This document shows, piece by piece, positions 1 through 64,000 of a stretch of 64,000 nucleotides of DNA; the first letter of the stretch is position 1, and each line of letters begins with the position of its first letter. The stretch is from an uncultured Pelagibacteraceae bacterium (GTDB taxonomy: Bacteria > Pseudomonadota > Alphaproteobacteria > Pelagibacterales > Pelagibacteraceae). Where the stretch lies: the NCBI GenBank assembly GCA_902543245.1, contig CACBXQ010000005.1:1-64000 (forward strand), read 5' to 3'. The notes beneath the pieces were generated by a model that was not told where the DNA came from, did not search any database, and saw nothing but the letters and a program-made list of their open reading frames with translations. The position numbers and the translations under genes were made by a program.

Positions 1-497
1 CTTTCCTTTCAATACCTTGGATATTAGCAATGTTATTAATTGTATCTCTTCTTGGAACATCGATAGAGGTTTTAATACCTGCTCTTGGATTTTTTTATGG
101 AAAAGGAATTGTTAGAGTAGCAAGAGCTGCAACTCATGATGTTATTGCTAAAGACTTTATTGTTTCAGCAAGAGCAAGAGGTCATTCAAATATGTCTATA
201 ATTTGGAATGAAATACTTCCTAACGTTAGAGATGCTATTTTAGTAGAAGGTGCCATGAGATGGTCGTGGATGTTACTTGGTTTTAGTTCTTTATCTTTTT
301 TAGGGTTTGGTGTTAGTCCACCTACTCCTGATTGGGGGTTAATGATATCAAATGCTAGAGGATTAATGTCCTTTGCTTATTGGGCAGTAATTGCACCTAT
401 AGTTGGATTAAGCACTTTAATTATTGGAATTAATTTAACAGCTGATGCATTTGCTAAAGCACTTGGAATTGATAGATCCACAAAGGCTCCAGTTTAA
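1..497 (+). CDS. Peptide/nickel-type ABC transporter permease (DppC/OppC-like), 5' end cut by window
   Basis: This is the C-terminal part of an inner-membrane permease of the DppC/OppC family, which would carry oligopeptides or similar solutes. The reading frame is open to the left edge, so the ATG at 30 is internal and the true start lies outside the window. The visible piece holds several hydrophobic helices. The cytoplasmic EAA-type coupling loop is seen around the residues ARARGHSNMSIIWNEILPN, where the ATPase docks. The stop codon shares its last base with the ATG of the downstream ATPase gene (TAATG), so the two are translationally coupled. Family assignment is good; the substrate is not determinable. 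Confidence 0.85.
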   Translation, partial: FLSIPWILAMLLIVSLLGTSIEVLIPALGFFYGKGIVRVARAATHDVIAKDFIVSARARGHSNMSIIWNEILPNVRDAILVEGAMRWSWMLLGFSSLSFLGFGVSPPTPDWGLMISNARGLMSFAYWAVIAPIVGLSTLIIGINLTADAFAKALGIDRSTKAPV

Positions 498-2512
498 TGG
501 AAAATGTAGTTCAAAAAATTAACAACTTATCTATTGGTTTTAGAAGTCAAAAAGGTGAGGAAATATCTATATTAAAAAACATAACTACAGAAATTAAAAG
601 AGGTGAAACTGTAGGAATTGTAGGAGAATCTGGGTCAGGGAAAAGTACATTAGCACTAGCAATGATGGGCTATATAAAGCATGGTCTTTTTACAACTAGC
701 GGTGAATGCACGTTTAATTCAAATGATTTACTTAAAATGGATGGAAGGGCCTTAGAAAAAATAAGAGGTCGTAAAATTGCAATGATACCTCAAAATGCAG
801 GTCAAGCATTAACACCTAATTTAAAAATTGGTTATCAAATTGATGAAGCTTTAAGATTACATACAGATTTAAATAAAATTGATAGAGATAAAAAAATATC
901 AGAATTATTGAACAAGGTAAGACTTCCCTCACCAGAAACGATGGCTTTGAGATACCCTCATGAATTATCAGGAGGACAGCAACAACGTGTTGCTGTTGCA
1001 ATGGCACTCGCAGGTACACCTGAATTACTTTTATTGGATGAGCCAACAACAGGCTTGGATGTTACTACTCAAGCACATGTATTAGAATTATTAAAATTTA
1101 TCGCAAAAGATACTGGCACATCAATGGTATATGTAAGTCATGATCTTGGTGCTATTGCGCAAGTTAGTGACAGAATTATTGTAATGTATGCAGGTGAGAT
1201 AGTCTTAGATGGTCCGGTTAGAAGTGTATTAAAAAATCCAATACATCCTTATACTTTTGGATTATTAAAATCGATACCGAAACTTTCATTAGCTGGTCTT
1301 CCACATTCAATGCCTGGAAGTCAACCACAACCAGGTACTGTAAAAAAAGGGTGCAGTTTTTTTGATAGATGTAGTCTTTCAGAAGAAAAATGTAAGTTAA
1401 ATTCTCCTCAACTTGAATACATAGAGGAACTCAAAACTAGTGTTAGATGCTTTAAGCATAAAGAACTGATAGAAACAAAAAATAAAGAAAACGTAATTAC
1501 TAGAAATGATAAAAAAGTTCAAATTAATGAAATTTTAAATTTAACAGATGTATCTATTAGTTATGCTAAACAAAAATTACTGGATCAAATCTTAAACAGA
1601 TTTACAGATGATAATCCAACAGTAAAAGGTATTAATGTAGATATCAACAAAGGTGAAACGATTGCACTAGTTGGAGAGTCTGGAAGTGGTAAATCTACAA
1701 TTCTTAAATCAATTGCTGGATTACTAAAAACAAAAGATGGTAATATAAAATTTGGTAAAGAGAAAATATTACAACCAGATGTTAAACATAGAAACCCAAA
1801 TGATTTAAGAGCTATTCAATTAATTTTTCAAAATCCTGATGAGTCCCTAAATCCTAACCATACTGTAGAACAAATTATTGCTCAGCCACTTAGATTATAT
1901 TTTGGTATGTCTGGTGATGAACTTAAAAAAAATATTATAGATATTTTAGAAAAAGTACGACTAGGTGAATTTTATATGACTAGATACCCAAGACAATTAT
2001 CAGGTGGAGAAAAACAAAGAGTTGCTGTAGCAAGAGCTTTTGCAGCAAAACCAGATATTATTTTATGTGATGAAGTAACATCAGCGTTAGATGTTTCTGT
2101 TCAAGCTGCAGTACTTAATTTATTGCAACAATTAAAAGACGATTTTGGAACCACATATATTTTTGTTTCTCATGATCTAGCAGTAGTAAGAGCAATCAGT
2201 GATAGGGTAGCAGTTTTATATCAAGGAAGATTATGTGAAATAGGCCCATCTAAAAATGTATACCAAACACCATCACACCCTTACACAGAAGTTTTACTTG
2301 GAGCTGTTTTAGAGCCAGATCCAGACATTAAACCAAAATTAGTAGCAGAGGATATTGTAGAAGATAGACCTCCAGAAAAAGGTTGTAGCTTTCAAGGTCG
2401 ATGTCCAAAAATCATTGGTGATATATGTAAGAATGAGACTCCGCCTTGGATAGAAGCTGATAACGGTAATTTAATAAGATGTCATTTATCTTTAGAACAA
2501 TTGAGAAAATAA
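497..2512 (+). CDS. Fused double ATP-binding subunit of a peptide-type ABC transporter (DppD-DppF-like)
   Basis: A 671-residue protein with two complete ABC ATPase halves in one chain. The first has Walker A GESGSGKST at residues 43-51 and an LSGGQ signature near 156. The second has Walker A GESGSGKST near 393 and LSGGE near 501. Each half ends in the cysteine-containing oligopeptide/dipeptide C-terminal segment (for example CSFFDRC and CSFQGRC) typical of DppD and DppF. These are usually two separate proteins of about 330 residues, so this is a natural fusion giving both ATPases of the heterodimer. It overlaps the upstream permease by one base and probably ends the operon; the next gene is convergent. 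Confidence 0.9.
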   Translation: MENVVQKINNLSIGFRSQKGEEISILKNITTEIKRGETVGIVGESGSGKSTLALAMMGYIKHGLFTTSGECTFNSNDLLKMDGRALEKIRGRKIAMIPQNAGQALTPNLKIGYQIDEALRLHTDLNKIDRDKKISELLNKVRLPSPETMALRYPHELSGGQQQRVAVAMALAGTPELLLLDEPTTGLDVTTQAHVLELLKFIAKDTGTSMVYVSHDLGAIAQVSDRIIVMYAGEIVLDGPVRSVLKNPIHPYTFGLLKSIPKLSLAGLPHSMPGSQPQPGTVKKGCSFFDRCSLSEEKCKLNSPQLEYIEELKTSVRCFKHKELIETKNKENVITRNDKKVQINEILNLTDVSISYAKQKLLDQILNRFTDDNPTVKGINVDINKGETIALVGESGSGKSTILKSIAGLLKTKDGNIKFGKEKILQPDVKHRNPNDLRAIQLIFQNPDESLNPNHTVEQIIAQPLRLYFGMSGDELKKNIIDILEKVRLGEFYMTRYPRQLSGGEKQRVAVARAFAAKPDIILCDEVTSALDVSVQAAVLNLLQQLKDDFGTTYIFVSHDLAVVRAISDRVAVLYQGRLCEIGPSKNVYQTPSHPYTEVLLGAVLEPDPDIKPKLVAEDIVEDRPPEKGCSFQGRCPKIIGDICKNETPPWIEADNGNLIRCHLSLEQLRK

Positions 2513-2525
2513 AGTCTAAATTTTA

Positions 2526-4970
2526 TTATATATTTTTAAAATTACTTTTGTTTAAAGGTTTATCTAATATCTGAGCCTGGTGTAATTTTTTTTCGATCTC
2601 AATATAAAAATCTTTATTACTATTATTACCGTTAAGGAATTTTGTTTTCACATAACCAAATGCTAGATTTTTACCATAATTGAACGAATAGTTACCAGAT
2701 GTTGTTCTTCCAACAATTTCTTTATCTAAATAAATTGGCTCATCGTGTAATAATAATGGTTCACCTGGTTTTGAATTATTCAGATTAAGCATAATCATTT
2801 TTTTTGAAACGGATTTTTCTTTTAATTTTAATAATGCGTCCTTTCCAATAAAATCAATATTTTTTTTATAGCTGATTGCAAAATCTAATCCTGCTTCTAA
2901 TTGATTTTCTTCAGGTGAAATATCATGACCCCAATGTAAAAAACCACTTTCCATCCTCATAATGTCCATGGCGTGTGCACCACAAAGTGATAAATTGTGA
3001 TTTTTTCCCTCAAGAACAATTGCTTCAAATAATTCCTTTGCAGAATTTTTTTCTACATAAAGTTCATAGCCTAGCTCACCCACATAAGATAATCTTTGAG
3101 CCCAAACATCCATATCTTTAATTTTTATTTGTTTAGCAGTGCTAAACTTAAAATTTTCATTAGATAAGTTTTCATTACTTATTTTTGATAACAAGTCTCT
3201 ACTCTTTGGACCAAATAACCCTAGACAACAAAAGTCATCTGTAACATCAATAAATTTAACTTCTTTAGATAAATGTTTTAAGATGTGAAATTTATCACGT
3301 TCTCTAGTTGCGGCTGAACTGATTATTCTAAAATAATCATTAGCAATACAAACCACTGTAAGATCAGCTTCTATACCACCATCTTCGTTAAGCATTTGTG
3401 TATATGTGGATTTGCCAGGTATATTTTTTATATTTGCTGTACAAATTTTTTGAAGTTCATCAAAAGTTTGATCACCTTTTAAATCAAACTTTGCAAAAGG
3501 ACTTAATTCAAACAATCCAACATTTTTTCTAGTATTTTTTGTTTCATATTCAGCCGATGGATACCAATTTTGGTACTTGTAGCTATATTTGTATTCAGGT
3601 TTATCACCATTTAACGCATACCACATAGGTCTTTCATAACCTCCTGCTACACCAAAACATGCACCAGCTTTTTTTAACTCATCATGATAAGGTGTTATCT
3701 TTTGATTTCTTGAAGTCTTATGTTGTTTATAAGGCCAATGCATTCCATAAAGGTCACCTAATGTTTCGGTAATTCTTTCTTTTATAAAGTCTAAGTTTGA
3801 ATGAAAATTTTGAAATCTTTTAATATCATAAATAAATAAATCTTCATTTATGTGTCCGTTTATCATCCACTCTGCTGTAACTTTTCCAACTCCTCCTCCA
3901 CTACCAATTCCAATACTATTTAAGCCACAACACGCAAAAAGGTTTTTAAACCCAGGTACTTCTCCCAATAAACTATTAGTGTCAGGTGTAAAAGACTCAG
4001 GTCCTGAAAAAAATTTTCTAATTCCTGCAGTTTCTAAAACTGGAAATCTATCTATTGCTGACTTAAGATATGGTTCAAAATGCTCAAAGTTTTCGGGTAA
4101 TTCACCAAAGGAAAAATCCTCAGGAACTAAATTTGTTTTCTCAAATGCAGGAATTGATTTTCCTTCAAATATACCAACTAATATTTTACCAGCATCCTCT
4201 TTAATATAAGTCCTATTATCAAAATCTCTTATTACCGGTAAAGTTTTTGAAAGATTGTCTATAGGTTCAGTAATAATATAAAAATGTTCTGCAGGATACA
4301 AAGGTATACTCGCGCCAATTTTTTCACCTATTTGTCTAGACCACATACCTGATGCTAGAACAACATATTCACAATCAATATCAGTTCCGTTTACTCTTAC
4401 TCCTGCAATTCTTCCATTTTTTACCAAAATTTTCTCAACAGGAGATTTTTCAAATATTTTAGCTCCTTCTAATTTTGCAGCTTTAGCTAGCATGTGGGTC
4501 ACACCAGATGGATCTGCTGCGCCATCTCCTGGCATAAAAATTCCACCTATAACATTTTCTACATTTACAATTGGAAATTTTTCTTTAACGCTTTCTTTAT
4601 CAAAAATTTTTACATCAACATCATAGAGTTGAGCAGTAGTTGCTTGTCTCTTTAACTCTTCCCATCTTCCTTGGTTTTCAGCAATTGAAAGTGCACCATT
4701 CAATCTAAGTCCTGCTGAATGATCAACTTTTTTTTCTAATTCCTTGTAAAGATCTAAAGTATATTTTCTAATTTTAGTTATTCCTGCAGATGGTCCTAAT
4801 TGGCTTACAAGGCCTGCGGCGTGCCAAGTTGTTCCTGATGTAAGCTGATCTCTCTCTAAAAGAATAGTATCTTTCCAACCAAATTTTGCTAAGTGATATG
4901 CAACAGAACATCCAATTACCCCTCCTCCAATTACAACAACCTTGCAACTGTTAGGTAATTTTTTGTTCAT
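2526..4970 (-). CDS. Dimethylglycine/sarcosine dehydrogenase-like flavoprotein with GcvT domain
   Basis: This 814-residue protein has an N-terminal DAO-type FAD domain with GGGVIG at residues 15-20. The SGTTWHAAG segment places His50 where DMGDH-family enzymes attach FAD covalently. A central FAO_M region follows, and the second half is a GcvT-type folate-binding domain ending in a GCV_T_C barrel. Family knowledge: such enzymes oxidatively demethylate dimethylglycine or sarcosine and pass the one-carbon unit to tetrahydrofolate. The ATG overlaps the stop of the upstream SET-domain gene by one base, so it is the distal gene of a minus-strand operon with alanine dehydrogenase and an aminotransferase. 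The substrate (dimethylglycine, sarcosine or another N-methyl amine) cannot be fixed from sequence. Confidence 0.85.
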   Translation of the reverse strand: MNKKLPNSCKVVVIGGGVIGCSVAYHLAKFGWKDTILLERDQLTSGTTWHAAGLVSQLGPSAGITKIRKYTLDLYKELEKKVDHSAGLRLNGALSIAENQGRWEELKRQATTAQLYDVDVKIFDKESVKEKFPIVNVENVIGGIFMPGDGAADPSGVTHMLAKAAKLEGAKIFEKSPVEKILVKNGRIAGVRVNGTDIDCEYVVLASGMWSRQIGEKIGASIPLYPAEHFYIITEPIDNLSKTLPVIRDFDNRTYIKEDAGKILVGIFEGKSIPAFEKTNLVPEDFSFGELPENFEHFEPYLKSAIDRFPVLETAGIRKFFSGPESFTPDTNSLLGEVPGFKNLFACCGLNSIGIGSGGGVGKVTAEWMINGHINEDLFIYDIKRFQNFHSNLDFIKERITETLGDLYGMHWPYKQHKTSRNQKITPYHDELKKAGACFGVAGGYERPMWYALNGDKPEYKYSYKYQNWYPSAEYETKNTRKNVGLFELSPFAKFDLKGDQTFDELQKICTANIKNIPGKSTYTQMLNEDGGIEADLTVVCIANDYFRIISSAATRERDKFHILKHLSKEVKFIDVTDDFCCLGLFGPKSRDLLSKISNENLSNENFKFSTAKQIKIKDMDVWAQRLSYVGELGYELYVEKNSAKELFEAIVLEGKNHNLSLCGAHAMDIMRMESGFLHWGHDISPEENQLEAGLDFAISYKKNIDFIGKDALLKLKEKSVSKKMIMLNLNNSKPGEPLLLHDEPIYLDKEIVGRTTSGNYSFNYGKNLAFGYVKTKFLNGNNSNKDFYIEIEKKLHQAQILDKPLNKSNFKNI

Positions 4971-5401
4971 TAAATCATTTGAATTCCTACGCCTGTCTTT
5001 GGATAGGTATATAAATTGTAATTAGCAGCTAGTTCTTCGCCAGCTTTAATTTTTCTAATAGTTACCATATACATAAATCTTGCATAGGTCGTTGGATACA
5101 TATCTTCTTTTGAACCTTCTATGTTTACAACCTCACTTTTGTCATCTGGCATTGGAGCTGGATCACCAAATTTTAATGTTGGAAGTTTGTTGGTAATCAT
5201 TCTTCTAACATTTGGTGTATCTGAGTGATTATAAAATCCACCTAGTGGAGTTCTTAAGTAATTATTTTCAAATCTCTCATCCAAAATATGTGTCAGTCCG
5301 ATGAAAGTATTTTCTGGTATATCCTGTGTTGCGTAAAGTCCTAATCCTTCAATTGGAGATCTTTTGATTGTCACCCCGTCTGGCAATGGTCTGTAACTCA
5401 T
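4970..5401 (-). CDS. Small stand-alone SET-domain protein
   Basis: A 143-residue protein that is essentially only a SET fold. It has an N-terminal GLGLYA segment (residues 19-24), the hallmark NHS motif at 58-60 followed by PN, and a late ELAANY segment ending near Tyr128. Together these form the AdoMet/lysine-binding knot of SET methyltransferases. Family knowledge: SET proteins methylate protein lysines; bacterial members are few and their targets mostly unknown. There is no pre- or post-SET cysteine cluster. It lies between dimethylglycine dehydrogenase (1-base overlap) and alanine dehydrogenase (15-base gap), so it is co-transcribed with amine catabolism genes. The target is unknown. Confidence 0.8.
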   Translation of the reverse strand: MSYRPLPDGVTIKRSPIEGLGLYATQDIPENTFIGLTHILDERFENNYLRTPLGGFYNHSDTPNVRRMITNKLPTLKFGDPAPMPDDKSEVVNIEGSKEDMYPTTYARFMYMVTIRKIKAGEELAANYNLYTYPKTGVGIQMI

Positions 5402-5416
5402 AAATTAAGTTCTGCT

Positions 5417-6532
5417 TTAATTAATTATTTCTTCTGGAGAAACATAACTGTGGCCAAATACATTTGCAACTGCTTTATATGTAACACTTCCTTTATGAAC
5501 ATTGAGGCCGGCGAGGAAGTGTGGATCATCTCTTAATGCTTTTATATAGCCATCTTTTGCAAGTTTTGAGAGAAAAGGAAGTGTAGCTTTGTTTAACGCT
5601 AGAGTTGATGTTCTTGGAACTCCTCCTGGCATATTTGCTACACAATAATGAACGACATCATCTACTATATATGTTGGTTCAGCATGCGTAGTAGGTTTGC
5701 TAGTTTCAACACATCCACCTTGATCTATGGCAACATCAACAATTACTGATCCTCTTTTCATTTTTTTTAACATGTCTTTAGTAACTAACTTTGGAGCTTC
5801 TGCTCCAGGAATTAAAACTCCACCAACTAATAAGTCACAATCAGAAATTAATTTTTCTAAATCTGTTTTATCACTATGTTCTGGAATAATTTTATCTCCA
5901 AACATTTCGCTTAATTGTTTAAGTCTTGCTTCAGATTTATCCACAATATGAACTTTTGCTTTCATACCGGTTGCAATAATGGCTGCATTTTCACCAACAA
6001 CACCTCCACCTAATATAACAACATTTCCAGGTTCAACTCCTGGAGCACCTCCTAGTAACAGACCTCTACCTTTCTGGTTTTTTTCTAAACAATGAGCGCC
6101 TGCTTGTACTGACATTCTTCCTGCAACAGCACTCATTGGTGCAAGCAATGGAAGTCTTCCATTATTATCTGTAACTGTTTCATAAGCTATACATACTGAT
6201 TTAGTATTTATTAAACCTTGTGTTAATTCTTTTGCTGCAGCGAGATGAAGATAAGTAAAGACAATCTGATTTTCTCTAATCATTTTAACTTCATTTGAAA
6301 GAGGTTCTTTTACTTTTACTATTATATCAGCATCATTAAAAATATCAGATGCACTATCTATTATTTTAGCACCTGCACTTTTATACTGGTCATTATAAAA
6401 ACCAGCTTCATAACCACCATTATTTTCAACTAAAACTTCATGTCCGTCTGATACTAAAACTTTGACACTCTCTGGTGTTAATCCTATTCTATTCTCTTGG
6501 GGTTTAATTTCTTTTGGGATACCAATTTTCAT
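5417..6532 (-). CDS. ald: Alanine dehydrogenase
   Basis: NAD-dependent alanine dehydrogenase, interconverting L-alanine with pyruvate and ammonium. The 371-residue length is standard. Residues Arg15, Lys75 and His96 fall where the pyruvate-binding and catalytic residues of the family lie (REIKPQEN-type N terminus, VKVKEP, YLHLAAA). The Rossmann glycine motif GGGVVGENAA is near residue 174. It sits 9 bases downstream of an omega-aminotransferase. If that enzyme uses pyruvate as amino acceptor, Ald regenerates pyruvate and releases ammonium, the arrangement known from taurine dissimilation. The identification is secure; the pathway role is inferred from context. Confidence 0.93.
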   Translation of the reverse strand: MKIGIPKEIKPQENRIGLTPESVKVLVSDGHEVLVENNGGYEAGFYNDQYKSAGAKIIDSASDIFNDADIIVKVKEPLSNEVKMIRENQIVFTYLHLAAAKELTQGLINTKSVCIAYETVTDNNGRLPLLAPMSAVAGRMSVQAGAHCLEKNQKGRGLLLGGAPGVEPGNVVILGGGVVGENAAIIATGMKAKVHIVDKSEARLKQLSEMFGDKIIPEHSDKTDLEKLISDCDLLVGGVLIPGAEAPKLVTKDMLKKMKRGSVIVDVAIDQGGCVETSKPTTHAEPTYIVDDVVHYCVANMPGGVPRTSTLALNKATLPFLSKLAKDGYIKALRDDPHFLAGLNVHKGSVTYKAVANVFGHSYVSPEEIIN

Positions 6533-6541
6533 ATATGAAAA

Positions 6542-7885
6542 TTAATTTTTTTTACTTTTGCTATAATTCGTAATTCCAGTTCTTAATTTTTCTATAATCT
6601 CATCAATATGTTTTTTCTCACATATAAACATCGGTGCAATTATTAATGCGTCTCCTGTAGCCTTAAAATTTACTCCAGCTTCATAACAATGTTTAAACGT
6701 TTCTAGGCCAGCTTTTCCAGGTCTTGTATCTTTTCTAATATCGATACCACCCATCATTCCATATCCTCTAATATTTTCTACAACATCAATATCTTTTAAT
6801 GAAAATAAACCCTCTTGAAAATAAGGCGCTAAATCTTTTGCTCTATTAAAGATATCTTCTTTTTCAAAAATATCCTGGACTGCTAATGCTGCTGCCACTG
6901 ATATTGGAATTCCTGAGTAAGTATAACCATGAAAAAGTTCGACAGCTCCCTTTGGAGAGGCATCTAATACTGTATCATAAATTTCTTCTTTGCATGCAAC
7001 TACTCCAAACGGAACTATTCCATTTGTGGTAGCTTTAGCCATAGTCATAATGTCTGGCGTTACACCAAACTCTTGAGCTCCAAAAGCAGAACCTGTTCTA
7101 CCCCAACCTGTTATTACTTCATCAAATATCAAAAGAATATTATGTTGATCACAAAGTTCTCTTAATCTTTGTAGGTAACCAACTGGAGGAACTAAAGTTC
7201 CAGTAGATCCAGCAATAGGTTCAACTATACATGCAGCAATATTTTCAGATCCAAAATTTGTACAAATTCTTTCAAGATCATTAGCAATTTCCATTCCTGT
7301 TTCAGGTTGACCTGAAATAAATTTGTGATCGTCTAAATGTGTGTGTCTCATATGTACTACACCGGGCATTAGCACACTTGCGTAAGTTTTGACATTATTT
7401 ATCATGCCTCCAACAGATGTAGCTCCAATATTCATTCCGTGATAAGCTCTTTCTCTTCCAACAAATCTAAATCTTTGGCCTTCTCCTCGAGCTTTATGAT
7501 ATGCAACACTTATTTTTATTGCAGTCTCAACTGCAGTTGAACCACATATCGTATAAAAAATTCTATTTAAATTTCCTGGAGTATGTTTAGCAATTCTTGT
7601 AGCTAACTCAAACGATCCACCAAAACCTTGTTGAAAAGGTTGAGCGTAATCTAAAGTTTTTAGCTGATTAGTAATTGCATCAATGATTTCTATTCTTCCA
7701 TGACCTAGAGGATTACAGAATAATCCAGAACTTGCATCAATTTGAGTTTGGCCTTCATGATTTTTTAAATAAACACCTTTGGCACTTGTTATTAATCTTG
7801 GTCTTTCTTTAAAGTCTCTATTCGAAGTAAACGGCATCCAATGCTCGTTTAGAGAATTTGGCATTGATGTTTTTTCTGAACTCAT
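6542..7885 (-). CDS. Class III omega-amino acid:pyruvate aminotransferase, probable taurine-pyruvate aminotransferase
   Basis: A PLP-dependent class III aminotransferase of 447 residues. Asp255 in the FDEV motif and Lys284 in the MAKATTNG segment match the pyridine-nitrogen and Schiff-base residues of the fold. The N terminus (HWMPFTSNRDF) resembles beta-alanine:pyruvate and related omega-aminotransferases. It is divergent from tauABC across a 202-base regulatory region and is followed by ald. The likely reaction is therefore taurine plus pyruvate to sulfoacetaldehyde plus alanine. Beta-alanine or another omega-amine remains possible. No sulfoacetaldehyde acetyltransferase is seen in the window. 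Confidence 0.8.
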   Translation of the reverse strand: MSSEKTSMPNSLNEHWMPFTSNRDFKERPRLITSAKGVYLKNHEGQTQIDASSGLFCNPLGHGRIEIIDAITNQLKTLDYAQPFQQGFGGSFELATRIAKHTPGNLNRIFYTICGSTAVETAIKISVAYHKARGEGQRFRFVGRERAYHGMNIGATSVGGMINNVKTYASVLMPGVVHMRHTHLDDHKFISGQPETGMEIANDLERICTNFGSENIAACIVEPIAGSTGTLVPPVGYLQRLRELCDQHNILLIFDEVITGWGRTGSAFGAQEFGVTPDIMTMAKATTNGIVPFGVVACKEEIYDTVLDASPKGAVELFHGYTYSGIPISVAAALAVQDIFEKEDIFNRAKDLAPYFQEGLFSLKDIDVVENIRGYGMMGGIDIRKDTRPGKAGLETFKHCYEAGVNFKATGDALIIAPMFICEKKHIDEIIEKLRTGITNYSKSKKN

Positions 7886-7918
7886 ATTTTTAAATGTTAA
7901 TTAAAGAGTAGTAGACTA

Positions 7919-7950
7919 AATTTATAATTTTAACTAGAAAATTATAAATT
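7919..7950. promoter_or_regulatory. Perfect 13-bp inverted repeat in the divergent aminotransferase/tauA control region
   Basis: The 13 bases at 7919-7931 are the exact reverse complement of 7938-7950, separated by the 6-base spacer aactag. It lies just upstream of the aminotransferase start and about 140 bases upstream of tauA. There is no T-run, so it looks more like an operator or cruciform than a terminator. The repeat is all A/T, so chance formation in this AT-rich DNA cannot be dismissed. Which regulator would bind is unknown, and no regulator gene is adjacent. Confidence 0.45.
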
Positions 7951-7970
7951 GATGAGTAAGACAAATCATC

Positions 7971-7985
7971 ACAACTGATAGTTGT
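7971..7985. promoter_or_regulatory. Short dyad acaact-gat-agttgt in the tauA upstream region
   Basis: A perfect 6-bp dyad with a 3-base centre lies in the middle of the 202-base divergent region. Its mixed base content makes it less likely to be a composition artefact than the neighbouring A/T palindrome. It is a candidate operator for co-regulation of the aminotransferase and taurine transport genes. Function is inferred from position only. Confidence 0.35.
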
Positions 7986-8087
7986 ATTTAAAAATTAATC
8001 ATATCCGTTATGAGCTTTTCATCATTTACATAACAATAAATTTGAACTTAAATAAGATCAATTAAATTTAATTAACAAGGGGAATAA

Positions 8088-9029
8088 ATGAAAAAAACGT
8101 TGAGATTCATTCTTGGATTACTTGTTGCTTTTAACTTAAGTATGTCAGTTGCTAATGCTGCTGCAAACGAAGTTAGAGTTGCGTATTTCTTAGAATGGCC
8201 AAGTCCAAACCTAGAGGACATGCAAAAGAAAAATTTTGAAAAAGCTCTTGGTGTTCCTGTAAAATGGACAAACTTTACAAATGGTGGAGCAATGACTGAT
8301 GCAATGCTTGCAGGAGATATTGATATATCTTATTCACAAGGTCTAGTTCCATTTATCAATGCTGTTAAATCAAAAGCACCTATTAAATTAGTTGATATTG
8401 CTATGGAATACGGAATGGGAGGAACTACTTGTGTTACTTCAAATGCATCTGGAATTACAAAAGCAAATGCTACTGAATTAGAAGGTAAAAAAGTTGCAGT
8501 TCCATTAGGAACTATGGCTGAGTATGTTTTTGATGAAAGTATGAAAGTGGTAGGAGCTGATAGAAGTAAAATGGATGTAATTCAAATGGATCCTGAAGAA
8601 GGTGCTAATGCATTAGTAAGTGGTGATGTTGTAATGGCATGTTTATTTGGTGGTAATTCTATTAAATCAGCTGTTGCAGTTGGATCAAGACTTTTAACTG
8701 TTCAAGAAGCAAGAGATGCAGGTATCTTAGGAATAGATATTACATCTGTAACAGATAAATTTATGAAAGAAAATCCAGGTATGCTTAGAACTTTCGTAGA
8801 AGTAACTCATGAAGCTAACGCGAGATATAGAGCGGGAAAAAGCGATATGAATTCTATGTCAAAAGCTTCTGAAATGGCAGTTGCAGATATGAAAGAAACT
8901 TTAAGTGGATTTAAATTTCTAACACCTGCTGAAACGAAAGCATCTATGGAGAGTGGAAACCTAGACGGATTCCTAAAAGGAATGGGTACACCTAGTGGTT
9001 CAGTAGATACTAGTTTTTTACCTCTATAA
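8088..9029 (+). CDS. tauA: Taurine ABC transporter periplasmic binding protein
   Basis: A 313-residue solute-binding protein with a clear signal peptide (MKKTLRFILGLLVAFNL..., cleavage after the ANAA region near residue 24). The mature part resembles the TauA/SsuA/NMT1 periplasmic family: an EVRVAYF start, ligand-loop residues, and LDGFLKGMG near the C terminus. It captures taurine or a similar sulfonate for TauBC. The start is supported by a strong AAGGGG Shine-Dalgarno at 8077-8082. It is followed by a strong terminator and then tauB, so it is probably expressed above the membrane components. Taurine specificity is inferred from the adjacent aminotransferase and alanine dehydrogenase. Confidence 0.88.
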   Translation: MKKTLRFILGLLVAFNLSMSVANAAANEVRVAYFLEWPSPNLEDMQKKNFEKALGVPVKWTNFTNGGAMTDAMLAGDIDISYSQGLVPFINAVKSKAPIKLVDIAMEYGMGGTTCVTSNASGITKANATELEGKKVAVPLGTMAEYVFDESMKVVGADRSKMDVIQMDPEEGANALVSGDVVMACLFGGNSIKSAVAVGSRLLTVQEARDAGILGIDITSVTDKFMKENPGMLRTFVEVTHEANARYRAGKSDMNSMSKASEMAVADMKETLSGFKFLTPAETKASMESGNLDGFLKGMGTPSGSVDTSFLPL

Positions 9030-9047
9030 TTTAGGTATTAAAAATAT

Positions 9048-9087
9048 AAATAGGCGCCAATTTTTAAATTGGTGCCTATTTTTTTAT
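9048..9087 (+). terminator. Rho-independent terminator between tauA and tauB
   Basis: A 16-bp stem (9048-9063 with 9066-9081) built around taggcgcc/ggtgccta, with one G-T wobble and a very short loop, runs into a T-tract. It lies 19 bases after the tauA stop and 24 bases before tauB. It would stop most transcripts after tauA and let a minority read into tauBC. Confidence 0.9.
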
Positions 9088-9110
9088 AAATTATCTTATA
9101 TAATTTTTGT

Positions 9111-9908
9111 ATGACAGATTTAATTTCTCAGAATTTGAATATGATATTCAAAACTCCGAAAGGAGACACTGTTCATGCATTAAAGGATTTAAACTTTACT
9201 TTAAAAAAAGGAGAACTGTTAACTGTTCTTGGTCCATCAGGTTGTGGTAAAACAACTCTTTTAAACATCGCTGCTGGGTTCATTAAACCAACCTCAGGAA
9301 ATATTACATTAAATAATAAAGAGATTGAAGGACCTGGTGTTGAACGTGGAATGGTTTTTCAACAAGGGGCTTTATTCGAATGGTTAACTGTAGCCGAAAA
9401 CGTAAATTTTGGGTTGAGAATGAAAAAAAATGATTCAATTGAGACGCAAAGAAAAGTTGATGAATGGTTAGAAATTGTAGGTCTTAAGGGATTTGGAAAC
9501 ACTCCAACTTATCAATTATCTGGAGGGATGCAGCAAAGGGTTGCTCTTGCTAGGTGTTTAATAAATGATCCTGACTTAATATTAATGGATGAACCTCTAG
9601 GAGCTTTAGATGCTTTAACTAGAGAAAAGATGCAATCTTTAGTCTTAAAAATTTGGAAAGAAACTGGAAAAACTATAATTTTAATTACCCACTCAGTTGA
9701 AGAAGCATTGCTTCTTGGGGAAAGACTATATGTAATGGCTCCTAGACCAGGTCGTATTCATAAAGAATATAAGCTTCCATTTGCAGAAATGGGACTGAAA
9801 GAAGATTTAAGAGAAATTAAAAAGAATAAAGAATTTGGATCAAAAAGAGAGGAAATTCTATCGATGATCTGGAACATGGAAGAAGAAATTATGGGAAAAG
9901 AAAATTAA
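9111..9908 (+). CDS. tauB: Taurine ABC transporter ATP-binding protein
   Basis: A 265-residue ABC ATPase of the TauB/SsuB/nitrate family that energises taurine uptake at the inner membrane. Walker A GPSGCGKT is at residues 41-48, the Q-loop lies in the VFQQGALFEW segment, the signature is LSGGMQQR, Walker B is LILMDEPLGALD, and the switch histidine is in LITHSVEE. The stop is immediately followed by the tauC ATG with no gap. It is placed after the tauA terminator, so it depends on read-through or its own weak promoter. Confidence 0.9.
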   Translation: MTDLISQNLNMIFKTPKGDTVHALKDLNFTLKKGELLTVLGPSGCGKTTLLNIAAGFIKPTSGNITLNNKEIEGPGVERGMVFQQGALFEWLTVAENVNFGLRMKKNDSIETQRKVDEWLEIVGLKGFGNTPTYQLSGGMQQRVALARCLINDPDLILMDEPLGALDALTREKMQSLVLKIWKETGKTIILITHSVEEALLLGERLYVMAPRPGRIHKEYKLPFAEMGLKEDLREIKKNKEFGSKREEILSMIWNMEEEIMGKEN

Positions 9909-11834
9909 ATGTTAACACAAATAGTAACATTATTAATCTTTGTAGCAATCATTGGAAGTATTCTTTATGGGAGAAGATTAATCAAAACAGAAAAAGTAGA
10001 TGCTGTTTTTGGAAATCCAGAAAGGGCAAAAGGTGGCACTCATTGGGTAATAGTTGGGAGTGCTGCTATACTTTTAATTTGGCTATATTATTCTTGGGAC
10101 ATAGCTAAAGCTTTTTATCCAAAATCAGCAAATGAATTATGTCAAGTCGCAAAAATAAACGATTCTTTAATGGGATTAAAATATCAATTTCCAATTGATG
10201 AAAGAGAGTTCAAAAGCACCTCTATAATTAAAATTGAAAATAAAAATCTTAAGAAAATTGAGAAAGAAATCCAAAATACACCTGATTTAAATGATGAACA
10301 AAAAATAATTTTACTACGTTTTATATCAAAAACATCTCAGTTAATTCCTTTACTTACAAATGACTATTTAATGGAGGCAAATACAAAATCTAAAATAAAA
10401 GAAATGAGTGAAGAAATTAGAATTTTAAGCTCAAATTTTAAGAAAAAAGATTATCCATTTGAAACTGAAGCAGATAAAATTGAACGACTTAAAGCCGTGT
10501 CAGAACAAGGTGGCTGGGGAATAATTAAAGTTCAATCAGGAACAGGGTCAATTGAAAATACAATTGAGGTCCCAGTTGTACCTGAAACTAATAAAGGTTT
10601 AAAATTTCACACTGCTGCAGAAGATCTAAAAGTTATAAGCGATAAATTTTTCAAATTAAGAAATCATAACTCAAATTTCAAAACTTCAATTAAAGGGTTA
10701 AAAAATGAAATTAAACTTTATAGAGAAAGCTTAGATGACTCAGAAGAGATTGCTTCAGATTATGCAAAAAATATTGTTAAAATTGCAAGAAGAATTGAAT
10801 TTGCAAGTATATATCCTCCTGGCGCACTTGATGAAATGCAAAGTGCTATCATCGAGTTTGATAATTTACAAAAATCTGAGCAGGGTGGTTTAAGATTAAT
10901 TGACATAATTTTATTCCCAGCAGGTACAATAGTTGCAAGTGGTCCAAGTTGTTCCGAACAAGGATCAGGTAGGTGGCTCCCTAAACCATCAGATACATTT
11001 AATAAATTTATATTAATGTCAAAACCTAGCGTTGGTTATAAAAATATTCCGCTTCTTTGGATTGAAATGATGGATGTAAGCTCAATAATTGGGTTTATTT
11101 TACCAGATTGGATAGCTGATATTTTGCCAGGTAATTATCCAGTGCATACTAAAGATGGTATTGTTAAAGAGAATTTTAAAGGCAAAGTTTTAAAAATTGT
11201 AACTGGTGATTTTAAATTATTTAAAATCCCCGTACCTTATGGACATATTTGGGATTCTTTCTTAAGGGTATTCCTTGGATTAGTTTTTGGAATTATTATT
11301 GGTGTGCCATTGGGATTATTTATGGGGCTAAATAGATTTGCAAAAGGTTTTTTTGATCCATTAATAGAACTATATAGACCAGTTCCACCTTTGGCATGGG
11401 CTCCTCTTATAATCTCAGTTTTGGGTATTGATAATACTGGAAAAGTATTTTTATTATTCATGGTTTCTTTATCTATAATGATAATTTCTGCTAGAGCTGG
11501 AGCATCCGGAACCCAACTTTCTAAAATACATGCAGCACACTCACTTGGAGCATCAAAAAGACAGATTTTAAGATACGTAATATTTCCTAACTCTTTACCT
11601 GAAATATTGACTGGAATTAGAGTTGCAGTTGGAATGTGTTGGGGAACACTAGTTGCTGCTGAATTCTTGGCTGGAACAACGGGTATTGGATTTGTTGAAA
11701 ATGTTGCTAAAAAATACTTTCAATATGAAGTTATTTGGATAACTATCTTTATCATGGGTATGCTGGGACTATTATTCGACGTTACATTAAGAAAAATAAT
11801 AGATAAAACTATCCCATGGCGTGGAAAAGGTTAA
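9909..11834 (+). CDS. tauC: TauC-type ABC permease with a large inserted N-terminal domain
   Basis: A 641-residue protein. Only residues from about 434 onward form the normal TauC/SsuC BPD_transp_1 permease, with membrane helices and the EAA coupling loop in HAAHSLGASKRQILRYVIFPNSLPEI. Before it come two hydrophobic helices (about 3-20 and 46-64). About 360 mainly charged, helix-rich residues follow, with coiled-coil-like stretches around 110-180 and 255-315, and should face the periplasm. Ordinary TauC proteins are about 250-280 residues, so the inserted region is the odd part. It follows tauB directly and overlaps the next gene by 19 bases. Permease identity is secure; the role of the insert is unknown. 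Confidence 0.85.
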   Translation: MLTQIVTLLIFVAIIGSILYGRRLIKTEKVDAVFGNPERAKGGTHWVIVGSAAILLIWLYYSWDIAKAFYPKSANELCQVAKINDSLMGLKYQFPIDEREFKSTSIIKIENKNLKKIEKEIQNTPDLNDEQKIILLRFISKTSQLIPLLTNDYLMEANTKSKIKEMSEEIRILSSNFKKKDYPFETEADKIERLKAVSEQGGWGIIKVQSGTGSIENTIEVPVVPETNKGLKFHTAAEDLKVISDKFFKLRNHNSNFKTSIKGLKNEIKLYRESLDDSEEIASDYAKNIVKIARRIEFASIYPPGALDEMQSAIIEFDNLQKSEQGGLRLIDIILFPAGTIVASGPSCSEQGSGRWLPKPSDTFNKFILMSKPSVGYKNIPLLWIEMMDVSSIIGFILPDWIADILPGNYPVHTKDGIVKENFKGKVLKIVTGDFKLFKIPVPYGHIWDSFLRVFLGLVFGIIIGVPLGLFMGLNRFAKGFFDPLIELYRPVPPLAWAPLIISVLGIDNTGKVFLLFMVSLSIMIISARAGASGTQLSKIHAAHSLGASKRQILRYVIFPNSLPEILTGIRVAVGMCWGTLVAAEFLAGTTGIGFVENVAKKYFQYEVIWITIFIMGMLGLLFDVTLRKIIDKTIPWRGKG

Positions 11835-12877
11835 TAATATTTCTTTTTTTTTTCTCTCTTTCTGCTGAAGCAGAGGAATTTAAACTTGATAAATTAGTTT
11901 CATTAAATAAACCGTGGGGTTCTACATTTGTTGATAATGATCATTTGCTAGTAACTGAACAAAGTGGGTCTATTAAATTAGTTAATATTAGAACTAAAGA
12001 AATAAGTATTGTTAAACATAACTTGAAATTTTTAGAATATGGACAAGGTGGTCTGCTTGATATCATTTATCAAGATAACATGGTTTGGATATCATACTCA
12101 GAAAATCGAGGTAATTGGAAAACAAGCACATCAATTGCTAAAGGTGAATTTAATAATTCTGAAATAAAATTTGAAAACATCTTTCAGGCTAATCCACCAA
12201 TAGATTCTGGTTATCATTTTGGATCAAGATTAGCTATTAAAGGAAAATATTTATTTGCCTCAGCTGGTGAAAGAGGTGAAGGAATGATTGCACAAGATGC
12301 AAGTAAGCATCCAGGTAGTATTATCAGAATTAATTTAGATGGAAGTATACCAAAAGATAATCCCAAATTTTTAGATAAACCAAAATGGCTTCCTGAAATT
12401 TATCAAATAGGAGTTAGAAATCCTCAAGGTCTAACACTATCTCCATTTGATAATAAAATTTACATAAGTAATCATGGGGCTAAAGGGGGTGATTGGTTTG
12501 GTGAAGTTAAAAAAGGTGAAAATTATGGTTGGAAAATTTTAGGTTGGGGAGGAACTAATTACAATGGAACAAAAATTGGTCCAAAGTGGAAACCTGGTTT
12601 CACAAAGGCTATTCATTACTGGGTTCCTTCAATAGCAGCCAGCGCAATTACAATTTACAAAGGAAAAGAATTTAAAGAATGGAATGGATTAGCATTGATT
12701 ACATCCTTAAAGGACATGTCTTTAAGAAAACTAGATTTTTCTGACAAAGAAAATGTTAAAGAAAACTTTATATTTAAAAATCAAATTGGACGCATAAGAG
12801 ATATACAAGTCCACTCTATAACTGGTAAAATATATTTTTTAAGTCAGGATGCTTTATGGGAAATGCGAAAGAAATAG
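11816..12877 (+). CDS. Secreted PQQ-dependent aldose dehydrogenase-like beta-propeller (GSDH family)
   Basis: A 353-residue protein with an N-terminal signal peptide (hydrophobic residues 5-16, cleavage near AEAEE). It has the six-bladed propeller pattern of the glucose/sorbosone dehydrogenase family. Recognisable pieces are the NPQGL motif after VR and the SNHGAKGGDWFG...GENYGW stretch that forms the PQQ/calcium site in soluble aldose dehydrogenases. Family knowledge: periplasmic oxidation of aldoses using PQQ; substrates are often uncertain. No PQQ biosynthesis genes are in the window. The ATG lies inside the end of tauC, so it is probably read from the tauBC transcript. Confidence 0.8.
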   Translation: MAWKRLIIFLFFFSLSAEAEEFKLDKLVSLNKPWGSTFVDNDHLLVTEQSGSIKLVNIRTKEISIVKHNLKFLEYGQGGLLDIIYQDNMVWISYSENRGNWKTSTSIAKGEFNNSEIKFENIFQANPPIDSGYHFGSRLAIKGKYLFASAGERGEGMIAQDASKHPGSIIRINLDGSIPKDNPKFLDKPKWLPEIYQIGVRNPQGLTLSPFDNKIYISNHGAKGGDWFGEVKKGENYGWKILGWGGTNYNGTKIGPKWKPGFTKAIHYWVPSIAASAITIYKGKEFKEWNGLALITSLKDMSLRKLDFSDKENVKENFIFKNQIGRIRDIQVHSITGKIYFLSQDALWEMRKK

Positions 12878-13866
12878 AAAGATTAGTTTATAAAATTTTT
12901 TTAAAACATGGAATGAGCTCTAATCATTCAAAAATATCTGCAAAAGCTATTACTAATGCTGAACTAATCGGTGCACCTACTCATGGTTTGGCGAGACTTA
13001 AAATGTATTGTGATAGAATTAATAAAAAATTGATTAACCCAAGACCAAAAATTAAGATTAAAAAAATTTCCTCATCTGTTTCTCATGTGGATGCAAATAA
13101 TAGTATTGGATTTGTTGCTGGTGAAGTTGGAATTAAACAAGCAATAAAAAATGCAAAAAAAACAGGTATTGGTTTGGTTGGTATTAAAAACAGTGGTCAT
13201 TATGGATTGTCAGGATATTACGCTGAACAAGCTGTTAAAAAAAATTTAATTGCTTTTTGTTTTACAAATGCACCCCCTGCAATTGCTCCATATGGTGCGA
13301 GAAAAAGTTTATTTGGAACAAACCCAGTGTGTTTTGGCACTCCAACATCAAATAAAATTCCCTTTATATTTGACTCGTCAGTTTCAATAATTAATAGAGG
13401 TAAAATTAGAGTAGCAGCAAGAAATAAAAAAAAAATACCAGAAGGTGTTGCATTAGATAAATATGGGAAACCTACAACAGATGCCATAAAAGCATTAGCG
13501 GGAGTACAATTGCCAATTGCTGGATTTAGAGGATCAGGATTTGCTTGGATGGTTGATATATTAAGTGGTGTATTAACTGGAGGTAATCATGGAGGAAAGG
13601 TAAAGGATCCATTTGATGATTTCTCAGGACCACAAAATATTGGTCATTTGTTTTTTGTATTAAAACCTAATTTATTTATTGGAAACTATTCTCAAAGAAT
13701 AAAAGAAAATATTAGAAGAATAAAAAGATTACCAAAAATAAAAGGTGTAAAAGAAATTTTATACCCTGGTGAAAATAAATTTAGAAGATATAAAAAAAAT
13801 TTAAAAAGAAATATTATTATTCCAAAAAATATTCAAAAAGATATTGAAGAATTAAATGTCAAATAA
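12856..13866 (+). CDS. Ldh_2 family (malate/L-lactate/L-sulfolactate dehydrogenase type) oxidoreductase
   Basis: A 336-residue member of the NAD(P)-dependent Ldh_2 family, which is unrelated to classical lactate dehydrogenase. Conserved landmarks are THGLARLKMY (substrate-binding His/Arg), KNSGHYGLSGYYA, GTNPVCFGTP, NRGKI and RGSGFAWMVDILSG. Known members reduce or oxidise malate, lactate, sulfolactate, ureidoglycolate or delta-1-piperideine-2-carboxylate. The start overlaps the upstream gene by 22 bases and the end overlaps the next by 11, giving a coupled operon. Placement behind tauABC makes a sulfonate substrate such as sulfolactate conceivable, but this is speculation. Confidence 0.8.
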   Translation: MGNAKEIERLVYKIFLKHGMSSNHSKISAKAITNAELIGAPTHGLARLKMYCDRINKKLINPRPKIKIKKISSSVSHVDANNSIGFVAGEVGIKQAIKNAKKTGIGLVGIKNSGHYGLSGYYAEQAVKKNLIAFCFTNAPPAIAPYGARKSLFGTNPVCFGTPTSNKIPFIFDSSVSIINRGKIRVAARNKKKIPEGVALDKYGKPTTDAIKALAGVQLPIAGFRGSGFAWMVDILSGVLTGGNHGGKVKDPFDDFSGPQNIGHLFFVLKPNLFIGNYSQRIKENIRRIKRLPKIKGVKEILYPGENKFRRYKKNLKRNIIIPKNIQKDIEELNVK

Positions 13867-14299
13867 AGATCATTCAAAGCCTTTAATGCTTTATGTGGCA
13901 GAACTTATATATTTAGAAGTAGTTGAGATCAAAAAAAGAAATCCTAATATAACAAATATAGTTTCAATTGAAATGTTTATAGGATCAAAAACATATAATG
14001 AAATTAGCAGTGGTAAATATCATGATAATTTATTTCAAAACTTGAAGGAAAATAATTTTATAAATAAAGAGACTGGTATAAAAATACCTAGGGAAACATT
14101 AGATTTACTAAATTTACAAAAAAAAACAATTATTGATCAGCTTTCAGAAAATACTGAAACTTATTTTGCAAAAAGTTCATTTCCATTATCAAATTCCCAA
14201 AATGCTTTTAATCTTTTATGGAGAATGTGTGAGACTTATGAGCTGTGGTGCAAAGAAGTAGGAAATAAAAAACTTATTAAATTAAATATAATTGATTAA
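13856..14299 (+). CDS. Unknown protein, 147 aa
   Basis: I do not recognise this protein. It is soluble-looking with no signal peptide or membrane helix, and is predicted mostly helical. It contains a central LLNLQKKTIIDQLSEN helix and a tryptophan/cysteine-containing C-terminal part (LLWRMCETYELWCKEVG). It overlaps the upstream Ldh_2-type gene by 11 bases, so it is translated from the same message and is likely real. It ends convergently against the minus-strand genes that follow, sharing 4 bases with the microprotein at 14296-14385. Confidence 0.7.
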   Translation: MSNKDHSKPLMLYVAELIYLEVVEIKKRNPNITNIVSIEMFIGSKTYNEISSGKYHDNLFQNLKENNFINKETGIKIPRETLDLLNLQKKTIIDQLSENTETYFAKSSFPLSNSQNAFNLLWRMCETYELWCKEVGNKKLIKLNIID

Positions 14300-14385
14300 A
14301 TCAAACTCATATCATTCAAATAAAAAAATGTAGCAAGTGCTATTATCAATAAAATATAGATTATTATAAATGTAACTTTTTTCAT
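14296..14385 (-). CDS. Candidate 29-residue single-helix membrane microprotein
   Basis: A short frame encodes 29 residues beginning MKKVTFIIIYILLIIALATF: two lysines, then one hydrophobic helix, then a short polar tail. An AAGGAT Shine-Dalgarno-like sequence sits 5 bases before the ATG, inside the last codons of the upstream gene, whose stop is only 3 bases away. Spacing and ribosome site favour translation as the last gene of the minus-strand operon. Function is unknown, and it could still be a chance frame in AT-rich DNA. Confidence 0.45.
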   Translation of the reverse strand: MKKVTFIIIYILLIIALATFFYLNDMSLI

Positions 14386-14388
14386 TTA

Positions 14389-15291
14389 TTATCCTTGTTT
14401 AGAAACAGTAAATTTAACTTTTTTATCATTGTAATCTCTACCAGATCCAGTAACTCCTCCATCTTTAATCCATTTAAGAGTACCAGCTGCACCCATATTA
14501 TTTGTGCATGAAATTTGCCAAGTTCCTTTTCCACCCTCTTGAAGAGAATAACTTCCTTCGCATTTGCCATCATTATTAGGCAAAGGAATATTCAAAGTAC
14601 CTTTGTAGTCAGCTTCATTAAATTTTACAGTGCCTGCAATTAAATCTGCATACCCTTCCCAAATTAACGCTATAGGTCTTTCACCTGATAGTTCGTATTT
14701 CTTTACAACTTTCTTTTTATTTTCTTCGGGTTCATTGGTAATTTTTTTCTTAGCTTTTGTAAATTCTTCTTCTGTTAAAAGACCTTCGTCATAAAGTTGT
14801 TTTAAATCTCTCAATTGTTCCGATGTATTAGTTTGTAAATTTATATTTTCAGAATTATCATTTTCTGAAACAGATATATCATCCAAAAAACCAAGTTCAC
14901 CAAGTTTAGCTATTATTTCAGTTTCTGGAGATTTACTATTAATTGTAGTTGCCTTATTAATTCCATTTTTCCATATTATATTTCTTCGTCTTGCAAAAAT
15001 TCCGCATTTTGAATTTGTTTCAGCCTCACATGCTTTTATTGTTTCTGCTACTCCTCCCCTATCACCACATGAGTTAAATCCTTCTGGACAATAAAAATAT
15101 GTAGACCAATTATCTGGACCTTCAGATACTATAAATAAGTACGGTGTTTGACCTCTCGAACCTCTTATATATTCAATAAATCTTGAAACTGTAAAATCGT
15201 CAATACTTAATTCCCCCCTTCCTATTTGGGAAGCAAAAGTTTGTGAGATTGATAAAAAATAACAAAATATAAAAATTAATAATTTTTTCAT
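14389..15291 (-). CDS. Secreted protein with a SHOCT-like segment, function unknown
   Basis: A 300-residue protein with a signal peptide (MKKLLIFIFCYFLSISQTFA, cut before SQIG). The N-terminal domain carries several cysteines (CPEGFNSCGDRGG, CEAE, CGIFA). A short helical hairpin of the SHOCT type (QLRDLKQLYDEGLLTEEEF) lies near residues 160-185. The C-terminal 100 residues look like beta structure, with the paired cysteines of KCEGSY and ISCTN. It likely sits in the periplasm or envelope. The ATG overlaps the stop of the truncated GFA-family gene by 4 bases, so it probably once formed an operon with an intact copy of that gene. Confidence 0.75.
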   Translation of the reverse strand: MKKLLIFIFCYFLSISQTFASQIGRGELSIDDFTVSRFIEYIRGSRGQTPYLFIVSEGPDNWSTYFYCPEGFNSCGDRGGVAETIKACEAETNSKCGIFARRRNIIWKNGINKATTINSKSPETEIIAKLGELGFLDDISVSENDNSENINLQTNTSEQLRDLKQLYDEGLLTEEEFTKAKKKITNEPEENKKKVVKKYELSGERPIALIWEGYADLIAGTVKFNEADYKGTLNIPLPNNDGKCEGSYSLQEGGKGTWQISCTNNMGAAGTLKWIKDGGVTGSGRDYNDKKVKFTVSKQG

Positions 15292-15564
15292 TTTATTCTA
15301 TCTAAACTTTCTTGTGGCCATGTTTTTTCTCTATCATACATCACATCATGACAAATGTCTTTGTTAGGAAGCTCAATCCAAGGATCTTTATCTTTTACAA
15401 ATATATGTGCTTGAGGTTCAATTGGTTCATCTAATGTTGCCGCTCTTACAGCAACTCTACCTTTAGAAACATTGTACTGACAATACAAATACACTCCGCA
15501 TACTACACAAAAATAAGCTTTATAGCCTTTTCCACTCCCAGTTGGTAAATTTGTTGATGAAACT
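15288..15564 (-). pseudogene. 5'-truncated GFA (CENP-V/GFA zinc) family gene
   Basis: The minus strand encodes the C-terminal 90 or so residues of a GFA-family protein. Signs are AYFCVVCG with a retained CxxC zinc pair, VRAATLDEP and EPQAHIFVKDKDPW. The family is normally about 130-150 residues, and its N-terminal half with the other zinc cysteines is missing. At 15564/15565 the GFA sequence stops and the antisense of a duplicated ThDP-enzyme fragment begins. The frame stays open to an ATG at 15716, giving a chimeric 142-residue frame whose first 50 residues are antisense sequence. I judge it non-functional for the GFA role. Confidence 0.75.
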
Positions 15565-16160
15565 TCTCCTGTTATATTTATTACTGGATCAAGTAGTTTA
15601 AAAAGACAAGGCTCTGGTGGATTTAAAGAAATTGATGATGTTTCAATCGCTGCGCCTTTAACAAAATATAGCGCAAGCATCACAGATGGAACTAGAATTC
15701 GAGAATTTGTAGACAAAGCATATAGAATATCAACTAATGGATATCCTGGAGCTGTTCATTTAAGTGTTCCAGTGGATATAATGTTTTCGTCTTTTGCAGA
15801 AAATTCTGGTTTAGAAGAAAGACCATTTTCTCATAGCAAAAAACCAATAGCTAAAGCTTGGCCAGATCCAAATCAACTCACAGAAGTTTTAGAATTAGCA
15901 TGCAAGGCAAAAAAAACAGTTTTAATTGGTGGACATGGAGTGTGGTGGTCTGAGTCTGAAAAAAAATTAGAAGCTGCAGGTAATAATCTAAATATTCCAA
16001 TTTTTAATATTCCTTATCATCAAAAATTATTAGGAGAAGAAGCAAATTCTTATATGGGTCTTGCTGACATACACCAGTATCCACCATCAAAATTCGCACT
16101 ACATGAATCTGATTTAGTGTTAATGGTAGGTGCTAGATTAGATAATCAAATGAATTTTGG
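15565..16160 (+). repeat. 596-bp direct repeat, copy A (fragment of the ThDP-enzyme gene)
   Basis: This block matches 18776-19371 in the same orientation at a constant offset of 3211 bases. By eye I find one substitution in 596 positions (an A in the copy for a C in the intact gene, near 15917, changing Pro to Thr in KAKKPVLIGG). Both edges are sharp: left at tctcctgtta and right at tgaattttgg. Near-identity in an otherwise non-repetitive region means a very recent duplication or an assembly/amplification artefact. Confidence 0.95.
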
Positions 16161-16179
16161 TTGCAACCCCTGGTTTTAG
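15565..16179 (+). pseudogene. Internal fragment of ThDP-enzyme gene (residues 94-291 of the gene at 18497)
   Basis: The plus strand of the duplicated block reads in frame through the middle of the acetolactate-synthase-like protein, then ends at a stop 6 codons past the junction (NFGCNPWF). It lacks the N-terminal cofactor domain with its catalytic glutamate and the C-terminal GDG...NN ThDP motif, so it cannot be an active enzyme. It is out of frame with the GcvT fragment that follows, so no fusion protein forms. Confidence 0.85.
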
Positions 16180-16642
16180 ATGTAGAAGAATTGAAGCTGG
16201 CCTTTTATCAGCCGGCCAAGACTTTTCAAAATACACAAACCCTTTCTCAGTTGGTTTAGGAAAGTTTATTGATTTTGATAAAGAAAATTTCATTGGAAAG
16301 AATGCTCTAAGCAAGGCAGACAAAACATGTTTTAGTTGGGGAATAAGAGTTGAAGATGGAATCGCAATTAAAGGAGAGATTGTTAATTCAAATGGAAAAG
16401 AAGTTGGAAAAATTACATCAAGTACTTGGTCTCCATATCAAGTATGTGGAGTAGGTATAGTTTATTTAAATGACAAAAATTTAACCGCTGGTTCTATTGT
16501 TGAAGTAAAATGTACTGATGGAAAAATTCATAAAGGTGAACTTTGTAAATTACCAATGTATGATCCAAAAGGCGATATAGTTAGAGGCATAAACAAAACA
16601 ATACCAACAAAACCAGAACCTTGGGGCGGAATAAAAGGTTAG
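16161..16642 (+). pseudogene. 5'-truncated GcvT/aminomethyltransferase-family gene
   Basis: From the right junction the plus strand encodes about 160 residues of the C-terminal part of a GcvT-family folate enzyme. The family glycine-rich helix RRIEAGLL is followed by FSVGLGKFIDFDKENFIGKNAL and a GCV_T_C barrel ending YDPKGDIVRGI. About 220 N-terminal residues, including the start and promoter, are missing compared with full-length relatives at 21066 and 39623. An ATG at 16157 straddles the junction but would give only half a folate-binding fold. Its TAG stop shares a base with the GTG of the peptidase gene, so an intact ancestor headed that operon. Confidence 0.8.
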
Positions 16643-17337
16643 TGAGTTCAGTTACAAAAAAAATAATAGCAGTTGGTGGAGGAGGATTTACTCACAACTC
16701 TGATCGTGAATTAGATCAATTTATCTTAAGTCAATTTAGCAAAGAACATTTAAAAATAGGATTTTTGGGTACTGCAAGCAAAGATGATGAATATAAAGTT
16801 AACTTATTTTATGAGAGGTTTGATAATCAAAAAAATCAATTATCTCATTTTAACTTATCCAAACAACTAGATGGTTTTAGAAAATGGTTATTTGAACAAA
16901 ATATTGTCTATATTGGAGGAGGGAACACAAATTATATGCTTAATCTTTGGTCTGAAAATAATCTTAAAGATATATTTAAAGAAGCATATGAAAAAGGAAT
17001 TATTTTATCTGGCGTAAGTGCGGGAGCAGTTTGTTGGTTTGAATGGATATTAACTGACTCTCTCGGTGATGGCTATCAACCATTAAAAGGTGTTGGTTTA
17101 CTAGAAGGAAGTTGCACACCACACTCTTCGGATTTAAATCGAATAAATGAATTTGAAAATAACATCAAAAACAGCAAATTACCTCCAGGTTTTGCAATTG
17201 ATGATGGTGTAGCCGTCCTTTTTATTGACGGAAAACCATCTGATGTTTATTCTGCAAGAAAAAATCATAATGCTTACTTTGTAAATAAAGAAAACAAAAT
17301 TAGCCTTAACGAATATATTAAAATATTGAATGAGTGA
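16642..17337 (+). CDS. Peptidase E-like protein (S51 family, class I glutamine amidotransferase-like fold)
   Basis: A member of the S51/peptidase E family, about 231 residues. The nucleophile elbow GVSAGAV gives Ser126 counted from the GTG start. The N-terminal GGGGF loop and the YIGGGNTNYML segment match the family. Relatives cleave Asp-X dipeptides or cyanophycin-derived beta-aspartyl dipeptides. I choose the GTG at 16642 because it overlaps the upstream TAG by one base, the coupling style used elsewhere here; a TTG at 16621 is possible. It overlaps the next gene by 8 bases. It has lost its native upstream promoter region because of the adjacent rearrangement. Confidence 0.78.
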   Translation: MSSVTKKIIAVGGGGFTHNSDRELDQFILSQFSKEHLKIGFLGTASKDDEYKVNLFYERFDNQKNQLSHFNLSKQLDGFRKWLFEQNIVYIGGGNTNYMLNLWSENNLKDIFKEAYEKGIILSGVSAGAVCWFEWILTDSLGDGYQPLKGVGLLEGSCTPHSSDLNRINEFENNIKNSKLPPGFAIDDGVAVLFIDGKPSDVYSARKNHNAYFVNKENKISLNEYIKILNE

Positions 17338-18493
17338 AAATATAATTCCAAGTAATAAAATATTTAGCATTAAAGAAGCTAGAGATTTATCAAAAAAAAG
17401 ACTTCCTAAATTGGTCTTCGATTTTATTGATGGAGCATCAGGAGATGAAAAGCTTTCAGAAATTAATAGCACTGCACTCGATCAAATAAGATTAGAGCCT
17501 AAAGTTTTAAGAAATGTAGAAAAAAGAAGTTTAAAAAAAAGTTTTTTAAATTATCAATTTGATAATCCATTTGGATTTGCACCAATGGGTATGACCAATT
17601 TATCATGGCCAGGAGCTGACGCAATGCTAGCTAAAGAGAGTGCTAGAAACAATATACCTACATGTGTGTCAATGGCATCAACAACAACTTTAGAAGAAAT
17701 GTATGATTTATCTGAAGGCCATTCGTGGATGCAATTATATATTTTTCAAGATGAAGAATTTGTGATGGAACTATTAGATAGAGCTGAGAAAACAGGTTAT
17801 CAAGTTGCAATTTTAACAGTTGATGTTCCCGTATTATCAAGAAGAACAAGAGATGATAAGAATGGTTTTTCTTATCCTTTTAAAATAGGACCAAAACAAT
17901 TTTTTGATTTTGCTACACATCCAACATGGTCTTTATCAACTTTGTTAAAAGGAATTCCGAAGCCAATGAATTATGTGACTTCAAAAAGTGGAGATGGAAT
18001 TTTCAAAAGAAAAGAAAGTAGAGGAACCACAGATTTTGATACTTTAAAAAGAGTAAGAGATAAATGGAAGGGCAAACTTATAATTAAAGGAGTGATGTCT
18101 CCGGATGATGCAGTTAAAATTAAAGATGCTGGTGCTGATGCAATACAAGTTTCAAATCATGGTGGAAGACAACTAGATAGCGCAACTGCAGCAATAAATA
18201 TTTTACCTTTAGTAAGAAAAGCTTTAGGAAATGATTTCCCTTTAATTTTTGATAGCGGAATAAGAAGTGGAAGCGATATAGTACGAGCACTTGCTTTTGG
18301 CGCAGATTATACAATGATTGGTAGACCTGTAATGTATGCTATGGGTGCAGATGGAGCGAAAGGATTAAGAAGAATTGTTGAAATTTTAAAAGAAGAAACA
18401 AGTACTACTCTTGGATTAGTTGGATTAAATGATATTAATGATGTTTCTTCAGAAATAGTTGCAGAAAAAATTATAGGTAATACAAGGTACTAA
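17330..18493 (+). CDS. FMN-dependent alpha-hydroxy acid dehydrogenase/oxidase (LldD/GOX family)
   Basis: A 387-residue TIM-barrel flavoenzyme of the (S)-2-hydroxyacid oxidase family. The active-site pair is seen as SNHGGRQLD with His277 and Arg280, preceded by the FMN-contacting LIIKGV lysine and followed by the phosphate-binding DSGIRSG and GRP motifs. Family members oxidise glycolate, L-lactate or mandelate to the 2-oxoacid. Length is normal. It overlaps the peptidase gene by 8 bases and is 3 bases from the ThDP-enzyme gene, so the oxidase and a probable 2-oxoacid-handling enzyme are made together. The substrate cannot be read from sequence. Confidence 0.87.
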   Translation: MSENIIPSNKIFSIKEARDLSKKRLPKLVFDFIDGASGDEKLSEINSTALDQIRLEPKVLRNVEKRSLKKSFLNYQFDNPFGFAPMGMTNLSWPGADAMLAKESARNNIPTCVSMASTTTLEEMYDLSEGHSWMQLYIFQDEEFVMELLDRAEKTGYQVAILTVDVPVLSRRTRDDKNGFSYPFKIGPKQFFDFATHPTWSLSTLLKGIPKPMNYVTSKSGDGIFKRKESRGTTDFDTLKRVRDKWKGKLIIKGVMSPDDAVKIKDAGADAIQVSNHGGRQLDSATAAINILPLVRKALGNDFPLIFDSGIRSGSDIVRALAFGADYTMIGRPVMYAMGADGAKGLRRIVEILKEETSTTLGLVGLNDINDVSSEIVAEKIIGNTRY

Positions 18494-18496
18494 TTA

Positions 18497-20239
18497 ATGT
18501 CTGATAAAAAAATAAGAGGTGGCTCATTAATTGCTAGAGCCTTAAGAGATAAAGGGATTGAAAAAGTTTTTACTTTATCAGGAGGTTTTTGTAATCCAGC
18601 ATTAGAAGGGTTTATGGAATGTCAGATGGACGTAATTAACTGTCCTCATGAACAGATAGCAGGTCATCTAGCAGATGGTCATACAAGAATTACAAGAAAA
18701 CCTACAGTTTGTCTTGTTGGTCCAGAGGGTTTTGCAAATGCAGTTCCTTCAATGATGGAAGCTTGGGGCGAAAGATCTCCTGTTATATTTATTACTGGAT
18801 CAAGTAGTTTAAAAAGACAAGGCTCTGGTGGATTTAAAGAAATTGATGATGTTTCAATCGCTGCGCCTTTAACAAAATATAGCGCAAGCATCACAGATGG
18901 AACTAGAATTCGAGAATTTGTAGACAAAGCATATAGAATATCAACTAATGGATATCCTGGAGCTGTTCATTTAAGTGTTCCAGTGGATATAATGTTTTCG
19001 TCTTTTGCAGAAAATTCTGGTTTAGAAGAAAGACCATTTTCTCATAGCAAAAAACCAATAGCTAAAGCTTGGCCAGATCCAAATCAACTCACAGAAGTTT
19101 TAGAATTAGCATGCAAGGCAAAAAAACCAGTTTTAATTGGTGGACATGGAGTGTGGTGGTCTGAGTCTGAAAAAAAATTAGAAGCTGCAGGTAATAATCT
19201 AAATATTCCAATTTTTAATATTCCTTATCATCAAAAATTATTAGGAGAAGAAGCAAATTCTTATATGGGTCTTGCTGACATACACCAGTATCCACCATCA
19301 AAATTCGCACTACATGAATCTGATTTAGTGTTAATGGTAGGTGCTAGATTAGATAATCAAATGAATTTTGGAAACCCACCGTTATTTCCAGAAACAACAA
19401 AACTTGTTTGTATTAATGGTTCGCATGAGGAAATTGAACTAAATAGAGCTGCAGATATAAATCTTTTATGTGATCCTGGAGTTTTCTTAGATACCTTAGT
19501 TAGATTAAAAGAAAATAACAAATGGAATTTGGATAAAAAATGGTTTGATGAAAATAAAAAAGAAAAGAAAAAATGGGTAGATAAATCTTTAGAAGATTTA
19601 AGCAAGGAAACAAATGAAGCAGAAAAAAATGGAGGAAAAATTCATCCATTACAATTAGCTTTAGATGTTCAGGATGCATTGAGTGAAAATGACTGGTTGG
19701 TTATTGATGGAGGTAACACTCACTTCTGGTCTGAAATTGCAATTAACATTGCTGGTTCAAAAGGAAAAAAACTTGGAGGAATATTACACCCAGGAACCTT
19801 CAGCATGTTAGGAGTGGGAGTGCCATTTGCAATTTCTGCAAAAAATACTCATCCAAAATCAAATGTAGTTTTAATCAGTGGAGATGGAGCATTTTTATCT
19901 GGAGGATTATCAATTGAAGCAGCATTTCAGGAAAAGAAACCAATAGTTGTGGTAATAGATAACAATGGTGGTTTAGATTGCATATCTCAACAACAAGAAA
20001 GATTATTTGAAAGTGGTAAACATTTTGCAACAGATTTTAGAGACATTCCTTTTCATAAAATATTTGAAGGTTTTGGGGGTCATGGTGAACTGGTTACTAA
20101 GAGAGAGCAACTCGCACCAGCGCTTAAAAGAGCAATTGATAGTGGTAAGACTGCTTGTGTAAATGTAAAAGCTAAAGGAGTTATCAGTCCAATAGTAGCT
20201 GCGGTAAGTGATAAAAGAGATAAGGCTTCAATAGAATAA
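18497..20239 (+). CDS. Thiamine diphosphate-dependent acetolactate synthase-like enzyme (decarboxylase/lyase)
   Basis: A 580-residue member of the three-domain ThDP superfamily. Glu52 in CPHEQIAGH is the conserved cofactor-activating glutamate. The C-terminal SGDG at residues 461-464, followed about 25 residues later by DNN, is the Mg-ThDP motif. The family includes acetolactate synthase, glyoxylate carboligase, oxalyl- and 2-hydroxyacyl-CoA lyases and benzoylformate decarboxylase. I cannot choose among them, but the FMN 2-hydroxyacid oxidase immediately upstream suggests that it acts on a 2-oxoacid made by that enzyme. No small regulatory subunit is present. Residues 94-291 are duplicated upstream at 15565-16160. 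Confidence 0.85.
   Translation: MSDKKIRGGSLIARALRDKGIEKVFTLSGGFCNPALEGFMECQMDVINCPHEQIAGHLADGHTRITRKPTVCLVGPEGFANAVPSMMEAWGERSPVIFITGSSSLKRQGSGGFKEIDDVSIAAPLTKYSASITDGTRIREFVDKAYRISTNGYPGAVHLSVPVDIMFSSFAENSGLEERPFSHSKKPIAKAWPDPNQLTEVLELACKAKKPVLIGGHGVWWSESEKKLEAAGNNLNIPIFNIPYHQKLLGEEANSYMGLADIHQYPPSKFALHESDLVLMVGARLDNQMNFGNPPLFPETTKLVCINGSHEEIELNRAADINLLCDPGVFLDTLVRLKENNKWNLDKKWFDENKKEKKKWVDKSLEDLSKETNEAEKNGGKIHPLQLALDVQDALSENDWLVIDGGNTHFWSEIAINIAGSKGKKLGGILHPGTFSMLGVGVPFAISAKNTHPKSNVVLISGDGAFLSGGLSIEAAFQEKKPIVVVIDNNGGLDCISQQQERLFESGKHFATDFRDIPFHKIFEGFGGHGELVTKREQLAPALKRAIDSGKTACVNVKAKGVISPIVAAVSDKRDKASIE
18776..19371 (+). repeat. 596-bp direct repeat, copy B (inside the intact ThDP-enzyme gene)
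   Basis: This is the parental copy of the block at 15565-16160; here it is in frame inside a full-length coding sequence. The single visible base difference from copy A leaves proline in KAKKPVLIGG here. Having the complete gene on both sides marks it as the source. Confidence 0.95.
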
Positions 20240-20242
20240 ATT

Positions 20243-20578
20243 ATGGCAACATTATCATCACATTTATTAGACTCTAGCAATGGAACTCATGCAGAAGGAG
20301 TAAAAGTATTAATTTATCAAATTAATTCTAATGGAGAAAAAAAATTATTCTTTGAAAGCAAAACAGACGAAGGTGGAAGGATATTAAAAGACATGGATTT
20401 AACTCCAGATGATTGTAAATGTGATTATGAAATGGTTTGTGATATAGCCGGTTATTTTTCAAAAAAAAATATAGTATCTGAAGTTACAGTAAAATTTAAA
20501 ATGGAGGATCCAACTAAAAAATATCACTTACCACTTATAATATCTCCAAATGGCTACTCAATCTGGTGGTCAGAGTAG
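20243..20578 (+). CDS. Transthyretin/5-hydroxyisourate hydrolase-like protein lacking the YRGS tail
   Basis: A 111-residue protein of the transthyretin-like family. It keeps three active-site positions of 5-hydroxyisourate hydrolase: His7 in LSSHLLD, Arg46 in DEGGRI and His95 in KYHLPLIISP. True hydrolases end in Tyr-Arg-Gly-Ser, which completes the active site; here the chain ends YSIWWSE. It lies 3 bases after the ThDP-enzyme gene with no other purine-degradation gene visible. It may be an HIU hydrolase with a divergent tail or a relative acting on another ring or lactone. Fold confidence is high, function low. Confidence 0.75.
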   Translation: MATLSSHLLDSSNGTHAEGVKVLIYQINSNGEKKLFFESKTDEGGRILKDMDLTPDDCKCDYEMVCDIAGYFSKKNIVSEVTVKFKMEDPTKKYHLPLIISPNGYSIWWSE

Positions 20579-20580
20579 TT

Positions 20581-21057
20581 ATGAAAAAGATATATATATC
20601 ATTTATCTTATTTTTTATCTCTTGCTCAAGTTTAATGGCTGAAACTCTTTATATGAATTGTGAGGAAACTATACAGGAAGTAAGAGAGGCCACATATGAT
20701 GATGTATTTGTAAAAGGTGAGATAATTGGAAATAACTACGTAAGATTAAAAAATAATAAAATAATAGATATTTATTTTGCTTATCCTGGAGGCGAAGCAT
20801 TTGAATTACTAAGAAATAAGAAAGTAAAAAAAAATAGTTTAGGTTTTACAGTTGAAGAAAAGTATAAAGATAAAAATTTTAAAACACATGAAAGTTTTAA
20901 ATTCTTAAAACCTTTAGAAGATTATGTTTATAAAAGAACAACATATTTCTGGTCAAAAGGAACAGATACAGATGGTGAAAATGTATCTGATTATGATGGA
21001 TCAGGAAGATGTGAATTTATTAATAAAAAAGAATTTTTAAAACTAATAAATAAATAA
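20581..21057 (+). CDS. Small secreted protein of unknown function
   Basis: About 158 residues from the ATG at 20581, which I prefer to an upstream GTG because it places a normal signal peptide at the N terminus (MKKIYISFILFFISCSSLMA then ETLYMNCEE). The segment FISC also resembles a weak lipobox, so membrane anchoring is possible. The mature part is polar and lysine-rich with two cysteines (MNCEE and GRCEF), perhaps one disulfide. I do not recognise a family. It starts 2 bases after the transthyretin-like gene and 8 bases before the DmdA-like gene. Confidence 0.65.
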   Translation: MKKIYISFILFFISCSSLMAETLYMNCEETIQEVREATYDDVFVKGEIIGNNYVRLKNNKIIDIYFAYPGGEAFELLRNKKVKKNSLGFTVEEKYKDKNFKTHESFKFLKPLEDYVYKRTTYFWSKGTDTDGENVSDYDGSGRCEFINKKEFLKLINK

Positions 21058-21065
21058 AAATAGTT

Positions 21066-22232
21066 ATGAGTAACTTAATAGAAAATAGTACAAAAAGTAT
21101 TAAATTAAATATGTCTAAACGTATTAGACGTACTCCATTTACAAACAAGGTAGAAGAATTGGGTGTTTCAGATTTTACTGTTGTAAATCATATGTTGTTG
21201 CCAAAAGGTTTTAAAAATACAATTTATGAAGATTATTGGCACCTAGCTGAACATGTCCAGCTTTGGGATGTTTCATGTCAAAGACAAGTACAGATAAGCG
21301 GACCAGATGCATTAAAACTCGTTCAAAAATTAACACCTAGATCTTTACAAAAAATGGAGACAGGTAAGTGTTTTTACATACCAATCCTTGATGAAAATGC
21401 TGGGATGATTAATGATCCTGTATTACTAAAATTAGATGATGATATGTTTTGGATATCAATAGCAGACTCTGACATATTGTTGTGGGCAAAAGGTATTGCT
21501 TTAGGGTCAAATTTAAATGTAAGAATAGAGGAGCCAGATGTTTATCCGTTAGCCGTGCAAGGTCCAAAATCAGAAGAACTATTATGTTCTGTATTTGGCG
21601 AAGAAATAAGGAAAATTAAATTTTTTAATTATAGAGTGCTTGATTTTCATGGAACAAAACAAATTATTGCAAGATCAGGATATAGCAAACAAGATGGATT
21701 TGAAATTTATTTTAAAGGTTTTGAAAAATATTTTGATGGAATTGAATTGGGTGAAAAACTTTGGGATACAATATGGGAAGCAGGTAAAAAATTTAATATT
21801 TCACCTGGATGTCCAAATCTTATAGATAGAATTGAAGGTGGTTTAATGTCTTATGGAAATGATTTTACAAAGGATAATAATCCTTTTGAATGCAATTTAG
21901 ACAAATACTGCAATGGAAATAGTAATCACGAATATATTGGAAAAGAAGCTTTAGCTCAAATTATAAATAATGGAGTAAAAAAAAGAATGAGAGGAATAAT
22001 TTTTGATGGTGATTCAATAGTTGCAACAGGTAAACCTTTACCAGTTTTAAACGAGGATGATAAAAAAATTGGCGAAATTACATCAGGAATTTACTCACCT
22101 AGAATTAAAAAAAATGTTGGTCTGTCTATGATATTAAAAGATTATTGGAATGATGGACAAAAAGTTTTAGTCGATACATTGGATGAAAAAAAAAGAAATG
22201 GAACAGTTACATCTTTGCCATTTCCAAAATAA
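21066..22232 (+). CDS. DmdA-like GcvT-family methyltransferase (probable DMSP demethylase or close relative)
   Basis: A 388-residue stand-alone GcvT-fold protein. The N-terminal run SKRIRRTPFTNKVEELGV, the HLAEHVQLWDVSCQRQVQISGPDA block and the CPNLIDRIEGGLMSYGNDF block resemble, from memory, the dimethylsulfoniopropionate demethylase DmdA of SAR11 more than glycine-cleavage T-protein. Family knowledge: DmdA moves a methyl group from DMSP to tetrahydrofolate, giving methylmercaptopropionate. Genes for the next steps (dmdB, dmdC, dmdD) are not evident nearby, although a thiolase follows. DmdA-like non-demethylating paralogues exist, so phylogeny is needed before naming it. Confidence 0.72.
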   Translation: MSNLIENSTKSIKLNMSKRIRRTPFTNKVEELGVSDFTVVNHMLLPKGFKNTIYEDYWHLAEHVQLWDVSCQRQVQISGPDALKLVQKLTPRSLQKMETGKCFYIPILDENAGMINDPVLLKLDDDMFWISIADSDILLWAKGIALGSNLNVRIEEPDVYPLAVQGPKSEELLCSVFGEEIRKIKFFNYRVLDFHGTKQIIARSGYSKQDGFEIYFKGFEKYFDGIELGEKLWDTIWEAGKKFNISPGCPNLIDRIEGGLMSYGNDFTKDNNPFECNLDKYCNGNSNHEYIGKEALAQIINNGVKKRMRGIIFDGDSIVATGKPLPVLNEDDKKIGEITSGIYSPRIKKNVGLSMILKDYWNDGQKVLVDTLDEKKRNGTVTSLPFPK

Positions 22233-22268
22233 TCAAATGCTATATTATGTTAGGAATTAAAATTTAAT

Positions 22269-23393
22269 ATGTATAAATCAGTAATAGCAGGATATTCTCG
22301 TTCACCTTTTACCATGGCAAGAAAAGGAGATCTAATTGATGTTAAGCCAGATATCATGCTTGCAGAAGTTATTAAAAATTTAGTTTCCAAAACAAAAATT
22401 AATCCTATTGAAATAGAAGATGTTATTGTTGGATGTGCTTTTCCTGAGGGAGAGCAGGGTTTTAATATTGGAAAACTTGTAACTTTTTTAAGTGGAATGG
22501 ATATTAAAACATCTGGGATGACCGTAAATAGATGGTGTGGATCTTCTATGGAGGCAATTCATATTGCTGCAGGTAAAATTGCAATGGGTTCTGGTAAAGC
22601 TTTTATATGTGGAGGTGTTGAAAGCATGACAAGAGTTACTACCGGGTTTACTCCAATGCCTTTTCCAAAATCTGAAACAGAAAATCCAAATGTTTATTTT
22701 TCTATGGGAATAACTGCAGAAAATGTTGCAAAAAAATATAATATATCTAGAAAAGAACAACAAGATTTTGCAATATCAAGTCATCAAAAAGCTTATCAAG
22801 CTCAATCAAATGGATATTTTAAAAATGAAATTACTACCATCAATAATTGTTCAACTGATGGAAATATTAGACCTAACTCTAACCAGGAAAAACTTGATGG
22901 TTTAAAGCTAGCATTTGATCAAAATGGAACTGTTACAGCTGCAACGTCATCACCATTAACAGACGGAGCTGCAACCACTTTAATTTGTGAAGAACAATTC
23001 GCAAAAGATAATAATTTAGATATTTTAGCTCGTATTGTTTCAACTTCTGTTCAAGGATGTGATCCTGATGTAATGGGACTAGGTCCAATAGGTGCATCTC
23101 AAAAAGCACTTAAAAGAGCGAAACTTAATATTAATGATATTGATATTGTAGAATTAAATGAAGCTTTCGCATCACAGTCACTAGCTTGCATTAAGGATTT
23201 AGGCATAAATCCAAGCAAAGTTAATTTAGATGGTGGAGCACTTGCTCTTGGACATCCACTTGGAGCTACTGGTGCAAGAATAACTGGTAAAGCTGCTGAA
23301 TTATTGAGAAGAGAAAATAAGAAATATGCACTATCATCACAGTGTATTGGGCTGGGAATGGGAATAGCAACCATTATAGAAAACGTTAATTAA
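22269..23393 (+). CDS. Thiolase family acetyl-CoA acyltransferase/acetyltransferase
   Basis: A 374-residue thiolase. The nucleophile is Cys90 in NRWCGSSMEAI. The C-terminal motifs GHPLGATGARI (catalytic His) and QCIGLGMG (Cys359, proton relay) complete the triad, and NEAFA is present. It joins or splits acyl-CoAs with CoA; the direction may be the last step of beta-oxidation. It lies 36 bases behind the DmdA-like gene on the same strand. Its role there is unclear: it could process acyl-CoA products from the neighbouring catabolic genes. Confidence 0.9.
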   Translation: MYKSVIAGYSRSPFTMARKGDLIDVKPDIMLAEVIKNLVSKTKINPIEIEDVIVGCAFPEGEQGFNIGKLVTFLSGMDIKTSGMTVNRWCGSSMEAIHIAAGKIAMGSGKAFICGGVESMTRVTTGFTPMPFPKSETENPNVYFSMGITAENVAKKYNISRKEQQDFAISSHQKAYQAQSNGYFKNEITTINNCSTDGNIRPNSNQEKLDGLKLAFDQNGTVTAATSSPLTDGAATTLICEEQFAKDNNLDILARIVSTSVQGCDPDVMGLGPIGASQKALKRAKLNINDIDIVELNEAFASQSLACIKDLGINPSKVNLDGGALALGHPLGATGARITGKAAELLRRENKKYALSSQCIGLGMGIATIIENVN

Positions 23394-23502
23394 AATCATT
23401 AAAAGTTCATTATAAGCTCAAAAATATTAAACTTTTTTAAAGAAACTCACTTTGGACTAAAAAACTATTGTTAAATTTACATATTTCGGTTTCAATACAC
23501 GT

Positions 23503-23703
23503 ATGAGAAATAAACCTGAAACAGCTGAAATGAATAATGAGACTCCTCAAGACACGTTAAGAAACTCAGCTGCTAAGGTTAACGTTAACGATTTATTGCG
23601 TAGAGTAAGAGTAGAACAAAAAAAAGAGAAAAAAGGTAACATAGCTATAATTGGTGCTATAGCTGTTGCTTGTATTGCAACTGGTATAATACAAAGCTTA
23701 TAA
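23503..23703 (+). CDS. Small C-tail membrane protein, 66 aa
   Basis: A short protein with a charged N-terminal two-thirds (VNDLLRRVRVEQKKEKKG) and one hydrophobic helix at the C terminus (NIAIIGAIAVACIATGI). It is probably anchored with its basic domain in the cytoplasm. No family is recognised. It stands between the thiolase and a BASS transporter with about 100 bases upstream, so it may have its own promoter. A second ATG at 23530 would shorten it by 9 residues. The charge pattern next to the membrane argues that it is a real gene. Confidence 0.6.
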   Translation: MRNKPETAEMNNETPQDTLRNSAAKVNVNDLLRRVRVEQKKEKKGNIAIIGAIAVACIATGIIQSL

Positions 23704-23745
23704 TTCTATTATTGATTTCAGTTAGTTAAAAGTCCATATTGGGTC

Positions 23746-24612
23746 ATGGAAATAGTAACTTCTATCGCACCATTACTGCTAGCATTAATAATGTTGGGCC
23801 TTGGTTTAGAATTAACTATTAATGACTTTAAAAGAGTTCTTCAAACACCAAAAGATTTTTTAGTAGGCTTTTTTTGTCAAATAGTTTTATTACCTATCAT
23901 TGCATTTGGATTAATAAAATTTTTGAATACACCAATAGAAATAGCAATCGGAGTTATGATTATTGCAGCAGCACCAGGTGGTGTTACTTCAAATGTTTTA
24001 ACTAAATTTGCTAATGGCGATGTTGCATTGTCAATTTCTTTAACTGCTGTAGTTAGTTTAATAAGTGTAATCTCTGTACCATTTATTGTTTTTACATCTA
24101 TTGAACTTTTAAATTATGATTTAGCTTCAAATAGTATATCAATGTTTTCAATCGCAATTAAAATGTTTTTAGTGGTAACATTGCCAGTTATAATTGGAAT
24201 GTTAATTAGAAGATTTGCTACTAATTTTGTTGATACAAAAATTAAACTTATACAAAATATATCTGTAATTTTATTTATAGTTGCTTTATTTGGAGCTATT
24301 TATCAAGAATTAGACAATGTAAGATTTTATTTCTTACAAGCTGGAAAGATTACATTGATATTAAATATTTTGATGATGTTTCTTGGGTACATGTTTGCTA
24401 AGTTTTTTGCATCTGGCACGCCACAAAAAAAAAGTATTGCACTTGAAACTGGTTTACAGAATGGAACATTAGCTATTTTTGTTGCTACACAATTATTTAA
24501 TGATGTTACTTTTACGATTCCATCTGCAACATACGCATTAATAATGTTTGGAACATCTCTTATTTTTGTTGGACTTTTAAGAAAAAAAGATCTTCTCAAT
24601 CCTTATAGTTAA
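23746..24612 (+). CDS. Bile acid:sodium symporter (BASS) family transporter
   Basis: A 288-residue inner-membrane protein with about nine or ten hydrophobic helices, in the SBF/BASS family. Characteristic features are the early MLGLGLELTINDF segment and the AAAPGGVTSNVLTKFANGDVALS crossover region that forms the sodium and substrate sites. Bacterial members take up organic anions such as pantothenate, pyruvate or other 2-oxoacids; the substrate here is not known. The stop overlaps the ATG of the regulator gene by one base (TAATG), so transporter and regulator are co-expressed. Confidence 0.85.
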   Translation: MEIVTSIAPLLLALIMLGLGLELTINDFKRVLQTPKDFLVGFFCQIVLLPIIAFGLIKFLNTPIEIAIGVMIIAAAPGGVTSNVLTKFANGDVALSISLTAVVSLISVISVPFIVFTSIELLNYDLASNSISMFSIAIKMFLVVTLPVIIGMLIRRFATNFVDTKIKLIQNISVILFIVALFGAIYQELDNVRFYFLQAGKITLILNILMMFLGYMFAKFFASGTPQKKSIALETGLQNGTLAIFVATQLFNDVTFTIPSATYALIMFGTSLIFVGLLRKKDLLNPYS

Positions 24613-25574
24613 TGGCTAAAGATATATTTAACATTTCACAACAAGTTCAATTAGAAGAAATAAATAAATCTATAGATAAAAATATGAATGAGTTTATGAC
24701 TTATTTTTTATATTTTCAAACTTCATGGATGAAAAATGCTTATTCTTCATTTAAAGATATAGAGAAATATCTTATTTTAGTTTATTTAGTAAATAAAACT
24801 TTTGTCACTTATAATAGACATTTTTACAATGTTACTTTTGATCAATTTTATTCCAATCATGAAATTATATTAGAAAAAATTAGTATTAAAGAAATAATCG
24901 ATGCATTAGGCATGTCAAAAGAAACAGCCAGAAGAAAAATAAATGAATTAAGTAAAGATGGTGTGATTTTAAGAAATTCAAAAAAAATTATAATTAATCA
25001 AAAAGCATTTGTGTATCAAAGACCTGATAATCTTTTAGATAATTTTTCAGCTTTGACGCAACTTGTTACTAAAAATCTTAACAGCAAACATAAGGTAAAT
25101 AGATTATCTGTTAAAGATATAAGTAGAGTAATTAGGGCTAATTTTACTCATTATTGGAATACAGTGCTTGATTATCAATTAAAATATATAAGAACTTTTT
25201 TACCAGTTCTTAAAAGTTATGACAGCACACTTATATATGCTTTATGCATATCAAATCATAACTATAATTTAAGGAATAAGAGAGATAATACTAAAATAAT
25301 TGATAGATTTAATTATCCAAATTTTGTGACCGCAAAAGATACATCAAAGGGGATAAATTCAACTACAATATCGGACCTTTCAGAGATACCAAGAGCAACA
25401 GTTATTAGAAAATTAAAATATATGACAGCAAACGGAATATTAAAAAAAGTGGACAACCTGTATTCTATTACTGGATCTGGTCAAGAATATAATAAAATTC
25501 TAAAAATCTATGATAAAAATCAAACTAAAGTAAGGGAACTTTTAAGATTAATTATAAATTTATTAAATCAATAA
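24612..25574 (+). CDS. Putative transcription regulator with two winged-HTH segments
   Basis: A 320-residue cytoplasmic protein with a helix-turn-helix-like segment at residues 91-119 (SIKEIIDALGMSKETARRKI, then DGVI) and a second at about 249-278 (TTISDLSEIPRATVIRKLKY, then NGIL). Each is followed by a short beta-wing-like stretch. The spacing suggests an internal duplication of a helical plus winged-HTH unit, so one chain could act like a dimer on DNA. I do not recognise a named family. It is translationally coupled to the BASS transporter and 2 bases from the FrhB-like gene, which it may regulate. Confidence 0.6.
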   Translation: MAKDIFNISQQVQLEEINKSIDKNMNEFMTYFLYFQTSWMKNAYSSFKDIEKYLILVYLVNKTFVTYNRHFYNVTFDQFYSNHEIILEKISIKEIIDALGMSKETARRKINELSKDGVILRNSKKIIINQKAFVYQRPDNLLDNFSALTQLVTKNLNSKHKVNRLSVKDISRVIRANFTHYWNTVLDYQLKYIRTFLPVLKSYDSTLIYALCISNHNYNLRNKRDNTKIIDRFNYPNFVTAKDTSKGINSTTISDLSEIPRATVIRKLKYMTANGILKKVDNLYSITGSGQEYNKILKIYDKNQTKVRELLRLIINLLNQ

Positions 25575-25576
25575 TT

Positions 25577-26797
25577 ATGTCAGCTATAAACTCATTATCA
25601 GACATTACAGAGAATGGTTTATGTATAGGATGTGGCATTTGTCAAAGTATTGCAGGTAACGAAAATATTTCAATATCAATGACAGAAAAAGGACGTCTTG
25701 AACCAAAAGAAAATAAACCTTTAAACAAGGAAGTATTTGATAAAATTAAAAAAACTTGCCCTGGTGTAATTGTTGAAGGCCTTCCTAAAGAGGCTATAGA
25801 TAATAAATCTAAATATGATTTAGTTTGGGGTTACTATTTGTCATTATTCTACGCGTGGTCTACCGATAAAGATATCAGATTCAAAAGCTCAACAGGTGGA
25901 TTATTGAACGGGTTGTCACTTTACTTATTAGAAACTAATAAAGTTAAATTTATTTTACATACAGGAACTGATCCAAAAAAACCAATGAGAAGTGTATCTA
26001 GGTATAGTTACAATAAGCAAGAATTATTAAATTCAGGAAGTTGCTCTAGATATGGTCCATCCTCACCATTAGACAAATTTAATGAAGCATTAAATAAAAA
26101 TGAACAATTTGCTTTTGTGGGTAAACCATGTGATATAAGTGCGATAAGACAATTATCAAAAATAGACAGAAGAGTTAATGAATTATGTAAATATTTATTA
26201 ACTTTAGTTTGTGGTGGTTTTGGAGAATTTACAAAATCTCAAGACTTTATAGATAGCTTTAATGTTAAAGAAGAAGAATTGTCAATTTTTAGATATAGGG
26301 GATATGGCAATCCAGGTAAAATGTATATAAAAACTAATTCTGGAGAAGAGCATGATAAAGAATACAATTCTTTTTGGGGTGAAGAGTCTACATGGAGAGT
26401 GCCATTTAGATGCAAGATATGTCCAGACGCAATTGGTGATAGTTCTGACTTAGCAGCTTTAGATACATGGCCTGGTGGTTCTCCAGTAGGAGAAGACGAA
26501 GGTTTTAACGCAGCAATCATTAGAACAAAAAAAGGATATGATTTAGTTCATGATGCAAGGGATGCAGGTTATATAAAAATTGGAAATCATCTTAAAATAG
26601 AGGATATAAATGATTTTCAACCTCATCAAGTCAGTAAGAAAAAGGCTGTTTACGCTAGACATCAAGGTATGAAAAATGGAAATCGACCAACTCTAAATAC
26701 TAAAAATTTAAGAATTAAAGAGCTTTATGATTTAAATACTAAGGAGTTTAATGAAAATGAAGCTAAAGGAATTAGTAGCAGATTAACTAAAATTTAA
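25577..26797 (+). CDS. FrhB/FdhB-family Fe-S flavoprotein (coenzyme F420 hydrogenase beta-subunit type)
   Basis: A 406-residue protein of the FrhB_FdhB family. The N-terminal cluster CIGCGICQS provides three cysteines, with another in KKTCPGV. A later CKIC lies in the FdhB C-terminal domain that binds FAD, and the GKPCD motif is typical. Members transfer electrons between a flavin/F420 and another partner; plant and bacterial relatives include 7-hydroxymethyl chlorophyll reductase. No F420 or hydrogenase gene is seen nearby. It follows the double-HTH gene by 2 bases. The electron donor and substrate are unknown. Confidence 0.8.
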   Translation: MSAINSLSDITENGLCIGCGICQSIAGNENISISMTEKGRLEPKENKPLNKEVFDKIKKTCPGVIVEGLPKEAIDNKSKYDLVWGYYLSLFYAWSTDKDIRFKSSTGGLLNGLSLYLLETNKVKFILHTGTDPKKPMRSVSRYSYNKQELLNSGSCSRYGPSSPLDKFNEALNKNEQFAFVGKPCDISAIRQLSKIDRRVNELCKYLLTLVCGGFGEFTKSQDFIDSFNVKEEELSIFRYRGYGNPGKMYIKTNSGEEHDKEYNSFWGEESTWRVPFRCKICPDAIGDSSDLAALDTWPGGSPVGEDEGFNAAIIRTKKGYDLVHDARDAGYIKIGNHLKIEDINDFQPHQVSKKKAVYARHQGMKNGNRPTLNTKNLRIKELYDLNTKEFNENEAKGISSRLTKI

Positions 26798-26810
26798 ATA
26801 AGATTAAGTG

Positions 26811-26879
26811 ATGAAATATATTTTATTAGGTATGGCTTTAGCTTTTGCAATGTATCTTGCAGATAAATACATATTGTAA
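26811..26879 (+). CDS. Possible 22-residue membrane microprotein
   Basis: A short frame encoding MKYILLGMALAFAMYLADKY plus two residues: one hydrophobic helix with charged ends. It begins 13 bases after the FrhB-like stop. The ribosome site (taagtg) is weak. It resembles a single-span microprotein but could be fortuitous. Confidence 0.3.
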   Translation: MKYILLGMALAFAMYLADKYIL

Positions 26880-26888
26880 CAGTTAATG

Positions 26889-26920
26889 TGATAAAATAGC
26901 AGTTGATATCTATTTTATCA
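26889..26920. promoter_or_regulatory. Perfect 11-bp inverted repeat upstream of tldD
   Basis: tgataaaatag at 26889-26899 is exactly complementary to ctattttatca at 26910-26920 around a 10-base centre. It ends 16 bases before the tldD ATG. With no T-run on either side it is more like an operator or 5' leader hairpin than a terminator. AT-rich composition raises the chance of coincidence. Confidence 0.4.
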
Positions 26921-26936
26921 TAACTAAATCTATCGA

Positions 26937-28349
26937 ATGTCAAATTTTTTCCAAAATAGCGATATTGATGTAAATAAAGCTGAAAAAATAGTTTCAGATA
27001 CTCTTAACAAGTGCGATGATGGCGAATTGTATTTAGAAGACTCGAAATCTGAATCTATATTATTAGATGATAATAAAATTAAAAGCTCTAATTATACAAC
27101 TGATCTAGGATATGGATTTAGAGCAATAACAGGTGATGTTGTGGCATATTCTCATTCAAATGAGATCTCCAATAAATCGTTAAAAAGTTCAAGTGAAAAT
27201 TTAAAATCCTCTCATAAAAGCAATATTGGTTCATACAATTCAGACATTAAAAAAACTAATCAAAAATTTTATAGTGATGTTGATCCTATTGAAACTAAAT
27301 CTTTATCATCAAAAATAGAGTTGCTAAATAAAATAAATGAATATGCCAGATCAAAAGATAGATCTGTAAAACAAGTTACCGCAAGTTTTTTAGGAGAGAA
27401 GAAAGATATTGAAATTTTAAGATCTGGAGGTGAGTTACTAAAAGATACAAGACCATTAGTGAGAATTAATGTTTCAGTTATGGTTGAAAAAAAAGGAAGA
27501 AAAGAAACAGGAGTTTATGGAATTGGAGGAAGACAATCATATGATGATTATCTAGTAAATGATAATTGGAAAAAAGTTTGTGATGAAGCCTTTAGAATTG
27601 CATCTACTAACCTGGAAAGCAAACCATCACCAGCTGGAGAAATGCAAGTAGTCTTAGGACCAGGTTGGCCTGCAATTTTAATTCATGAAGCTGTAGGACA
27701 TGGCCTAGAGGGAGATTTTAACAGAAAAAAAACTTCTGCATTTCACGATCTTGTTGGAAAAAAAGTTGCTAGTGATGGAGTTACAATCATAGACGATGGA
27801 ACAATTGAAAATAGAAGAGGAAGTTTAAATATTGATGACGAAGGAACTCCTACCGAAAAAACAGTGTTAATAGAAAATGGAATTTTAAAAAATTTTATGC
27901 AGGATAGAATGAATGCAAGATTAATGAATACAAAATCAACAGGAAACGGAAGAAGAGAAAGCTACAAACATATTGTTATGCCGAGAATGAGAAATACAAT
28001 TATGCTTGGAGGAAATAATACTCAAGAAGAGATGATAAAATCAGTAAATAAAGGAATTTTTGCCGTTAGTTTTGGAGGAGGTCAAGTTGATATTACTTCT
28101 GGTAAATTTGTATTTAACTGTACTGAAGCTTACGAAATAATTAATGGTAAAATTGGATCACCAATTAAAGGAGCTACATTAATTGGAGATGGTCCATCAT
28201 CTTTAAAAGAAGTTTTAATGGTTGGAAATGATATGATGATGGATCCTGGTATTGGCACTTGTGGAAAGGCTGGACAAGGAGTACCTGTGGGTGTTGGCCA
28301 ACCATCTCTACTTATAAATAAAATGACTGTTGGTGGTACAAAAATTTAA
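26937..28349 (+). CDS. tldD: Metalloprotease TldD
   Basis: The catalytic half of the TldD/TldE protease, 470 residues. The zinc site is the HExxxH motif His250-Glu251...His255 (HEAVGHGLEGD), with the downstream glycine-rich C-terminal domain (GIGTCGKAGQGVPVG) typical of the family. TldD/TldE degrades unfolded small peptides, and in some bacteria matures peptide antibiotics or processes antitoxins. The C-terminal end overlaps nothing, but tldE starts 4 bases after the stop, so the two subunits are co-produced. Confidence 0.92.
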   Translation: MSNFFQNSDIDVNKAEKIVSDTLNKCDDGELYLEDSKSESILLDDNKIKSSNYTTDLGYGFRAITGDVVAYSHSNEISNKSLKSSSENLKSSHKSNIGSYNSDIKKTNQKFYSDVDPIETKSLSSKIELLNKINEYARSKDRSVKQVTASFLGEKKDIEILRSGGELLKDTRPLVRINVSVMVEKKGRKETGVYGIGGRQSYDDYLVNDNWKKVCDEAFRIASTNLESKPSPAGEMQVVLGPGWPAILIHEAVGHGLEGDFNRKKTSAFHDLVGKKVASDGVTIIDDGTIENRRGSLNIDDEGTPTEKTVLIENGILKNFMQDRMNARLMNTKSTGNGRRESYKHIVMPRMRNTIMLGGNNTQEEMIKSVNKGIFAVSFGGGQVDITSGKFVFNCTEAYEIINGKIGSPIKGATLIGDGPSSLKEVLMVGNDMMMDPGIGTCGKAGQGVPVGVGQPSLLINKMTVGGTKI

Positions 28350-28353
28350 CCGC

Positions 28354-29673
28354 ATGATTAAAAACGAAGATTATCTAAATAAGGTTGCTGAAAGATGTTT
28401 ATCTAAAGCAAAAAAATTAGGAGCAACCGACGCCAGTGCAATAGTGGTGAATTCTGTTTCAGAAAATATAAATATCAGAAATAAAAAAATTGATGGTTCT
28501 GAAAGGTCTGAAAGTTTAGGAATTAACTTAACAACATATATAAATAAAAAAAAATCATCAATATCCTCATCTAATTTAAACGAGAAGAGTATAGATAGCC
28601 TTGTTGAAAGATGTTTTGAGGCAACAAAAGTAACTCCTGAAGATGAATTGAACTCCTTACCAGATAAAGAATTACACTTTCAAGGTCAAAAAAAACTAAA
28701 TCTTTTTGATGAAACAGAAATCAACAACGAAAAAAAAATTAATTTTATTAGAGAAGCTGAAGATGAGGCGTTCTCAAATCCACAAATTGTAAATACAAAT
28801 GGTTCTGCATTTAGCCAAGTTAAATCTAATTTCATATTATCAAATTCAAATGGTTTTTCTGATGGATATAAAACTTCACAATTTACTGCATATTGTGAGG
28901 TTGTATCAAAAAATAATGGTAGTATGGAAAGAGATTATGAATATACAAGTAAAAGATTTTATAATGATTTGTTAAGCCCTAAGAAAATTGGGAATAGAGC
29001 TGCAGAATTAGCAGTAAATAAACTTAATCCAAGAAAAATAAAAAGTGAAAAAATGAATATTGTATTTGATAAGAGAATATCAAAAAACTTCTTATCATAT
29101 TTTTCAAATGCTATTCATTCAAGCGCAATTGCAAAAGGAACAACTTTTTTAAAAGATAAAATTGAAAAGAAAATATTTAATGAAAAAATTAATATCACCG
29201 ATAAGGGAGATATTGAAAAGGCTAATGGATCAAAGTATTTTGATAATGAAGGTGTTGAGGTAAAAGAATTGACATTAGTTAAAGATGGTATTCTAAAAAA
29301 TTATTTAATTGATACTTATAATGGAAAAAAAATAAATAAAAAATCTAATGGAAGATCTGGTGGTTCTACTAATTTATATTTTGAAAATGGAGATATTAAC
29401 TATGAAGATTTAATAAAATCTGATGAAAAAATGCTATATATTAATGAAACCATTGGTCATGGTACAAATCTGATAACTGGGGATTATTCAGTTGGTGCCT
29501 CTGGTAGAATGATCGAAAATGGTGAATTATTATATCCAGTGAGCGAAATCACAATTGCTGGAAATTTAAATAGTATTTTTCAAAATATTGTTCTAGCTAA
29601 TGATTTAGAATTAAACTATTCAACAAATTCACCAACCATGTTAGTTACAGGTATGACTGTGGGAGGTAGATAA
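28354..29673 (+). CDS. pmbA: TldE/PmbA subunit of the TldD/TldE protease
   Basis: The non-catalytic partner of TldD, about 440 residues. It has the shared U62 fold with GLTTYINKK-type N-terminal strands and a C-terminal TNSPTMLVTGMTVGG motif, but lacks the HExxxH zinc site, as expected for TldE. I take the ATG at 28354, the first ATG after the tldD stop; the frame extends upstream to a TTG inside tldD, but that would be an unusual start. Acts in the cytoplasm as a heterodimer with TldD. Confidence 0.9.
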   Translation: MIKNEDYLNKVAERCLSKAKKLGATDASAIVVNSVSENINIRNKKIDGSERSESLGINLTTYINKKKSSISSSNLNEKSIDSLVERCFEATKVTPEDELNSLPDKELHFQGQKKLNLFDETEINNEKKINFIREAEDEAFSNPQIVNTNGSAFSQVKSNFILSNSNGFSDGYKTSQFTAYCEVVSKNNGSMERDYEYTSKRFYNDLLSPKKIGNRAAELAVNKLNPRKIKSEKMNIVFDKRISKNFLSYFSNAIHSSAIAKGTTFLKDKIEKKIFNEKINITDKGDIEKANGSKYFDNEGVEVKELTLVKDGILKNYLIDTYNGKKINKKSNGRSGGSTNLYFENGDINYEDLIKSDEKMLYINETIGHGTNLITGDYSVGASGRMIENGELLYPVSEITIAGNLNSIFQNIVLANDLELNYSTNSPTMLVTGMTVGGR

Positions 29674-29674
29674 T

Positions 29675-29857
29675 TTGAATCCTACAGATATATTACTTAG
29701 TATAGCAATTGTTGGTATTTACACACTAATATACGTTTATCTGAAATCAAAATATAACAAAAATCAAATTATCATTAAATTATTTTGTGAAGGTTTTGTT
29801 ATTGCTACAATAATTACTGGAATTTTGTATTATTTAATTAAATATATTGGTTCATAA
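29675..29857 (+). CDS. Small two-helix membrane protein, 60 aa
   Basis: Starts at a TTG one base after the pmbA stop. Two hydrophobic helices (about residues 5-23 and 41-57) flank a short lysine/asparagine-rich loop, giving a hairpin in the membrane. It is not a recognised family. Its position directly behind pmbA and just ahead of the cupin gene supports translation within the operon, but the TTG start lowers confidence. Confidence 0.5.
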   Translation: MNPTDILLSIAIVGIYTLIYVYLKSKYNKNQIIIKLFCEGFVIATIITGILYYLIKYIGS

Positions 29858-29866
29858 AACATTTTA

Positions 29867-30274
29867 ATGAGTATTACTAAATCTTTAATTAAAGATCATA
29901 AGATGATACCCCATCCAGAAGGTGGTCATTATGTTGAGGTTTTCAAAAATAAAGATGTCAGTCATATTTACTTCTTACTAGACGAACATGAACATTCACA
30001 CTGGCATCGAATAACTAAAAATGAAACTTTACACTTTTACTTAGGAAGCCCTTTAATAATTTTTACTTCAAAAGATGGTAAAGATTTTCAGTCTATTGAG
30101 ATTGGCTCAAAAAATAAATTTATATTATGTGTGGAAAAAAATACTTGGTTTGCTATGAAACCAAAAGGCTCTTTTAGTTTAATTGGGTGTACCGTTGCAC
30201 CAGCTTTTGAATTTAGTGATTTAGAGCTAGCACCAAAAGATTGGAAACCAACTAAATTTAATATCATTTTATAA
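29867..30274 (+). CDS. Cupin_5 (DUF985) family protein
   Basis: A 135-residue single-domain cupin. The N-terminal MIPHPEGGHYVEVFK motif and the HSHWHRITKNETLHFYLGSPL stretch are typical of DUF985/Cupin_5 proteins; the histidines could hold a metal ion. The late GCTVAPAFEFSDLEL region matches the family C terminus. Biochemical role of this family is not settled; sugar or nucleotide-sugar binding has been proposed. It is probably the last gene of the tldD-pmbA group. Confidence 0.82.
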   Translation: MSITKSLIKDHKMIPHPEGGHYVEVFKNKDVSHIYFLLDEHEHSHWHRITKNETLHFYLGSPLIIFTSKDGKDFQSIEIGSKNKFILCVEKNTWFAMKPKGSFSLIGCTVAPAFEFSDLELAPKDWKPTKFNIIL

Positions 30275-30311
30275 AAAACCTTATCGTATAAAAAAATATT
30301 TTAAACAAAAC

Positions 30312-30340
30312 TTGTTTGAAATAAATAATAAAAGTAGTAT
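30312..30340 (+). promoter_or_regulatory. Sigma70-type promoter for the tRNA gene
   Basis: A TTGTTT hexamer at 30312-30317 and a TAGTAT hexamer at 30335-30340 are separated by exactly 17 bases. Transcription would start near 30347, about 13 bases before the mature tRNA 5' end. Predicted by eye from consensus similarity. Confidence 0.55.
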
Positions 30341-30359
30341 AAACCAACAAATATTTATT

Positions 30360-30436
30360 GGCGGGGTAGCTCAGTTGGTTAGAGCGCAGGACTCATAAGC
30401 CTGAGGTCAGTGGTTCGATCCCACTTCCCGCTACCA
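30360..30436 (+). tRNA. tRNA with CAU anticodon (elongator tRNA-Met most likely)
   Basis: A 77-base cloverleaf with encoded CCA. The anticodon loop is CTCATAA with anticodon CAU, the T arm AGTGG/CCACT is perfect, and the D arm is GCTC/GAGC. It is not initiator-like: the first pair is G-U rather than the C-A mismatch, and the three G-C pairs of initiators are absent from the anticodon stem. tRNA-Ile2, which also carries CAU before lysidine modification, cannot be excluded. Oddities are G-U pairs at both ends of the acceptor stem and an A-G mismatch at the bottom of the anticodon stem. The next base is the last base of the convergent amidase gene. Confidence 0.93.
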
Positions 30437-31849
30437 CTAAAATCTTGGTTTTGTTTTTGAATAATTAAAAACTTCCTCATATTTTTTTGCAAATGAAAAA
30501 ACTTTTAAGTCATCACCTTTTTTTCCAATAATTTGAATTCCCATAGGAGAACCATTTTTATTAAAACCAATTGGTATACTAACAGTGGGTAGCTCCAACA
30601 AACTAGACATTATAAATATTTCCAACCATCTATGATAGGTGTCTAGTTTTTTATTATTTAATTCAGAAGGATATTGAATTTTTTTATCAAAGGGAAAAAT
30701 CTGCGCCGATGGCAATGCTAAAAAATCAAACTTATCAAATAATTTTCCTACTTGATTAAAACAGTCGAGTTTTTGTTTCATGGCAATATCAATATCATCA
30801 TCTTTAATTTTTGATCCTTTCTTATATTCCCATATAGCTTCTTCAGTCATATCATCGATTTTTTTAATATTCATAGCCAAAGTATCATTATAAATACTTT
30901 TTGATCTTAAGCAGATCCAACTTTCCCATAGATAATCCACATTAATTTTAATATCAGGTAAAACTATTGATAAATTATTTTTTTCTAATTCTTTAAGTTT
31001 TTTATTACACATGTCTTCGATTCCATCCTCTAATTCATAGTTATTATACATATCAGACAACCAGCAAATTTTTGTTTTAGAAAATTCATTGTCATTTAAT
31101 TCACAATCATAAAATTTTCCTTGTATATTAAAAGAAAGTGGATCATTTTTATGTTTACCTACAACAGTATCTAAAAAATAAGACATGTCGTCAGGTGTTC
31201 TCCCAAAACATCCAGGTGTTGTAAGTATCGGTAGTTTTTTGTCATGACCTGATCTATCTGATGGAATTAGTCCTGGCGTTGGTCTAAATCCATAAATGTT
31301 TGCAAAGGCTGCAGGTCCTCGACAAGATCCCATTTGATCTGTACCGTCAGCAAATGGTAACATACCAGCAGCAACAGCTGAACTTGCTCCGCCACTTGAA
31401 CCAGCAGCAGATTTTGAAAAATCATAAACATTAGAAGTTGGTCCAAATAATCTGTTTATAGTATGACCTCCAACACCTAATTCTGCAGTATTAGTTTTTC
31501 CAATTATAATTACCCCTTTATTAATCAAACGATCAACAAATAAGGAGTTTTTTTTAGGTAAATAATTTTTAGTACCCTTATATCCATATGTTGTTGGAAG
31601 ACCAGACACATCTGATAAATCCTTAATTGCAATAGGTAACCCACAAAGCATACTTGATTTATCCTTTTGTTCATCTTTTTTTTCAGCTTCATCTAAAATT
31701 TCATTTTCATCTTTAAGAGACACAATTGCATTTAATTTTGGATTGATATTATTGATTTTTTCTAGGTAATATTTGTTAAGTTCTTTAATTGATATTTCTC
31801 TATTTTTAATTAAAAAAATTAATTCTTTCACTGTTTTATTTTCAAACAT
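30437..31849 (-). CDS. Amidase signature family enzyme
   Basis: A 470-residue amidase-signature hydrolase. The Ser-cisSer-Lys triad is intact: Lys76 (PIAIKDL), Ser151 (AAGSSGG) and Ser175 (MGSCRGPA). The spacings of 75 and 24 residues equal those of fatty acid amide hydrolase. It should be cytoplasmic and hydrolyse a small amide; the substrate is unknown. The gene ends exactly next to the tRNA and begins 6 bases downstream of the alcohol dehydrogenase gene, so the two form an operon. Confidence 0.87.
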   Translation of the reverse strand: MFENKTVKELIFLIKNREISIKELNKYYLEKINNINPKLNAIVSLKDENEILDEAEKKDEQKDKSSMLCGLPIAIKDLSDVSGLPTTYGYKGTKNYLPKKNSLFVDRLINKGVIIIGKTNTAELGVGGHTINRLFGPTSNVYDFSKSAAGSSGGASSAVAAGMLPFADGTDQMGSCRGPAAFANIYGFRPTPGLIPSDRSGHDKKLPILTTPGCFGRTPDDMSYFLDTVVGKHKNDPLSFNIQGKFYDCELNDNEFSKTKICWLSDMYNNYELEDGIEDMCNKKLKELEKNNLSIVLPDIKINVDYLWESWICLRSKSIYNDTLAMNIKKIDDMTEEAIWEYKKGSKIKDDDIDIAMKQKLDCFNQVGKLFDKFDFLALPSAQIFPFDKKIQYPSELNNKKLDTYHRWLEIFIMSSLLELPTVSIPIGFNKNGSPMGIQIIGKKGDDLKVFSFAKKYEEVFNYSKTKPRF

Positions 31850-31855
31850 CAGCTT

Positions 31856-33046
31856 CTAACGAGCTTTTTTAATACTCGCTAAAACCATTTCATGAACTTC
31901 TTCTAAAGACGCCTTTTTAGGATTTTGTCCATAGGCTTGATCTTTCATAGATTTTTCTGCTATCCTCATTGCGCAATCCTCAGGTACGCCAATTTCTGCA
32001 AGACTTTTTGGAATTTTAATTCTATCTAAAATTTTTTCTAGATTCTTAATAAATGCATCAACTGAGTGATCTTCAAATTGCATAGCTTCAGACATTCTTT
32101 TAACTTTCTCTTCCATACCTGGAAGATTATATCTCATAACTACAGGAAGAATTATTGCATTCGTTAGTCCGTGATGAGTATTGTATTCGGCTCCAACCAT
32201 ATGAGCAATAGCATGTACTAATCCTAAACCTTTTAAAAAAGAAATTCCTGCTAAGCAAGATCCAACATGCATTCCACCTCTTGCAACTATATTGCTAGGA
32301 TCTTCTACTGCTGTGACTAAAGATTTTGATATCAAAGATAAACCTTCTAAAGCAGCACCATCACACATTGGATTGAAACCAGGAACACAATAACCCTCTA
32401 TACCATGGATTAAAGCATCTGCACCTGTCCATGCTGTTAAGTTTGATGGAAGACCTAGTGTAAGTTCTGGATCAAGTAAGGCAAGTGTAGGTCTTACATC
32501 TGGATGCCACATACAAAATTTCATGCCTTCTTTTAAATAAGTAACCATAGCTGAAATTTCTGTTTCAGCTCCAGTTCCAGCAGTTGTTGGAATAGTTATA
32601 ATTTTTGGGAATGGGTTATCTTTGCTAATTTTAGGCGGAGTTAATTCAAATTCAAAATCTCTTAGTGGAACATCATTATTTGCTGTAAGACATATTAGTT
32701 TGCCTCCATCCATCGCGCTACCACCTCCAATGGCAATTATCGCATCGTGATTTCCATCTTTATATTTTTTACAACCAGCTGCAACTTCATCTTCTCTTGG
32801 ATTGGGAGATATGTCGTAAAATAAATTTGAATTTACATTTGAGCTTGCTAAATATTCTTGTAAATTTTTTATAAATGGTAATTTAGTGCTTCCACTATCA
32901 GTTACTATTAGTGGATTTTCTATTTTTTCATTATTACAGACTTTTCCAATTTCTTTAAGTCTACCTGGCCCATATGCTATGTTTGTAGGAAAGGTCCAGT
33001 CCTGATTTGTTAATATATCTTGTTTGTTAAGTTTAAAGTTTTGCAT
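31856..33046 (-). CDS. Iron-containing (group III) alcohol dehydrogenase
   Basis: A 396-residue NAD(P)-dependent group III alcohol dehydrogenase. The nucleotide-binding GGGSAMDGGK and PTTAGTGAE motifs are present, as are the metal ligands Asp and His in GADALIHGIEGY and His in HAIAHMVGA and NTHHGLTNA. It interconverts an alcohol and an aldehyde; family specificity is wide. It is upstream of the amidase on the same message. The DMT transporter is divergent across 40 bases. The combination suggests catabolism of an amide-containing alcohol or aldehyde, which is inference only. Confidence 0.88.
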   Translation of the reverse strand: MQNFKLNKQDILTNQDWTFPTNIAYGPGRLKEIGKVCNNEKIENPLIVTDSGSTKLPFIKNLQEYLASSNVNSNLFYDISPNPREDEVAAGCKKYKDGNHDAIIAIGGGSAMDGGKLICLTANNDVPLRDFEFELTPPKISKDNPFPKIITIPTTAGTGAETEISAMVTYLKEGMKFCMWHPDVRPTLALLDPELTLGLPSNLTAWTGADALIHGIEGYCVPGFNPMCDGAALEGLSLISKSLVTAVEDPSNIVARGGMHVGSCLAGISFLKGLGLVHAIAHMVGAEYNTHHGLTNAIILPVVMRYNLPGMEEKVKRMSEAMQFEDHSVDAFIKNLEKILDRIKIPKSLAEIGVPEDCAMRIAEKSMKDQAYGQNPKKASLEEVHEMVLASIKKAR

Positions 33047-33086
33047 TTTTTAAATAACCTTTATACATTTATTATTAAAATTTTAA

Positions 33087-34019
33087 ATGAAAAATTCTCC
33101 AGAAACTATTGATATTAAAAAAACTTATCTTGCAATATCATTAATGCTTTTGGCTATCTTGTGCGTTGACTCTTACATGGTAGTTATCAAGTTTCTTGGA
33201 GATGATTATTCAATAATTCAATTAACAGTATTTAGAAATGTTTCGGCAGTAATACCTTTGTTTTTGTTACTTTTTTTCACAAAAGAATACTTTACAGTTT
33301 TTAAAGAAGTAGACCAAAAATTTATTGTTTTAAGCTTTATTAGAGGAATTTGTTTTTTAGCAATGAATGTATTTATTTTTATATCTGTAGTTAATTTACA
33401 ATTCGCAACCGCCATGACATTAACATTTTCTTCTCCATTCTTTATTGTAATTTTATCAATTATATTACTTCAAGACAAAGTTGGTATTTATAGATGGTCA
33501 GCTGTTATAATTGGTTTTTTAGGTGTAGTCATGATTATGAGGCCAACAAGTGATATATTTAATTTCTATTCGATATTTCCAATATTAACAGCAATAGCAT
33601 GGGCTGCATCTGTGGTTGTTTTAAAGTTTATTCATAAAAAACACACTACAGCAAAAATACAATTATATACTTTAATTTTTAATGTAATAGGAGGATTTGT
33701 TTTATTTTTTATAACAACGGGTCATGTTGAAATTGCAAGCACAAGAGACTTTTTTTTAATGACCATGACAGGTATTTTAGGCGGTACAGCGGCAATATTA
33801 TTTATTTATTCTTATAGACTAATATCTGCAAGCAAGATTGCGTCATTTGAATATTTAGGGATACCTTCATCATTCATATTAGGTTGGATATTTTTTAATG
33901 AGGCACCATGGGAACAATTATTTCCAGGCGTGCTAGTAATTATTTTTGCAGGTATGATAATTATATGGAGAGACAACGTAAAGCAAAAATCATTAAAAGT
34001 TAATAAAAAATTTTATTAA
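33087..34019 (+). CDS. DMT superfamily (EamA) transporter
   Basis: A 310-residue integral membrane protein with about ten hydrophobic helices arranged as two EamA repeats (helices 1-5 and 6-10; second repeat begins near FPILTAIAWAASVVVL). Family members mostly export amino acids or related metabolites, but some import. The C terminus is lysine-rich and cytoplasmic. It is divergent from the alcohol dehydrogenase/amidase pair and convergent with the ProV-type gene, with one base between their stops. Confidence 0.85.
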   Translation: MKNSPETIDIKKTYLAISLMLLAILCVDSYMVVIKFLGDDYSIIQLTVFRNVSAVIPLFLLLFFTKEYFTVFKEVDQKFIVLSFIRGICFLAMNVFIFISVVNLQFATAMTLTFSSPFFIVILSIILLQDKVGIYRWSAVIIGFLGVVMIMRPTSDIFNFYSIFPILTAIAWAASVVVLKFIHKKHTTAKIQLYTLIFNVIGGFVLFFITTGHVEIASTRDFFLMTMTGILGGTAAILFIYSYRLISASKIASFEYLGIPSSFILGWIFFNEAPWEQLFPGVLVIIFAGMIIIWRDNVKQKSLKVNKKFY

Positions 34020-34020
34020 A

Positions 34021-35067
34021 CTATTGAGATTTAGAAGTCATTGATCTCATAACAATTGAACGATCAATCTCACCTAATAATTCACCAGTTTCGTTACAAA
34101 CAACGGGATATTTTTTGTCACTGTCTACTAACTTGTCAATTAAAGTTTCAATTTTAAGGTTATCTAAAATTTTGTCTGAGCCTGAGTCATACATTTTTTT
34201 AGTATCGTCACAGCAATCCTTTCTCATTACTTTGCCAGCACTTAAAACTTTATACTTAGGAACATCTTCGCAGAAATCTTTAACATATTGATCTTTGGGA
34301 TTTGCAACTATCTCTTCAGGTGTACCAACTTGAGAAACTTCTCCGTCTTTCATAATCGCAATATGATCACCCATTTTTATTGCTTCTAAAAAATCATGAG
34401 TGATGAACACCATTGTTTTTTGTACTTTCTCTTGAATTTTTAAAAGTTCATCTTGCATTTCTCTTCTGATTAAAGGATCTAAAGCTGAAAAAGGTTCGTC
34501 AAAAATTAATATCTCAGGATCTACAGCAAGTGCTCTCGCTAATCCAACTCGTTGTTGCATACCGCCTGATAGTTCTCTTGGGTAATTATTATGCCAACCG
34601 TCAAGACCAACCATTTTTAAAACCTCCATAGATTTACTTAATCTTTCATCCTTACGAGTGCCTCTTACCTCTAATCCATAACCAATATTTTCTACAACAG
34701 TTCTATGGGGGAAAAGTCCAAAATGTTGAAATACCATACTCATTTTATTTCTTCTTAAATTTAATAATTCTCCTCTACTCATTTTAGTTACATCATCGCT
34801 ATCCATCATAACTTGTCCTGATGTGGGCTCGATTAATCTTGAAATACATCTAACCAATGTTGACTTTCCACTTCCAGATAAACCCATAACCACAAATGTT
34901 TCACCTTTTTGGATTGAAAAACTAACATCTTTTACAGCAACAACGTGGCCTGTTTGCTCCTGAACTTCTTTTATGCTTAGATTTTTATCTAGATCTTTAA
35001 GAATTCTTTTCTCATCTGGCCCAAAAAGCTTCCAAATATTTGAGCATGTTATTTTCTGGTCACTCAT
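34021..35067 (-). CDS. Glycine betaine/TMAO-type ABC transporter ATP-binding protein (ProV/OpuAA-like)
   Basis: A 348-residue ATPase of the quaternary-amine ABC family. Walker A MGLSGSGKST lies at residues 61-70, the signature is LSGGMQQR, Walker B is ILIFDEPFSALD, and the ProV-type N-terminal extension (IWKLFGPDE) is present. The C-terminal 60 or so residues carry only one CBS-like element where ProV has two. It powers the fused permease encoded divergently at 35153 and the binding protein at 40955. The 85-base divergent gap must hold promoters for both directions. Confidence 0.88.
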   Translation of the reverse strand: MSDQKITCSNIWKLFGPDEKRILKDLDKNLSIKEVQEQTGHVVAVKDVSFSIQKGETFVVMGLSGSGKSTLVRCISRLIEPTSGQVMMDSDDVTKMSRGELLNLRRNKMSMVFQHFGLFPHRTVVENIGYGLEVRGTRKDERLSKSMEVLKMVGLDGWHNNYPRELSGGMQQRVGLARALAVDPEILIFDEPFSALDPLIRREMQDELLKIQEKVQKTMVFITHDFLEAIKMGDHIAIMKDGEVSQVGTPEEIVANPKDQYVKDFCEDVPKYKVLSAGKVMRKDCCDDTKKMYDSGSDKILDNLKIETLIDKLVDSDKKYPVVCNETGELLGEIDRSIVMRSMTSKSQ

Positions 35068-35152
35068 ATATTAAATTTTAATTAATTTAAGTTAGAAATA
35101 GACAATATTTTACTTTAAAAGTAAAATTATTTATTTTAATTTACTATAAATT

Positions 35153-37279
35153 ATGTCGTCAGAAGCAACACAATTATTTGAAAAACAGAAAAAAACTAAA
35201 AATATTATTACTTATGCAGTTATTTTTTTAATATTTGTGGTTGCATTATGGTTATCTACCAAAAGTGAAGGACCATCAAAATTCCCAAAAGTAGTAACTG
35301 ACCAGTTTACTTTTACTGCATGGGTGAATGAAGGTGAGGATTTTTTAAAAAAAAATTATAGGTGGATGACAAAAATAATAGCTGGTTATATTAAAGAAGG
35401 TTATTATTTTGTTGAAGATTTTTTACTCGATTCACCTTGGCTTTTAATTGCGGCAATAATAATTTTACCTTGTTTAATTGCAGGTGGTTTAAGGTTAGGC
35501 CTGTATTCTGGATTTGTAATATATTTTTGGGGCGCAACTGGAATGTGGGAACCTTCTCTCCAGACTTTAGGTTTAATGGGTCTCTCAGTTTTGATGTGTG
35601 TTTTTTTTGGAGTAATGCTAGGCGTATTCTGTTCACAAAGTAATAGGTTTGAAAATTTTATGAAACCTATTTTGGATACTATGCAAGTTATGCCTGCTTT
35701 TGTTTATTTATTTCCTGCACTATTCTTTTTTGGAATTGGAGGAGCCCCAGCAATTCTTGCCACAATGATTTATTCTATGCCACCAATTATTAGATTAACC
35801 AATACTGGAATAAGGCAGGTTTCAGAACAGACTATTGAATCTGCAACTTCTTTTGGTTCAAATAGATTACAACTATTATTTAAAATAAAAATTCCAATGG
35901 CCTTACCGAGTATAATGATGGGAATCAATCAAGTTATAATGATGGCTTTAGCACTTGTTGTTCTGGCATGTTTTATAGGTGCCGAAGGTATAGGAGGACA
36001 GGTATGGCAGGCAATTAGAAAATTAGATGTTGGATGGGCTATGGAGGGAGGATTATGCATTTTATTTATGGCGATTATGCTCGATAGATTTAGTATGTCA
36101 TTTAGCAAAACAGAAACTCCTTTACCTCAAAATGTTCAAAAATTTTATCTACTGCCACAAAATTGGGAGAAATATCAAATTGCAAGAATTTTAGAAAAGC
36201 CTCTAAGTATATTACATTTTTTAGTCAGTTATATTTGTATTAAAGTTACAGATTTTATTTCTTATATATTTGAATTTTTAGTTTCTATAATTAATAAAAA
36301 CACTGCAAAGGAAATAGGAGATTTAATAAGTAAAAGATATTATGTCATTCCATCTTTTATAATTTTTTTCATTATATCTTTTATAGACTCAAATATGATT
36401 AGCATTGGCTCTTTTCCTGAGGAATGGAGACTTTCAATTAGACAACCAATATCAACCACTGTGGATAACATAGCAGTTAATCCAGGCTTTATAGCGTTTA
36501 CAAAAGGCTTAAGAGGTTTTGTATATCTCAATCTTTTACGTCCTCTTGATATTTTTCTAACTTTTACACCTTACTGGTACACTATGGGAGTATTTGTTGC
36601 TATTGGATATTTTACTGTTGGAATAAGATTTGCTTTTATTACTGCTCTTTTATTATTATTTATTGGAGCTTGTGGTATTTGGACTCAAGCAATGATAACT
36701 CTCTCATCAGTTTTAGTTTCAGTAGCTCTATGTTTTGCTATTGGTGTACCGCTCGGAATAATAGCGTCATATAGTGAAAGATTTAAAAATATACAAAACG
36801 TTGTACTTGATGCAATGCAAACACTTCCATATTTTTGCTATTTAATACCTGTACTGATGTTTTTTGGTGGTGGAATTGTATCAGCTGTTCTTGCTACAGT
36901 TATTTATTCAATACCACCTATCATAAGATTAACATCATTGGGTTTAACACAGGTATCTGGATCATACTCAGAAGTATCAAAATCATTTGGAGGAACATTG
37001 CTTCAAACGCTTAATAAAGTTAAATTTCCTTTAGCTGTTCCAAGCCTGGTAATTGGATTTAATCAGACAGTTATTATGGCTTTTGCTATGCAGATTGTTA
37101 CACCGTTAATTGGAGGAAAAGGACTTGGGCTAGAGGTGTTTAATGGCTTAGCGAGATCAGACACGGGAAGAGGACTTGCTGCAGGAATTGGAATAGTTCT
37201 TTTAGCAATTATAATAGATAGAATAAGTTTAGCTTGGACAAAAAAACAAAGAGTAGCACTAGGTTTAGTAAAAAACTAA
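35153..37279 (+). CDS. Tandem-duplicated ProW/OpuAB-type ABC permease
   Basis: A 708-residue inner-membrane protein made of two ProW-like permeases in one chain. The coupling loops occur twice: ESATSFGSNRLQLLFKIKIPMALPS in the first half and EVSKSFGGTLLQTLNKVKFPLAVPS in the second. Matching upstream motifs VLDTMQVMPAFVYL and VVLDAMQTLPYFCYL lie before each. Ordinary ProW is about 280-350 residues and works as a dimer, so this chain would be a pseudo-dimer. It forms an operon with the molybdoenzyme and GcvT-family genes (gaps of 1 and 11 bases). The likely cargo is a methylated amine or betaine. Confidence 0.88.
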   Translation: MSSEATQLFEKQKKTKNIITYAVIFLIFVVALWLSTKSEGPSKFPKVVTDQFTFTAWVNEGEDFLKKNYRWMTKIIAGYIKEGYYFVEDFLLDSPWLLIAAIIILPCLIAGGLRLGLYSGFVIYFWGATGMWEPSLQTLGLMGLSVLMCVFFGVMLGVFCSQSNRFENFMKPILDTMQVMPAFVYLFPALFFFGIGGAPAILATMIYSMPPIIRLTNTGIRQVSEQTIESATSFGSNRLQLLFKIKIPMALPSIMMGINQVIMMALALVVLACFIGAEGIGGQVWQAIRKLDVGWAMEGGLCILFMAIMLDRFSMSFSKTETPLPQNVQKFYLLPQNWEKYQIARILEKPLSILHFLVSYICIKVTDFISYIFEFLVSIINKNTAKEIGDLISKRYYVIPSFIIFFIISFIDSNMISIGSFPEEWRLSIRQPISTTVDNIAVNPGFIAFTKGLRGFVYLNLLRPLDIFLTFTPYWYTMGVFVAIGYFTVGIRFAFITALLLLFIGACGIWTQAMITLSSVLVSVALCFAIGVPLGIIASYSERFKNIQNVVLDAMQTLPYFCYLIPVLMFFGGGIVSAVLATVIYSIPPIIRLTSLGLTQVSGSYSEVSKSFGGTLLQTLNKVKFPLAVPSLVIGFNQTVIMAFAMQIVTPLIGGKGLGLEVFNGLARSDTGRGLAAGIGIVLLAIIIDRISLAWTKKQRVALGLVKN

Positions 37280-37280
37280 A

Positions 37281-39611
37281 ATGTCCAAAGATAAAGGTTT
37301 ACCTTTAACAAGTTCACACTGGGGAACATACAGAGCAAAAGTTCAAGATGGTAAAGTAAAAGAACTAGTTGGTTGGGAAAATGATAAAGATCCTTCACCT
37401 ATTGGAACAGGGATTTTAGATGTTCAGCATGGCCCAACTCGCATTGATGCGCCCATGGTTCGTAAAAGCTGGTTAGAAAATGGACCAGGAAGTAAAAATC
37501 ATTTACGAGGTAGAGATCCATTTCTAGAAATTAGTTGGGATAAAGCTGAAAAAATTGTTGCACAAGAGTTAAATCGAGTAAAAAGTAAATTTGGAAATTC
37601 AGCAATTTATGGTGGATCTTATGGCTGGGCAAGTGCTGGAAGGTTTCACCATGCACAAAGCCAGCTTCATAGGTTTTTAAACTGTATAGGCGGATATACT
37701 CGCTCAAAATTTACATATAGTTTTGCAGCAGCAGAGGCAATGGTTCCACATATATTAGGAAGTTATCGTGCTTATCTTGATACTTGTACAAGTTGGGATT
37801 TGATAAAAAATAGTACAAAACTTTTTGTCTGTTTTGGAGGTGTTCCATTAAAAAATGGTCAGATTTGCCAGGGAGGAACTGGAAATCATTATCAAAAAGA
37901 AAGTATAATTTCTGCAGCATCTTCTGGAATTGAATTTGTAAATGTAAGTCCCCTTAAATCTGATTTGATGGATGAGGCAGGAGGAAAATGGTTATCATTG
38001 CGCCCAAATACAGATACTGCCTTAATGCTTGGTATTGCTCATACACTTCATATAGAGGGACTAAGTGATAAAGATTTTTTAAATAAATATACTGAGGGCT
38101 TTGATATTTTTTTAAATTACTTATTAGGATCTAATGATGGAATTCAAAAAGATGCGAATTGGGCTGCAGAAATATGTGATATTCCTGCAAATGAGATTAG
38201 AGAACTTGCTCGAAAAATGGTTTCAAATCGTACAATGATTTCTGTGAGCTGGTCACTAACTAGACAAGATCATGGCGAACAGCCTTTTTGGATGGCAATC
38301 ATGTTAGCTTCAATGATTGGGCAAATTGGTTTACCAGGAGGTGGTTTTGGTTTTGGTTATAGTGCCACAAATCATATTGGTGGACAATTTACAATTTTAC
38401 CAGGCGCAGCTTTTCCACAAGCTAAAAATGAAATTGAAAATTTTATACCAGTCGCAAGAATTAGTGATTTATTGTTAAAACCAAATGAAAATTTTAATTT
38501 TGATGGTAAAAAATATAAGTATCCAGATACTAAAATTGTATATTGGGCTGGAGGAAATCCCTTTCATCATCATCAAGATTTAAATAGATTAATTAAAGCA
38601 TGGGAAAAACCTGATACAATTATATGCAATGAATGGTGTTGGAATACTCTTGCCAAACGTTCGGATATTGTTTTGCCCTGCACAACTCCTCTTGAAAGAA
38701 AAGATATTATGATGACACCTCGTGATCCTTATGTTGTTTCAATGTCAAAATTAGTTGATCCTTATGGTCAAGCGAGAAATGATTACGAGATATTCACTGG
38801 TATAGCAAAGAAAATGGGGGTAGAAAAAAAATTCACAGAAAGCCGCAACCAGGAGGAATGGCAAGAATGGATTTATAATCAAACTTTTGATAGGGCTGCA
38901 GCTGCCAATATCAAAATACCAACCTATAAAAAATTTAGAGAAGATGGTTGGTTTAAAGTTGGAGATCCAAAAGAACCAACAATAATGTTAAAAGATTTTA
39001 GAAAAGATCCTGTTAAAAATGCTCTTGCTACACCAAGTGGAAAGATTGAGATATTCTCTAAAACAGTGTCAGATTTTGGCTATGATGATTGTCCAGGACA
39101 CCCAGTATGGTTGGAGCCATGCGAATGGCTAGGGAAAAAAAATAAAATTTATCCAATTCATTTAATATCTAATCAACCAAAAGATAAATTACATAGCCAA
39201 ATAGATCATGGCAAATATAGTAAATCTTTAAAAATTAACGGAAGAGAACCACTTGAAATTAACCCCAAGGATGCAGATCAAAGAGGATTAAAAAATGGGG
39301 ATATAGTAAGACTATTTAATGATAGAGGATCCTGTTTGGCTGGTGTAAGAATCAATAATAAAATTAGAGAAAAAGTGGTTCAAATGAGCACTGGAGCGTG
39401 GCATGATCCAAAAGATCTATCAGAGCCAAATAGCATGTGCAAACACGGCAACCCAAATGTTTTAACTTGTGATAAAGGAACATCAAATCTAGGACAAGGC
39501 CCAATTGCACATTCTTGTCTAGTTGAGATAGAAAAATATAATGATACTATTCCCAAAATTACCGCTCATGAACCACCAACTATTTTAAGATTAAAAACTA
39601 ATTTAAATTAA
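37281..39611 (+). CDS. Molybdopterin S/N-oxide reductase (BisC/TorA/DMSO reductase type), cytoplasmic
   Basis: A 776-residue Mo-bis-MGD enzyme. The YGGSYGWASAGRFHHAQSQ segment puts Ser113 at the position of the molybdenum-ligating serine of the DMSO/TMAO/biotin-sulfoxide reductase subgroup. There is no N-terminal iron-sulfur cysteine cluster and no Tat signal peptide, so it resembles cytoplasmic BisC rather than periplasmic TorA. The C-terminal molydop-binding domain is present (HLISNQPKDKLHSQ, STGAWHDP). The gene starts one base after the fused permease, within a methylated-osmolyte transporter operon. It could reduce an imported N- or S-oxide or repair sulfoxides; an oxidative role on another substrate is also possible. 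Confidence 0.87.
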   Translation: MSKDKGLPLTSSHWGTYRAKVQDGKVKELVGWENDKDPSPIGTGILDVQHGPTRIDAPMVRKSWLENGPGSKNHLRGRDPFLEISWDKAEKIVAQELNRVKSKFGNSAIYGGSYGWASAGRFHHAQSQLHRFLNCIGGYTRSKFTYSFAAAEAMVPHILGSYRAYLDTCTSWDLIKNSTKLFVCFGGVPLKNGQICQGGTGNHYQKESIISAASSGIEFVNVSPLKSDLMDEAGGKWLSLRPNTDTALMLGIAHTLHIEGLSDKDFLNKYTEGFDIFLNYLLGSNDGIQKDANWAAEICDIPANEIRELARKMVSNRTMISVSWSLTRQDHGEQPFWMAIMLASMIGQIGLPGGGFGFGYSATNHIGGQFTILPGAAFPQAKNEIENFIPVARISDLLLKPNENFNFDGKKYKYPDTKIVYWAGGNPFHHHQDLNRLIKAWEKPDTIICNEWCWNTLAKRSDIVLPCTTPLERKDIMMTPRDPYVVSMSKLVDPYGQARNDYEIFTGIAKKMGVEKKFTESRNQEEWQEWIYNQTFDRAAAANIKIPTYKKFREDGWFKVGDPKEPTIMLKDFRKDPVKNALATPSGKIEIFSKTVSDFGYDDCPGHPVWLEPCEWLGKKNKIYPIHLISNQPKDKLHSQIDHGKYSKSLKINGREPLEINPKDADQRGLKNGDIVRLFNDRGSCLAGVRINNKIREKVVQMSTGAWHDPKDLSEPNSMCKHGNPNVLTCDKGTSNLGQGPIAHSCLVEIEKYNDTIPKITAHEPPTILRLKTNLN

Positions 39612-39622
39612 GAGGATATTAG

Positions 39623-40801
39623 ATGGGAAATTTTCAAGAATTATCTGATTTAAAAAAAACTATAAAAATTAGCGCAAGAAGATTTGAGGAATCTCCTTAC
39701 ATTGAGAGAACAAACTCTCCAGATATGGTACGTGGAGTATATGCTGGAAGATATTTTCCAATGTCTATAGGTGAAGATCCTATACAAAAATATTGGTTGT
39801 TAAGACAAAAAGCTTTAATTTTTGATGTACCAGAAAAACCAGTGGAAATATCAGGTCCAGACTCTTTAGCATTCCTAGATAAAGTGACGACTAGAAAACT
39901 TTCCAATATTAAAGTTGGAAGAGGGTATTACACATTAGCTTGTACACCTCAAGGAGGAATTTTTATGGATGGAGTTATATTCAAATTTAATGATGAAAAA
40001 TTTTGGTTTGTTCAAGCTGATGGACCATTCGAAGATTGGCTTTTAGCACATAGTTCTAATTATAATGTTAAAATCTCTGATCCAAAATCTCGGGTCTTAC
40101 AAATTCAAGGACCTGCATCCATAGATATAATGAAGGCAGCATCAAAGGGTAAAATCGACGAAAAAATGCCTTACTACAGTTCTGATTTTTTTGACCTTGG
40201 AGGTCAATCGCTTTACGTATCTAGATCAGGCTTTACCAATGAACTTGGTTTTGAAATTTTTTCTGATGGTTTTAAAACTGATCACTTAGCACTTTGGGAT
40301 CATCTTATGGAGTGTGGAAAGCCATTTGGAATGGAACTTTCTGCATCGAGAGCAATGACAATTAGAAGAATTGAAGGTGGGATGTTTGGTAACTTAACTG
40401 ACATTGATACTACAATTACTCCTTTTGAAGCTGGTTTAGGATTTTTTGTAAATATGGATAAAGATGACTTTATCGGAAGAGATGCATTAATCAAAAAAGA
40501 TAAAAGAACTTGTATGTTTGGAATTACATGTAAATCTGAAACTCCAGTTTCAGGAAGCAAAGTTTTAGATGGTGATGAAGTCGTAGGTTACGTTACAGCA
40601 GGGGTTCCTTCTCCTACTTTAAAGTTAGGAATTGGATTTGTAAAATTTTACAAACCAAATGATTGGCTTGGTCGTGAATTAATACTTAAATTACCTAATG
40701 GTAGCAATCATCAGGCCAATATTGTCCAACTTCCATTTTTTGATCATAAGAAAAATATTGTAAAAGGAATTGATAGAACTATCCCTTCAATACCTGAGTA
40801 G
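39623..40801 (+). CDS. GcvT-family folate-dependent aminomethyl/methyltransferase
   Basis: A 392-residue stand-alone GcvT-fold protein. Recognisable parts are the VEISGPDSLAFLDKVTTRK strand-helix, the CTPQGGIFMDGVIFKF strand pair, IRRIEGGMFG (folate-site helix), FIGRDAL and the GCV_T_C barrel. An AGAGGAT Shine-Dalgarno-like sequence precedes the ATG. It ends the transporter/molybdoenzyme operon 11 bases after the reductase. It is probably a demethylase delivering one-carbon units from an imported methylated compound to tetrahydrofolate. It is clearly different in sequence from the DmdA-like protein at 21066, and the substrate is unknown. Confidence 0.8.
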   Translation: MGNFQELSDLKKTIKISARRFEESPYIERTNSPDMVRGVYAGRYFPMSIGEDPIQKYWLLRQKALIFDVPEKPVEISGPDSLAFLDKVTTRKLSNIKVGRGYYTLACTPQGGIFMDGVIFKFNDEKFWFVQADGPFEDWLLAHSSNYNVKISDPKSRVLQIQGPASIDIMKAASKGKIDEKMPYYSSDFFDLGGQSLYVSRSGFTNELGFEIFSDGFKTDHLALWDHLMECGKPFGMELSASRAMTIRRIEGGMFGNLTDIDTTITPFEAGLGFFVNMDKDDFIGRDALIKKDKRTCMFGITCKSETPVSGSKVLDGDEVVGYVTAGVPSPTLKLGIGFVKFYKPNDWLGRELILKLPNGSNHQANIVQLPFFDHKKNIVKGIDRTIPSIPE

Positions 40802-40890
40802 TAGGGTAGGATTTTTAACTTAAAAAGCTTTAAATTGTTAAATATTTTAAAAATTCTTAAATAATCTTATAAAATAAATGTCATAAAAAC

Positions 40891-40919
40891 TTTACAACAG
40901 AACGATTTTGCGTTTAAAT
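40891..40919 (+). promoter_or_regulatory. Possible sigma70 promoter for the betaine-binding protein gene
   Basis: A TTTACA hexamer at 40891-40896 and a TTAAAT hexamer at 40914-40919 are 17 bases apart, within the 153-base gap before the binding-protein gene. It is a plausible promoter giving that gene its own transcript. The minus-10 match is modest in AT-rich DNA. Confidence 0.3.
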
Positions 40920-40954
40920 TATAGAAATTAATTAATTAATAGGGGATATAAACT

Positions 40955-41962
40955 ATGAAAATATCAAAAAAAATATCAGCTTTGTTGTTATCTTTGGTGT
41001 TATTAGTTGGTTCTTTAGGACAAGCTAATGCAAAAAGATTGCATGCTGCTATTGCTGACTGGACAGGTGGAATTATAACTTGCGAAGTAGCTGTAGCAAT
41101 CCTAGAAGATGAATTAGGATACAAAGTTAAACAAACAGTATTTCCATCAGGAACAGGTTTATGGGAAGCAATCGCTGCTGGTGAACTTGATTTTGCATGT
41201 GAAAGTTGGCCAAGTTATGCAGAGGCTGACGATGTAATGTTTAATGAAGATTTAATCTATGACGGTAAAGTTGTTAAATCTTACAAAGGAGATGGAACAG
41301 TTGATCTTTTAGGAACTACTGGAATTATCGGTATGTCTGATTACTGGATACCAAGATACGCTGCTGAAGAGTTAGGTATTAAAACTTGGAGAGATTTAAA
41401 CAAACATAAAGCTAAGTTTGCTACTATTGAGACAGGCGGTAAAGGAAGATTAATTGGTTGTCCAGTAGCAGGTTGGAACTGTCATGACCAAAAAAGACTT
41501 GATCTTTTAGGAATTGATTTCCAGGCTGACGAACTTGGTACAGAAGCTGCTGCGATTGCAGAAGCTAAAGCTGCTTATATGAGAAAAGAACCATTCTTGT
41601 TATACCTATGGTCTCCTCATTGGTTCTTTGGAGAGTTTGACATGGTAGGTGTTCAACTTCCAGAATACAAAACTTGTGAAGGTGATACATTTACAGAAGC
41701 CAATAACTGGAAAACTTGTGGAACTAAAGGTTGGCCAGCGACTGGTTGGGATAAAGACTACACAATGAACTATGGAAATCCTGCAACTTTTGCTGATCCA
41801 AAACATGCAAAAGCTAAAGCGTTCTTTGAAAAAATGAAATTATCAAACCAAGACCAAGCAAATATGCTTGTTCAAGTTGATATCAAGAAAAGAGACGTTA
41901 AAGAAGTAGTTGCAGAATGGAAAGCTAACAATCCAGACAAATGGAAAAGTTGGTTAGAATAA
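40955..41962 (+). CDS. Betaine/TMAO-type ABC transporter periplasmic binding protein (ProX/TmoX-like)
   Basis: A 335-residue solute-binding protein. The signal peptide is MKISKKISALLLSLVLLVGS followed by a cut after ANA, and the mature protein is an OpuAC-type domain. Many tryptophans and tyrosines (ADWTGG, ESWPSY, DYWIPRY, LWSPHWFF) can supply the aromatic cage that holds quaternary ammonium or N-oxide groups. An AGGGGATA ribosome site precedes the ATG. It has its own upstream gap and a strong terminator, separate from the permease operon. It pairs with the ATPase at 34021 and the permease at 35153. Glycine betaine, TMAO, choline or DMSP are all plausible ligands. Confidence 0.88.
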   Translation: MKISKKISALLLSLVLLVGSLGQANAKRLHAAIADWTGGIITCEVAVAILEDELGYKVKQTVFPSGTGLWEAIAAGELDFACESWPSYAEADDVMFNEDLIYDGKVVKSYKGDGTVDLLGTTGIIGMSDYWIPRYAAEELGIKTWRDLNKHKAKFATIETGGKGRLIGCPVAGWNCHDQKRLDLLGIDFQADELGTEAAAIAEAKAAYMRKEPFLLYLWSPHWFFGEFDMVGVQLPEYKTCEGDTFTEANNWKTCGTKGWPATGWDKDYTMNYGNPATFADPKHAKAKAFFEKMKLSNQDQANMLVQVDIKKRDVKEVVAEWKANNPDKWKSWLE

Positions 41963-41987
41963 TTATTCTTTAAAATAATTAAAAATT

Positions 41988-42016
41988 AAGGCCTCGTTTA
42001 TCGGGGCCTTTTTTTT
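41988..42016 (+). terminator. Rho-independent terminator after the betaine-binding protein gene
   Basis: aaggcctcg at 41988-41996 pairs with cggggcctt at 42002-42010 (one T-G wobble) around a tttat loop, followed by eight T residues. It also reaches the end of the convergent apt gene, so it may serve both directions. Confidence 0.9.
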
Positions 42017-42542
42017 AGTGACCTGGAAATTCAATAAGATTTTCTACTTTAAATCCTTCTTTGATAAGATTATCACATCCACCTAAATCAAATAAATTTA
42101 TAACAAAAATAAAACCAGAAACATTACCTTTTGATTGTTTTATTAGTTTACCAGCTGCTTCAGCAGTACCACCAGTAGCTATAAGATCATCAATAACTAA
42201 TACAGAATCGTTCTCTTGAATCGAATCTTTGTGAACTTCAATTGTTGCTGTTCCATATTCTAATTCAAAATCAATTGAATGAACATCAGCAGGTAATTTA
42301 TTTTTTTTTCTAAGCATTATAAACGGTTTTTTAAGAACATAAGAAACTGCTGATGCAAAAACAAAACCTCTTGATTCAATTGCTGCAATTTTATCTACTT
42401 TAAACTTTTTAGATCTCTCAACAATTTGATCAATTGTTTCAGTAAATGCTTTTTCATCTTTAATTAAAGTTGTTATATCTCTAAAAAGTATACCTTTTTT
42501 GGGATAGTCTGGAATAGATCTAATAAAGTCTTTTAAATTCAT
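42015..42542 (-). CDS. apt: Adenine phosphoribosyltransferase
   Basis: A 175-residue type I phosphoribosyltransferase that converts adenine and PRPP to AMP. The PRPP-binding motif VLVIDDLIATGGTA is intact, the N terminus (IRSIPDYPKKGILFRDITTLI) is diagnostic of Apt, and the ESRGFVFASA loop is present. It is divergent from mtnP across 44 bases. Because MtnP releases adenine from methylthioadenosine, this pairing makes metabolic sense: adenine from MTA salvage returns to the nucleotide pool. Confidence 0.95.
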   Translation of the reverse strand: MNLKDFIRSIPDYPKKGILFRDITTLIKDEKAFTETIDQIVERSKKFKVDKIAAIESRGFVFASAVSYVLKKPFIMLRKKNKLPADVHSIDFELEYGTATIEVHKDSIQENDSVLVIDDLIATGGTAEAAGKLIKQSKGNVSGFIFVINLFDLGGCDNLIKEGFKVENLIEFPGH

Positions 42543-42586
42543 ATAAAATATTATTAATATATAATTTTATTAATTATTCTACTCAT

Positions 42587-43459
42587 ATGAGAAAAAATAA
42601 ATTAGCAATTATAGGTGGTAGTGGTCTTTATGATATTGAAGAGTTTAAAAAAAGAAAAGAAATCAAGCTTAAAACACCTTGGGGAAAAACCTCAGATAAA
42701 ATATTAAAAGCTCAATATAATAATAAGGAAGTACTTTTTTTACCAAGACATGGTAGGGGTCATGTAATATCTCCTTCAAAAATTAATTTTAGAGCTAATA
42801 TAGATGCATTAAAACAACTTGGAGTAACAGATATAGTGTCAATTTCTGCAGTAGGTTCTTTAAAAGAAAAACTTTCACCTGGAACTTTTGTATTGGTTGA
42901 TCAATTTATCGATAGAACTTTTGCAAGAAACAAAACTTTTTTTGATGAAGAGATTGTTGCACATGTTTCTATGGCTCATCCCACATCAAATGGCTTAATG
43001 AATGCATGTGAAGAGGCAATTAAAAAAGAAAAGATATCTTATCAAAGAGGTGGAACTTATTTAGTAATGGAAGGTCCTCAATTTTCAACATTAGCTGAGT
43101 CTGAACTTTATAGAACATGGAACGCGGATGTTATTGGAATGACAAATATGCCTGAAGCAAAATTAGCAAGAGAAGCTGAAATAAGATACGCATCAGTATC
43201 AATGGTCACAGATTATGATTGTTGGCATCCTGATCATGAAAATGTTGATGTACAGTCAGTGATTAAAGTTTTATTATCAAATGCTCAAAATGCAAAAAAC
43301 ATGGTTAAAGCTATTATAGAAAATTTTGAACATTATATTGATCCAAAAGACCCAGCTACCAATTGCTTAGACGTAGCTATAATTACAGATCCTAAAAAAA
43401 GATCTAAAAAAACAATAAAGAAATTAAAAACTATTGCAGGAAGAGTATTAAATAAATGA
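42587..43459 (+). CDS. mtnP: S-methyl-5'-thioadenosine phosphorylase
   Basis: A 290-residue nucleoside phosphorylase of the MTAP/PNP family that splits methylthioadenosine with phosphate into adenine and 5-methylthioribose-1-phosphate. The substrate and phosphate sites are seen in GGSGLYD, PRHGRGH, VMEGPQFSTLAES, IGMTNMPEA and VTDYDCWH, the last with the Asp that favours 6-aminopurines. The stop overlaps the ATG of the short frame at 43456 by 4 bases. With mtnA downstream and apt divergent, it forms an MTA salvage cluster. Confidence 0.93.
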   Translation: MRKNKLAIIGGSGLYDIEEFKKRKEIKLKTPWGKTSDKILKAQYNNKEVLFLPRHGRGHVISPSKINFRANIDALKQLGVTDIVSISAVGSLKEKLSPGTFVLVDQFIDRTFARNKTFFDEEIVAHVSMAHPTSNGLMNACEEAIKKEKISYQRGGTYLVMEGPQFSTLAESELYRTWNADVIGMTNMPEAKLAREAEIRYASVSMVTDYDCWHPDHENVDVQSVIKVLLSNAQNAKNMVKAIIENFEHYIDPKDPATNCLDVAIITDPKKRSKKTIKKLKTIAGRVLNK

Positions 43460-43671
43460 AAAAATTAAACATAATATTATTATTTCTACTTTTCTCTACT
43501 AATGTTTTAGCTGATAAAATTACTAAGGATGGTTTTTTAACGAGCAAGGCTGGATATTTAAAAGATCAAAATATCAATAACCCAGAAAATAAAATAATAT
43601 TAATTTATAATCATGGTCAAAAATTAACTGATGAGAATAGAAGGAAAAGAATATCGTACAATATGGTTTGA
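43456..43671 (+). pseudogene. Truncated secreted-protein frame between mtnP and mtnA
   Basis: A 71-residue frame whose start overlaps the mtnP stop (ATGA). It has a good signal peptide (MKKLNIILLFLLFSTNVLA), then a short domain ending in IILIYNHGQ. That sequence resembles the first strand and oxyanion region of a secreted alpha/beta hydrolase. The frame runs out after 71 residues because it enters the mtnA coding sequence in another phase, overlapping its start by 41 bases. I read it as the 5' stump of a gene deleted down to its head, possibly kept as a coupling leader for mtnA. A functional small exported protein is not excluded. Confidence 0.55.
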
Positions 43672-44707
43672 TAATCTAAGTCAAACAGTAAAGATTATTG
43701 ATCAAACAAAATTACCTCACAATTTTGTAATTAAGGATCTTAAAACTGTTAAAGATGCAATTAATGCAATTAAAATAATGGAGGTTAGGGGAGCACCATT
43801 AATTGGAGCGACTGCTGCATATGGAATTGTATTGGCAGCGATGGAAAATAATGATCTTGAATTTATAAAGAAAAGTTCAAAGGAACTTATACAAGCAAGA
43901 CCCACTGCTATAAACCTAGAGTGGGCAGTTCACAGAATGAACAATGCATTATCGTTAGTTAGCAGCAATGAACTTTTAAATGTTGCTTTAAAAGAAGCTA
44001 ATTCAATTTGTGAAGAAGATATTCAATTCAGTGAAAATATTGGTTTAAATGGTTTAAAGATTATTGAAGAAATTTATAATAAAAAAAAAGAAACTGTAAA
44101 TATTTTAACCCATTGTAATGCGGGGTGGCTTGCAACCATTAATTGGGGAACAGCTACTTCACCAATTTATCATGCTCACAAAAAAGGAATTCCAGTTCAT
44201 GTATGGGTCGATGAAACAAGACCTAGAAACCAAGGAGCCAATCTTACATCTTATGAATTGAACGAGGAGGAAATACCCAATACCATTATTGCTGATAATA
44301 CCGGTGGTATCTTAATGCAAAGAGGAGAAGTTGACATGTGTATTGTTGGAACTGATAGAACTTTATCTACAGGAGACGTATGTAATAAAATTGGAACATA
44401 TCTCAAAGCACTTGCTGCACATGATAACAATGTTCCATTTTATGTTGCATTACCTAGCTCAACAATTGATTGGAATACAAAAGATTATAGAAAAATTCCA
44501 ATAGAGGAGCGTAATCCACAGGAATTATCACATATCGATGGACAAAATATAAATGGTGAAGTTAATAAGATATTGATTTATCCTAAAAAAAGTAAAGCAA
44601 TGAATTTAGCTTTTGATGTTACACCAGCTAAATACGTCACAGCTTTAATTACGGAAAAGGGAGTATGCGAAGCATCAGAAAAAGGGTTAAAAGAACTTTT
44701 TAAATGA
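43631..44707 (+). CDS. mtnA: S-methyl-5-thioribose-1-phosphate isomerase
   Basis: A 358-residue MtnA, converting the aldose phosphate made by MtnP into 5-methylthioribulose-1-phosphate. Family motifs are EVRGAPLIGATAAYG, LTHCNAGWLAT (catalytic Cys region), DNTGGILM and VGTDRT, the last corresponding to the usual GADR with its catalytic Asp. The N-terminal MRIEGKEYRTIWFD is typical, so the ATG at 43631 inside the preceding frame is the right start. No mtnB, mtnC, mtnD or mtnK for the classical downstream route is seen in the window. Confidence 0.93.
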   Translation: MRIEGKEYRTIWFDNLSQTVKIIDQTKLPHNFVIKDLKTVKDAINAIKIMEVRGAPLIGATAAYGIVLAAMENNDLEFIKKSSKELIQARPTAINLEWAVHRMNNALSLVSSNELLNVALKEANSICEEDIQFSENIGLNGLKIIEEIYNKKKETVNILTHCNAGWLATINWGTATSPIYHAHKKGIPVHVWVDETRPRNQGANLTSYELNEEEIPNTIIADNTGGILMQRGEVDMCIVGTDRTLSTGDVCNKIGTYLKALAAHDNNVPFYVALPSSTIDWNTKDYRKIPIEERNPQELSHIDGQNINGEVNKILIYPKKSKAMNLAFDVTPAKYVTALITEKGVCEASEKGLKELFK

Positions 44708-44901
44708 TTAAAAATTATTACTGGATAGGTTTTATTATTTTTGCATGTGTTTTACTTTATTTTGCAAGCAAACAATATTCCTCTTATGGCTTAAACAAAT
44801 CTATAAGCGCATGTATTATTGCAACAAAAAAAACTTATCCAAATAAAACTAGTGATGAAATTGAAAAACTTTGTATCTCAGAAATTAAAAAAAATAATTA
44901 A
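44704..44901 (+). CDS. Small single-span membrane or exported protein, 65 aa
   Basis: Starts within the mtnA stop (4-base overlap, ATGA). Residues 6-22 form one hydrophobic helix (YWIGFIIFACVLLYFAS). The rest is a short domain with two cysteines (SACIIATKK and EKLCISEIKK), which may form a disulfide if outside the cytoplasm. No recognised family. Tight coupling to mtnA supports its being translated. Confidence 0.6.
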   Translation: MIKNYYWIGFIIFACVLLYFASKQYSSYGLNKSISACIIATKKTYPNKTSDEIEKLCISEIKKNN

Positions 44902-44905
44902 TTCT

Positions 44906-46939
44906 TTATCTCAAGGACGCAGCTATATTGCCACCATCAACCGTAAGTACAGCGCCTGTTGTTTTTTTTGATACTGCTAAATGAAAAAAAGCTTTTGCAA
45001 CATCCAATGCTTTAACTTCATCTAAAAGTAAATTACCTTTCATATAAGTATCTGTTGTTATCTCTCTAGCTTTTGCTCTATCTTTGATCATACTATCATT
45101 CAATAATCCACTTCTAATTCTATCAGCATTTATTCCATTTGATCTTATTCCTACTGAGCCATAATCAACCGCATACTGTTTGCACAAGCTTAGCAGTGCT
45201 GATTTAGGTAATCCATAAGGGCCAAAATTTTTTCCAGGATTAACTGATTGTTTTGAAATATTAAACAATAAGCATCCATTAATATTTTGTTTTTTCATTA
45301 TTTTTATTGCTTCTGATGCACAGTTTTGATGAGAAAAAAAATTATCTTCAAAGCTTTTTCTCAATATTTGATCGTCTACCTCACCTATGGATCCACCTAT
45401 GGCGGTACCAGCATTTGATATTAAAATATCTAGTCCACCATATACCTCTGCAATTCTATCAAAAGCATTTTTCACACTTTTTTTGTCAGTTACATCACAG
45501 TGTATACAAAGGTCTTCAATTTGATTTTTCATTTTATTAATTTTTTTTAAATCAAAATCAATCAATACTACTTCAGCACCATAACTTTTAAATAGTTTGT
45601 ATGTTTCTAATCCAATTGCACCAGTACTACCTGTTATGACAACTACATTACCTTGAAGGATTTTTTTTGTTTTATTGATTTTTGCTTGTTCTAAAGACCA
45701 ATATTCAACATCAAAAAGATCTTTTTCAGAAATGAATTTATATTTTGAAGTTTCTTCAATTGAACTAATTACTCTTGCATTAGTATTTGTTAAATCTCCA
45801 GCTATTTTTGCAGCATTTAAACTATTTCCAACGGAAAATAATCCAACATTTTGAACAAGTATCACTCTTGGTGATGTATCTAACATTACCTTTTTTTCAC
45901 TTACTTTTTTTTCATTATTTTTAAAATATTTAATATATCTTTTTCTATATTGAGAAAATGCCTTTACTGCAGTTTTTTTAAAATCGATAATGTTTGAATT
46001 ATTTTTTGGCTTAATTATTAAAGGAAACGGTTTTACTCTAATTACATGATCAGGAGTAGCTGTTCCTTTTGAAGAATATTTCGAAACATTTTTCCCGTTA
46101 ATAAAATATTTTAAATTTTTATTAATTCTGTAATTTACAATAAATTTATCTTCTTTATTAATTGATAGCAAACCTCTCAAAATTGGTGCTATTTCACTTT
46201 TATCAAATTTAAAATTATATTTTTTTATTTGTTTTATTTTCTTCTTTTTAAGTCTTTTTGTGGCATTCTCAGCTTTACTTACATATTTTATCATTAAATC
46301 ATAAGCATCTTTTGCACTATCAGCAAAAGTAAAAATTCCATGGTTCATTAGTATTAAACAATTTATGTTTGGATTTTTTAAATATATTTCATTAATTTTT
46401 TTTGCCAGTTTAAACCCAGGCATTACATAAGGCACAATACTTACATTTTTACCAAAAATTTTTTTACAAAATTTCATGCCATTAGGTCTATTGGTTACAT
46501 TCATGATTGCATCTGAATGGGTATGATCTACAAATTTAAATGGTAGAAAAGCATGTAAAAAAGTTTCAACTGATGGATTAGGAGATTTTATATTAATTAG
46601 ATTCCTTTTTTGAAATGAGACCATATCTTCATCACTTAGATTTTTTTTGTCTCTCAACGAAAGCAATGGATTTAATTTTACAGCCGGTAAGCCCTCAGGT
46701 TCAATTTCAGCCATATCCCAGCCACTACCCTTAACACACAATACATCATATTTTTTTCCATCAATATCTTTAATATTTGTTTTTACCGATGTATTACCAC
46801 CACCATGTAAAACTAGCTCACTATTTCTTCCCAATAATCTAGTTGTATAAACTCTTAAAGCTAAATCTTCAGAATAACCTTTAGATTTATACTTTTTAAT
46901 ATACTGATAAGCAGTTTTGTTAGACCAATTATTTTTCAT
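44906..46939 (-). CDS. Bifunctional class II aldolase / short-chain dehydrogenase (RhaD-like fusion)
   Basis: A 677-residue fusion. Residues 1 to about 425 are a class II aldolase/adducin domain with the zinc histidines His139 and His141 (DHTHSDA) and His200 (MNHGIF), and Glu125 in SVET at the catalytic glutamate position. Residues 430-677 are a complete SDR with TGSTGAIG at 436-443, SNAG, a serine in NISKQS and the Tyr575-x3-Lys579 catalytic pair. The family is annotated as rhamnulose-1-phosphate aldolase/lactaldehyde dehydrogenase. Next to mtnA it could instead cleave 5-methylthioribulose-1-phosphate to DHAP plus an aldehyde and process the aldehyde. It ends 5 bases from the convergent small gene at 44704. 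Confidence 0.88.
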   Translation of the reverse strand: MKNNWSNKTAYQYIKKYKSKGYSEDLALRVYTTRLLGRNSELVLHGGGNTSVKTNIKDIDGKKYDVLCVKGSGWDMAEIEPEGLPAVKLNPLLSLRDKKNLSDEDMVSFQKRNLINIKSPNPSVETFLHAFLPFKFVDHTHSDAIMNVTNRPNGMKFCKKIFGKNVSIVPYVMPGFKLAKKINEIYLKNPNINCLILMNHGIFTFADSAKDAYDLMIKYVSKAENATKRLKKKKIKQIKKYNFKFDKSEIAPILRGLLSINKEDKFIVNYRINKNLKYFINGKNVSKYSSKGTATPDHVIRVKPFPLIIKPKNNSNIIDFKKTAVKAFSQYRKRYIKYFKNNEKKVSEKKVMLDTSPRVILVQNVGLFSVGNSLNAAKIAGDLTNTNARVISSIEETSKYKFISEKDLFDVEYWSLEQAKINKTKKILQGNVVVITGSTGAIGLETYKLFKSYGAEVVLIDFDLKKINKMKNQIEDLCIHCDVTDKKSVKNAFDRIAEVYGGLDILISNAGTAIGGSIGEVDDQILRKSFEDNFFSHQNCASEAIKIMKKQNINGCLLFNISKQSVNPGKNFGPYGLPKSALLSLCKQYAVDYGSVGIRSNGINADRIRSGLLNDSMIKDRAKAREITTDTYMKGNLLLDEVKALDVAKAFFHLAVSKKTTGAVLTVDGGNIAASLR

Positions 46940-47024
46940 ATTTAATTTAAAGTAAAACTTTTACAGCAGTTTTTTATTTGAATGAAGCAAAAAAAATGAT
47001 TAAACTTTGATTAATAGAATCAAA

Positions 47025-48065
47025 ATGACCAAGGTTGGAGAACATATAACAATTGATATTTTAGGCACCAAAGGTGAGAAAGATCCATCTTTTTTTGAAA
47101 AGATTGTATACAAAATTGCAAAAAAAGCCAAAGTTACAGTATTAGATATTTCAAAATATAAATTTGAACCTCAAGGATTTACATTGGTTGCTCTACTAGC
47201 GGAGAGCCATATAAGCTTTCATACATTTCCTGAAAAAGGAATTATTAGTTTTGATTTTTTCACTTGTGGAAAAGTAAATCCATCTGTTGCAGTTGAAATT
47301 ATTAAAAAAGAAATAGAACACACCAGAATAATTAAAAAAGAATTTAACAGAGATACAATCTTACTTTATCATGACATTTACAGTTCACCAGGATTACAAA
47401 AATCTTATGTAGTAAAAAATGTGTTAGAAGATTTTATCTCAAAAGCAGGGCAGCACATTGAAATTTTAGATTTAGAACAATTTGGTAAATCTTTATTTAT
47501 TGATAATGAGATACAAGTCGCCACAAGTGACGAGCATTTATATAGCTCTACTTTTGTAAATGCTGGATTAAAATTAAATAAAGATAAAGAAAAAGCAGCT
47601 ATTATTGGTGGTGGGGATGGTGGTGTAGCTAGAGAATGTATTTCCAAAGGATTTGGTTATATTGATTGGTTTGAATTAGATCCTGAAGTTGTTGATGTAT
47701 GTGAAAAACATTTAGCTAAAGTTGGAAACAAAGCAACCCAAAAAAACTCTGTTAAATGCGTCTGGGGTGATGCTTTTGAAAGCATCAAGAGCATAAAAGA
47801 TGATACATACGATAAAATTTTTGTAGATTTAAACGATGATCAATTTTGCATTGATTTAGCAGCTAAAAATATGCATCAACTTGTAAGAATTTTAAAACCT
47901 AAAGGAATTATAACTACACAAGTTGGTAGCCAAGATAAAAAACCTAAACAAGTTGATAAATGGCTTAAAGTTTTTAATAAAAACTTTGGGAATGCTACCA
48001 TAGATAGAGTTTATATCCCTAGTTTTGACTGTTCTTGGAACTTTTCTTCATCGATAAATTACTAA
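47025..48065 (+). CDS. Fused S-adenosylmethionine decarboxylase-spermidine synthase (SpeD-SpeE)
   Basis: A 346-residue fusion from the ATG at 47025 (a TTG 18 bases upstream is also open). Residues 1 to about 115 are a prokaryotic SpeD. Self-cleavage would fall between Glu60 and Ser61 (LAESHISFHTFPE), with His66 and Cys81 (FFTCGK) spaced exactly as Ser63/His68/Cys83 of the Thermotoga enzyme. The remainder is a spermidine-synthase-like domain with GGGDGGVARE and the acidic strand WFELDPEVVDVC. The usual catalytic DSTDP segment is DLNDD here. Together they would make decarboxylated AdoMet and use it for aminopropyl transfer, releasing methylthioadenosine, the substrate of the nearby mtnP. Confidence 0.87.
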   Translation: MTKVGEHITIDILGTKGEKDPSFFEKIVYKIAKKAKVTVLDISKYKFEPQGFTLVALLAESHISFHTFPEKGIISFDFFTCGKVNPSVAVEIIKKEIEHTRIIKKEFNRDTILLYHDIYSSPGLQKSYVVKNVLEDFISKAGQHIEILDLEQFGKSLFIDNEIQVATSDEHLYSSTFVNAGLKLNKDKEKAAIIGGGDGGVARECISKGFGYIDWFELDPEVVDVCEKHLAKVGNKATQKNSVKCVWGDAFESIKSIKDDTYDKIFVDLNDDQFCIDLAAKNMHQLVRILKPKGIITTQVGSQDKKPKQVDKWLKVFNKNFGNATIDRVYIPSFDCSWNFSSSINY

Positions 48066-48124
48066 GAAATTTCTTTTTTAAACTTAAAATTTATGATTAA
48101 TTAAGATCAAAATCGGAGGAAATA

Positions 48125-48976
48125 ATGAATATGTTTAAAAAAACTATACTAACAATTTTTACCTTTTTATTGTTAACAGCAAATGTTTATGCTGACAAAA
48201 TTAAAATAGGAACAGAGGGCGCTTATCCTCCTTGGAATTCTAAGGATGCTTCTGGAAATTTAAATGGATTTGAAGTTGATCTAGCAAATGAACTTTGCAA
48301 AATCATGAAACATGAGTGCACAATCGTTGAACAAGACTGGGATGGAATGATACCTGCATTAGTTATGAGAAAATTTGATGCGATCATGGCTGGTATGTCA
48401 ATTACAGACGAAAGAATGAAAACAATTAACTTTTCACAAGGTTATGCTGATGAAGTTGCTTCCTTAGCTGTAATGAAAGGTTCTGATCTTGAAGGAATGT
48501 CTACACCAGAAGGAATAAATTTAAATCTTGGTGGTGGAGATGTAGATAAAGCTCTTAAAACAATTACAGGAGCTTTATCTGGAAAAACTGTTTGTACACA
48601 AATTGGTACAATTCACCAAAACTTTTTAGAGTCTGGTGATGTAGGTAAAGTTGATTTAAGAACTTACAAAACACAAGACGAAGTAAATTTAGATTTATCA
48701 AATGGTAGATGTGATGCTGCATTAGCAGCTGCTGTTGCTTTTACTGATTATGCTGATAAATCTGGTGAAGCTGTTGTTCTAGTTGGACCAACCTTTTCTG
48801 GAGGAGCTTTTGGAAATGGTGTTGGTGTAGGAATTAGAAAAGGTGGTGATGATGCAATCGGAAAAAGAGACGCAAAACTTTTAAAAGATTTTAACAAAGC
48901 CATAAATAAAGCTAGAAAAGACGGAACTATTAGCAAACTTGCTATTAAATGGTTCGGTTTCGACGCTTCTATGTAA
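48125..48976 (+). CDS. Polar amino acid ABC transporter periplasmic binding protein (HisJ/ArgT-like)
   Basis: A 283-residue SBP_bac_3 protein with a signal peptide (FKKTILTIFTFLLLTANVYA then DKIKIGTEGAYPPWN). The ligand-binding signature NGFEVDLANELCKIM, the IPALVMRKFDAIMAGMSIT hinge and the R of TDERMK are consistent with lysine/arginine/ornithine or octopine-type ligands. A strong GGAGGA at 48115-48120 is 4 bases from ATG 48125 and 10 bases from ATG 48131, so the true start may be either. Adjacent spermidine biosynthesis suggests a basic amino acid, but this is inference. A hairpin separates it from the permease genes. Confidence 0.87.
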   Translation: MNMFKKTILTIFTFLLLTANVYADKIKIGTEGAYPPWNSKDASGNLNGFEVDLANELCKIMKHECTIVEQDWDGMIPALVMRKFDAIMAGMSITDERMKTINFSQGYADEVASLAVMKGSDLEGMSTPEGINLNLGGGDVDKALKTITGALSGKTVCTQIGTIHQNFLESGDVGKVDLRTYKTQDEVNLDLSNGRCDAALAAAVAFTDYADKSGEAVVLVGPTFSGGAFGNGVGVGIRKGGDDAIGKRDAKLLKDFNKAINKARKDGTISKLAIKWFGFDASM

Positions 48977-48983
48977 TCATTTA

Positions 48984-49017
48984 AGAATTGGCGACTATAA
49001 TATATAGTCGCCATTCT
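48984..49017 (+). promoter_or_regulatory. Intercistronic hairpin between binding protein and permease genes
   Basis: About 14 pairs form between 48984-48999 and 49003-49017 (core ggcgactata/tatagtcgcc, one bulged T) with a 3-base loop. No T-run follows. It ends only 2 bases before the permease ATG at 49020, so it would bury the ribosome binding region. It could also stabilise the upstream mRNA. Confidence 0.75.
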
Positions 49018-49019
49018 AT

Positions 49020-49712
49020 ATGGATCTCTTAGCATTTGGTAAAACGGGGTGGGGTGACGAATTATTTGTCGCTGCATTAATGACAATAGCTGTTTCAATT
49101 ACAGCAATGTTAATAGGTTTTATATTTGCATTAATATTTACACCCTTAAAATTATCTAAAAACAAATTCTTAAATTTAATAGCTAATTCATATACAACTG
49201 TTATCCGAGGCGTACCTGAATTATTGGTAATTTATTTATTCTTTTTTGGTGGTAGTGGAGCTTTAATGTATGTGGCATCTATCTTTGGTTATTATGAATA
49301 TATTGAAATCAATGCATTTATTACTGGTTCAGTTGCAATTGGGATTATTTCTGGCGCTTATTCAACAGAAGTGTTTAGAGGGGCAATCCAATCTATCGAT
49401 AAAGGTCAATTTGAAGCTTCGAAAGTTTTAGGCTTTAAAAAACATATACATTTTTTTAAAATTATAATGCCTCAAATGTTGAGACTTTCTATTCCAAACT
49501 TAAGCAATGTCTGGCAAATTACTTTAAAGGATACATCCTTAATATCAGTAACAGGATTGGTTGAAATAATGAGACAATCTTATATAGCTGCTGGCTCAAC
49601 TAGAGATCCACTATTCTTTTATTCTTTTGCTGCAGTATTATATTTAGCACTTACTTTTCTTAGCATGCAATTAATTAACAGATTAGAACTTAAATATAAT
49701 AAAGGATATTGA
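49020..49712 (+). CDS. Polar amino acid ABC transporter permease (HisQ/ArtQ-like)
   Basis: A 230-residue inner-membrane permease with five or so hydrophobic helices. The HisMQ-family signature TTVIRGVPELLVIY follows the first helices, and the coupling loop is SKVLGFKKHIHFFKIIMPQMLRLSIPN. It pairs with the next gene as the heterodimeric channel for the binding protein upstream. There is no Shine-Dalgarno outside the hairpin that abuts the start. The stop TGA overlaps the next ATG by one base. Confidence 0.88.
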   Translation: MDLLAFGKTGWGDELFVAALMTIAVSITAMLIGFIFALIFTPLKLSKNKFLNLIANSYTTVIRGVPELLVIYLFFFGGSGALMYVASIFGYYEYIEINAFITGSVAIGIISGAYSTEVFRGAIQSIDKGQFEASKVLGFKKHIHFFKIIMPQMLRLSIPNLSNVWQITLKDTSLISVTGLVEIMRQSYIAAGSTRDPLFFYSFAAVLYLALTFLSMQLINRLELKYNKGY

Positions 49713-50386
49713 TGGATATAGACCTAATAATTACTAGTTTTCCCAAATTACTTGGCGGAGCTTTAATAACATTAAAATTATTATTTGCTTCAATGTTTTT
49801 TGGAATATTTATAGGTTTATTTTTTGCAATTTTAAGGATTAGAAATAATTTTTTATCTAAAATCGCCTATGCGTATTCTTATATTTTCAGAGGTACACCT
49901 TTATTGGTTCAAATTTTTATTATTTATTATGGTTTTGCAGAAATTGATTTAATTAGAAAAACATTTTTATGGGAAGCATTTAAAGAACCTTACTGGTGTG
50001 CAATTATAGCTTTTGCATTAAATACTGGCGCATATACTTCTGAAATCTTAAGATCTGCATTTGAAACTATTAAAATAGGTTATATAGAGGCAGGAAAGAG
50101 CTTAGGCATTTCAAAAAAACTGATATTTTATAAAATACAAATTCCAATAGCGATAAAGCAATCTTTACCAGCTTATGGTAATGAAATAATTTTAATGCTT
50201 AAAGGAACATCTTTAGCAAGCACAGTCACGCTTATGGATATAACTGGTATTGCAAAATATATAATATCTACAACATTTAAACCTATAGAAGTATTTATTG
50301 TAGCTGGAAGTATCTATTTATTTATGACGTTTATTATTCACAATGTAATTAAATTTTTAGAAAAAAAATATAGTTTTAATAATTAG
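49712..50386 (+). CDS. Polar amino acid ABC transporter permease (HisM/ArtM-like)
   Basis: The second permease of the pair, 224 residues from the ATG at 49712 (TGATG overlap with the first permease). It has the family RGTPLLVQIFIIYYG signature and the coupling loop GKSLGISKKLIFYKIQIPIAIKQSLPA. No HisP-type ATPase gene lies in the window, so this channel must borrow an ATPase encoded elsewhere. The 3' end overlaps the convergent gene at 50383 by 4 bases. Confidence 0.88.
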   Translation: MDIDLIITSFPKLLGGALITLKLLFASMFFGIFIGLFFAILRIRNNFLSKIAYAYSYIFRGTPLLVQIFIIYYGFAEIDLIRKTFLWEAFKEPYWCAIIAFALNTGAYTSEILRSAFETIKIGYIEAGKSLGISKKLIFYKIQIPIAIKQSLPAYGNEIILMLKGTSLASTVTLMDITGIAKYIISTTFKPIEVFIVAGSIYLFMTFIIHNVIKFLEKKYSFNN

Positions 50387-50772
50387 TAACTTGTGTATTC
50401 TTTTATTTCTTTTATTTTTGATCCAGTAAGATTATTAATTTCTAATTTTATTTTTGCTCTATCATCGTTTAAAAAGTGAACATCTCTTGAAAGTTTTATA
50501 AATTTTTCTTTAAAATCATTCTCTTTCTCACATTGACGTTTATCATCCTCTATTACCCAAAGTTTTGCATTAATTTCTTTTAAAGATTGATACAATTTAT
50601 TAATTTTTTCGTCAGTTTTAATATTTTTATCTAATTGTTCTTTTAAAATTTCATGTTCATTAATAATAAACTTAAGTTTTTCTTGATCTTTAACTTTGTC
50701 TTTTTTAATTTCTAAAATAGAAATTTTGTCTAAAAGCTCACCTACTGAAACTTCAACTAGAATTTTATTCAT
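50383..50772 (-). CDS. DUF6165-like coiled-coil protein
   Basis: A 129-residue charged, helix-rich cytoplasmic protein. The start MNKILVEVSVGELLDKISILEIKKDKV resembles the DUF6165 family, whose function is not known. The region from residue 20 to 115 has a heptad-like pattern with many Lys/Glu residues, so a long coiled coil is likely. It is divergent from the heptosyltransferase-like gene across 32 bases. DUF6165 genes are often found with envelope glycan genes, consistent with the glycosyltransferases here, but I know this only from memory. Confidence 0.65.
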   Translation of the reverse strand: MNKILVEVSVGELLDKISILEIKKDKVKDQEKLKFIINEHEILKEQLDKNIKTDEKINKLYQSLKEINAKLWVIEDDKRQCEKENDFKEKFIKLSRDVHFLNDDRAKIKLEINNLTGSKIKEIKEYTSY

Positions 50773-50804
50773 AAAATTTTATAGTATGTTAAGTTGTTTA
50801 AAAT

Positions 50805-51746
50805 ATGTCCAATATATTAATTATAAAACATGGCTCATTAGGAGATATAGCTCAAGCTTGTGGTGCAATTCAAGATATATCTGAAACACATAAAGGAAAT
50901 CCAATATATTTGCTGACTACTAAACCATACTTTGATTTATTTAAAAAAAATCCATATTTAACTGACGTAATTATAGATAAACGTTTATCTAGATTTAATC
51001 TCATCTATTTATATTCATTAATGAAAAAAATTAAAAAATTTAAAATTTCTAAAGTTTATGATTTACAAAACTCTTCTAGAACAACTTTTTATAAAAAAAT
51101 TCTTTTTCCTAACTCAAATTCAAGCACATGGTCTTCATCAGAAACTACGCTACCAGAAAACCAAACAAAAGAAGAATTTGATAAACTTCCAGTATTAGAA
51201 CGTTTTGTTCATCAATTAAAAAACACTGGTATAAGCACAAAAAATACAATGGTTCCTAATTTTTCCTGGGCTTGTGATAATATTTCAAGTCTCAAATCCG
51301 AATACAAATTGAATAGGTATATTCTATTATTCCCTTTTTGTTCACCTCATCTTCCTCAAAAAAAATGGCCTTACTTCGATAAATTAATAACCTTAATTAA
51401 AGATAAATATAATAATGAAATAAGTATAGTTATAGCTCCAGGTCCAAATGAATTAGAAGATGCAAAGAATATAGATGCTAAATGTATATTAGATAACAAT
51501 AAAGCACTTAATATAAGTCAACTTGCTGCATTAATAAATGATAGTATTTTTGTTGTAGCTAATGACACAGGCCCCGCTCATATTGCAGCTCACTTAAATG
51601 TTAAAGGAATATCTTTATTTGGTTCCCATACAACAGCTAGTAAGGTTAGCATCGAAAGAGAAAATTTTAAGGCCATTCAAGTTTCAGATTTATCAAAATT
51701 ATCTGCAGAAAAAGTTTTTGAAAAGTTAAGTAATTTAATATCTTAG
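50805..51746 (+). CDS. Glycosyltransferase family 9 (heptosyltransferase-like)
   Basis: A 313-residue GT9/GT-B protein. The N-terminal KHGSLGDIAQACGAIQDI loop is the acceptor-side signature of ADP-heptose:LPS heptosyltransferases, and the C-terminal NDTGPAHIAAHLN is the sugar-nucleotide site. It likely adds a sugar to lipopolysaccharide core or another surface glycan at the inner face of the cytoplasmic membrane. It ends 5 bases before the convergent membrane-protein gene. Confidence 0.85.
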   Translation: MSNILIIKHGSLGDIAQACGAIQDISETHKGNPIYLLTTKPYFDLFKKNPYLTDVIIDKRLSRFNLIYLYSLMKKIKKFKISKVYDLQNSSRTTFYKKILFPNSNSSTWSSSETTLPENQTKEEFDKLPVLERFVHQLKNTGISTKNTMVPNFSWACDNISSLKSEYKLNRYILLFPFCSPHLPQKKWPYFDKLITLIKDKYNNEISIVIAPGPNELEDAKNIDAKCILDNNKALNISQLAALINDSIFVVANDTGPAHIAAHLNVKGISLFGSHTTASKVSIERENFKAIQVSDLSKLSAEKVFEKLSNLIS

Positions 51747-51751
51747 TTAAA

Positions 51752-52171
51752 TTATGTTAGATATATTAAGTCAGATAATCCGTAACAAAGAACTGCACTC
51801 ATTATCAACAAAACAAATGGTACAATAATTCCTTCTCCAGTAAATTTATCTGTAACACCAAGCTTACTTATGTTCCTTGAATAGTAATTTGTTATAGTAA
51901 CTAGAAAATGAGTAATAAATATCAAGTTAAAAAATGACCAAGTTCCTTCAACACCATTTGGTCTAACAAACATTATATATAATGCCATTATTATCCATGC
52001 TAAGAAAAATGCTCCTAAAAATCTAATCATGAAAGCAGCTGTATGATCTATACCAAACTTATCCATAAATTTTCTAGTACCAAATAATAATTGAGAAGCA
52101 TAGAATGCTAAAATTCCAAAGTGGACGATGTAAATTATTAAATAAATTATTCCATTAAATTTTGCGATCAT
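51752..52171 (-). CDS. Small four-helix membrane protein, unknown
   Basis: A 139-residue protein with four hydrophobic segments (about residues 5-27, 42-65, 80-95 and 115-135) and short loops. I do not recognise a named family. It lies 11 bases downstream of the family 4 glycosyltransferase gene on the same strand and is probably co-transcribed. The C terminus is short, and no enzymatic motif is visible. Confidence 0.65.
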   Translation of the reverse strand: MIAKFNGIIYLIIYIVHFGILAFYASQLLFGTRKFMDKFGIDHTAAFMIRFLGAFFLAWIIMALYIMFVRPNGVEGTWSFFNLIFITHFLVTITNYYSRNISKLGVTDKFTGEGIIVPFVLLIMSAVLCYGLSDLIYLT

Positions 52172-52182
52172 AATTATTTATA

Positions 52183-53265
52183 TCACAAAATTTTCAAATA
52201 TTGTTGCACAATATTATCCCATTCAAATTTTTTAGCGAATTCCTTAGCTTTATTACCCATTTCTTTAGATAGATTATTCTTTAATACAGTTTCTATACTT
52301 GAATAAATATCATCTAGATTGTTACCATCACAAATGATTCCTGTTTCTTTGTCTTTAATCGCATCTGCGGCTCCTCCATCTTTTCCACCTATTGACGGAA
52401 CACCATATTGAGCTGCTTCAACATAAGCTATACCAAAACCTTCAACTGAATTTTTGTGAATTATAGAAGGCATCACAAATAGATCTGATTTAGATATCAA
52501 AGCATTTTTAAGTTCTTGTGAAATATTTTTTTGAAAAATAACATGGTTTTCTAGGCCTAATTCATTTACCAATTTTCTAATATTTTCCTCCTCTTCTCCA
52601 TACCCCACAGAGATATAGATAATATTTGGGTAGATTTGTTTAAGATTTCTAAGAGCCATAATAATTTTTTCATGATTTTTTCTTTTATCATATCTAGACA
52701 CTGTTATTAGTCTTGGGTTTTTTCCTTTTAATAAAATTTCAGCATCTTTTATTCTTTTATTTTCAATAGGTGATGCTGGATAAACACCAGGGTTAATAAC
52801 AATTATATTTTTATTACTTACACCATTATCTATAGCAAGATTTTTTGTGTATTCTGAGTTAGCAACAATAAAATGAGCATCATTAAGAACTTTAATTATT
52901 CTTTTATGTATCAAACTATTTTTTGGATGATTAATTTCTTTAGAGTGAATTAAACAAATTTTCTTTTTGCTAGTTTTAATTAATTCAAGACTTTTCCAAT
53001 GATCAGTTATAATACACTCAATTTTACTATTCTCTTTAATAAAATCATTAACTAGATATGCTTTTCTATACTTTCTAATGAATTTAGGCCCTGAAACTCT
53101 TTCAATTGTGTAAGATAGTTTTTTATCAAACTCTGAACATCTATCATAATCATCAGCAAAAACTTTTATTAATTTATGTTTAGAAAGTGTGTTTGCCAAA
53201 CCCCACATTAAATTTTGCATTCCTCCAACTTCTGGTGGGAAAGATCTTGTTACAATCAAGTGCAT
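52183..53265 (-). CDS. Glycosyltransferase family 4 protein
   Basis: A 360-residue GT-B retaining glycosyltransferase. The N-terminal FPPEVGGMQNLMWGLA loop, the SRYDKRKNHEKII segment of the donor domain and the EGFGIAYVEAAQYGVPSIG motif with its E-x7-E-like core identify family GT4. It would transfer a sugar from a nucleotide donor to a glycan or lipid acceptor. Its ATG shares one base with the stop of the redoxin gene upstream, showing coupled translation of the two. Acceptor and donor are unknown. Confidence 0.85.
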   Translation of the reverse strand: MHLIVTRSFPPEVGGMQNLMWGLANTLSKHKLIKVFADDYDRCSEFDKKLSYTIERVSGPKFIRKYRKAYLVNDFIKENSKIECIITDHWKSLELIKTSKKKICLIHSKEINHPKNSLIHKRIIKVLNDAHFIVANSEYTKNLAIDNGVSNKNIIVINPGVYPASPIENKRIKDAEILLKGKNPRLITVSRYDKRKNHEKIIMALRNLKQIYPNIIYISVGYGEEEENIRKLVNELGLENHVIFQKNISQELKNALISKSDLFVMPSIIHKNSVEGFGIAYVEAAQYGVPSIGGKDGGAADAIKDKETGIICDGNNLDDIYSSIETVLKNNLSKEMGNKAKEFAKKFEWDNIVQQYLKIL

Positions 53266-53822
53266 TAATTTTTAAACCACTTAATATTACAACCCATACT
53301 AGGTATTTGTTCAGATGGACCTTTGCCAGTTTTAGCAATTAGAGTCATAGCATTTAGTAGATCACTATGACCTTCTTGCACAGGTTTTAGATCTTTAAGT
53401 TCTCTTATTCTACCTCTATATTGTAGTTCTAAATTTTTGTTATACCCAAAAAAATCTGGAGTGCACACAGCTCCAAATTTTTTTGCGATTTCTTGACTTT
53501 CATCAAAAAGATATGGGAAATTAAATTTATTCTCATCTGAAAATATTTTCATTTTATCAAATGAATCATCAGGATAATTGTTGGTATCATTAGACATGAT
53601 TGCAACTGAATTTACACCAATTTTTTTTAAATCATTAGTATCATCAACGATATTTTGTATTACTGCTTTTACATAAGGACAATGATTACAAATAAACATA
53701 ATAAGTGTACCGTTTTCACCTTTTACATCTTCAAGATTAATATTTGTATTATCAGTTGATAAAAGTTTAAACGTTTCTGCTTTCTTACCAAAATCGCATA
53801 TTGGTGTTTTTGTAAGTGACAT
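53265..53822 (-). CDS. Thioredoxin-fold redoxin (AhpC/TSA-like) with CxxC
   Basis: A 185-residue thioredoxin-fold protein. The active-site segment FICNHCPYVKA gives a CxxC pair after a typical beta strand, and KKFGAVCTPDFFGYN supplies the cis-proline region. It matches the cytoplasmic 'thioredoxin family' proteins often annotated as redoxin or peroxiredoxin-like. No signal peptide is present. Probably a thiol-disulfide reductant or peroxide scavenger. Divergent from the gamma carbonic anhydrase with only 20 bases between start codons. Confidence 0.82.
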   Translation of the reverse strand: MSLTKTPICDFGKKAETFKLLSTDNTNINLEDVKGENGTLIMFICNHCPYVKAVIQNIVDDTNDLKKIGVNSVAIMSNDTNNYPDDSFDKMKIFSDENKFNFPYLFDESQEIAKKFGAVCTPDFFGYNKNLELQYRGRIRELKDLKPVQEGHSDLLNAMTLIAKTGKGPSEQIPSMGCNIKWFKN

Positions 53823-53842
53823 GTTAAAATAGTGTATAAATT

Positions 53843-54370
53843 ATGTTTTACGATTTGGAAAACAAAAAAGCAAAAAACTATGGTGAAAATTGGGTTGCTC
53901 CAAATGCCCATGTAATTGGAGATGTTACATTAGAAAAAAATACAAGTATTTGGTTTAATGCCACTTTAAGAGGAGATATTGAGAATATTCATATTGGAGA
54001 GGGATCAAATATTCAAGACGGAAGTGTCCTTCACACTGACCCTGGTTATCCTTTAAAGATTGGTAAAAATGTTACTGTTGGTCATATGGTAATGTTACAT
54101 GGGTGTTCGATTGATGATAATACCTTAATTGGTATAGGAGCCGTGTTGCTTAATAATTCAAAAATTGGAAAAAATTGTATAATAGGCTCTAAATCATTAA
54201 TCACTGAAAATAAAAAAATTCCAGATAACTCTTTAGTTATGGGATCTCCAGGAAAAATTATAAGACAGGTTACGGAAGAAGAAATAAAAGCTGTATTTGA
54301 TAATGCGGTCAGATATCAAAATAATTGGAAAAAATATTTAAACTTGCTGAGTTTAGGTAATCAAAAATAA
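53843..54370 (+). CDS. Gamma-carbonic anhydrase family protein
   Basis: A 175-residue left-handed beta-helix protein. The hexapeptide-repeat register (VIGDVTLEKNTSIWFNATLRGD, then IGEGSNIQDGSVLH) is clear. Metal-binding histidines are at the VLHTD position and in VGHMVMLHG. Family members (YrdA/PaaY/Cam-like) bind Zn or Fe and interconvert CO2 and bicarbonate, though several lack measured activity. It lacks the acidic loop of the archaeal Cam type, so catalysis is uncertain. Confidence 0.85.
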   Translation: MFYDLENKKAKNYGENWVAPNAHVIGDVTLEKNTSIWFNATLRGDIENIHIGEGSNIQDGSVLHTDPGYPLKIGKNVTVGHMVMLHGCSIDDNTLIGIGAVLLNNSKIGKNCIIGSKSLITENKKIPDNSLVMGSPGKIIRQVTEEEIKAVFDNAVRYQNNWKKYLNLLSLGNQK

Positions 54371-54374
54371 TATA

Positions 54375-56087
54375 TTATTTTTTTTTTAGCCATATAGTTT
54401 GAAACGGACTCATTACTAATTGGTTATCTTTGTAGTTTAGCTTGCTATCTAATAAATTTTGCCATCCTAAATAATTTTTACCAATTTTAGTAGTTTGATA
54501 AGTTGAAGTCATATTAGTAATAGAAAAGATTGTCTGTTTTTTATCAAGACTTATTCTTTTAAATGCAAAAAAGTTTGATCCTAAATTTATACTAAATCTT
54601 TTAGCATTTGGGTGAAAAGATTTTTGTTTTTTTCTAATATTAAGTAGTAGAGTTATATTATTATATAATATTCTCTGTTTAGAATTTTTAATTTTTAATA
54701 GCTTTTCAAGTCGAGTTTTATTCCATCTATATCTATTTAAATCACGTTTATTGCCAGAAATAATAAATTTACTTTCATCATTAGACGTTCCAAATATAGA
54801 ATTAAAATATATTGCCGGAATACCTTCGAAGGCAATCATTATTGCATGAGCTGAAATAAATCTATCATAAAAATATTTACCTTTTAAATCTAGGTCGGTA
54901 AATTTGAATGCATTTGCTAATGTTATATTTGCTTCGTATATCTTTTTTCCTTTTCCCTTAACTTTTCGATAAGAAACTTCTCCACCGTTTTTTTTTAGTC
55001 GTTTAATTAATTTTTCTTGTGTTTTTTTATCAAGTATACCTTCAGCCGGCCTCATTCCTATGCCGTCATGAGATGCTATAAAATTCAAATAGCTATTACC
55101 CAAATTAGCCATAGGAAGTTGTTTACTCCATTTATAAAGTTTACTTCCATCTTCAAATAGAAATCCATGAACTAGTAATGGTGGAAGTGAAAAATTATAA
55201 ATCCAATTTGACTCATTCAAATTTCCAAAATAACTTCTGTTTTCAGGCTCAGGAAGATTTGTTTCTGAAACTAAAAGCGTTTTCGTATTTAATTTTTCAG
55301 TCACATATCTTAAAAACTTAATTATATTATGTGTCTCAGGTAAATTTACACATTTTGTACCACTTTTCTTCCATAAATATGCAACAGCATCCAATCGAAA
55401 AATATTTACTCCATGATTAATTAAATTAATCATGATTTTAAAAAAACGTAGTAGCACTTTTGGATTACGAAAATTTAAATCTATTTGATCAGGACTAAAG
55501 GTACGCCATAAATAATCATTTTTATTAAAAATTTTAATTTTTGCTAATAATTTATGCTCTCTGGGTCTTACAACATTTTGAGTGTTGAATTTATTATTAA
55601 CAGTCAAAAAATAATTTTTACCAGGTGATTTATTTTTTAAATAGTTTTTAAACCATAGCCCTCTTGCTGAGGCATGATTAATAACCACATCACCCATAAT
55701 AATATTTTTTTTTGAAAAATTATTAATATCTTTCCAACTACCTAATCTTTTATCAATTTTGTAATGGTCTATAACTGAAAACCCGCTATCACTGCTAGAT
55801 GGATAGAATGGAAGAAAATGGATAGCATTAAAATAGTTTTCTAAATATTTTCTATGGAATTTTTTAAATGTTTTTAAATGCTGAGATTTATTTTTTTCAA
55901 TTATGCTGTCACCATAACAAATAACCATTGCTAGTTTCTCAGAGACTGTAATTTTTTTTCTGTTTTTTCTTTTATTAAATTTATTTATTAAAGCAATTAT
56001 TTCATTGGTTTCGTTTTGTACATTCTGTTCTCTATAAATTAATTTTAATTTTAGATAAATTTCTCTTTGGATATTTCTAGATAACAT
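54375..56087 (-). CDS. GH13_18 sugar phosphorylase, probable glucosylglycerate phosphorylase
   Basis: A 570-residue alpha-amylase-fold phosphorylase of the sucrose-phosphorylase subgroup. The nucleophile is Asp233 (FRLDAVAYLW), the acid/base is Glu275 (LLVSETNLPE), and the transition-state Asp is Asp341 (ASHDGIG). Family knowledge: GH13_18 includes sucrose, glucosylglycerol and glucosylglycerate phosphorylases. Immediately upstream (one-base overlap) is a glucosylglycerate synthase-like gene, so glucosylglycerate plus phosphate to glucose-1-phosphate and glycerate is the best guess. It is the distal gene of a three-gene minus-strand operon. Confidence 0.83.
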   Translation of the reverse strand: MLSRNIQREIYLKLKLIYREQNVQNETNEIIALINKFNKRKNRKKITVSEKLAMVICYGDSIIEKNKSQHLKTFKKFHRKYLENYFNAIHFLPFYPSSSDSGFSVIDHYKIDKRLGSWKDINNFSKKNIIMGDVVINHASARGLWFKNYLKNKSPGKNYFLTVNNKFNTQNVVRPREHKLLAKIKIFNKNDYLWRTFSPDQIDLNFRNPKVLLRFFKIMINLINHGVNIFRLDAVAYLWKKSGTKCVNLPETHNIIKFLRYVTEKLNTKTLLVSETNLPEPENRSYFGNLNESNWIYNFSLPPLLVHGFLFEDGSKLYKWSKQLPMANLGNSYLNFIASHDGIGMRPAEGILDKKTQEKLIKRLKKNGGEVSYRKVKGKGKKIYEANITLANAFKFTDLDLKGKYFYDRFISAHAIMIAFEGIPAIYFNSIFGTSNDESKFIISGNKRDLNRYRWNKTRLEKLLKIKNSKQRILYNNITLLLNIRKKQKSFHPNAKRFSINLGSNFFAFKRISLDKKQTIFSITNMTSTYQTTKIGKNYLGWQNLLDSKLNYKDNQLVMSPFQTIWLKKK

Positions 56088-57307
56088 TAACTGTATTTCT
56101 TGTTATCTTCTTCTACTGATTCTTTTAATCTTTTAAGAATATCTGGTATTGCACTTTTTACTCTGCTCCATGTTGGAATAAATGGGGTATCCATTGGGTT
56201 TTTAAAAAAAGTTTCACCCGCCTTCATAATATTTAATGCAAATAATTCTACTGCTTTTTCTTCTGAGTGTGAGTCAAATTTTAATCCATTGATATCAGCA
56301 TCAGTTCGATAAATATCAATTAGATCAAGCGCTGATCTGTAGTAAGTAGCTTTCAAAGATCTGAAGGTTTCAAGACTAAATGAATTTCCTTGTGTTGCTA
56401 ATTTTTTAATCATTGTTGTTATGATATCTATGGACATTCTCGACAAGCCCTTCGACATATCATTTGCAGAAAGCTCTTGGTGCTTGTGATCATAACTATC
56501 TGCTAAATCAACTTGACAAATATTATGTGGGGAAAAGTTTCTTTGCATTTCAGATAGAATTCCAACTTCTATACCCCAGTCAGATGAGATTCTTAATTCA
56601 GGTAATACATTCCTTCTAAAAGAAAATTCTCCAGCCAGTGGATATTTAAATGACTTCATAAAATCCAAATAATTACTTCTACCAATGGTTTTTTCAAAGG
56701 CTGTAATTAATGGAAAAACTAATAGCCTTGCAACCCTACCATTCATTTTATTATCAGCAACTCTTGGATAGTAACCTTTACAAAATTCAAAATTAAATAA
56801 TGGATTTACAACAGGGTAAAATAATTTAGCTAACATTCTTCTGTCGTAAGTTTTTATATCACAATCATGAAGCGCTACTGATCTAGCATTATCTCTAGCA
56901 ATACACATACCAAGACAGTACCAAACATTTCTTCCTTTCCCTTGTTCGTTAGGTGCAAGATCTTTCTTCTTTAATTCTTGATCTAATTTTTTTAATTTAG
57001 GCCCATCATTCCATAAAATTGTAAATGGCGTCTTTAGTTTTTTAAAGAACTTCCAAGCTTTTTTTGCTTGTTTTTCGTTTGCTTTATCTAAACCAATTAT
57101 TACATGGCTCAAATATTTTGTTTTACTGATTTCATTTACAATTTTTGGTAATGCAGTACCTTCTAATTCTGAATAAAGACTTGGGAGTATAAGTTCCATA
57201 TTTCTTTCTTTAGAAAATTTTAGTAAATCTTTTTCAATGTCATTTGTAGATTTTGTACCAAAATCATGTAGATCTGAAACTATGCCATTTTGAGAGAAGT
57301 CACTCAT
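56087..57307 (-). CDS. Glucosyl-3-phosphoglycerate synthase-like glycosyltransferase (GpgS, GT81 type)
   Basis: A 406-residue GT-A glycosyltransferase. The acidic metal motif is in LHDCDIKTYDRR, and the loop AGEFSFRR plus DWGIEVG are characteristic of GpgS/mannosylglycerate-synthase-type enzymes. These enzymes join an NDP-glucose to 3-phosphoglycerate, producing glucosyl-3-phosphoglycerate, the precursor of the compatible solute glucosylglycerate. The gene overlaps the phosphorylase by one base and is 17 bases downstream of the phosphatase, giving a complete synthesis-plus-breakdown cassette. Confidence 0.8.
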   Translation of the reverse strand: MSDFSQNGIVSDLHDFGTKSTNDIEKDLLKFSKERNMELILPSLYSELEGTALPKIVNEISKTKYLSHVIIGLDKANEKQAKKAWKFFKKLKTPFTILWNDGPKLKKLDQELKKKDLAPNEQGKGRNVWYCLGMCIARDNARSVALHDCDIKTYDRRMLAKLFYPVVNPLFNFEFCKGYYPRVADNKMNGRVARLLVFPLITAFEKTIGRSNYLDFMKSFKYPLAGEFSFRRNVLPELRISSDWGIEVGILSEMQRNFSPHNICQVDLADSYDHKHQELSANDMSKGLSRMSIDIITTMIKKLATQGNSFSLETFRSLKATYYRSALDLIDIYRTDADINGLKFDSHSEEKAVELFALNIMKAGETFFKNPMDTPFIPTWSRVKSAIPDILKRLKESVEEDNKKYS

Positions 57308-57324
57308 AAGTATAACTTATCTCT

Positions 57325-58119
57325 CTAATTTATTTTTTCCATAGCTATTTTAATCACATCAGCCCAGCCCATAGGAGATGGCTTATTTGATATTATTAAG
57401 TTATTTATATTTACTTTTTTGTGGTCAAAATTATCATTTTTAACTAAACAAGGAAAATCTGATTTTTTTATCATTTCTAAATCATTAAAATTATCTCCAA
57501 CACCAATTGTTTTTAAATCTTTGTTTAAATTTGATTTAATTAAATGTAAGGTTTTAGTCATAGCCGTTCCTTTAGTAATGTTATCACCTAAATTCATAAT
57601 CCTACCACCTTCTTGAATCCTTAAACCAATTTTCATCAAATTATTAATTATATTTTTTTTATCTTCAATGCTTCCTAAAAATTTTAAAGGTATGGTATAG
57701 TTTCTATTCATAGATAAATCTAATTTACTTCTAGGTAGTCCAAAAATTTCTAATTTTTCGTTTAAGCTAAAATTAGAAATTAATTGAAGTTTACTTTGAT
57801 ATTTCAGTGAAATTTTCTCTTTAAAGATTTTAAATATTTCATCTTTATTTCTACTAAGAATAATTTTTTTTGGTAAATTTTTATTGATTAAATTCAGGTT
57901 ATGAATTGCTGATCCATTTTCTGATATAAAAGATAAATTAATACCAAGTTCATCTATAAAGTCCAAAATCTCATCCTCGGTTTTACTTGAGTTAGGTATT
58001 ATAATTACCCCAATTGATATTAGATACTTTACATATTGTGAAATTTGATCAAATTTGAATGTTTTATTATCTAGAAGAGTTCCATCTAGATCAGTAAAAA
58101 TTACAATTTGCGTATCCAT
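57325..58119 (-). CDS. HAD-type glucosyl/mannosyl-3-phosphoglycerate phosphatase (MPGP family)
   Basis: A 264-residue HAD phosphatase. The catalytic aspartates Asp10 and Asp12 are in FTDLDGTLLD, motif II Ser/Thr is in IPNSSKTEDE, and the metal-binding motif is GVGDNFNDLEM. The cap between is Cof-like, as in mannosyl-3-phosphoglycerate phosphatase. It would remove phosphate from the GpgS product to give glucosylglycerate. It is the first gene of the minus-strand cassette, 15 bases after the PNPOx-like gene, which may therefore be co-transcribed. Confidence 0.82.
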   Translation of the reverse strand: MDTQIVIFTDLDGTLLDNKTFKFDQISQYVKYLISIGVIIIPNSSKTEDEILDFIDELGINLSFISENGSAIHNLNLINKNLPKKIILSRNKDEIFKIFKEKISLKYQSKLQLISNFSLNEKLEIFGLPRSKLDLSMNRNYTIPLKFLGSIEDKKNIINNLMKIGLRIQEGGRIMNLGDNITKGTAMTKTLHLIKSNLNKDLKTIGVGDNFNDLEMIKKSDFPCLVKNDNFDHKKVNINNLIISNKPSPMGWADVIKIAMEKIN

Positions 58120-58134
58120 ATTAAAAAATTTTTT

Positions 58135-58734
58135 TTAAGGAACAAGCCAAGTATTAATATTTTTTTCTAAATCAAACCTTGCTCTTCTATGACCTTTTGC
58201 AGCTAAATAAAGCCATTCAATGCTTTTAATATAGCATTGAATTACAGTAAAATTTTTATAACCTTCCTCGCTCTGTTCCAATGTAAATTCAAAATTATCT
58301 AATTCTGGTTTTAAACCCGAAGTAGGATTTTCTGAAGGTACACCAGGACCTTCATCAACTAAATAACATTTTCTGCTAATATGTCCTGTTTTAGACCATG
58401 ATTGTTTTGTAACATCATTTTCATGATTTATTTTAGTTTCAACTTTAATTCTTGCTTGAATTTTCTCTTCCTTGTCATAAAAAATAAATGTCGCTTTGCT
58501 ATTATTCTTTAAAATATTTATTTTATCAGACCTGATATCACTGTGAAATTGTAATAAATTATTAATCTTATCAGCTTTTCTCAGCACAACTATTCTTCCA
58601 TCAAAATTATTTTCCTTACCACAAACAAAAACTGGAATTCTGAATTGAGAATTTCTATTGGTAACAGCTTCTTCAAGCATTGACCAAATTTTTGATTTTA
58701 CTTCGTTTAAATCTTCATAGTATGCTGGTTGCAT
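58135..58734 (-). CDS. Pyridoxamine 5'-phosphate oxidase-like FMN-binding protein
   Basis: A 199-residue split-barrel flavin protein. The FRIPVFVCGKENNFDGRIVVLRKADK strand set and the C-terminal IQCYIKSIEWLYLAAKGHRRARFD segment resemble the PNPOx-like (Alr4036-type) family rather than true PdxH, because the PdxH C-terminal dimerisation signature is absent. It likely binds FMN or another flavin; the reaction is not known. It is 6 bases downstream of the dehydrogenase gene at 58741. Confidence 0.78.
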   Translation of the reverse strand: MQPAYYEDLNEVKSKIWSMLEEAVTNRNSQFRIPVFVCGKENNFDGRIVVLRKADKINNLLQFHSDIRSDKINILKNNSKATFIFYDKEEKIQARIKVETKINHENDVTKQSWSKTGHISRKCYLVDEGPGVPSENPTSGLKPELDNFEFTLEQSEEGYKNFTVIQCYIKSIEWLYLAAKGHRRARFDLEKNINTWLVP

Positions 58735-58740
58735 ACAGAA

Positions 58741-59610
58741 TTACTTTCTAAGTCTTTTAATTAGGCTAGATGTATCCCATCGATTTCCACCTAATTTTTG
58801 TACTTCCTCATAATACTTATCTACGATTTCAGTCACTGGAAGTAATGAATTATTCTTCTTTGCTTCTTCTAAAGCAATTTTTAAATCTTTTCTCATCCAA
58901 TCAACTGCAAATCCAAATTCAAACTTATCATCAATCATAGTTTTGTATCTATTTTCCATTTGCCAAGATTGAGCAGCACCTTTTGATATTACTTCAATTA
59001 CATCTTCCATATTAAGACCTGCATTCATACCAAAATTAATTGCTTCAGATAAACCTTGAACTAAACCGCCTATACATATTTGATTTACCATTTTTGCAAG
59101 TTGACCATTTCCAGCTTTTCCAAGAAGTTTCATTTTTTTTGCATAGCAATCAATGACATCTTTAGCTTTATCATAATTTTCTTGATCACCACCAATCATG
59201 ACAGTTAAAGTTCCGTTTTCTGCCCCTGCTTGACCTCCTGATACAGGAGCATCTAGGAAACCAAATCCCTTTTCTTTGGAATAAGCATAAATCTCTCTTG
59301 CAATAGTTGCTGAAGCAGTCGTGTTATCAATGTAAATAGCACCTTTTTTTATAGTTTTAAAAATACCTGTTTCACCGAATGTAACTTCCCTTAAATCATT
59401 GTCATTTCCAACACATGTGAAAATATAATCAGCACCTGCCGCTGCCTTTGCTGGTGTGTCCGCTTTTAATCCATTATATTCAGTAAGCCATTTATCAGCT
59501 TTGGATGCAGTACGATTAAAAACAGTTACATTGTGTCCTGCTTTTGATATATAACCAGCCATTGGATAACCCATTACACCAAGACCTATGAAAGCAACAT
59601 TACAAGTCAT
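58741..59610 (-). CDS. 3-Hydroxyisobutyrate dehydrogenase family NAD(P)-dependent oxidoreductase
   Basis: A 289-residue beta-hydroxyacid dehydrogenase. The N-terminal Rossmann motif is FIGLGVMGYPMAG, the substrate loop is FLDAPVSGGQAGAENGTL, and the catalytic lysine lies in GNGQLAKMVNQ. Members use 3-hydroxyisobutyrate, tartronate semialdehyde, glyoxylate/succinic semialdehyde or related acids, so substrate identity is open. The start codon is only 8 bases from the start of the divergent MFS gene. Confidence 0.87.
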   Translation of the reverse strand: MTCNVAFIGLGVMGYPMAGYISKAGHNVTVFNRTASKADKWLTEYNGLKADTPAKAAAGADYIFTCVGNDNDLREVTFGETGIFKTIKKGAIYIDNTTASATIAREIYAYSKEKGFGFLDAPVSGGQAGAENGTLTVMIGGDQENYDKAKDVIDCYAKKMKLLGKAGNGQLAKMVNQICIGGLVQGLSEAINFGMNAGLNMEDVIEVISKGAAQSWQMENRYKTMIDDKFEFGFAVDWMRKDLKIALEEAKKNNSLLPVTEIVDKYYEEVQKLGGNRWDTSSLIKRLRK

Positions 59611-59618
59611 AAAAAAAA

Positions 59619-60827
59619 ATGTTTAAAAGTTTAAGTTTAAAAGTAATTTTATTTGGTTTTATATTTACATTTTTTTCGAGTTTTGGACAGAGTTTTTTTA
59701 TAGGATTGTTTAACAACAGCATCAGATCTGAACTTTCAATATCACATGGACAATTTGGCTCAATATATGCTTCCGCTACATTACTTAGTAGCCTTGTGCT
59801 GATTTGGATTGGAAAAAAAATTGATGATATGTCTGCATTTAAATTTTCATTATTTGTCATAGTACTATTTTCTTTCGCAAGTTATTTTTTTTCAACAATA
59901 AAAATTGTACCTTTACTGTTTGTTGGAATTTTCTTGTTAAGATTGAGTGGTCAAGGATTAATGTCGCATACTTCGTCAACCACCGTATCAAAATATTTTG
60001 AAAAAACACGTGGAAGAGCTTTGAGTATATCTTGGTTTGGTTTATCTACTGCCGAATTTATTTTACCTGTTTTTATTGTATTTTTACTTACAGTAACAAG
60101 CTGGCAAAATATATGGATAAGTATATCTTTAGTTTTAGTTATTTTTTTACCAATTGTTTCTTTTGTTTTAATTAAAAATGTTACATTAGAAACAAGAGAA
60201 AATTCACTGGTTACAAAAAATATACCAAAGAAAATAAAGCAATGGAAAAGAGTAGAAGTTTTAAAGGATTATAGGTTTTACATTATTTCTTTGAATATGT
60301 TAGCAATGCCTTCAATTGCAACTGGTGTATTTGTTTATCAATCATTTATATTATCATCAAAAAATTGGGGCCCTTTTGTTATTGCCCAATCTTTCATGGT
60401 CTACTCTGTTATGTCTGTTATCACTTTAACTGTTGCTGGTTTCTTAATTGATAAATTTAGTAGTAGAAGATTATTAATTTTTATGAATATTCCACTTTTT
60501 TTATCAGCTGTCATTCTTGCTAAATTTAATAGTGAGTTTTCGTCCTTTGTATTTTTTGCTTTCGTTGGAATAACAAATGGTTTAGCAAATGTTTTAGGAT
60601 CTTCGACATGGGCCGAAATATATGGCGTGAAATTTATAGGAAGCATTAAGGCTTTATCGACATCCTTAATGGTTTTTGCCACTGCCAGTGGAACTGCTAT
60701 ATTTGGTATTCTGATTGATTATAGTCTATCAATTAATCAAATTGCAGTTTACAGCGCGTTTTATATAGCATCTTGCTTTTTGATGCTCTTTTTTGTTAGG
60801 AATAAATTAGAACCAACTTATTTGTAA
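59619..60827 (+). CDS. MFS transporter
   Basis: A 402-residue 12-helix major facilitator protein. The first helix carries FSSFGQSFFIGLF. The loop between helices 2 and 3 is a degenerate MFS motif (IGKKIDDMSAF). The KTRGRALSISWFG segment resembles the OFA/monocarboxylate-type transporters. A central cytoplasmic loop of about 30 charged residues lies near residues 190-215. The substrate is unknown; an organic acid is plausible given the divergent hydroxyacid dehydrogenase. Confidence 0.85.
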   Translation: MFKSLSLKVILFGFIFTFFSSFGQSFFIGLFNNSIRSELSISHGQFGSIYASATLLSSLVLIWIGKKIDDMSAFKFSLFVIVLFSFASYFFSTIKIVPLLFVGIFLLRLSGQGLMSHTSSTTVSKYFEKTRGRALSISWFGLSTAEFILPVFIVFLLTVTSWQNIWISISLVLVIFLPIVSFVLIKNVTLETRENSLVTKNIPKKIKQWKRVEVLKDYRFYIISLNMLAMPSIATGVFVYQSFILSSKNWGPFVIAQSFMVYSVMSVITLTVAGFLIDKFSSRRLLIFMNIPLFLSAVILAKFNSEFSSFVFFAFVGITNGLANVLGSSTWAEIYGVKFIGSIKALSTSLMVFATASGTAIFGILIDYSLSINQIAVYSAFYIASCFLMLFFVRNKLEPTYL

Positions 60828-60869
60828 AAACATCTTGATTTTTAGACAGCGTAATTGTAAACAATCGCC

Positions 60870-61382
60870 ATGGCACGTGTAACAGTAGAAGATTGTATAG
60901 ATAAAGTAGATAGCCCTTATGAGCTAGTTTTAGTGGCCAAAGAGAGAGCAACTCAATTAAACGCAGGTTTAGAACCAACTCTTGATAGAGATAATGATAA
61001 AAATACAGTTGTTTCTCTTCGAGAAATTGCTGATGAAAATATTAAGGTTCCAGATTTAATCGAAAGTGCTGTTTATAAACTTAGAAAACATGTTGAGCAA
61101 GTTGAGGATAATTCTGAAGAGGAAGAAGAAATTGGAGATGATTTTGAAAATTTATATAAGGGGGAGATTTCAAAAAGTGGGGTACCAATTTTACCTTCAA
61201 AAAGAGCAAGAAAAATTCCAGAAAAACCCCAAAGTCTAGAAAAATCATCTGAAAGCGACGAAACATTACAAACTGAAACTGCACAACCCGAAATTAATGA
61301 AGCAGACGATAATTCAGAAGACATATCATTAGAAGACTTGCAAGAGCAAGAAAATACTGAAAACGAAAATAGCGAAGAGTAA
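60870..61382 (+). CDS. rpoZ: RNA polymerase omega subunit with long acidic C-terminal tail
   Basis: The N-terminal 75 or so residues are a canonical omega subunit: [33 protein letters not shown], then [14 protein letters not shown]. It helps assemble RNA polymerase by holding the beta-prime subunit. The protein is 170 residues against about 90 in E. coli and usually 110-140 in alphaproteobacteria. The extra 95 residues are rich in Glu, Asp, Ser and Gln, low-complexity and probably disordered. It stands alone between an MFS gene and a convergent CoA-transferase gene, not in the usual gmk/spoT context. Confidence 0.92.
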
Positions 61383-61388
61383 TCAATT

Positions 61389-62537
61389 TTAATTACAAAA
61401 TTCTTTTATAATTCTATCTCTATGTTCATCTAGATCAGGTATGTCTCCACGAGTTGAATCATCATTGTAAGATGACATTTTAATAGGATTTCCCGCAGTT
61501 CTAAATTCTCCAACAACTTTATGAAATGATTTGACAATCATGTTTCTCTCTTTAATTTGTGGATTTTCCACAGCTTCTTTAATATTAAAAATTGGTCCAC
61601 AAGGTATCTTTAATTCCTCCATACCTTTTACCCATTCTGAAGTTTTCTTTTCTTTTAATTTATTTTCTAAAATAATTTTCAGTTCATCCATATTTTCTGA
61701 TCTTTTAGAGTTTGTAATAAACTTAGTATCTTTTGATATTTCAGGAATTTTTAAAAAATTACATAGATTTTCGAATAACTTATTATTACCAGCAGCTATA
61801 ATTATATGACTATCCTTTGTTTTAAAAGCTTCAAAAGGAGCAATTGATGGATGTCTAGATCCCATCGGTTTTGGAATTTCATTTTTAGATAGGTATCTTG
61901 CAATAGCATTTTCAAGTATTGCAATTTGACAATCAAGCATTGAAACATCTATATACATTCCCTTTCCAGTTTTTTCTCTATCGTACAGAGCTGCATTGAT
62001 TCCGATTGTTGTAAATAATCCTGCAGTAATATCCCCAATAGAAGTTCCCACTCTTGTTGGCTCTGAATTGGGTTGCCCAGTAACACTCATAAGTCCACCC
62101 ATACCTTGCACAACCATATCATAAGCTGGGAGTTCTTTTAAAGGACCAGTCTGTCCAAAACCTGAAGCAGAAGCGTAAATTAACTTTGGATATTTTTTAG
62201 ATAACTCTTTCCATCCTAAGCCCCATTTTTCTAAAGTACCCGGTTTAAAATTTTCTACTAAAATATCTGCCTTTGAAACAATGCTTTCAAATATTTTTTT
62301 ATCCTCAGGTTTTTTTAAGTTAAGAGCAATGCTTTCTTTTCCTCTATTCAAAGACATGAAGTATGCTGAATAATCATTTATGAATGGACCAAATTTTCTA
62401 GAATCATCTCCAATTTCTGGAGCTTCAATTTTTATTACTCTTGCACCAAGATCAGATAGCATCATCGTGCAGTATGGGCCTACCAAAACCCTAGTTAAAT
62501 CAACAACAAGCAAATTTTTTAATGGTCCATCAATCAT
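61389..62537 (-). CDS. Family III (CaiB/BaiF) CoA-transferase
   Basis: A 382-residue CaiB/BaiF CoA-transferase that moves CoA between carboxylic acids. Signs are the N-terminal PLKNLLVVDLTRVLVGPYCTMMLSDLGA start, the RGKESIALNLK motif, the GFGQTGPL loop and the nucleophile Asp in YIDVSMLDCQ. The length is normal. It is divergent from the TRAP binding-protein gene across 87 bases, so it may activate the acid imported by that transporter to its CoA ester. Donor and acceptor acids are not known. Confidence 0.88.
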   Translation of the reverse strand: MIDGPLKNLLVVDLTRVLVGPYCTMMLSDLGARVIKIEAPEIGDDSRKFGPFINDYSAYFMSLNRGKESIALNLKKPEDKKIFESIVSKADILVENFKPGTLEKWGLGWKELSKKYPKLIYASASGFGQTGPLKELPAYDMVVQGMGGLMSVTGQPNSEPTRVGTSIGDITAGLFTTIGINAALYDREKTGKGMYIDVSMLDCQIAILENAIARYLSKNEIPKPMGSRHPSIAPFEAFKTKDSHIIIAAGNNKLFENLCNFLKIPEISKDTKFITNSKRSENMDELKIILENKLKEKKTSEWVKGMEELKIPCGPIFNIKEAVENPQIKERNMIVKSFHKVVGEFRTAGNPIKMSSYNDDSTRGDIPDLDEHRDRIIKEFCN

Positions 62538-62558
62538 ACTATTTTGTTATTAGGTTAT

Positions 62559-62577
62559 ATTGACTCTTTCAGTCAAT
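62559..62577. promoter_or_regulatory. Inverted repeat attgact-5-agtcaat in the CoA-transferase/dctP divergent region
   Basis: A perfect 7-bp dyad with a 5-base centre, 22 bases outside the CoA-transferase start and about 48 bases before dctP. It overlaps a TTGACT hexamer that could serve as a minus-35 element for dctP. Candidate operator for coordinate control of the divergent genes. Confidence 0.4.
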
Positions 62578-62624
62578 TTAACTTTAATATAGCTTATACA
62601 AAAAACAAACAATAGGGGAAAATA

Positions 62625-63635
62625 ATGTTTAAAAAAATAGGTATTTATTTTACTTCTGTAATTTTAGCAACAACATTAATTGGCTCAGCTTATGCTGTAA
62701 CATTAAAAGCTAGCCATCAATGGCCTGGAACACAAAGAGCTGATGGTTCTTATGATCCACGTCATGAAATGGTTCAAATAATTGCAGATGAAGTAAAAAA
62801 AGCAAATGTAGATTTAGATATAAGAATTTATCCAGCTAAATCTTTATACAAACCAAAAGAGCAATGGAAGCCAATGACTACTGGTCAATTGGATATTTCT
62901 GCATTCCCATTAGCATACGCTTCAAAGTTTCATCCAGAATTTGATGCAACTCTAATGCCAGGAACTGTTAAAAATCATGAACATGCTTTGAGATTTAACA
63001 AAGGTCCTATGATGACGGAAATTAAAAAAATAATTAATGATGCGGGTGTTGTGGTACTATCTGATGCTTGGTTAGGTGGAGGTTTTGCTTCAAAAACTAA
63101 ATGTATCAAAAATCCAAGTGATGCTAAAGGACAAGTCATGAGAGCTGCTGGAAAAGCATTTAACCAAATGTTAGAAGCTGCAGGAGCAGGAATTCAAAGT
63201 ATGCCATCCTCTGAAATTTATACTGGATTACAAACAGGTGTATTAACAGGTGCTAACACAAGTTCAGGTAGTTTTGTTAGTTACAAAATTTATGAACAAG
63301 TTTCATGTGCTACGCCTCCAGGAAAATTTGGTTTATGGTTTATGTATGAGCCAATTTTAATGTCAAAAATGAGTTTTGATAAATTAAATTCAAAACAACA
63401 GGATGCTTTAATGAAGGCAGGAAAAGTTGCAGAAAAATATATGACAGCTCAAGTCGAAAATTTAGATAAAAAATTTGAAGACGCGTATAAAGCAGCTGGT
63501 GTTAAATTAGTATATATGGATGCAAATGATCATGCAGCATGGGTTGAGATTGCTAAAAAATCTTCACATAAAGCGTTTGCTGAAAAAGTTCCAGGTGGTG
63601 ATAAACTAATGGAAATGGCTTTAGCAGTTAAATAA
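62625..63635 (+). CDS. TRAP transporter periplasmic binding protein (DctP family)
   Basis: A 336-residue DctP-type solute receptor. The signal peptide spans FKKIGIYFTSVILATTLIGS, with a cut after AYA. In the mature protein, RIYPAKSLY and the TGQLDISAFPLAYASKF block form the first lobe. The arginine in KGQVMRAAGKAFNQML is the expected carboxylate-binding residue. A strong AGGGGAA ribosome site is at 62614-62620. It is followed by a terminator and then the small permease gene. It probably binds a carboxylate that the adjacent CoA-transferase could activate; ligand unknown. Confidence 0.88.
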   Translation: MFKKIGIYFTSVILATTLIGSAYAVTLKASHQWPGTQRADGSYDPRHEMVQIIADEVKKANVDLDIRIYPAKSLYKPKEQWKPMTTGQLDISAFPLAYASKFHPEFDATLMPGTVKNHEHALRFNKGPMMTEIKKIINDAGVVVLSDAWLGGGFASKTKCIKNPSDAKGQVMRAAGKAFNQMLEAAGAGIQSMPSSEIYTGLQTGVLTGANTSSGSFVSYKIYEQVSCATPPGKFGLWFMYEPILMSKMSFDKLNSKQQDALMKAGKVAEKYMTAQVENLDKKFEDAYKAAGVKLVYMDANDHAAWVEIAKKSSHKAFAEKVPGGDKLMEMALAVK

Positions 63636-63649
63636 AGTAGTATATAAAG

Positions 63650-63682
63650 AACCCCTGTTTATATTAAGCAGGGGTTTTTTTT
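63650..63682 (+). terminator. Rho-independent terminator between dctP and the small TRAP permease
   Basis: aacccctg at 63650-63657 pairs with caggggtt at 63669-63676 around an 11-base loop, followed by eight T residues ending next to the ATG at 63683. It should end most dctP transcripts. Confidence 0.9.
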
Positions 63683-64000
63683 ATGAAAAAAAATTATTTA
63701 AAAATTTGTGATTACATTTCAAAAGCTTGTGGAGCTTTTGCTGTAATATCCTTATTTCTTTCAATTTTAGTAATAGTAGAACTCGTTTTTGAAAGATACT
63801 TTTTTCAAAGACCAATAACGTGGCAAACTGAACTTGTGACAATGCTTTTAGTTGCTTCTACTTTTATTGGAAGTGCATATGTATTAAGTGAAAAAGCTCA
63901 TGTTAGCATGGAATGGATATATGATTTTTTATCAACAAAAAACATAATTAGATTAAAAATTTTTACTTCATTTTTAAGTCTAGTTTTTTTTCTAATACTT
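63683..64000 (+). CDS. TRAP transporter small permease (DctQ family), 3' end cut by window
   Basis: Begins at ATG 63683 directly after the terminator T-tract and stays open for 106 codons to the window edge. The visible part has three hydrophobic helices. The RPITWQTELVTMLLV and SEKAHVSMEWIYDFL pattern is typical of DctQ small membrane subunits, which join binding protein and large permease. There is no separate Shine-Dalgarno; the ribosome site would have to lie in the terminator stem (aggggt). The large permease gene should follow outside the window. Confidence 0.85.
   Translation, partial: MKKNYLKICDYISKACGAFAVISLFLSILVIVELVFERYFFQRPITWQTELVTMLLVASTFIGSAYVLSEKAHVSMEWIYDFLSTKNIIRLKIFTSFLSLVFFLIL

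Follow-up and report, generated by a model that had tools for sequence, protein, structure and literature searches.

Chimeric molecules formed during MDA were characterized by Lasken and Stockwell 2007 (PMC1855051), in whose data 406 of the 475 chimeras were inverted, and a chimera junction occurred about once per 22 kb of MDA product. Priming on matches of at least 2 nt, reaching up to 21 nt, was reported there for 76.8% of the chimeras. The inversions were distinguished into 337 (of 406) extending over less than 10 kb and 69 above this distance, with microhomology in only 34.8% of the longer ones, and direct switches under 10 kb were represented by 11 of the 475 chimeras. The combination of an inverted join, a deletion and microhomology emerges from this account as the signature of phi29/MDA chimeras. 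The single-cell genomes of GORG-Tropics were made with WGA-X, which employs phi29 polymerase (PMC10523443, PMC10224968). For GORG-Tropics and related Bigelow single-cell genomes, 1.5 misassemblies and 5 mismatches per 100 kb are given (PMC11247762, PMC9771814), and trimming of 100 bp from each contig end is described in one of these two articles.

The locus described here is located in the window, that is, the whole stretch of 64,000 nucleotides analyzed, representing the first 64,000 bases of contig C5 (87,438 bp) of the assembly G000. Where templated insertions and microhomology-mediated template switching occur in vivo, a rearrangement breakpoint is left with a short block of a nearby gene, flanked by microhomologies. 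The locus shares such a block, copied from a nearby gene and lying between two microhomologies; it differs in that no reciprocal junction (which would lie in an assembly gap) and no sign of spread in the population were seen, and in that a conserved gene is broken. Like the MDA chimeras of PMC1855051, it features an inverted second segment (window 1-15564 versus 16160 onward, compared to the nearest relative), loss of the intervening sequence, and short complementary sequences at the junctions (11 nt on the left, 6 of 7 nt on the right). Unlike most of them, it comprises two switches connected by a 596-bp bridge, the second switch is direct, and the joined points are approximately 23 kb apart, a separation under 10 kb being typical, although not defining, of MDA chimeras. 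Based on sequence comparison, the feature is considered to be a laboratory artefact, either an amplification or an assembly chimera, rather than biology, with a probability of roughly 0.92, most likely formed when the genome of a single cell was amplified by a phi29-type method.

The copied block and the cut genes on its flanks

Positions 15565-16160 are a direct copy of positions 18776-19371, both 596 bp long, located 3211 bp apart and differing by a single mismatch (15916), as the earlier note had claimed and the repeat comparison confirmed. Extension by blastn yielded the pair 15559-16160 and 18770-19371 (602 bp, three mismatches); neither the window nor the whole contig contained any other repeat pair at E ≤ 1e-5. 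A chance origin of the copy is negligible, as the expected number of exact matches of 351 bp has a log10 of about -180. As indicated by the repeat comparison and by the comparison with the nearest relative (G296), the bridge (15565-16160, plus strand) was copied from the gene at 18497-20239 (plus strand), which is intact and encodes a ThDP-dependent, acetolactate-synthase-like enzyme of 580 aa. At position 15916, the bridge carries an A, compared to a C in the ThDP gene of this genome and in G296, which replaces P by T in the ThDP frame. The divergence between the bridge and its source is one in 596 positions, compared to approximately 4.5% between the same stretch and G296. A duplicated or mobile gene piece was also considered and rejected: within its own genome, the best 40 of 82 candidates for 15500-16250 contained the region itself, the ThDP gene, and no further match except a 37-bp stretch at 84%. 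Further duplications of ≥60 bp at ≥90% were absent from 289,230 sampled bases of the assembly, a sample composed of C5, C20, and the initial 18.6-20 kb of ten other contigs out of 24.

The Pfam matches likewise bear out the described position of the block, with the C-terminal part of a minus-strand GFA-family gene on one side and that of a plus-strand GcvT-family gene on the other. The left flank (15291-15563, minus strand) aligned with Pfam GFA (PF04828) at positions 63-115 of 115 only, and the right flank (16157-16639, plus strand) matched positions 5-80 of 80 of GCV_T_C without the folate-binding domain GCV_T. The GFA piece (15288-15563, minus strand) comprises the C-terminal 91 codons, and the GcvT piece (16157-16642, plus strand) the C-terminal 161 codons, i.e., the C-terminal 40%, beginning at approximately residue 247 of its closest ortholog. 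In the nearest relative, the intact orthologs have 147 aa (GFA, L135:10094-10537) and 407 aa (GcvT, L090:5263-6486). GcvT orthologs at ≥60% identity were found in nine of the 60 relatives searched (36 of the same genus and 24 of the same order), all of them in long open frames, and a GFA ortholog was present in 7 out of 16 other genomes searched. Both pieces in the window are judged to be cut genes, because the orthologs in relatives are longer, with 405-431 aa for GcvT in these nine relatives and, including the nearest relative, 147-164 aa for GFA (149-164 aa in the seven other relatives inspected).

Three of the reading frames at the junction are affected by the join. The listed ORF 15288-15716 (minus strand) is a false fusion of GFA with antisense ThDP sequence, and 15772-16179 (plus strand, 135 aa) is a false ORF in which the ThDP fragment continues out of frame into GcvT. 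The listed start codon of 16157-16642 is not a real start, and neither this start nor the two ORFs should be annotated as genes. Adjacent to the GFA piece, a SHOCT-domain gene (14389-15291) overlaps the GFA stop and is absent at the same place in G296. The latter has a 195-aa ORF between its Ldh2-like and 147-aa genes, which the window does not contain.

Gene order in the relatives

The nearest relative found was G296 (AG-333-N06), whose aligned pieces were 86.5-96.7% identical to the window and in which GFA and GcvT are both intact. Two parts of the window matched its locus L090 (contig CABYUS010000007.1, Pelagibacteraceae isolate AG-333-N06) in opposite directions, 16154-20583 at 94.8% and 3-1281 at 96.3%, and approximately 4.7 kb of L090 lies between the two matches. 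Window 3-2723 corresponded to G296:C7:41814-44534 (95%), reaching the end of C7 and standing head to head with GcvT there. Contig G296:C8 was collinear with the window from its first base (4872-13866 at 91%, 13855-14387 at 86.5%, and 15256-15578 at 90%). Beyond the intact 147-aa GFA gene, G296 carries a 381-aa ORF similar to GcvT, followed by a run of other genes. From these alignments, the native order would be the operon (reversed), GcvT, approximately 4.7 kb, window 1 to 15564, GFA, and further genes, where the linking of C7 and C8 follows from the continuity of this segment in contig C5 alone.

The GFA and GcvT breakpoints are thus separated by approximately 20 kb in the nearest relative, with window 1-15564 (segment A) and the 4.7 kb lying between them. 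Base 1 of segment A faces the GcvT operon across the 4.7 kb in this relative, and its GFA end continues into sequence corresponding to contig C20 of the assembly studied. In contig C5, segment A is attached to the GcvT operon by its right end, i.e., it is inverted compared to the nearest relative. It appears that window 1-15564 is joined by the wrong end to 16160 onward, with the piece of the ThDP gene as a bridge; the copied block serves only as a bridge within this more extensive inverted join.

The sequence to the right of the bridge (segment B) starts with genes for the GcvT-like protein, S51 peptidase, FMN dehydrogenase, the ThDP enzyme, a 111-aa protein, a DmdA-like protein, and thiolase (16160-23393, plus strand). 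This operon order was identical in six relatives having the whole operon on one contig (one of them with an extra ORF after GcvT), and was the same in L090 as far as the locus reaches. The ThDP gene occurred once per stretch in the six whole-operon loci; in the other three of the nine GcvT loci, the contigs stop inside the S51 or FMN gene or shortly downstream of it. Window 20584-21078 harbors a 163-aa ORF (20566-21057) without a counterpart in L090, where the 111-aa gene and the DmdA-like gene are 10 bp apart compared to approximately 495 bp in the window. This ORF had no match in the compared stretches of other relatives either, and the region looks like a strain-specific insertion.

Upstream of GcvT, divergent genes of 495-513, 318, 296-298, and 674-687 aa were detected in all nine loci, the last being cut by the contig end in one of them, and L090 features the same 495-318-297-674-aa genes plus one 302-aa gene. 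The window opens with the last two genes of this four-gene series (3-497, truncated by the contig start, and 497-2512), oriented such that GcvT natively stands to the left of base 1 and points away from it. In 9/9 more distant relatives with an ortholog, as well as in G408 and G119, GcvT is arranged head to head with the genes at window 1-2512. A chimeric nature of G296 itself was rejected, since this order occurs in these eleven genomes independently. Synteny also breaks among the relatives at window 2512-2526: in G408, most of 2525-13856 is located approximately 530 kb away from window 9-2485 on one contig, with 11906-12841 elsewhere again, and G296 agrees with the window across this point up to 2723.

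The earlier note had suggested that both genes lost their starts together with a shared promoter region, and that either a templated insertion or a chimeric join was responsible. The truncation of both genes in contig C5 holds, given the intact orthologs; the divergent pair with a shared promoter does not, given the distance between the two breakpoints in the nearest relative. Insertion of a ThDP fragment, or gene conversion, into an ancestral divergent GFA/GcvT pair would account for the layout in contig C5 only. It can hardly be maintained, because GFA and GcvT are not neighbors in any relative inspected, the 495-318-297-674-aa genes occupy the upstream side of GcvT in 9/9 loci, and GFA is situated elsewhere in the relatives. 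Intact divergent GFA/GcvT genes, proposed in the earlier note as something to look for in relatives, were encountered in none of those inspected, and no GFA match was obtained in the nine GcvT-containing stretches. As to the two alternatives, the gene order contradicts the insertion into a divergent pair, and the chimeric join is much better supported.

The place of GFA at the end of segment A looks native, because the nearest relative has GFA there, the adjacency to the rest of segment A being seen in G296:C8 and contig C5 alone. The closest GFA orthologs found (68% identity) in G009 and G026 are located between orthologs of the genes adjacent at window 43459-43631. A native GFA site between 43459 and 43631, as in these two genomes, was rejected in view of the GFA gene at the segment A end in G296.

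Origin of the junction

Contig C20 corresponds over its entire 3,209 bp to L135:10641-13849 at 93% and starts approximately 260 bp past the GFA breakpoint; contig C1 starts 200 bp after the C20 end on the G296 map. On this map, C20 represents the native continuation past GFA in this genome. Both contigs appear as if each had lost 100 bp per end, matching the trimming of Bigelow single-cell genomes. The approximately 4.7 kb separating GcvT from base 1 of the window (L090 1283-5997) returned two weak 44-46-bp matches among the best 40 of 186 candidates in the assembly. For GcvT residues 1-245, no ortholog was found in the assembly (paralogs only, best 38%), nor for the start of GFA (two matches at 27-28% only), and a search for the 495-aa protein, run without a positive control, found nothing there. 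The assembly is broken or misjoined at each missing point, which is expected if uneven amplification left only a chimeric molecule bridging the gap.

At the left junction, the 11 nt TCTCCTGTTAT (15565-15575, plus strand) are common to the native GFA gene of G296 and the ThDP gene. At the right junction (16154-16160, plus strand), ATTTTGG in the window and the ThDP gene stands against ATTTTAG in the native GcvT of G296, i.e., six of seven bases agree, with one mismatch in G296. Each join falls at some base within these two zones, and the lengths of the microhomologies are estimates, the native sequence being that of G296 and not of this cell.

The assembly presumably originates from a single amplified genome, as suggested by the AG-... 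isolate names of relatives (three out of five relative loci, one of them, AG-333-N06, titled 'MAG'), by its fragmentation, and by the 200-bp gap between C20 and C1, which fits 100-bp end trimming. If it was produced by the Bigelow single-cell workflow, approximately 15 misassemblies would be expected in its 997 kb. The switch would have occurred in vitro and not in vivo, probably with both switches on one molecule. During phi29-type amplification of the single cell, the 3' end of a growing strand may have come loose within one of the genes. The first switch would have been primed by the 11-nt GFA/ThDP match on a strand of opposite polarity, and the second, approximately 600 bases from the first, by the 7-nt near-match between ThDP and GcvT; either direction of copying fits. 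The outcome would be an inverted join with a deletion and the 596-bp bridge, and the assembler may have retained the chimera because the true continuations on both sides were missing.

Several observations are at odds with a plain MDA chimera. On the inferred native map, the joined points, from GFA to ThDP, are approximately 23 kb apart, and the second switch is direct and under 10 kb, a rare class. No second duplication appeared in the 289,230 sampled bases, and the right-hand microhomology is imperfect in G296. One substitution in 596 bases exceeds the expectation of 5 mismatches per 100 kb derived from the published Bigelow figures (PMC11247762, PMC9771814). The fidelity of phi29 would itself predict fewer than one substitution in a bridge of 596 bases.

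Within the artefact reading, two simple chimeras (GFA|ThDP and ThDP|GcvT) could have been stitched by the assembler via the ThDP stretch, so that no single molecule contained the whole bridge. In favor of this form, the bridge hardly differs from the native gene and presumably far exceeds the assembler k-mer in length, and each join alone would be of the MDA chimera kind described in PMC1855051. The base at 15916, private to the bridge, suggests a separate molecule instead, although a read error could have the same effect, and this variant is regarded as rather unlikely.

Among the matches listed (best two candidates per genome), none of the 398 other genomes of the genus showed a junction-spanning match. 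At least 90 of the 398, counted by eye in the matches listed, matched the ThDP block with one match each, ending within approximately 15 bp of the block edges; one exception begins inside the block, at a contig end. These results bear on a real and very recent in vivo inversion of approximately 20 kb (segment A plus the 4.7 kb) between the GFA and GcvT breakpoints, with a junction filled by ThDP-templated insertion. The assembly fits such an event, as the reciprocal junction of the N-terminal GcvT and GFA parts would fall in the unassembled gap that separates the left end of C5 from that of C20, and these two parts were the ones without an ortholog in the assembly; the microhomologies and the single bridge substitution also suit a short in vivo history. 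However, the second junction would have to happen to lie in an assembly gap, and a rare event would be required. The inversion is less likely because it breaks GcvT, intact in the ten relatives inspected, must be very recent given the 1/596 difference of the bridge compared to approximately 4.5% to G296, and is unseen in the 398 genomes among the matches listed. It is thus considered quite improbable. If true, it would represent a private ~20-kb inversion in a single cell of SAR11, a streamlined marine bacterium, closed by a templated insertion of 596 bp via microhomology-mediated template switching and caught at its origin before divergence.

Consequences for the use of the contig

The probable chimera is embedded in a contig of 87 kb from a genome whose contamination rating is 0%, and thus escapes contamination scores. 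It is recommended to mask the junction together with its ORFs and to split the join. Signs that can be screened for across single-cell genomes are a near-identical short duplication, mid-gene cuts on both of its flanks, an inversion compared to a close relative, and a native continuation at the end of another contig. The sequence observation stands, but the biological reading, in which two genes were broken by an insertion, does not. Users of contig C5 would be led to regard two genes as broken, ORFs as fused and one gene as duplicated, and to adopt a false gene order for this member of the Pelagibacteraceae.
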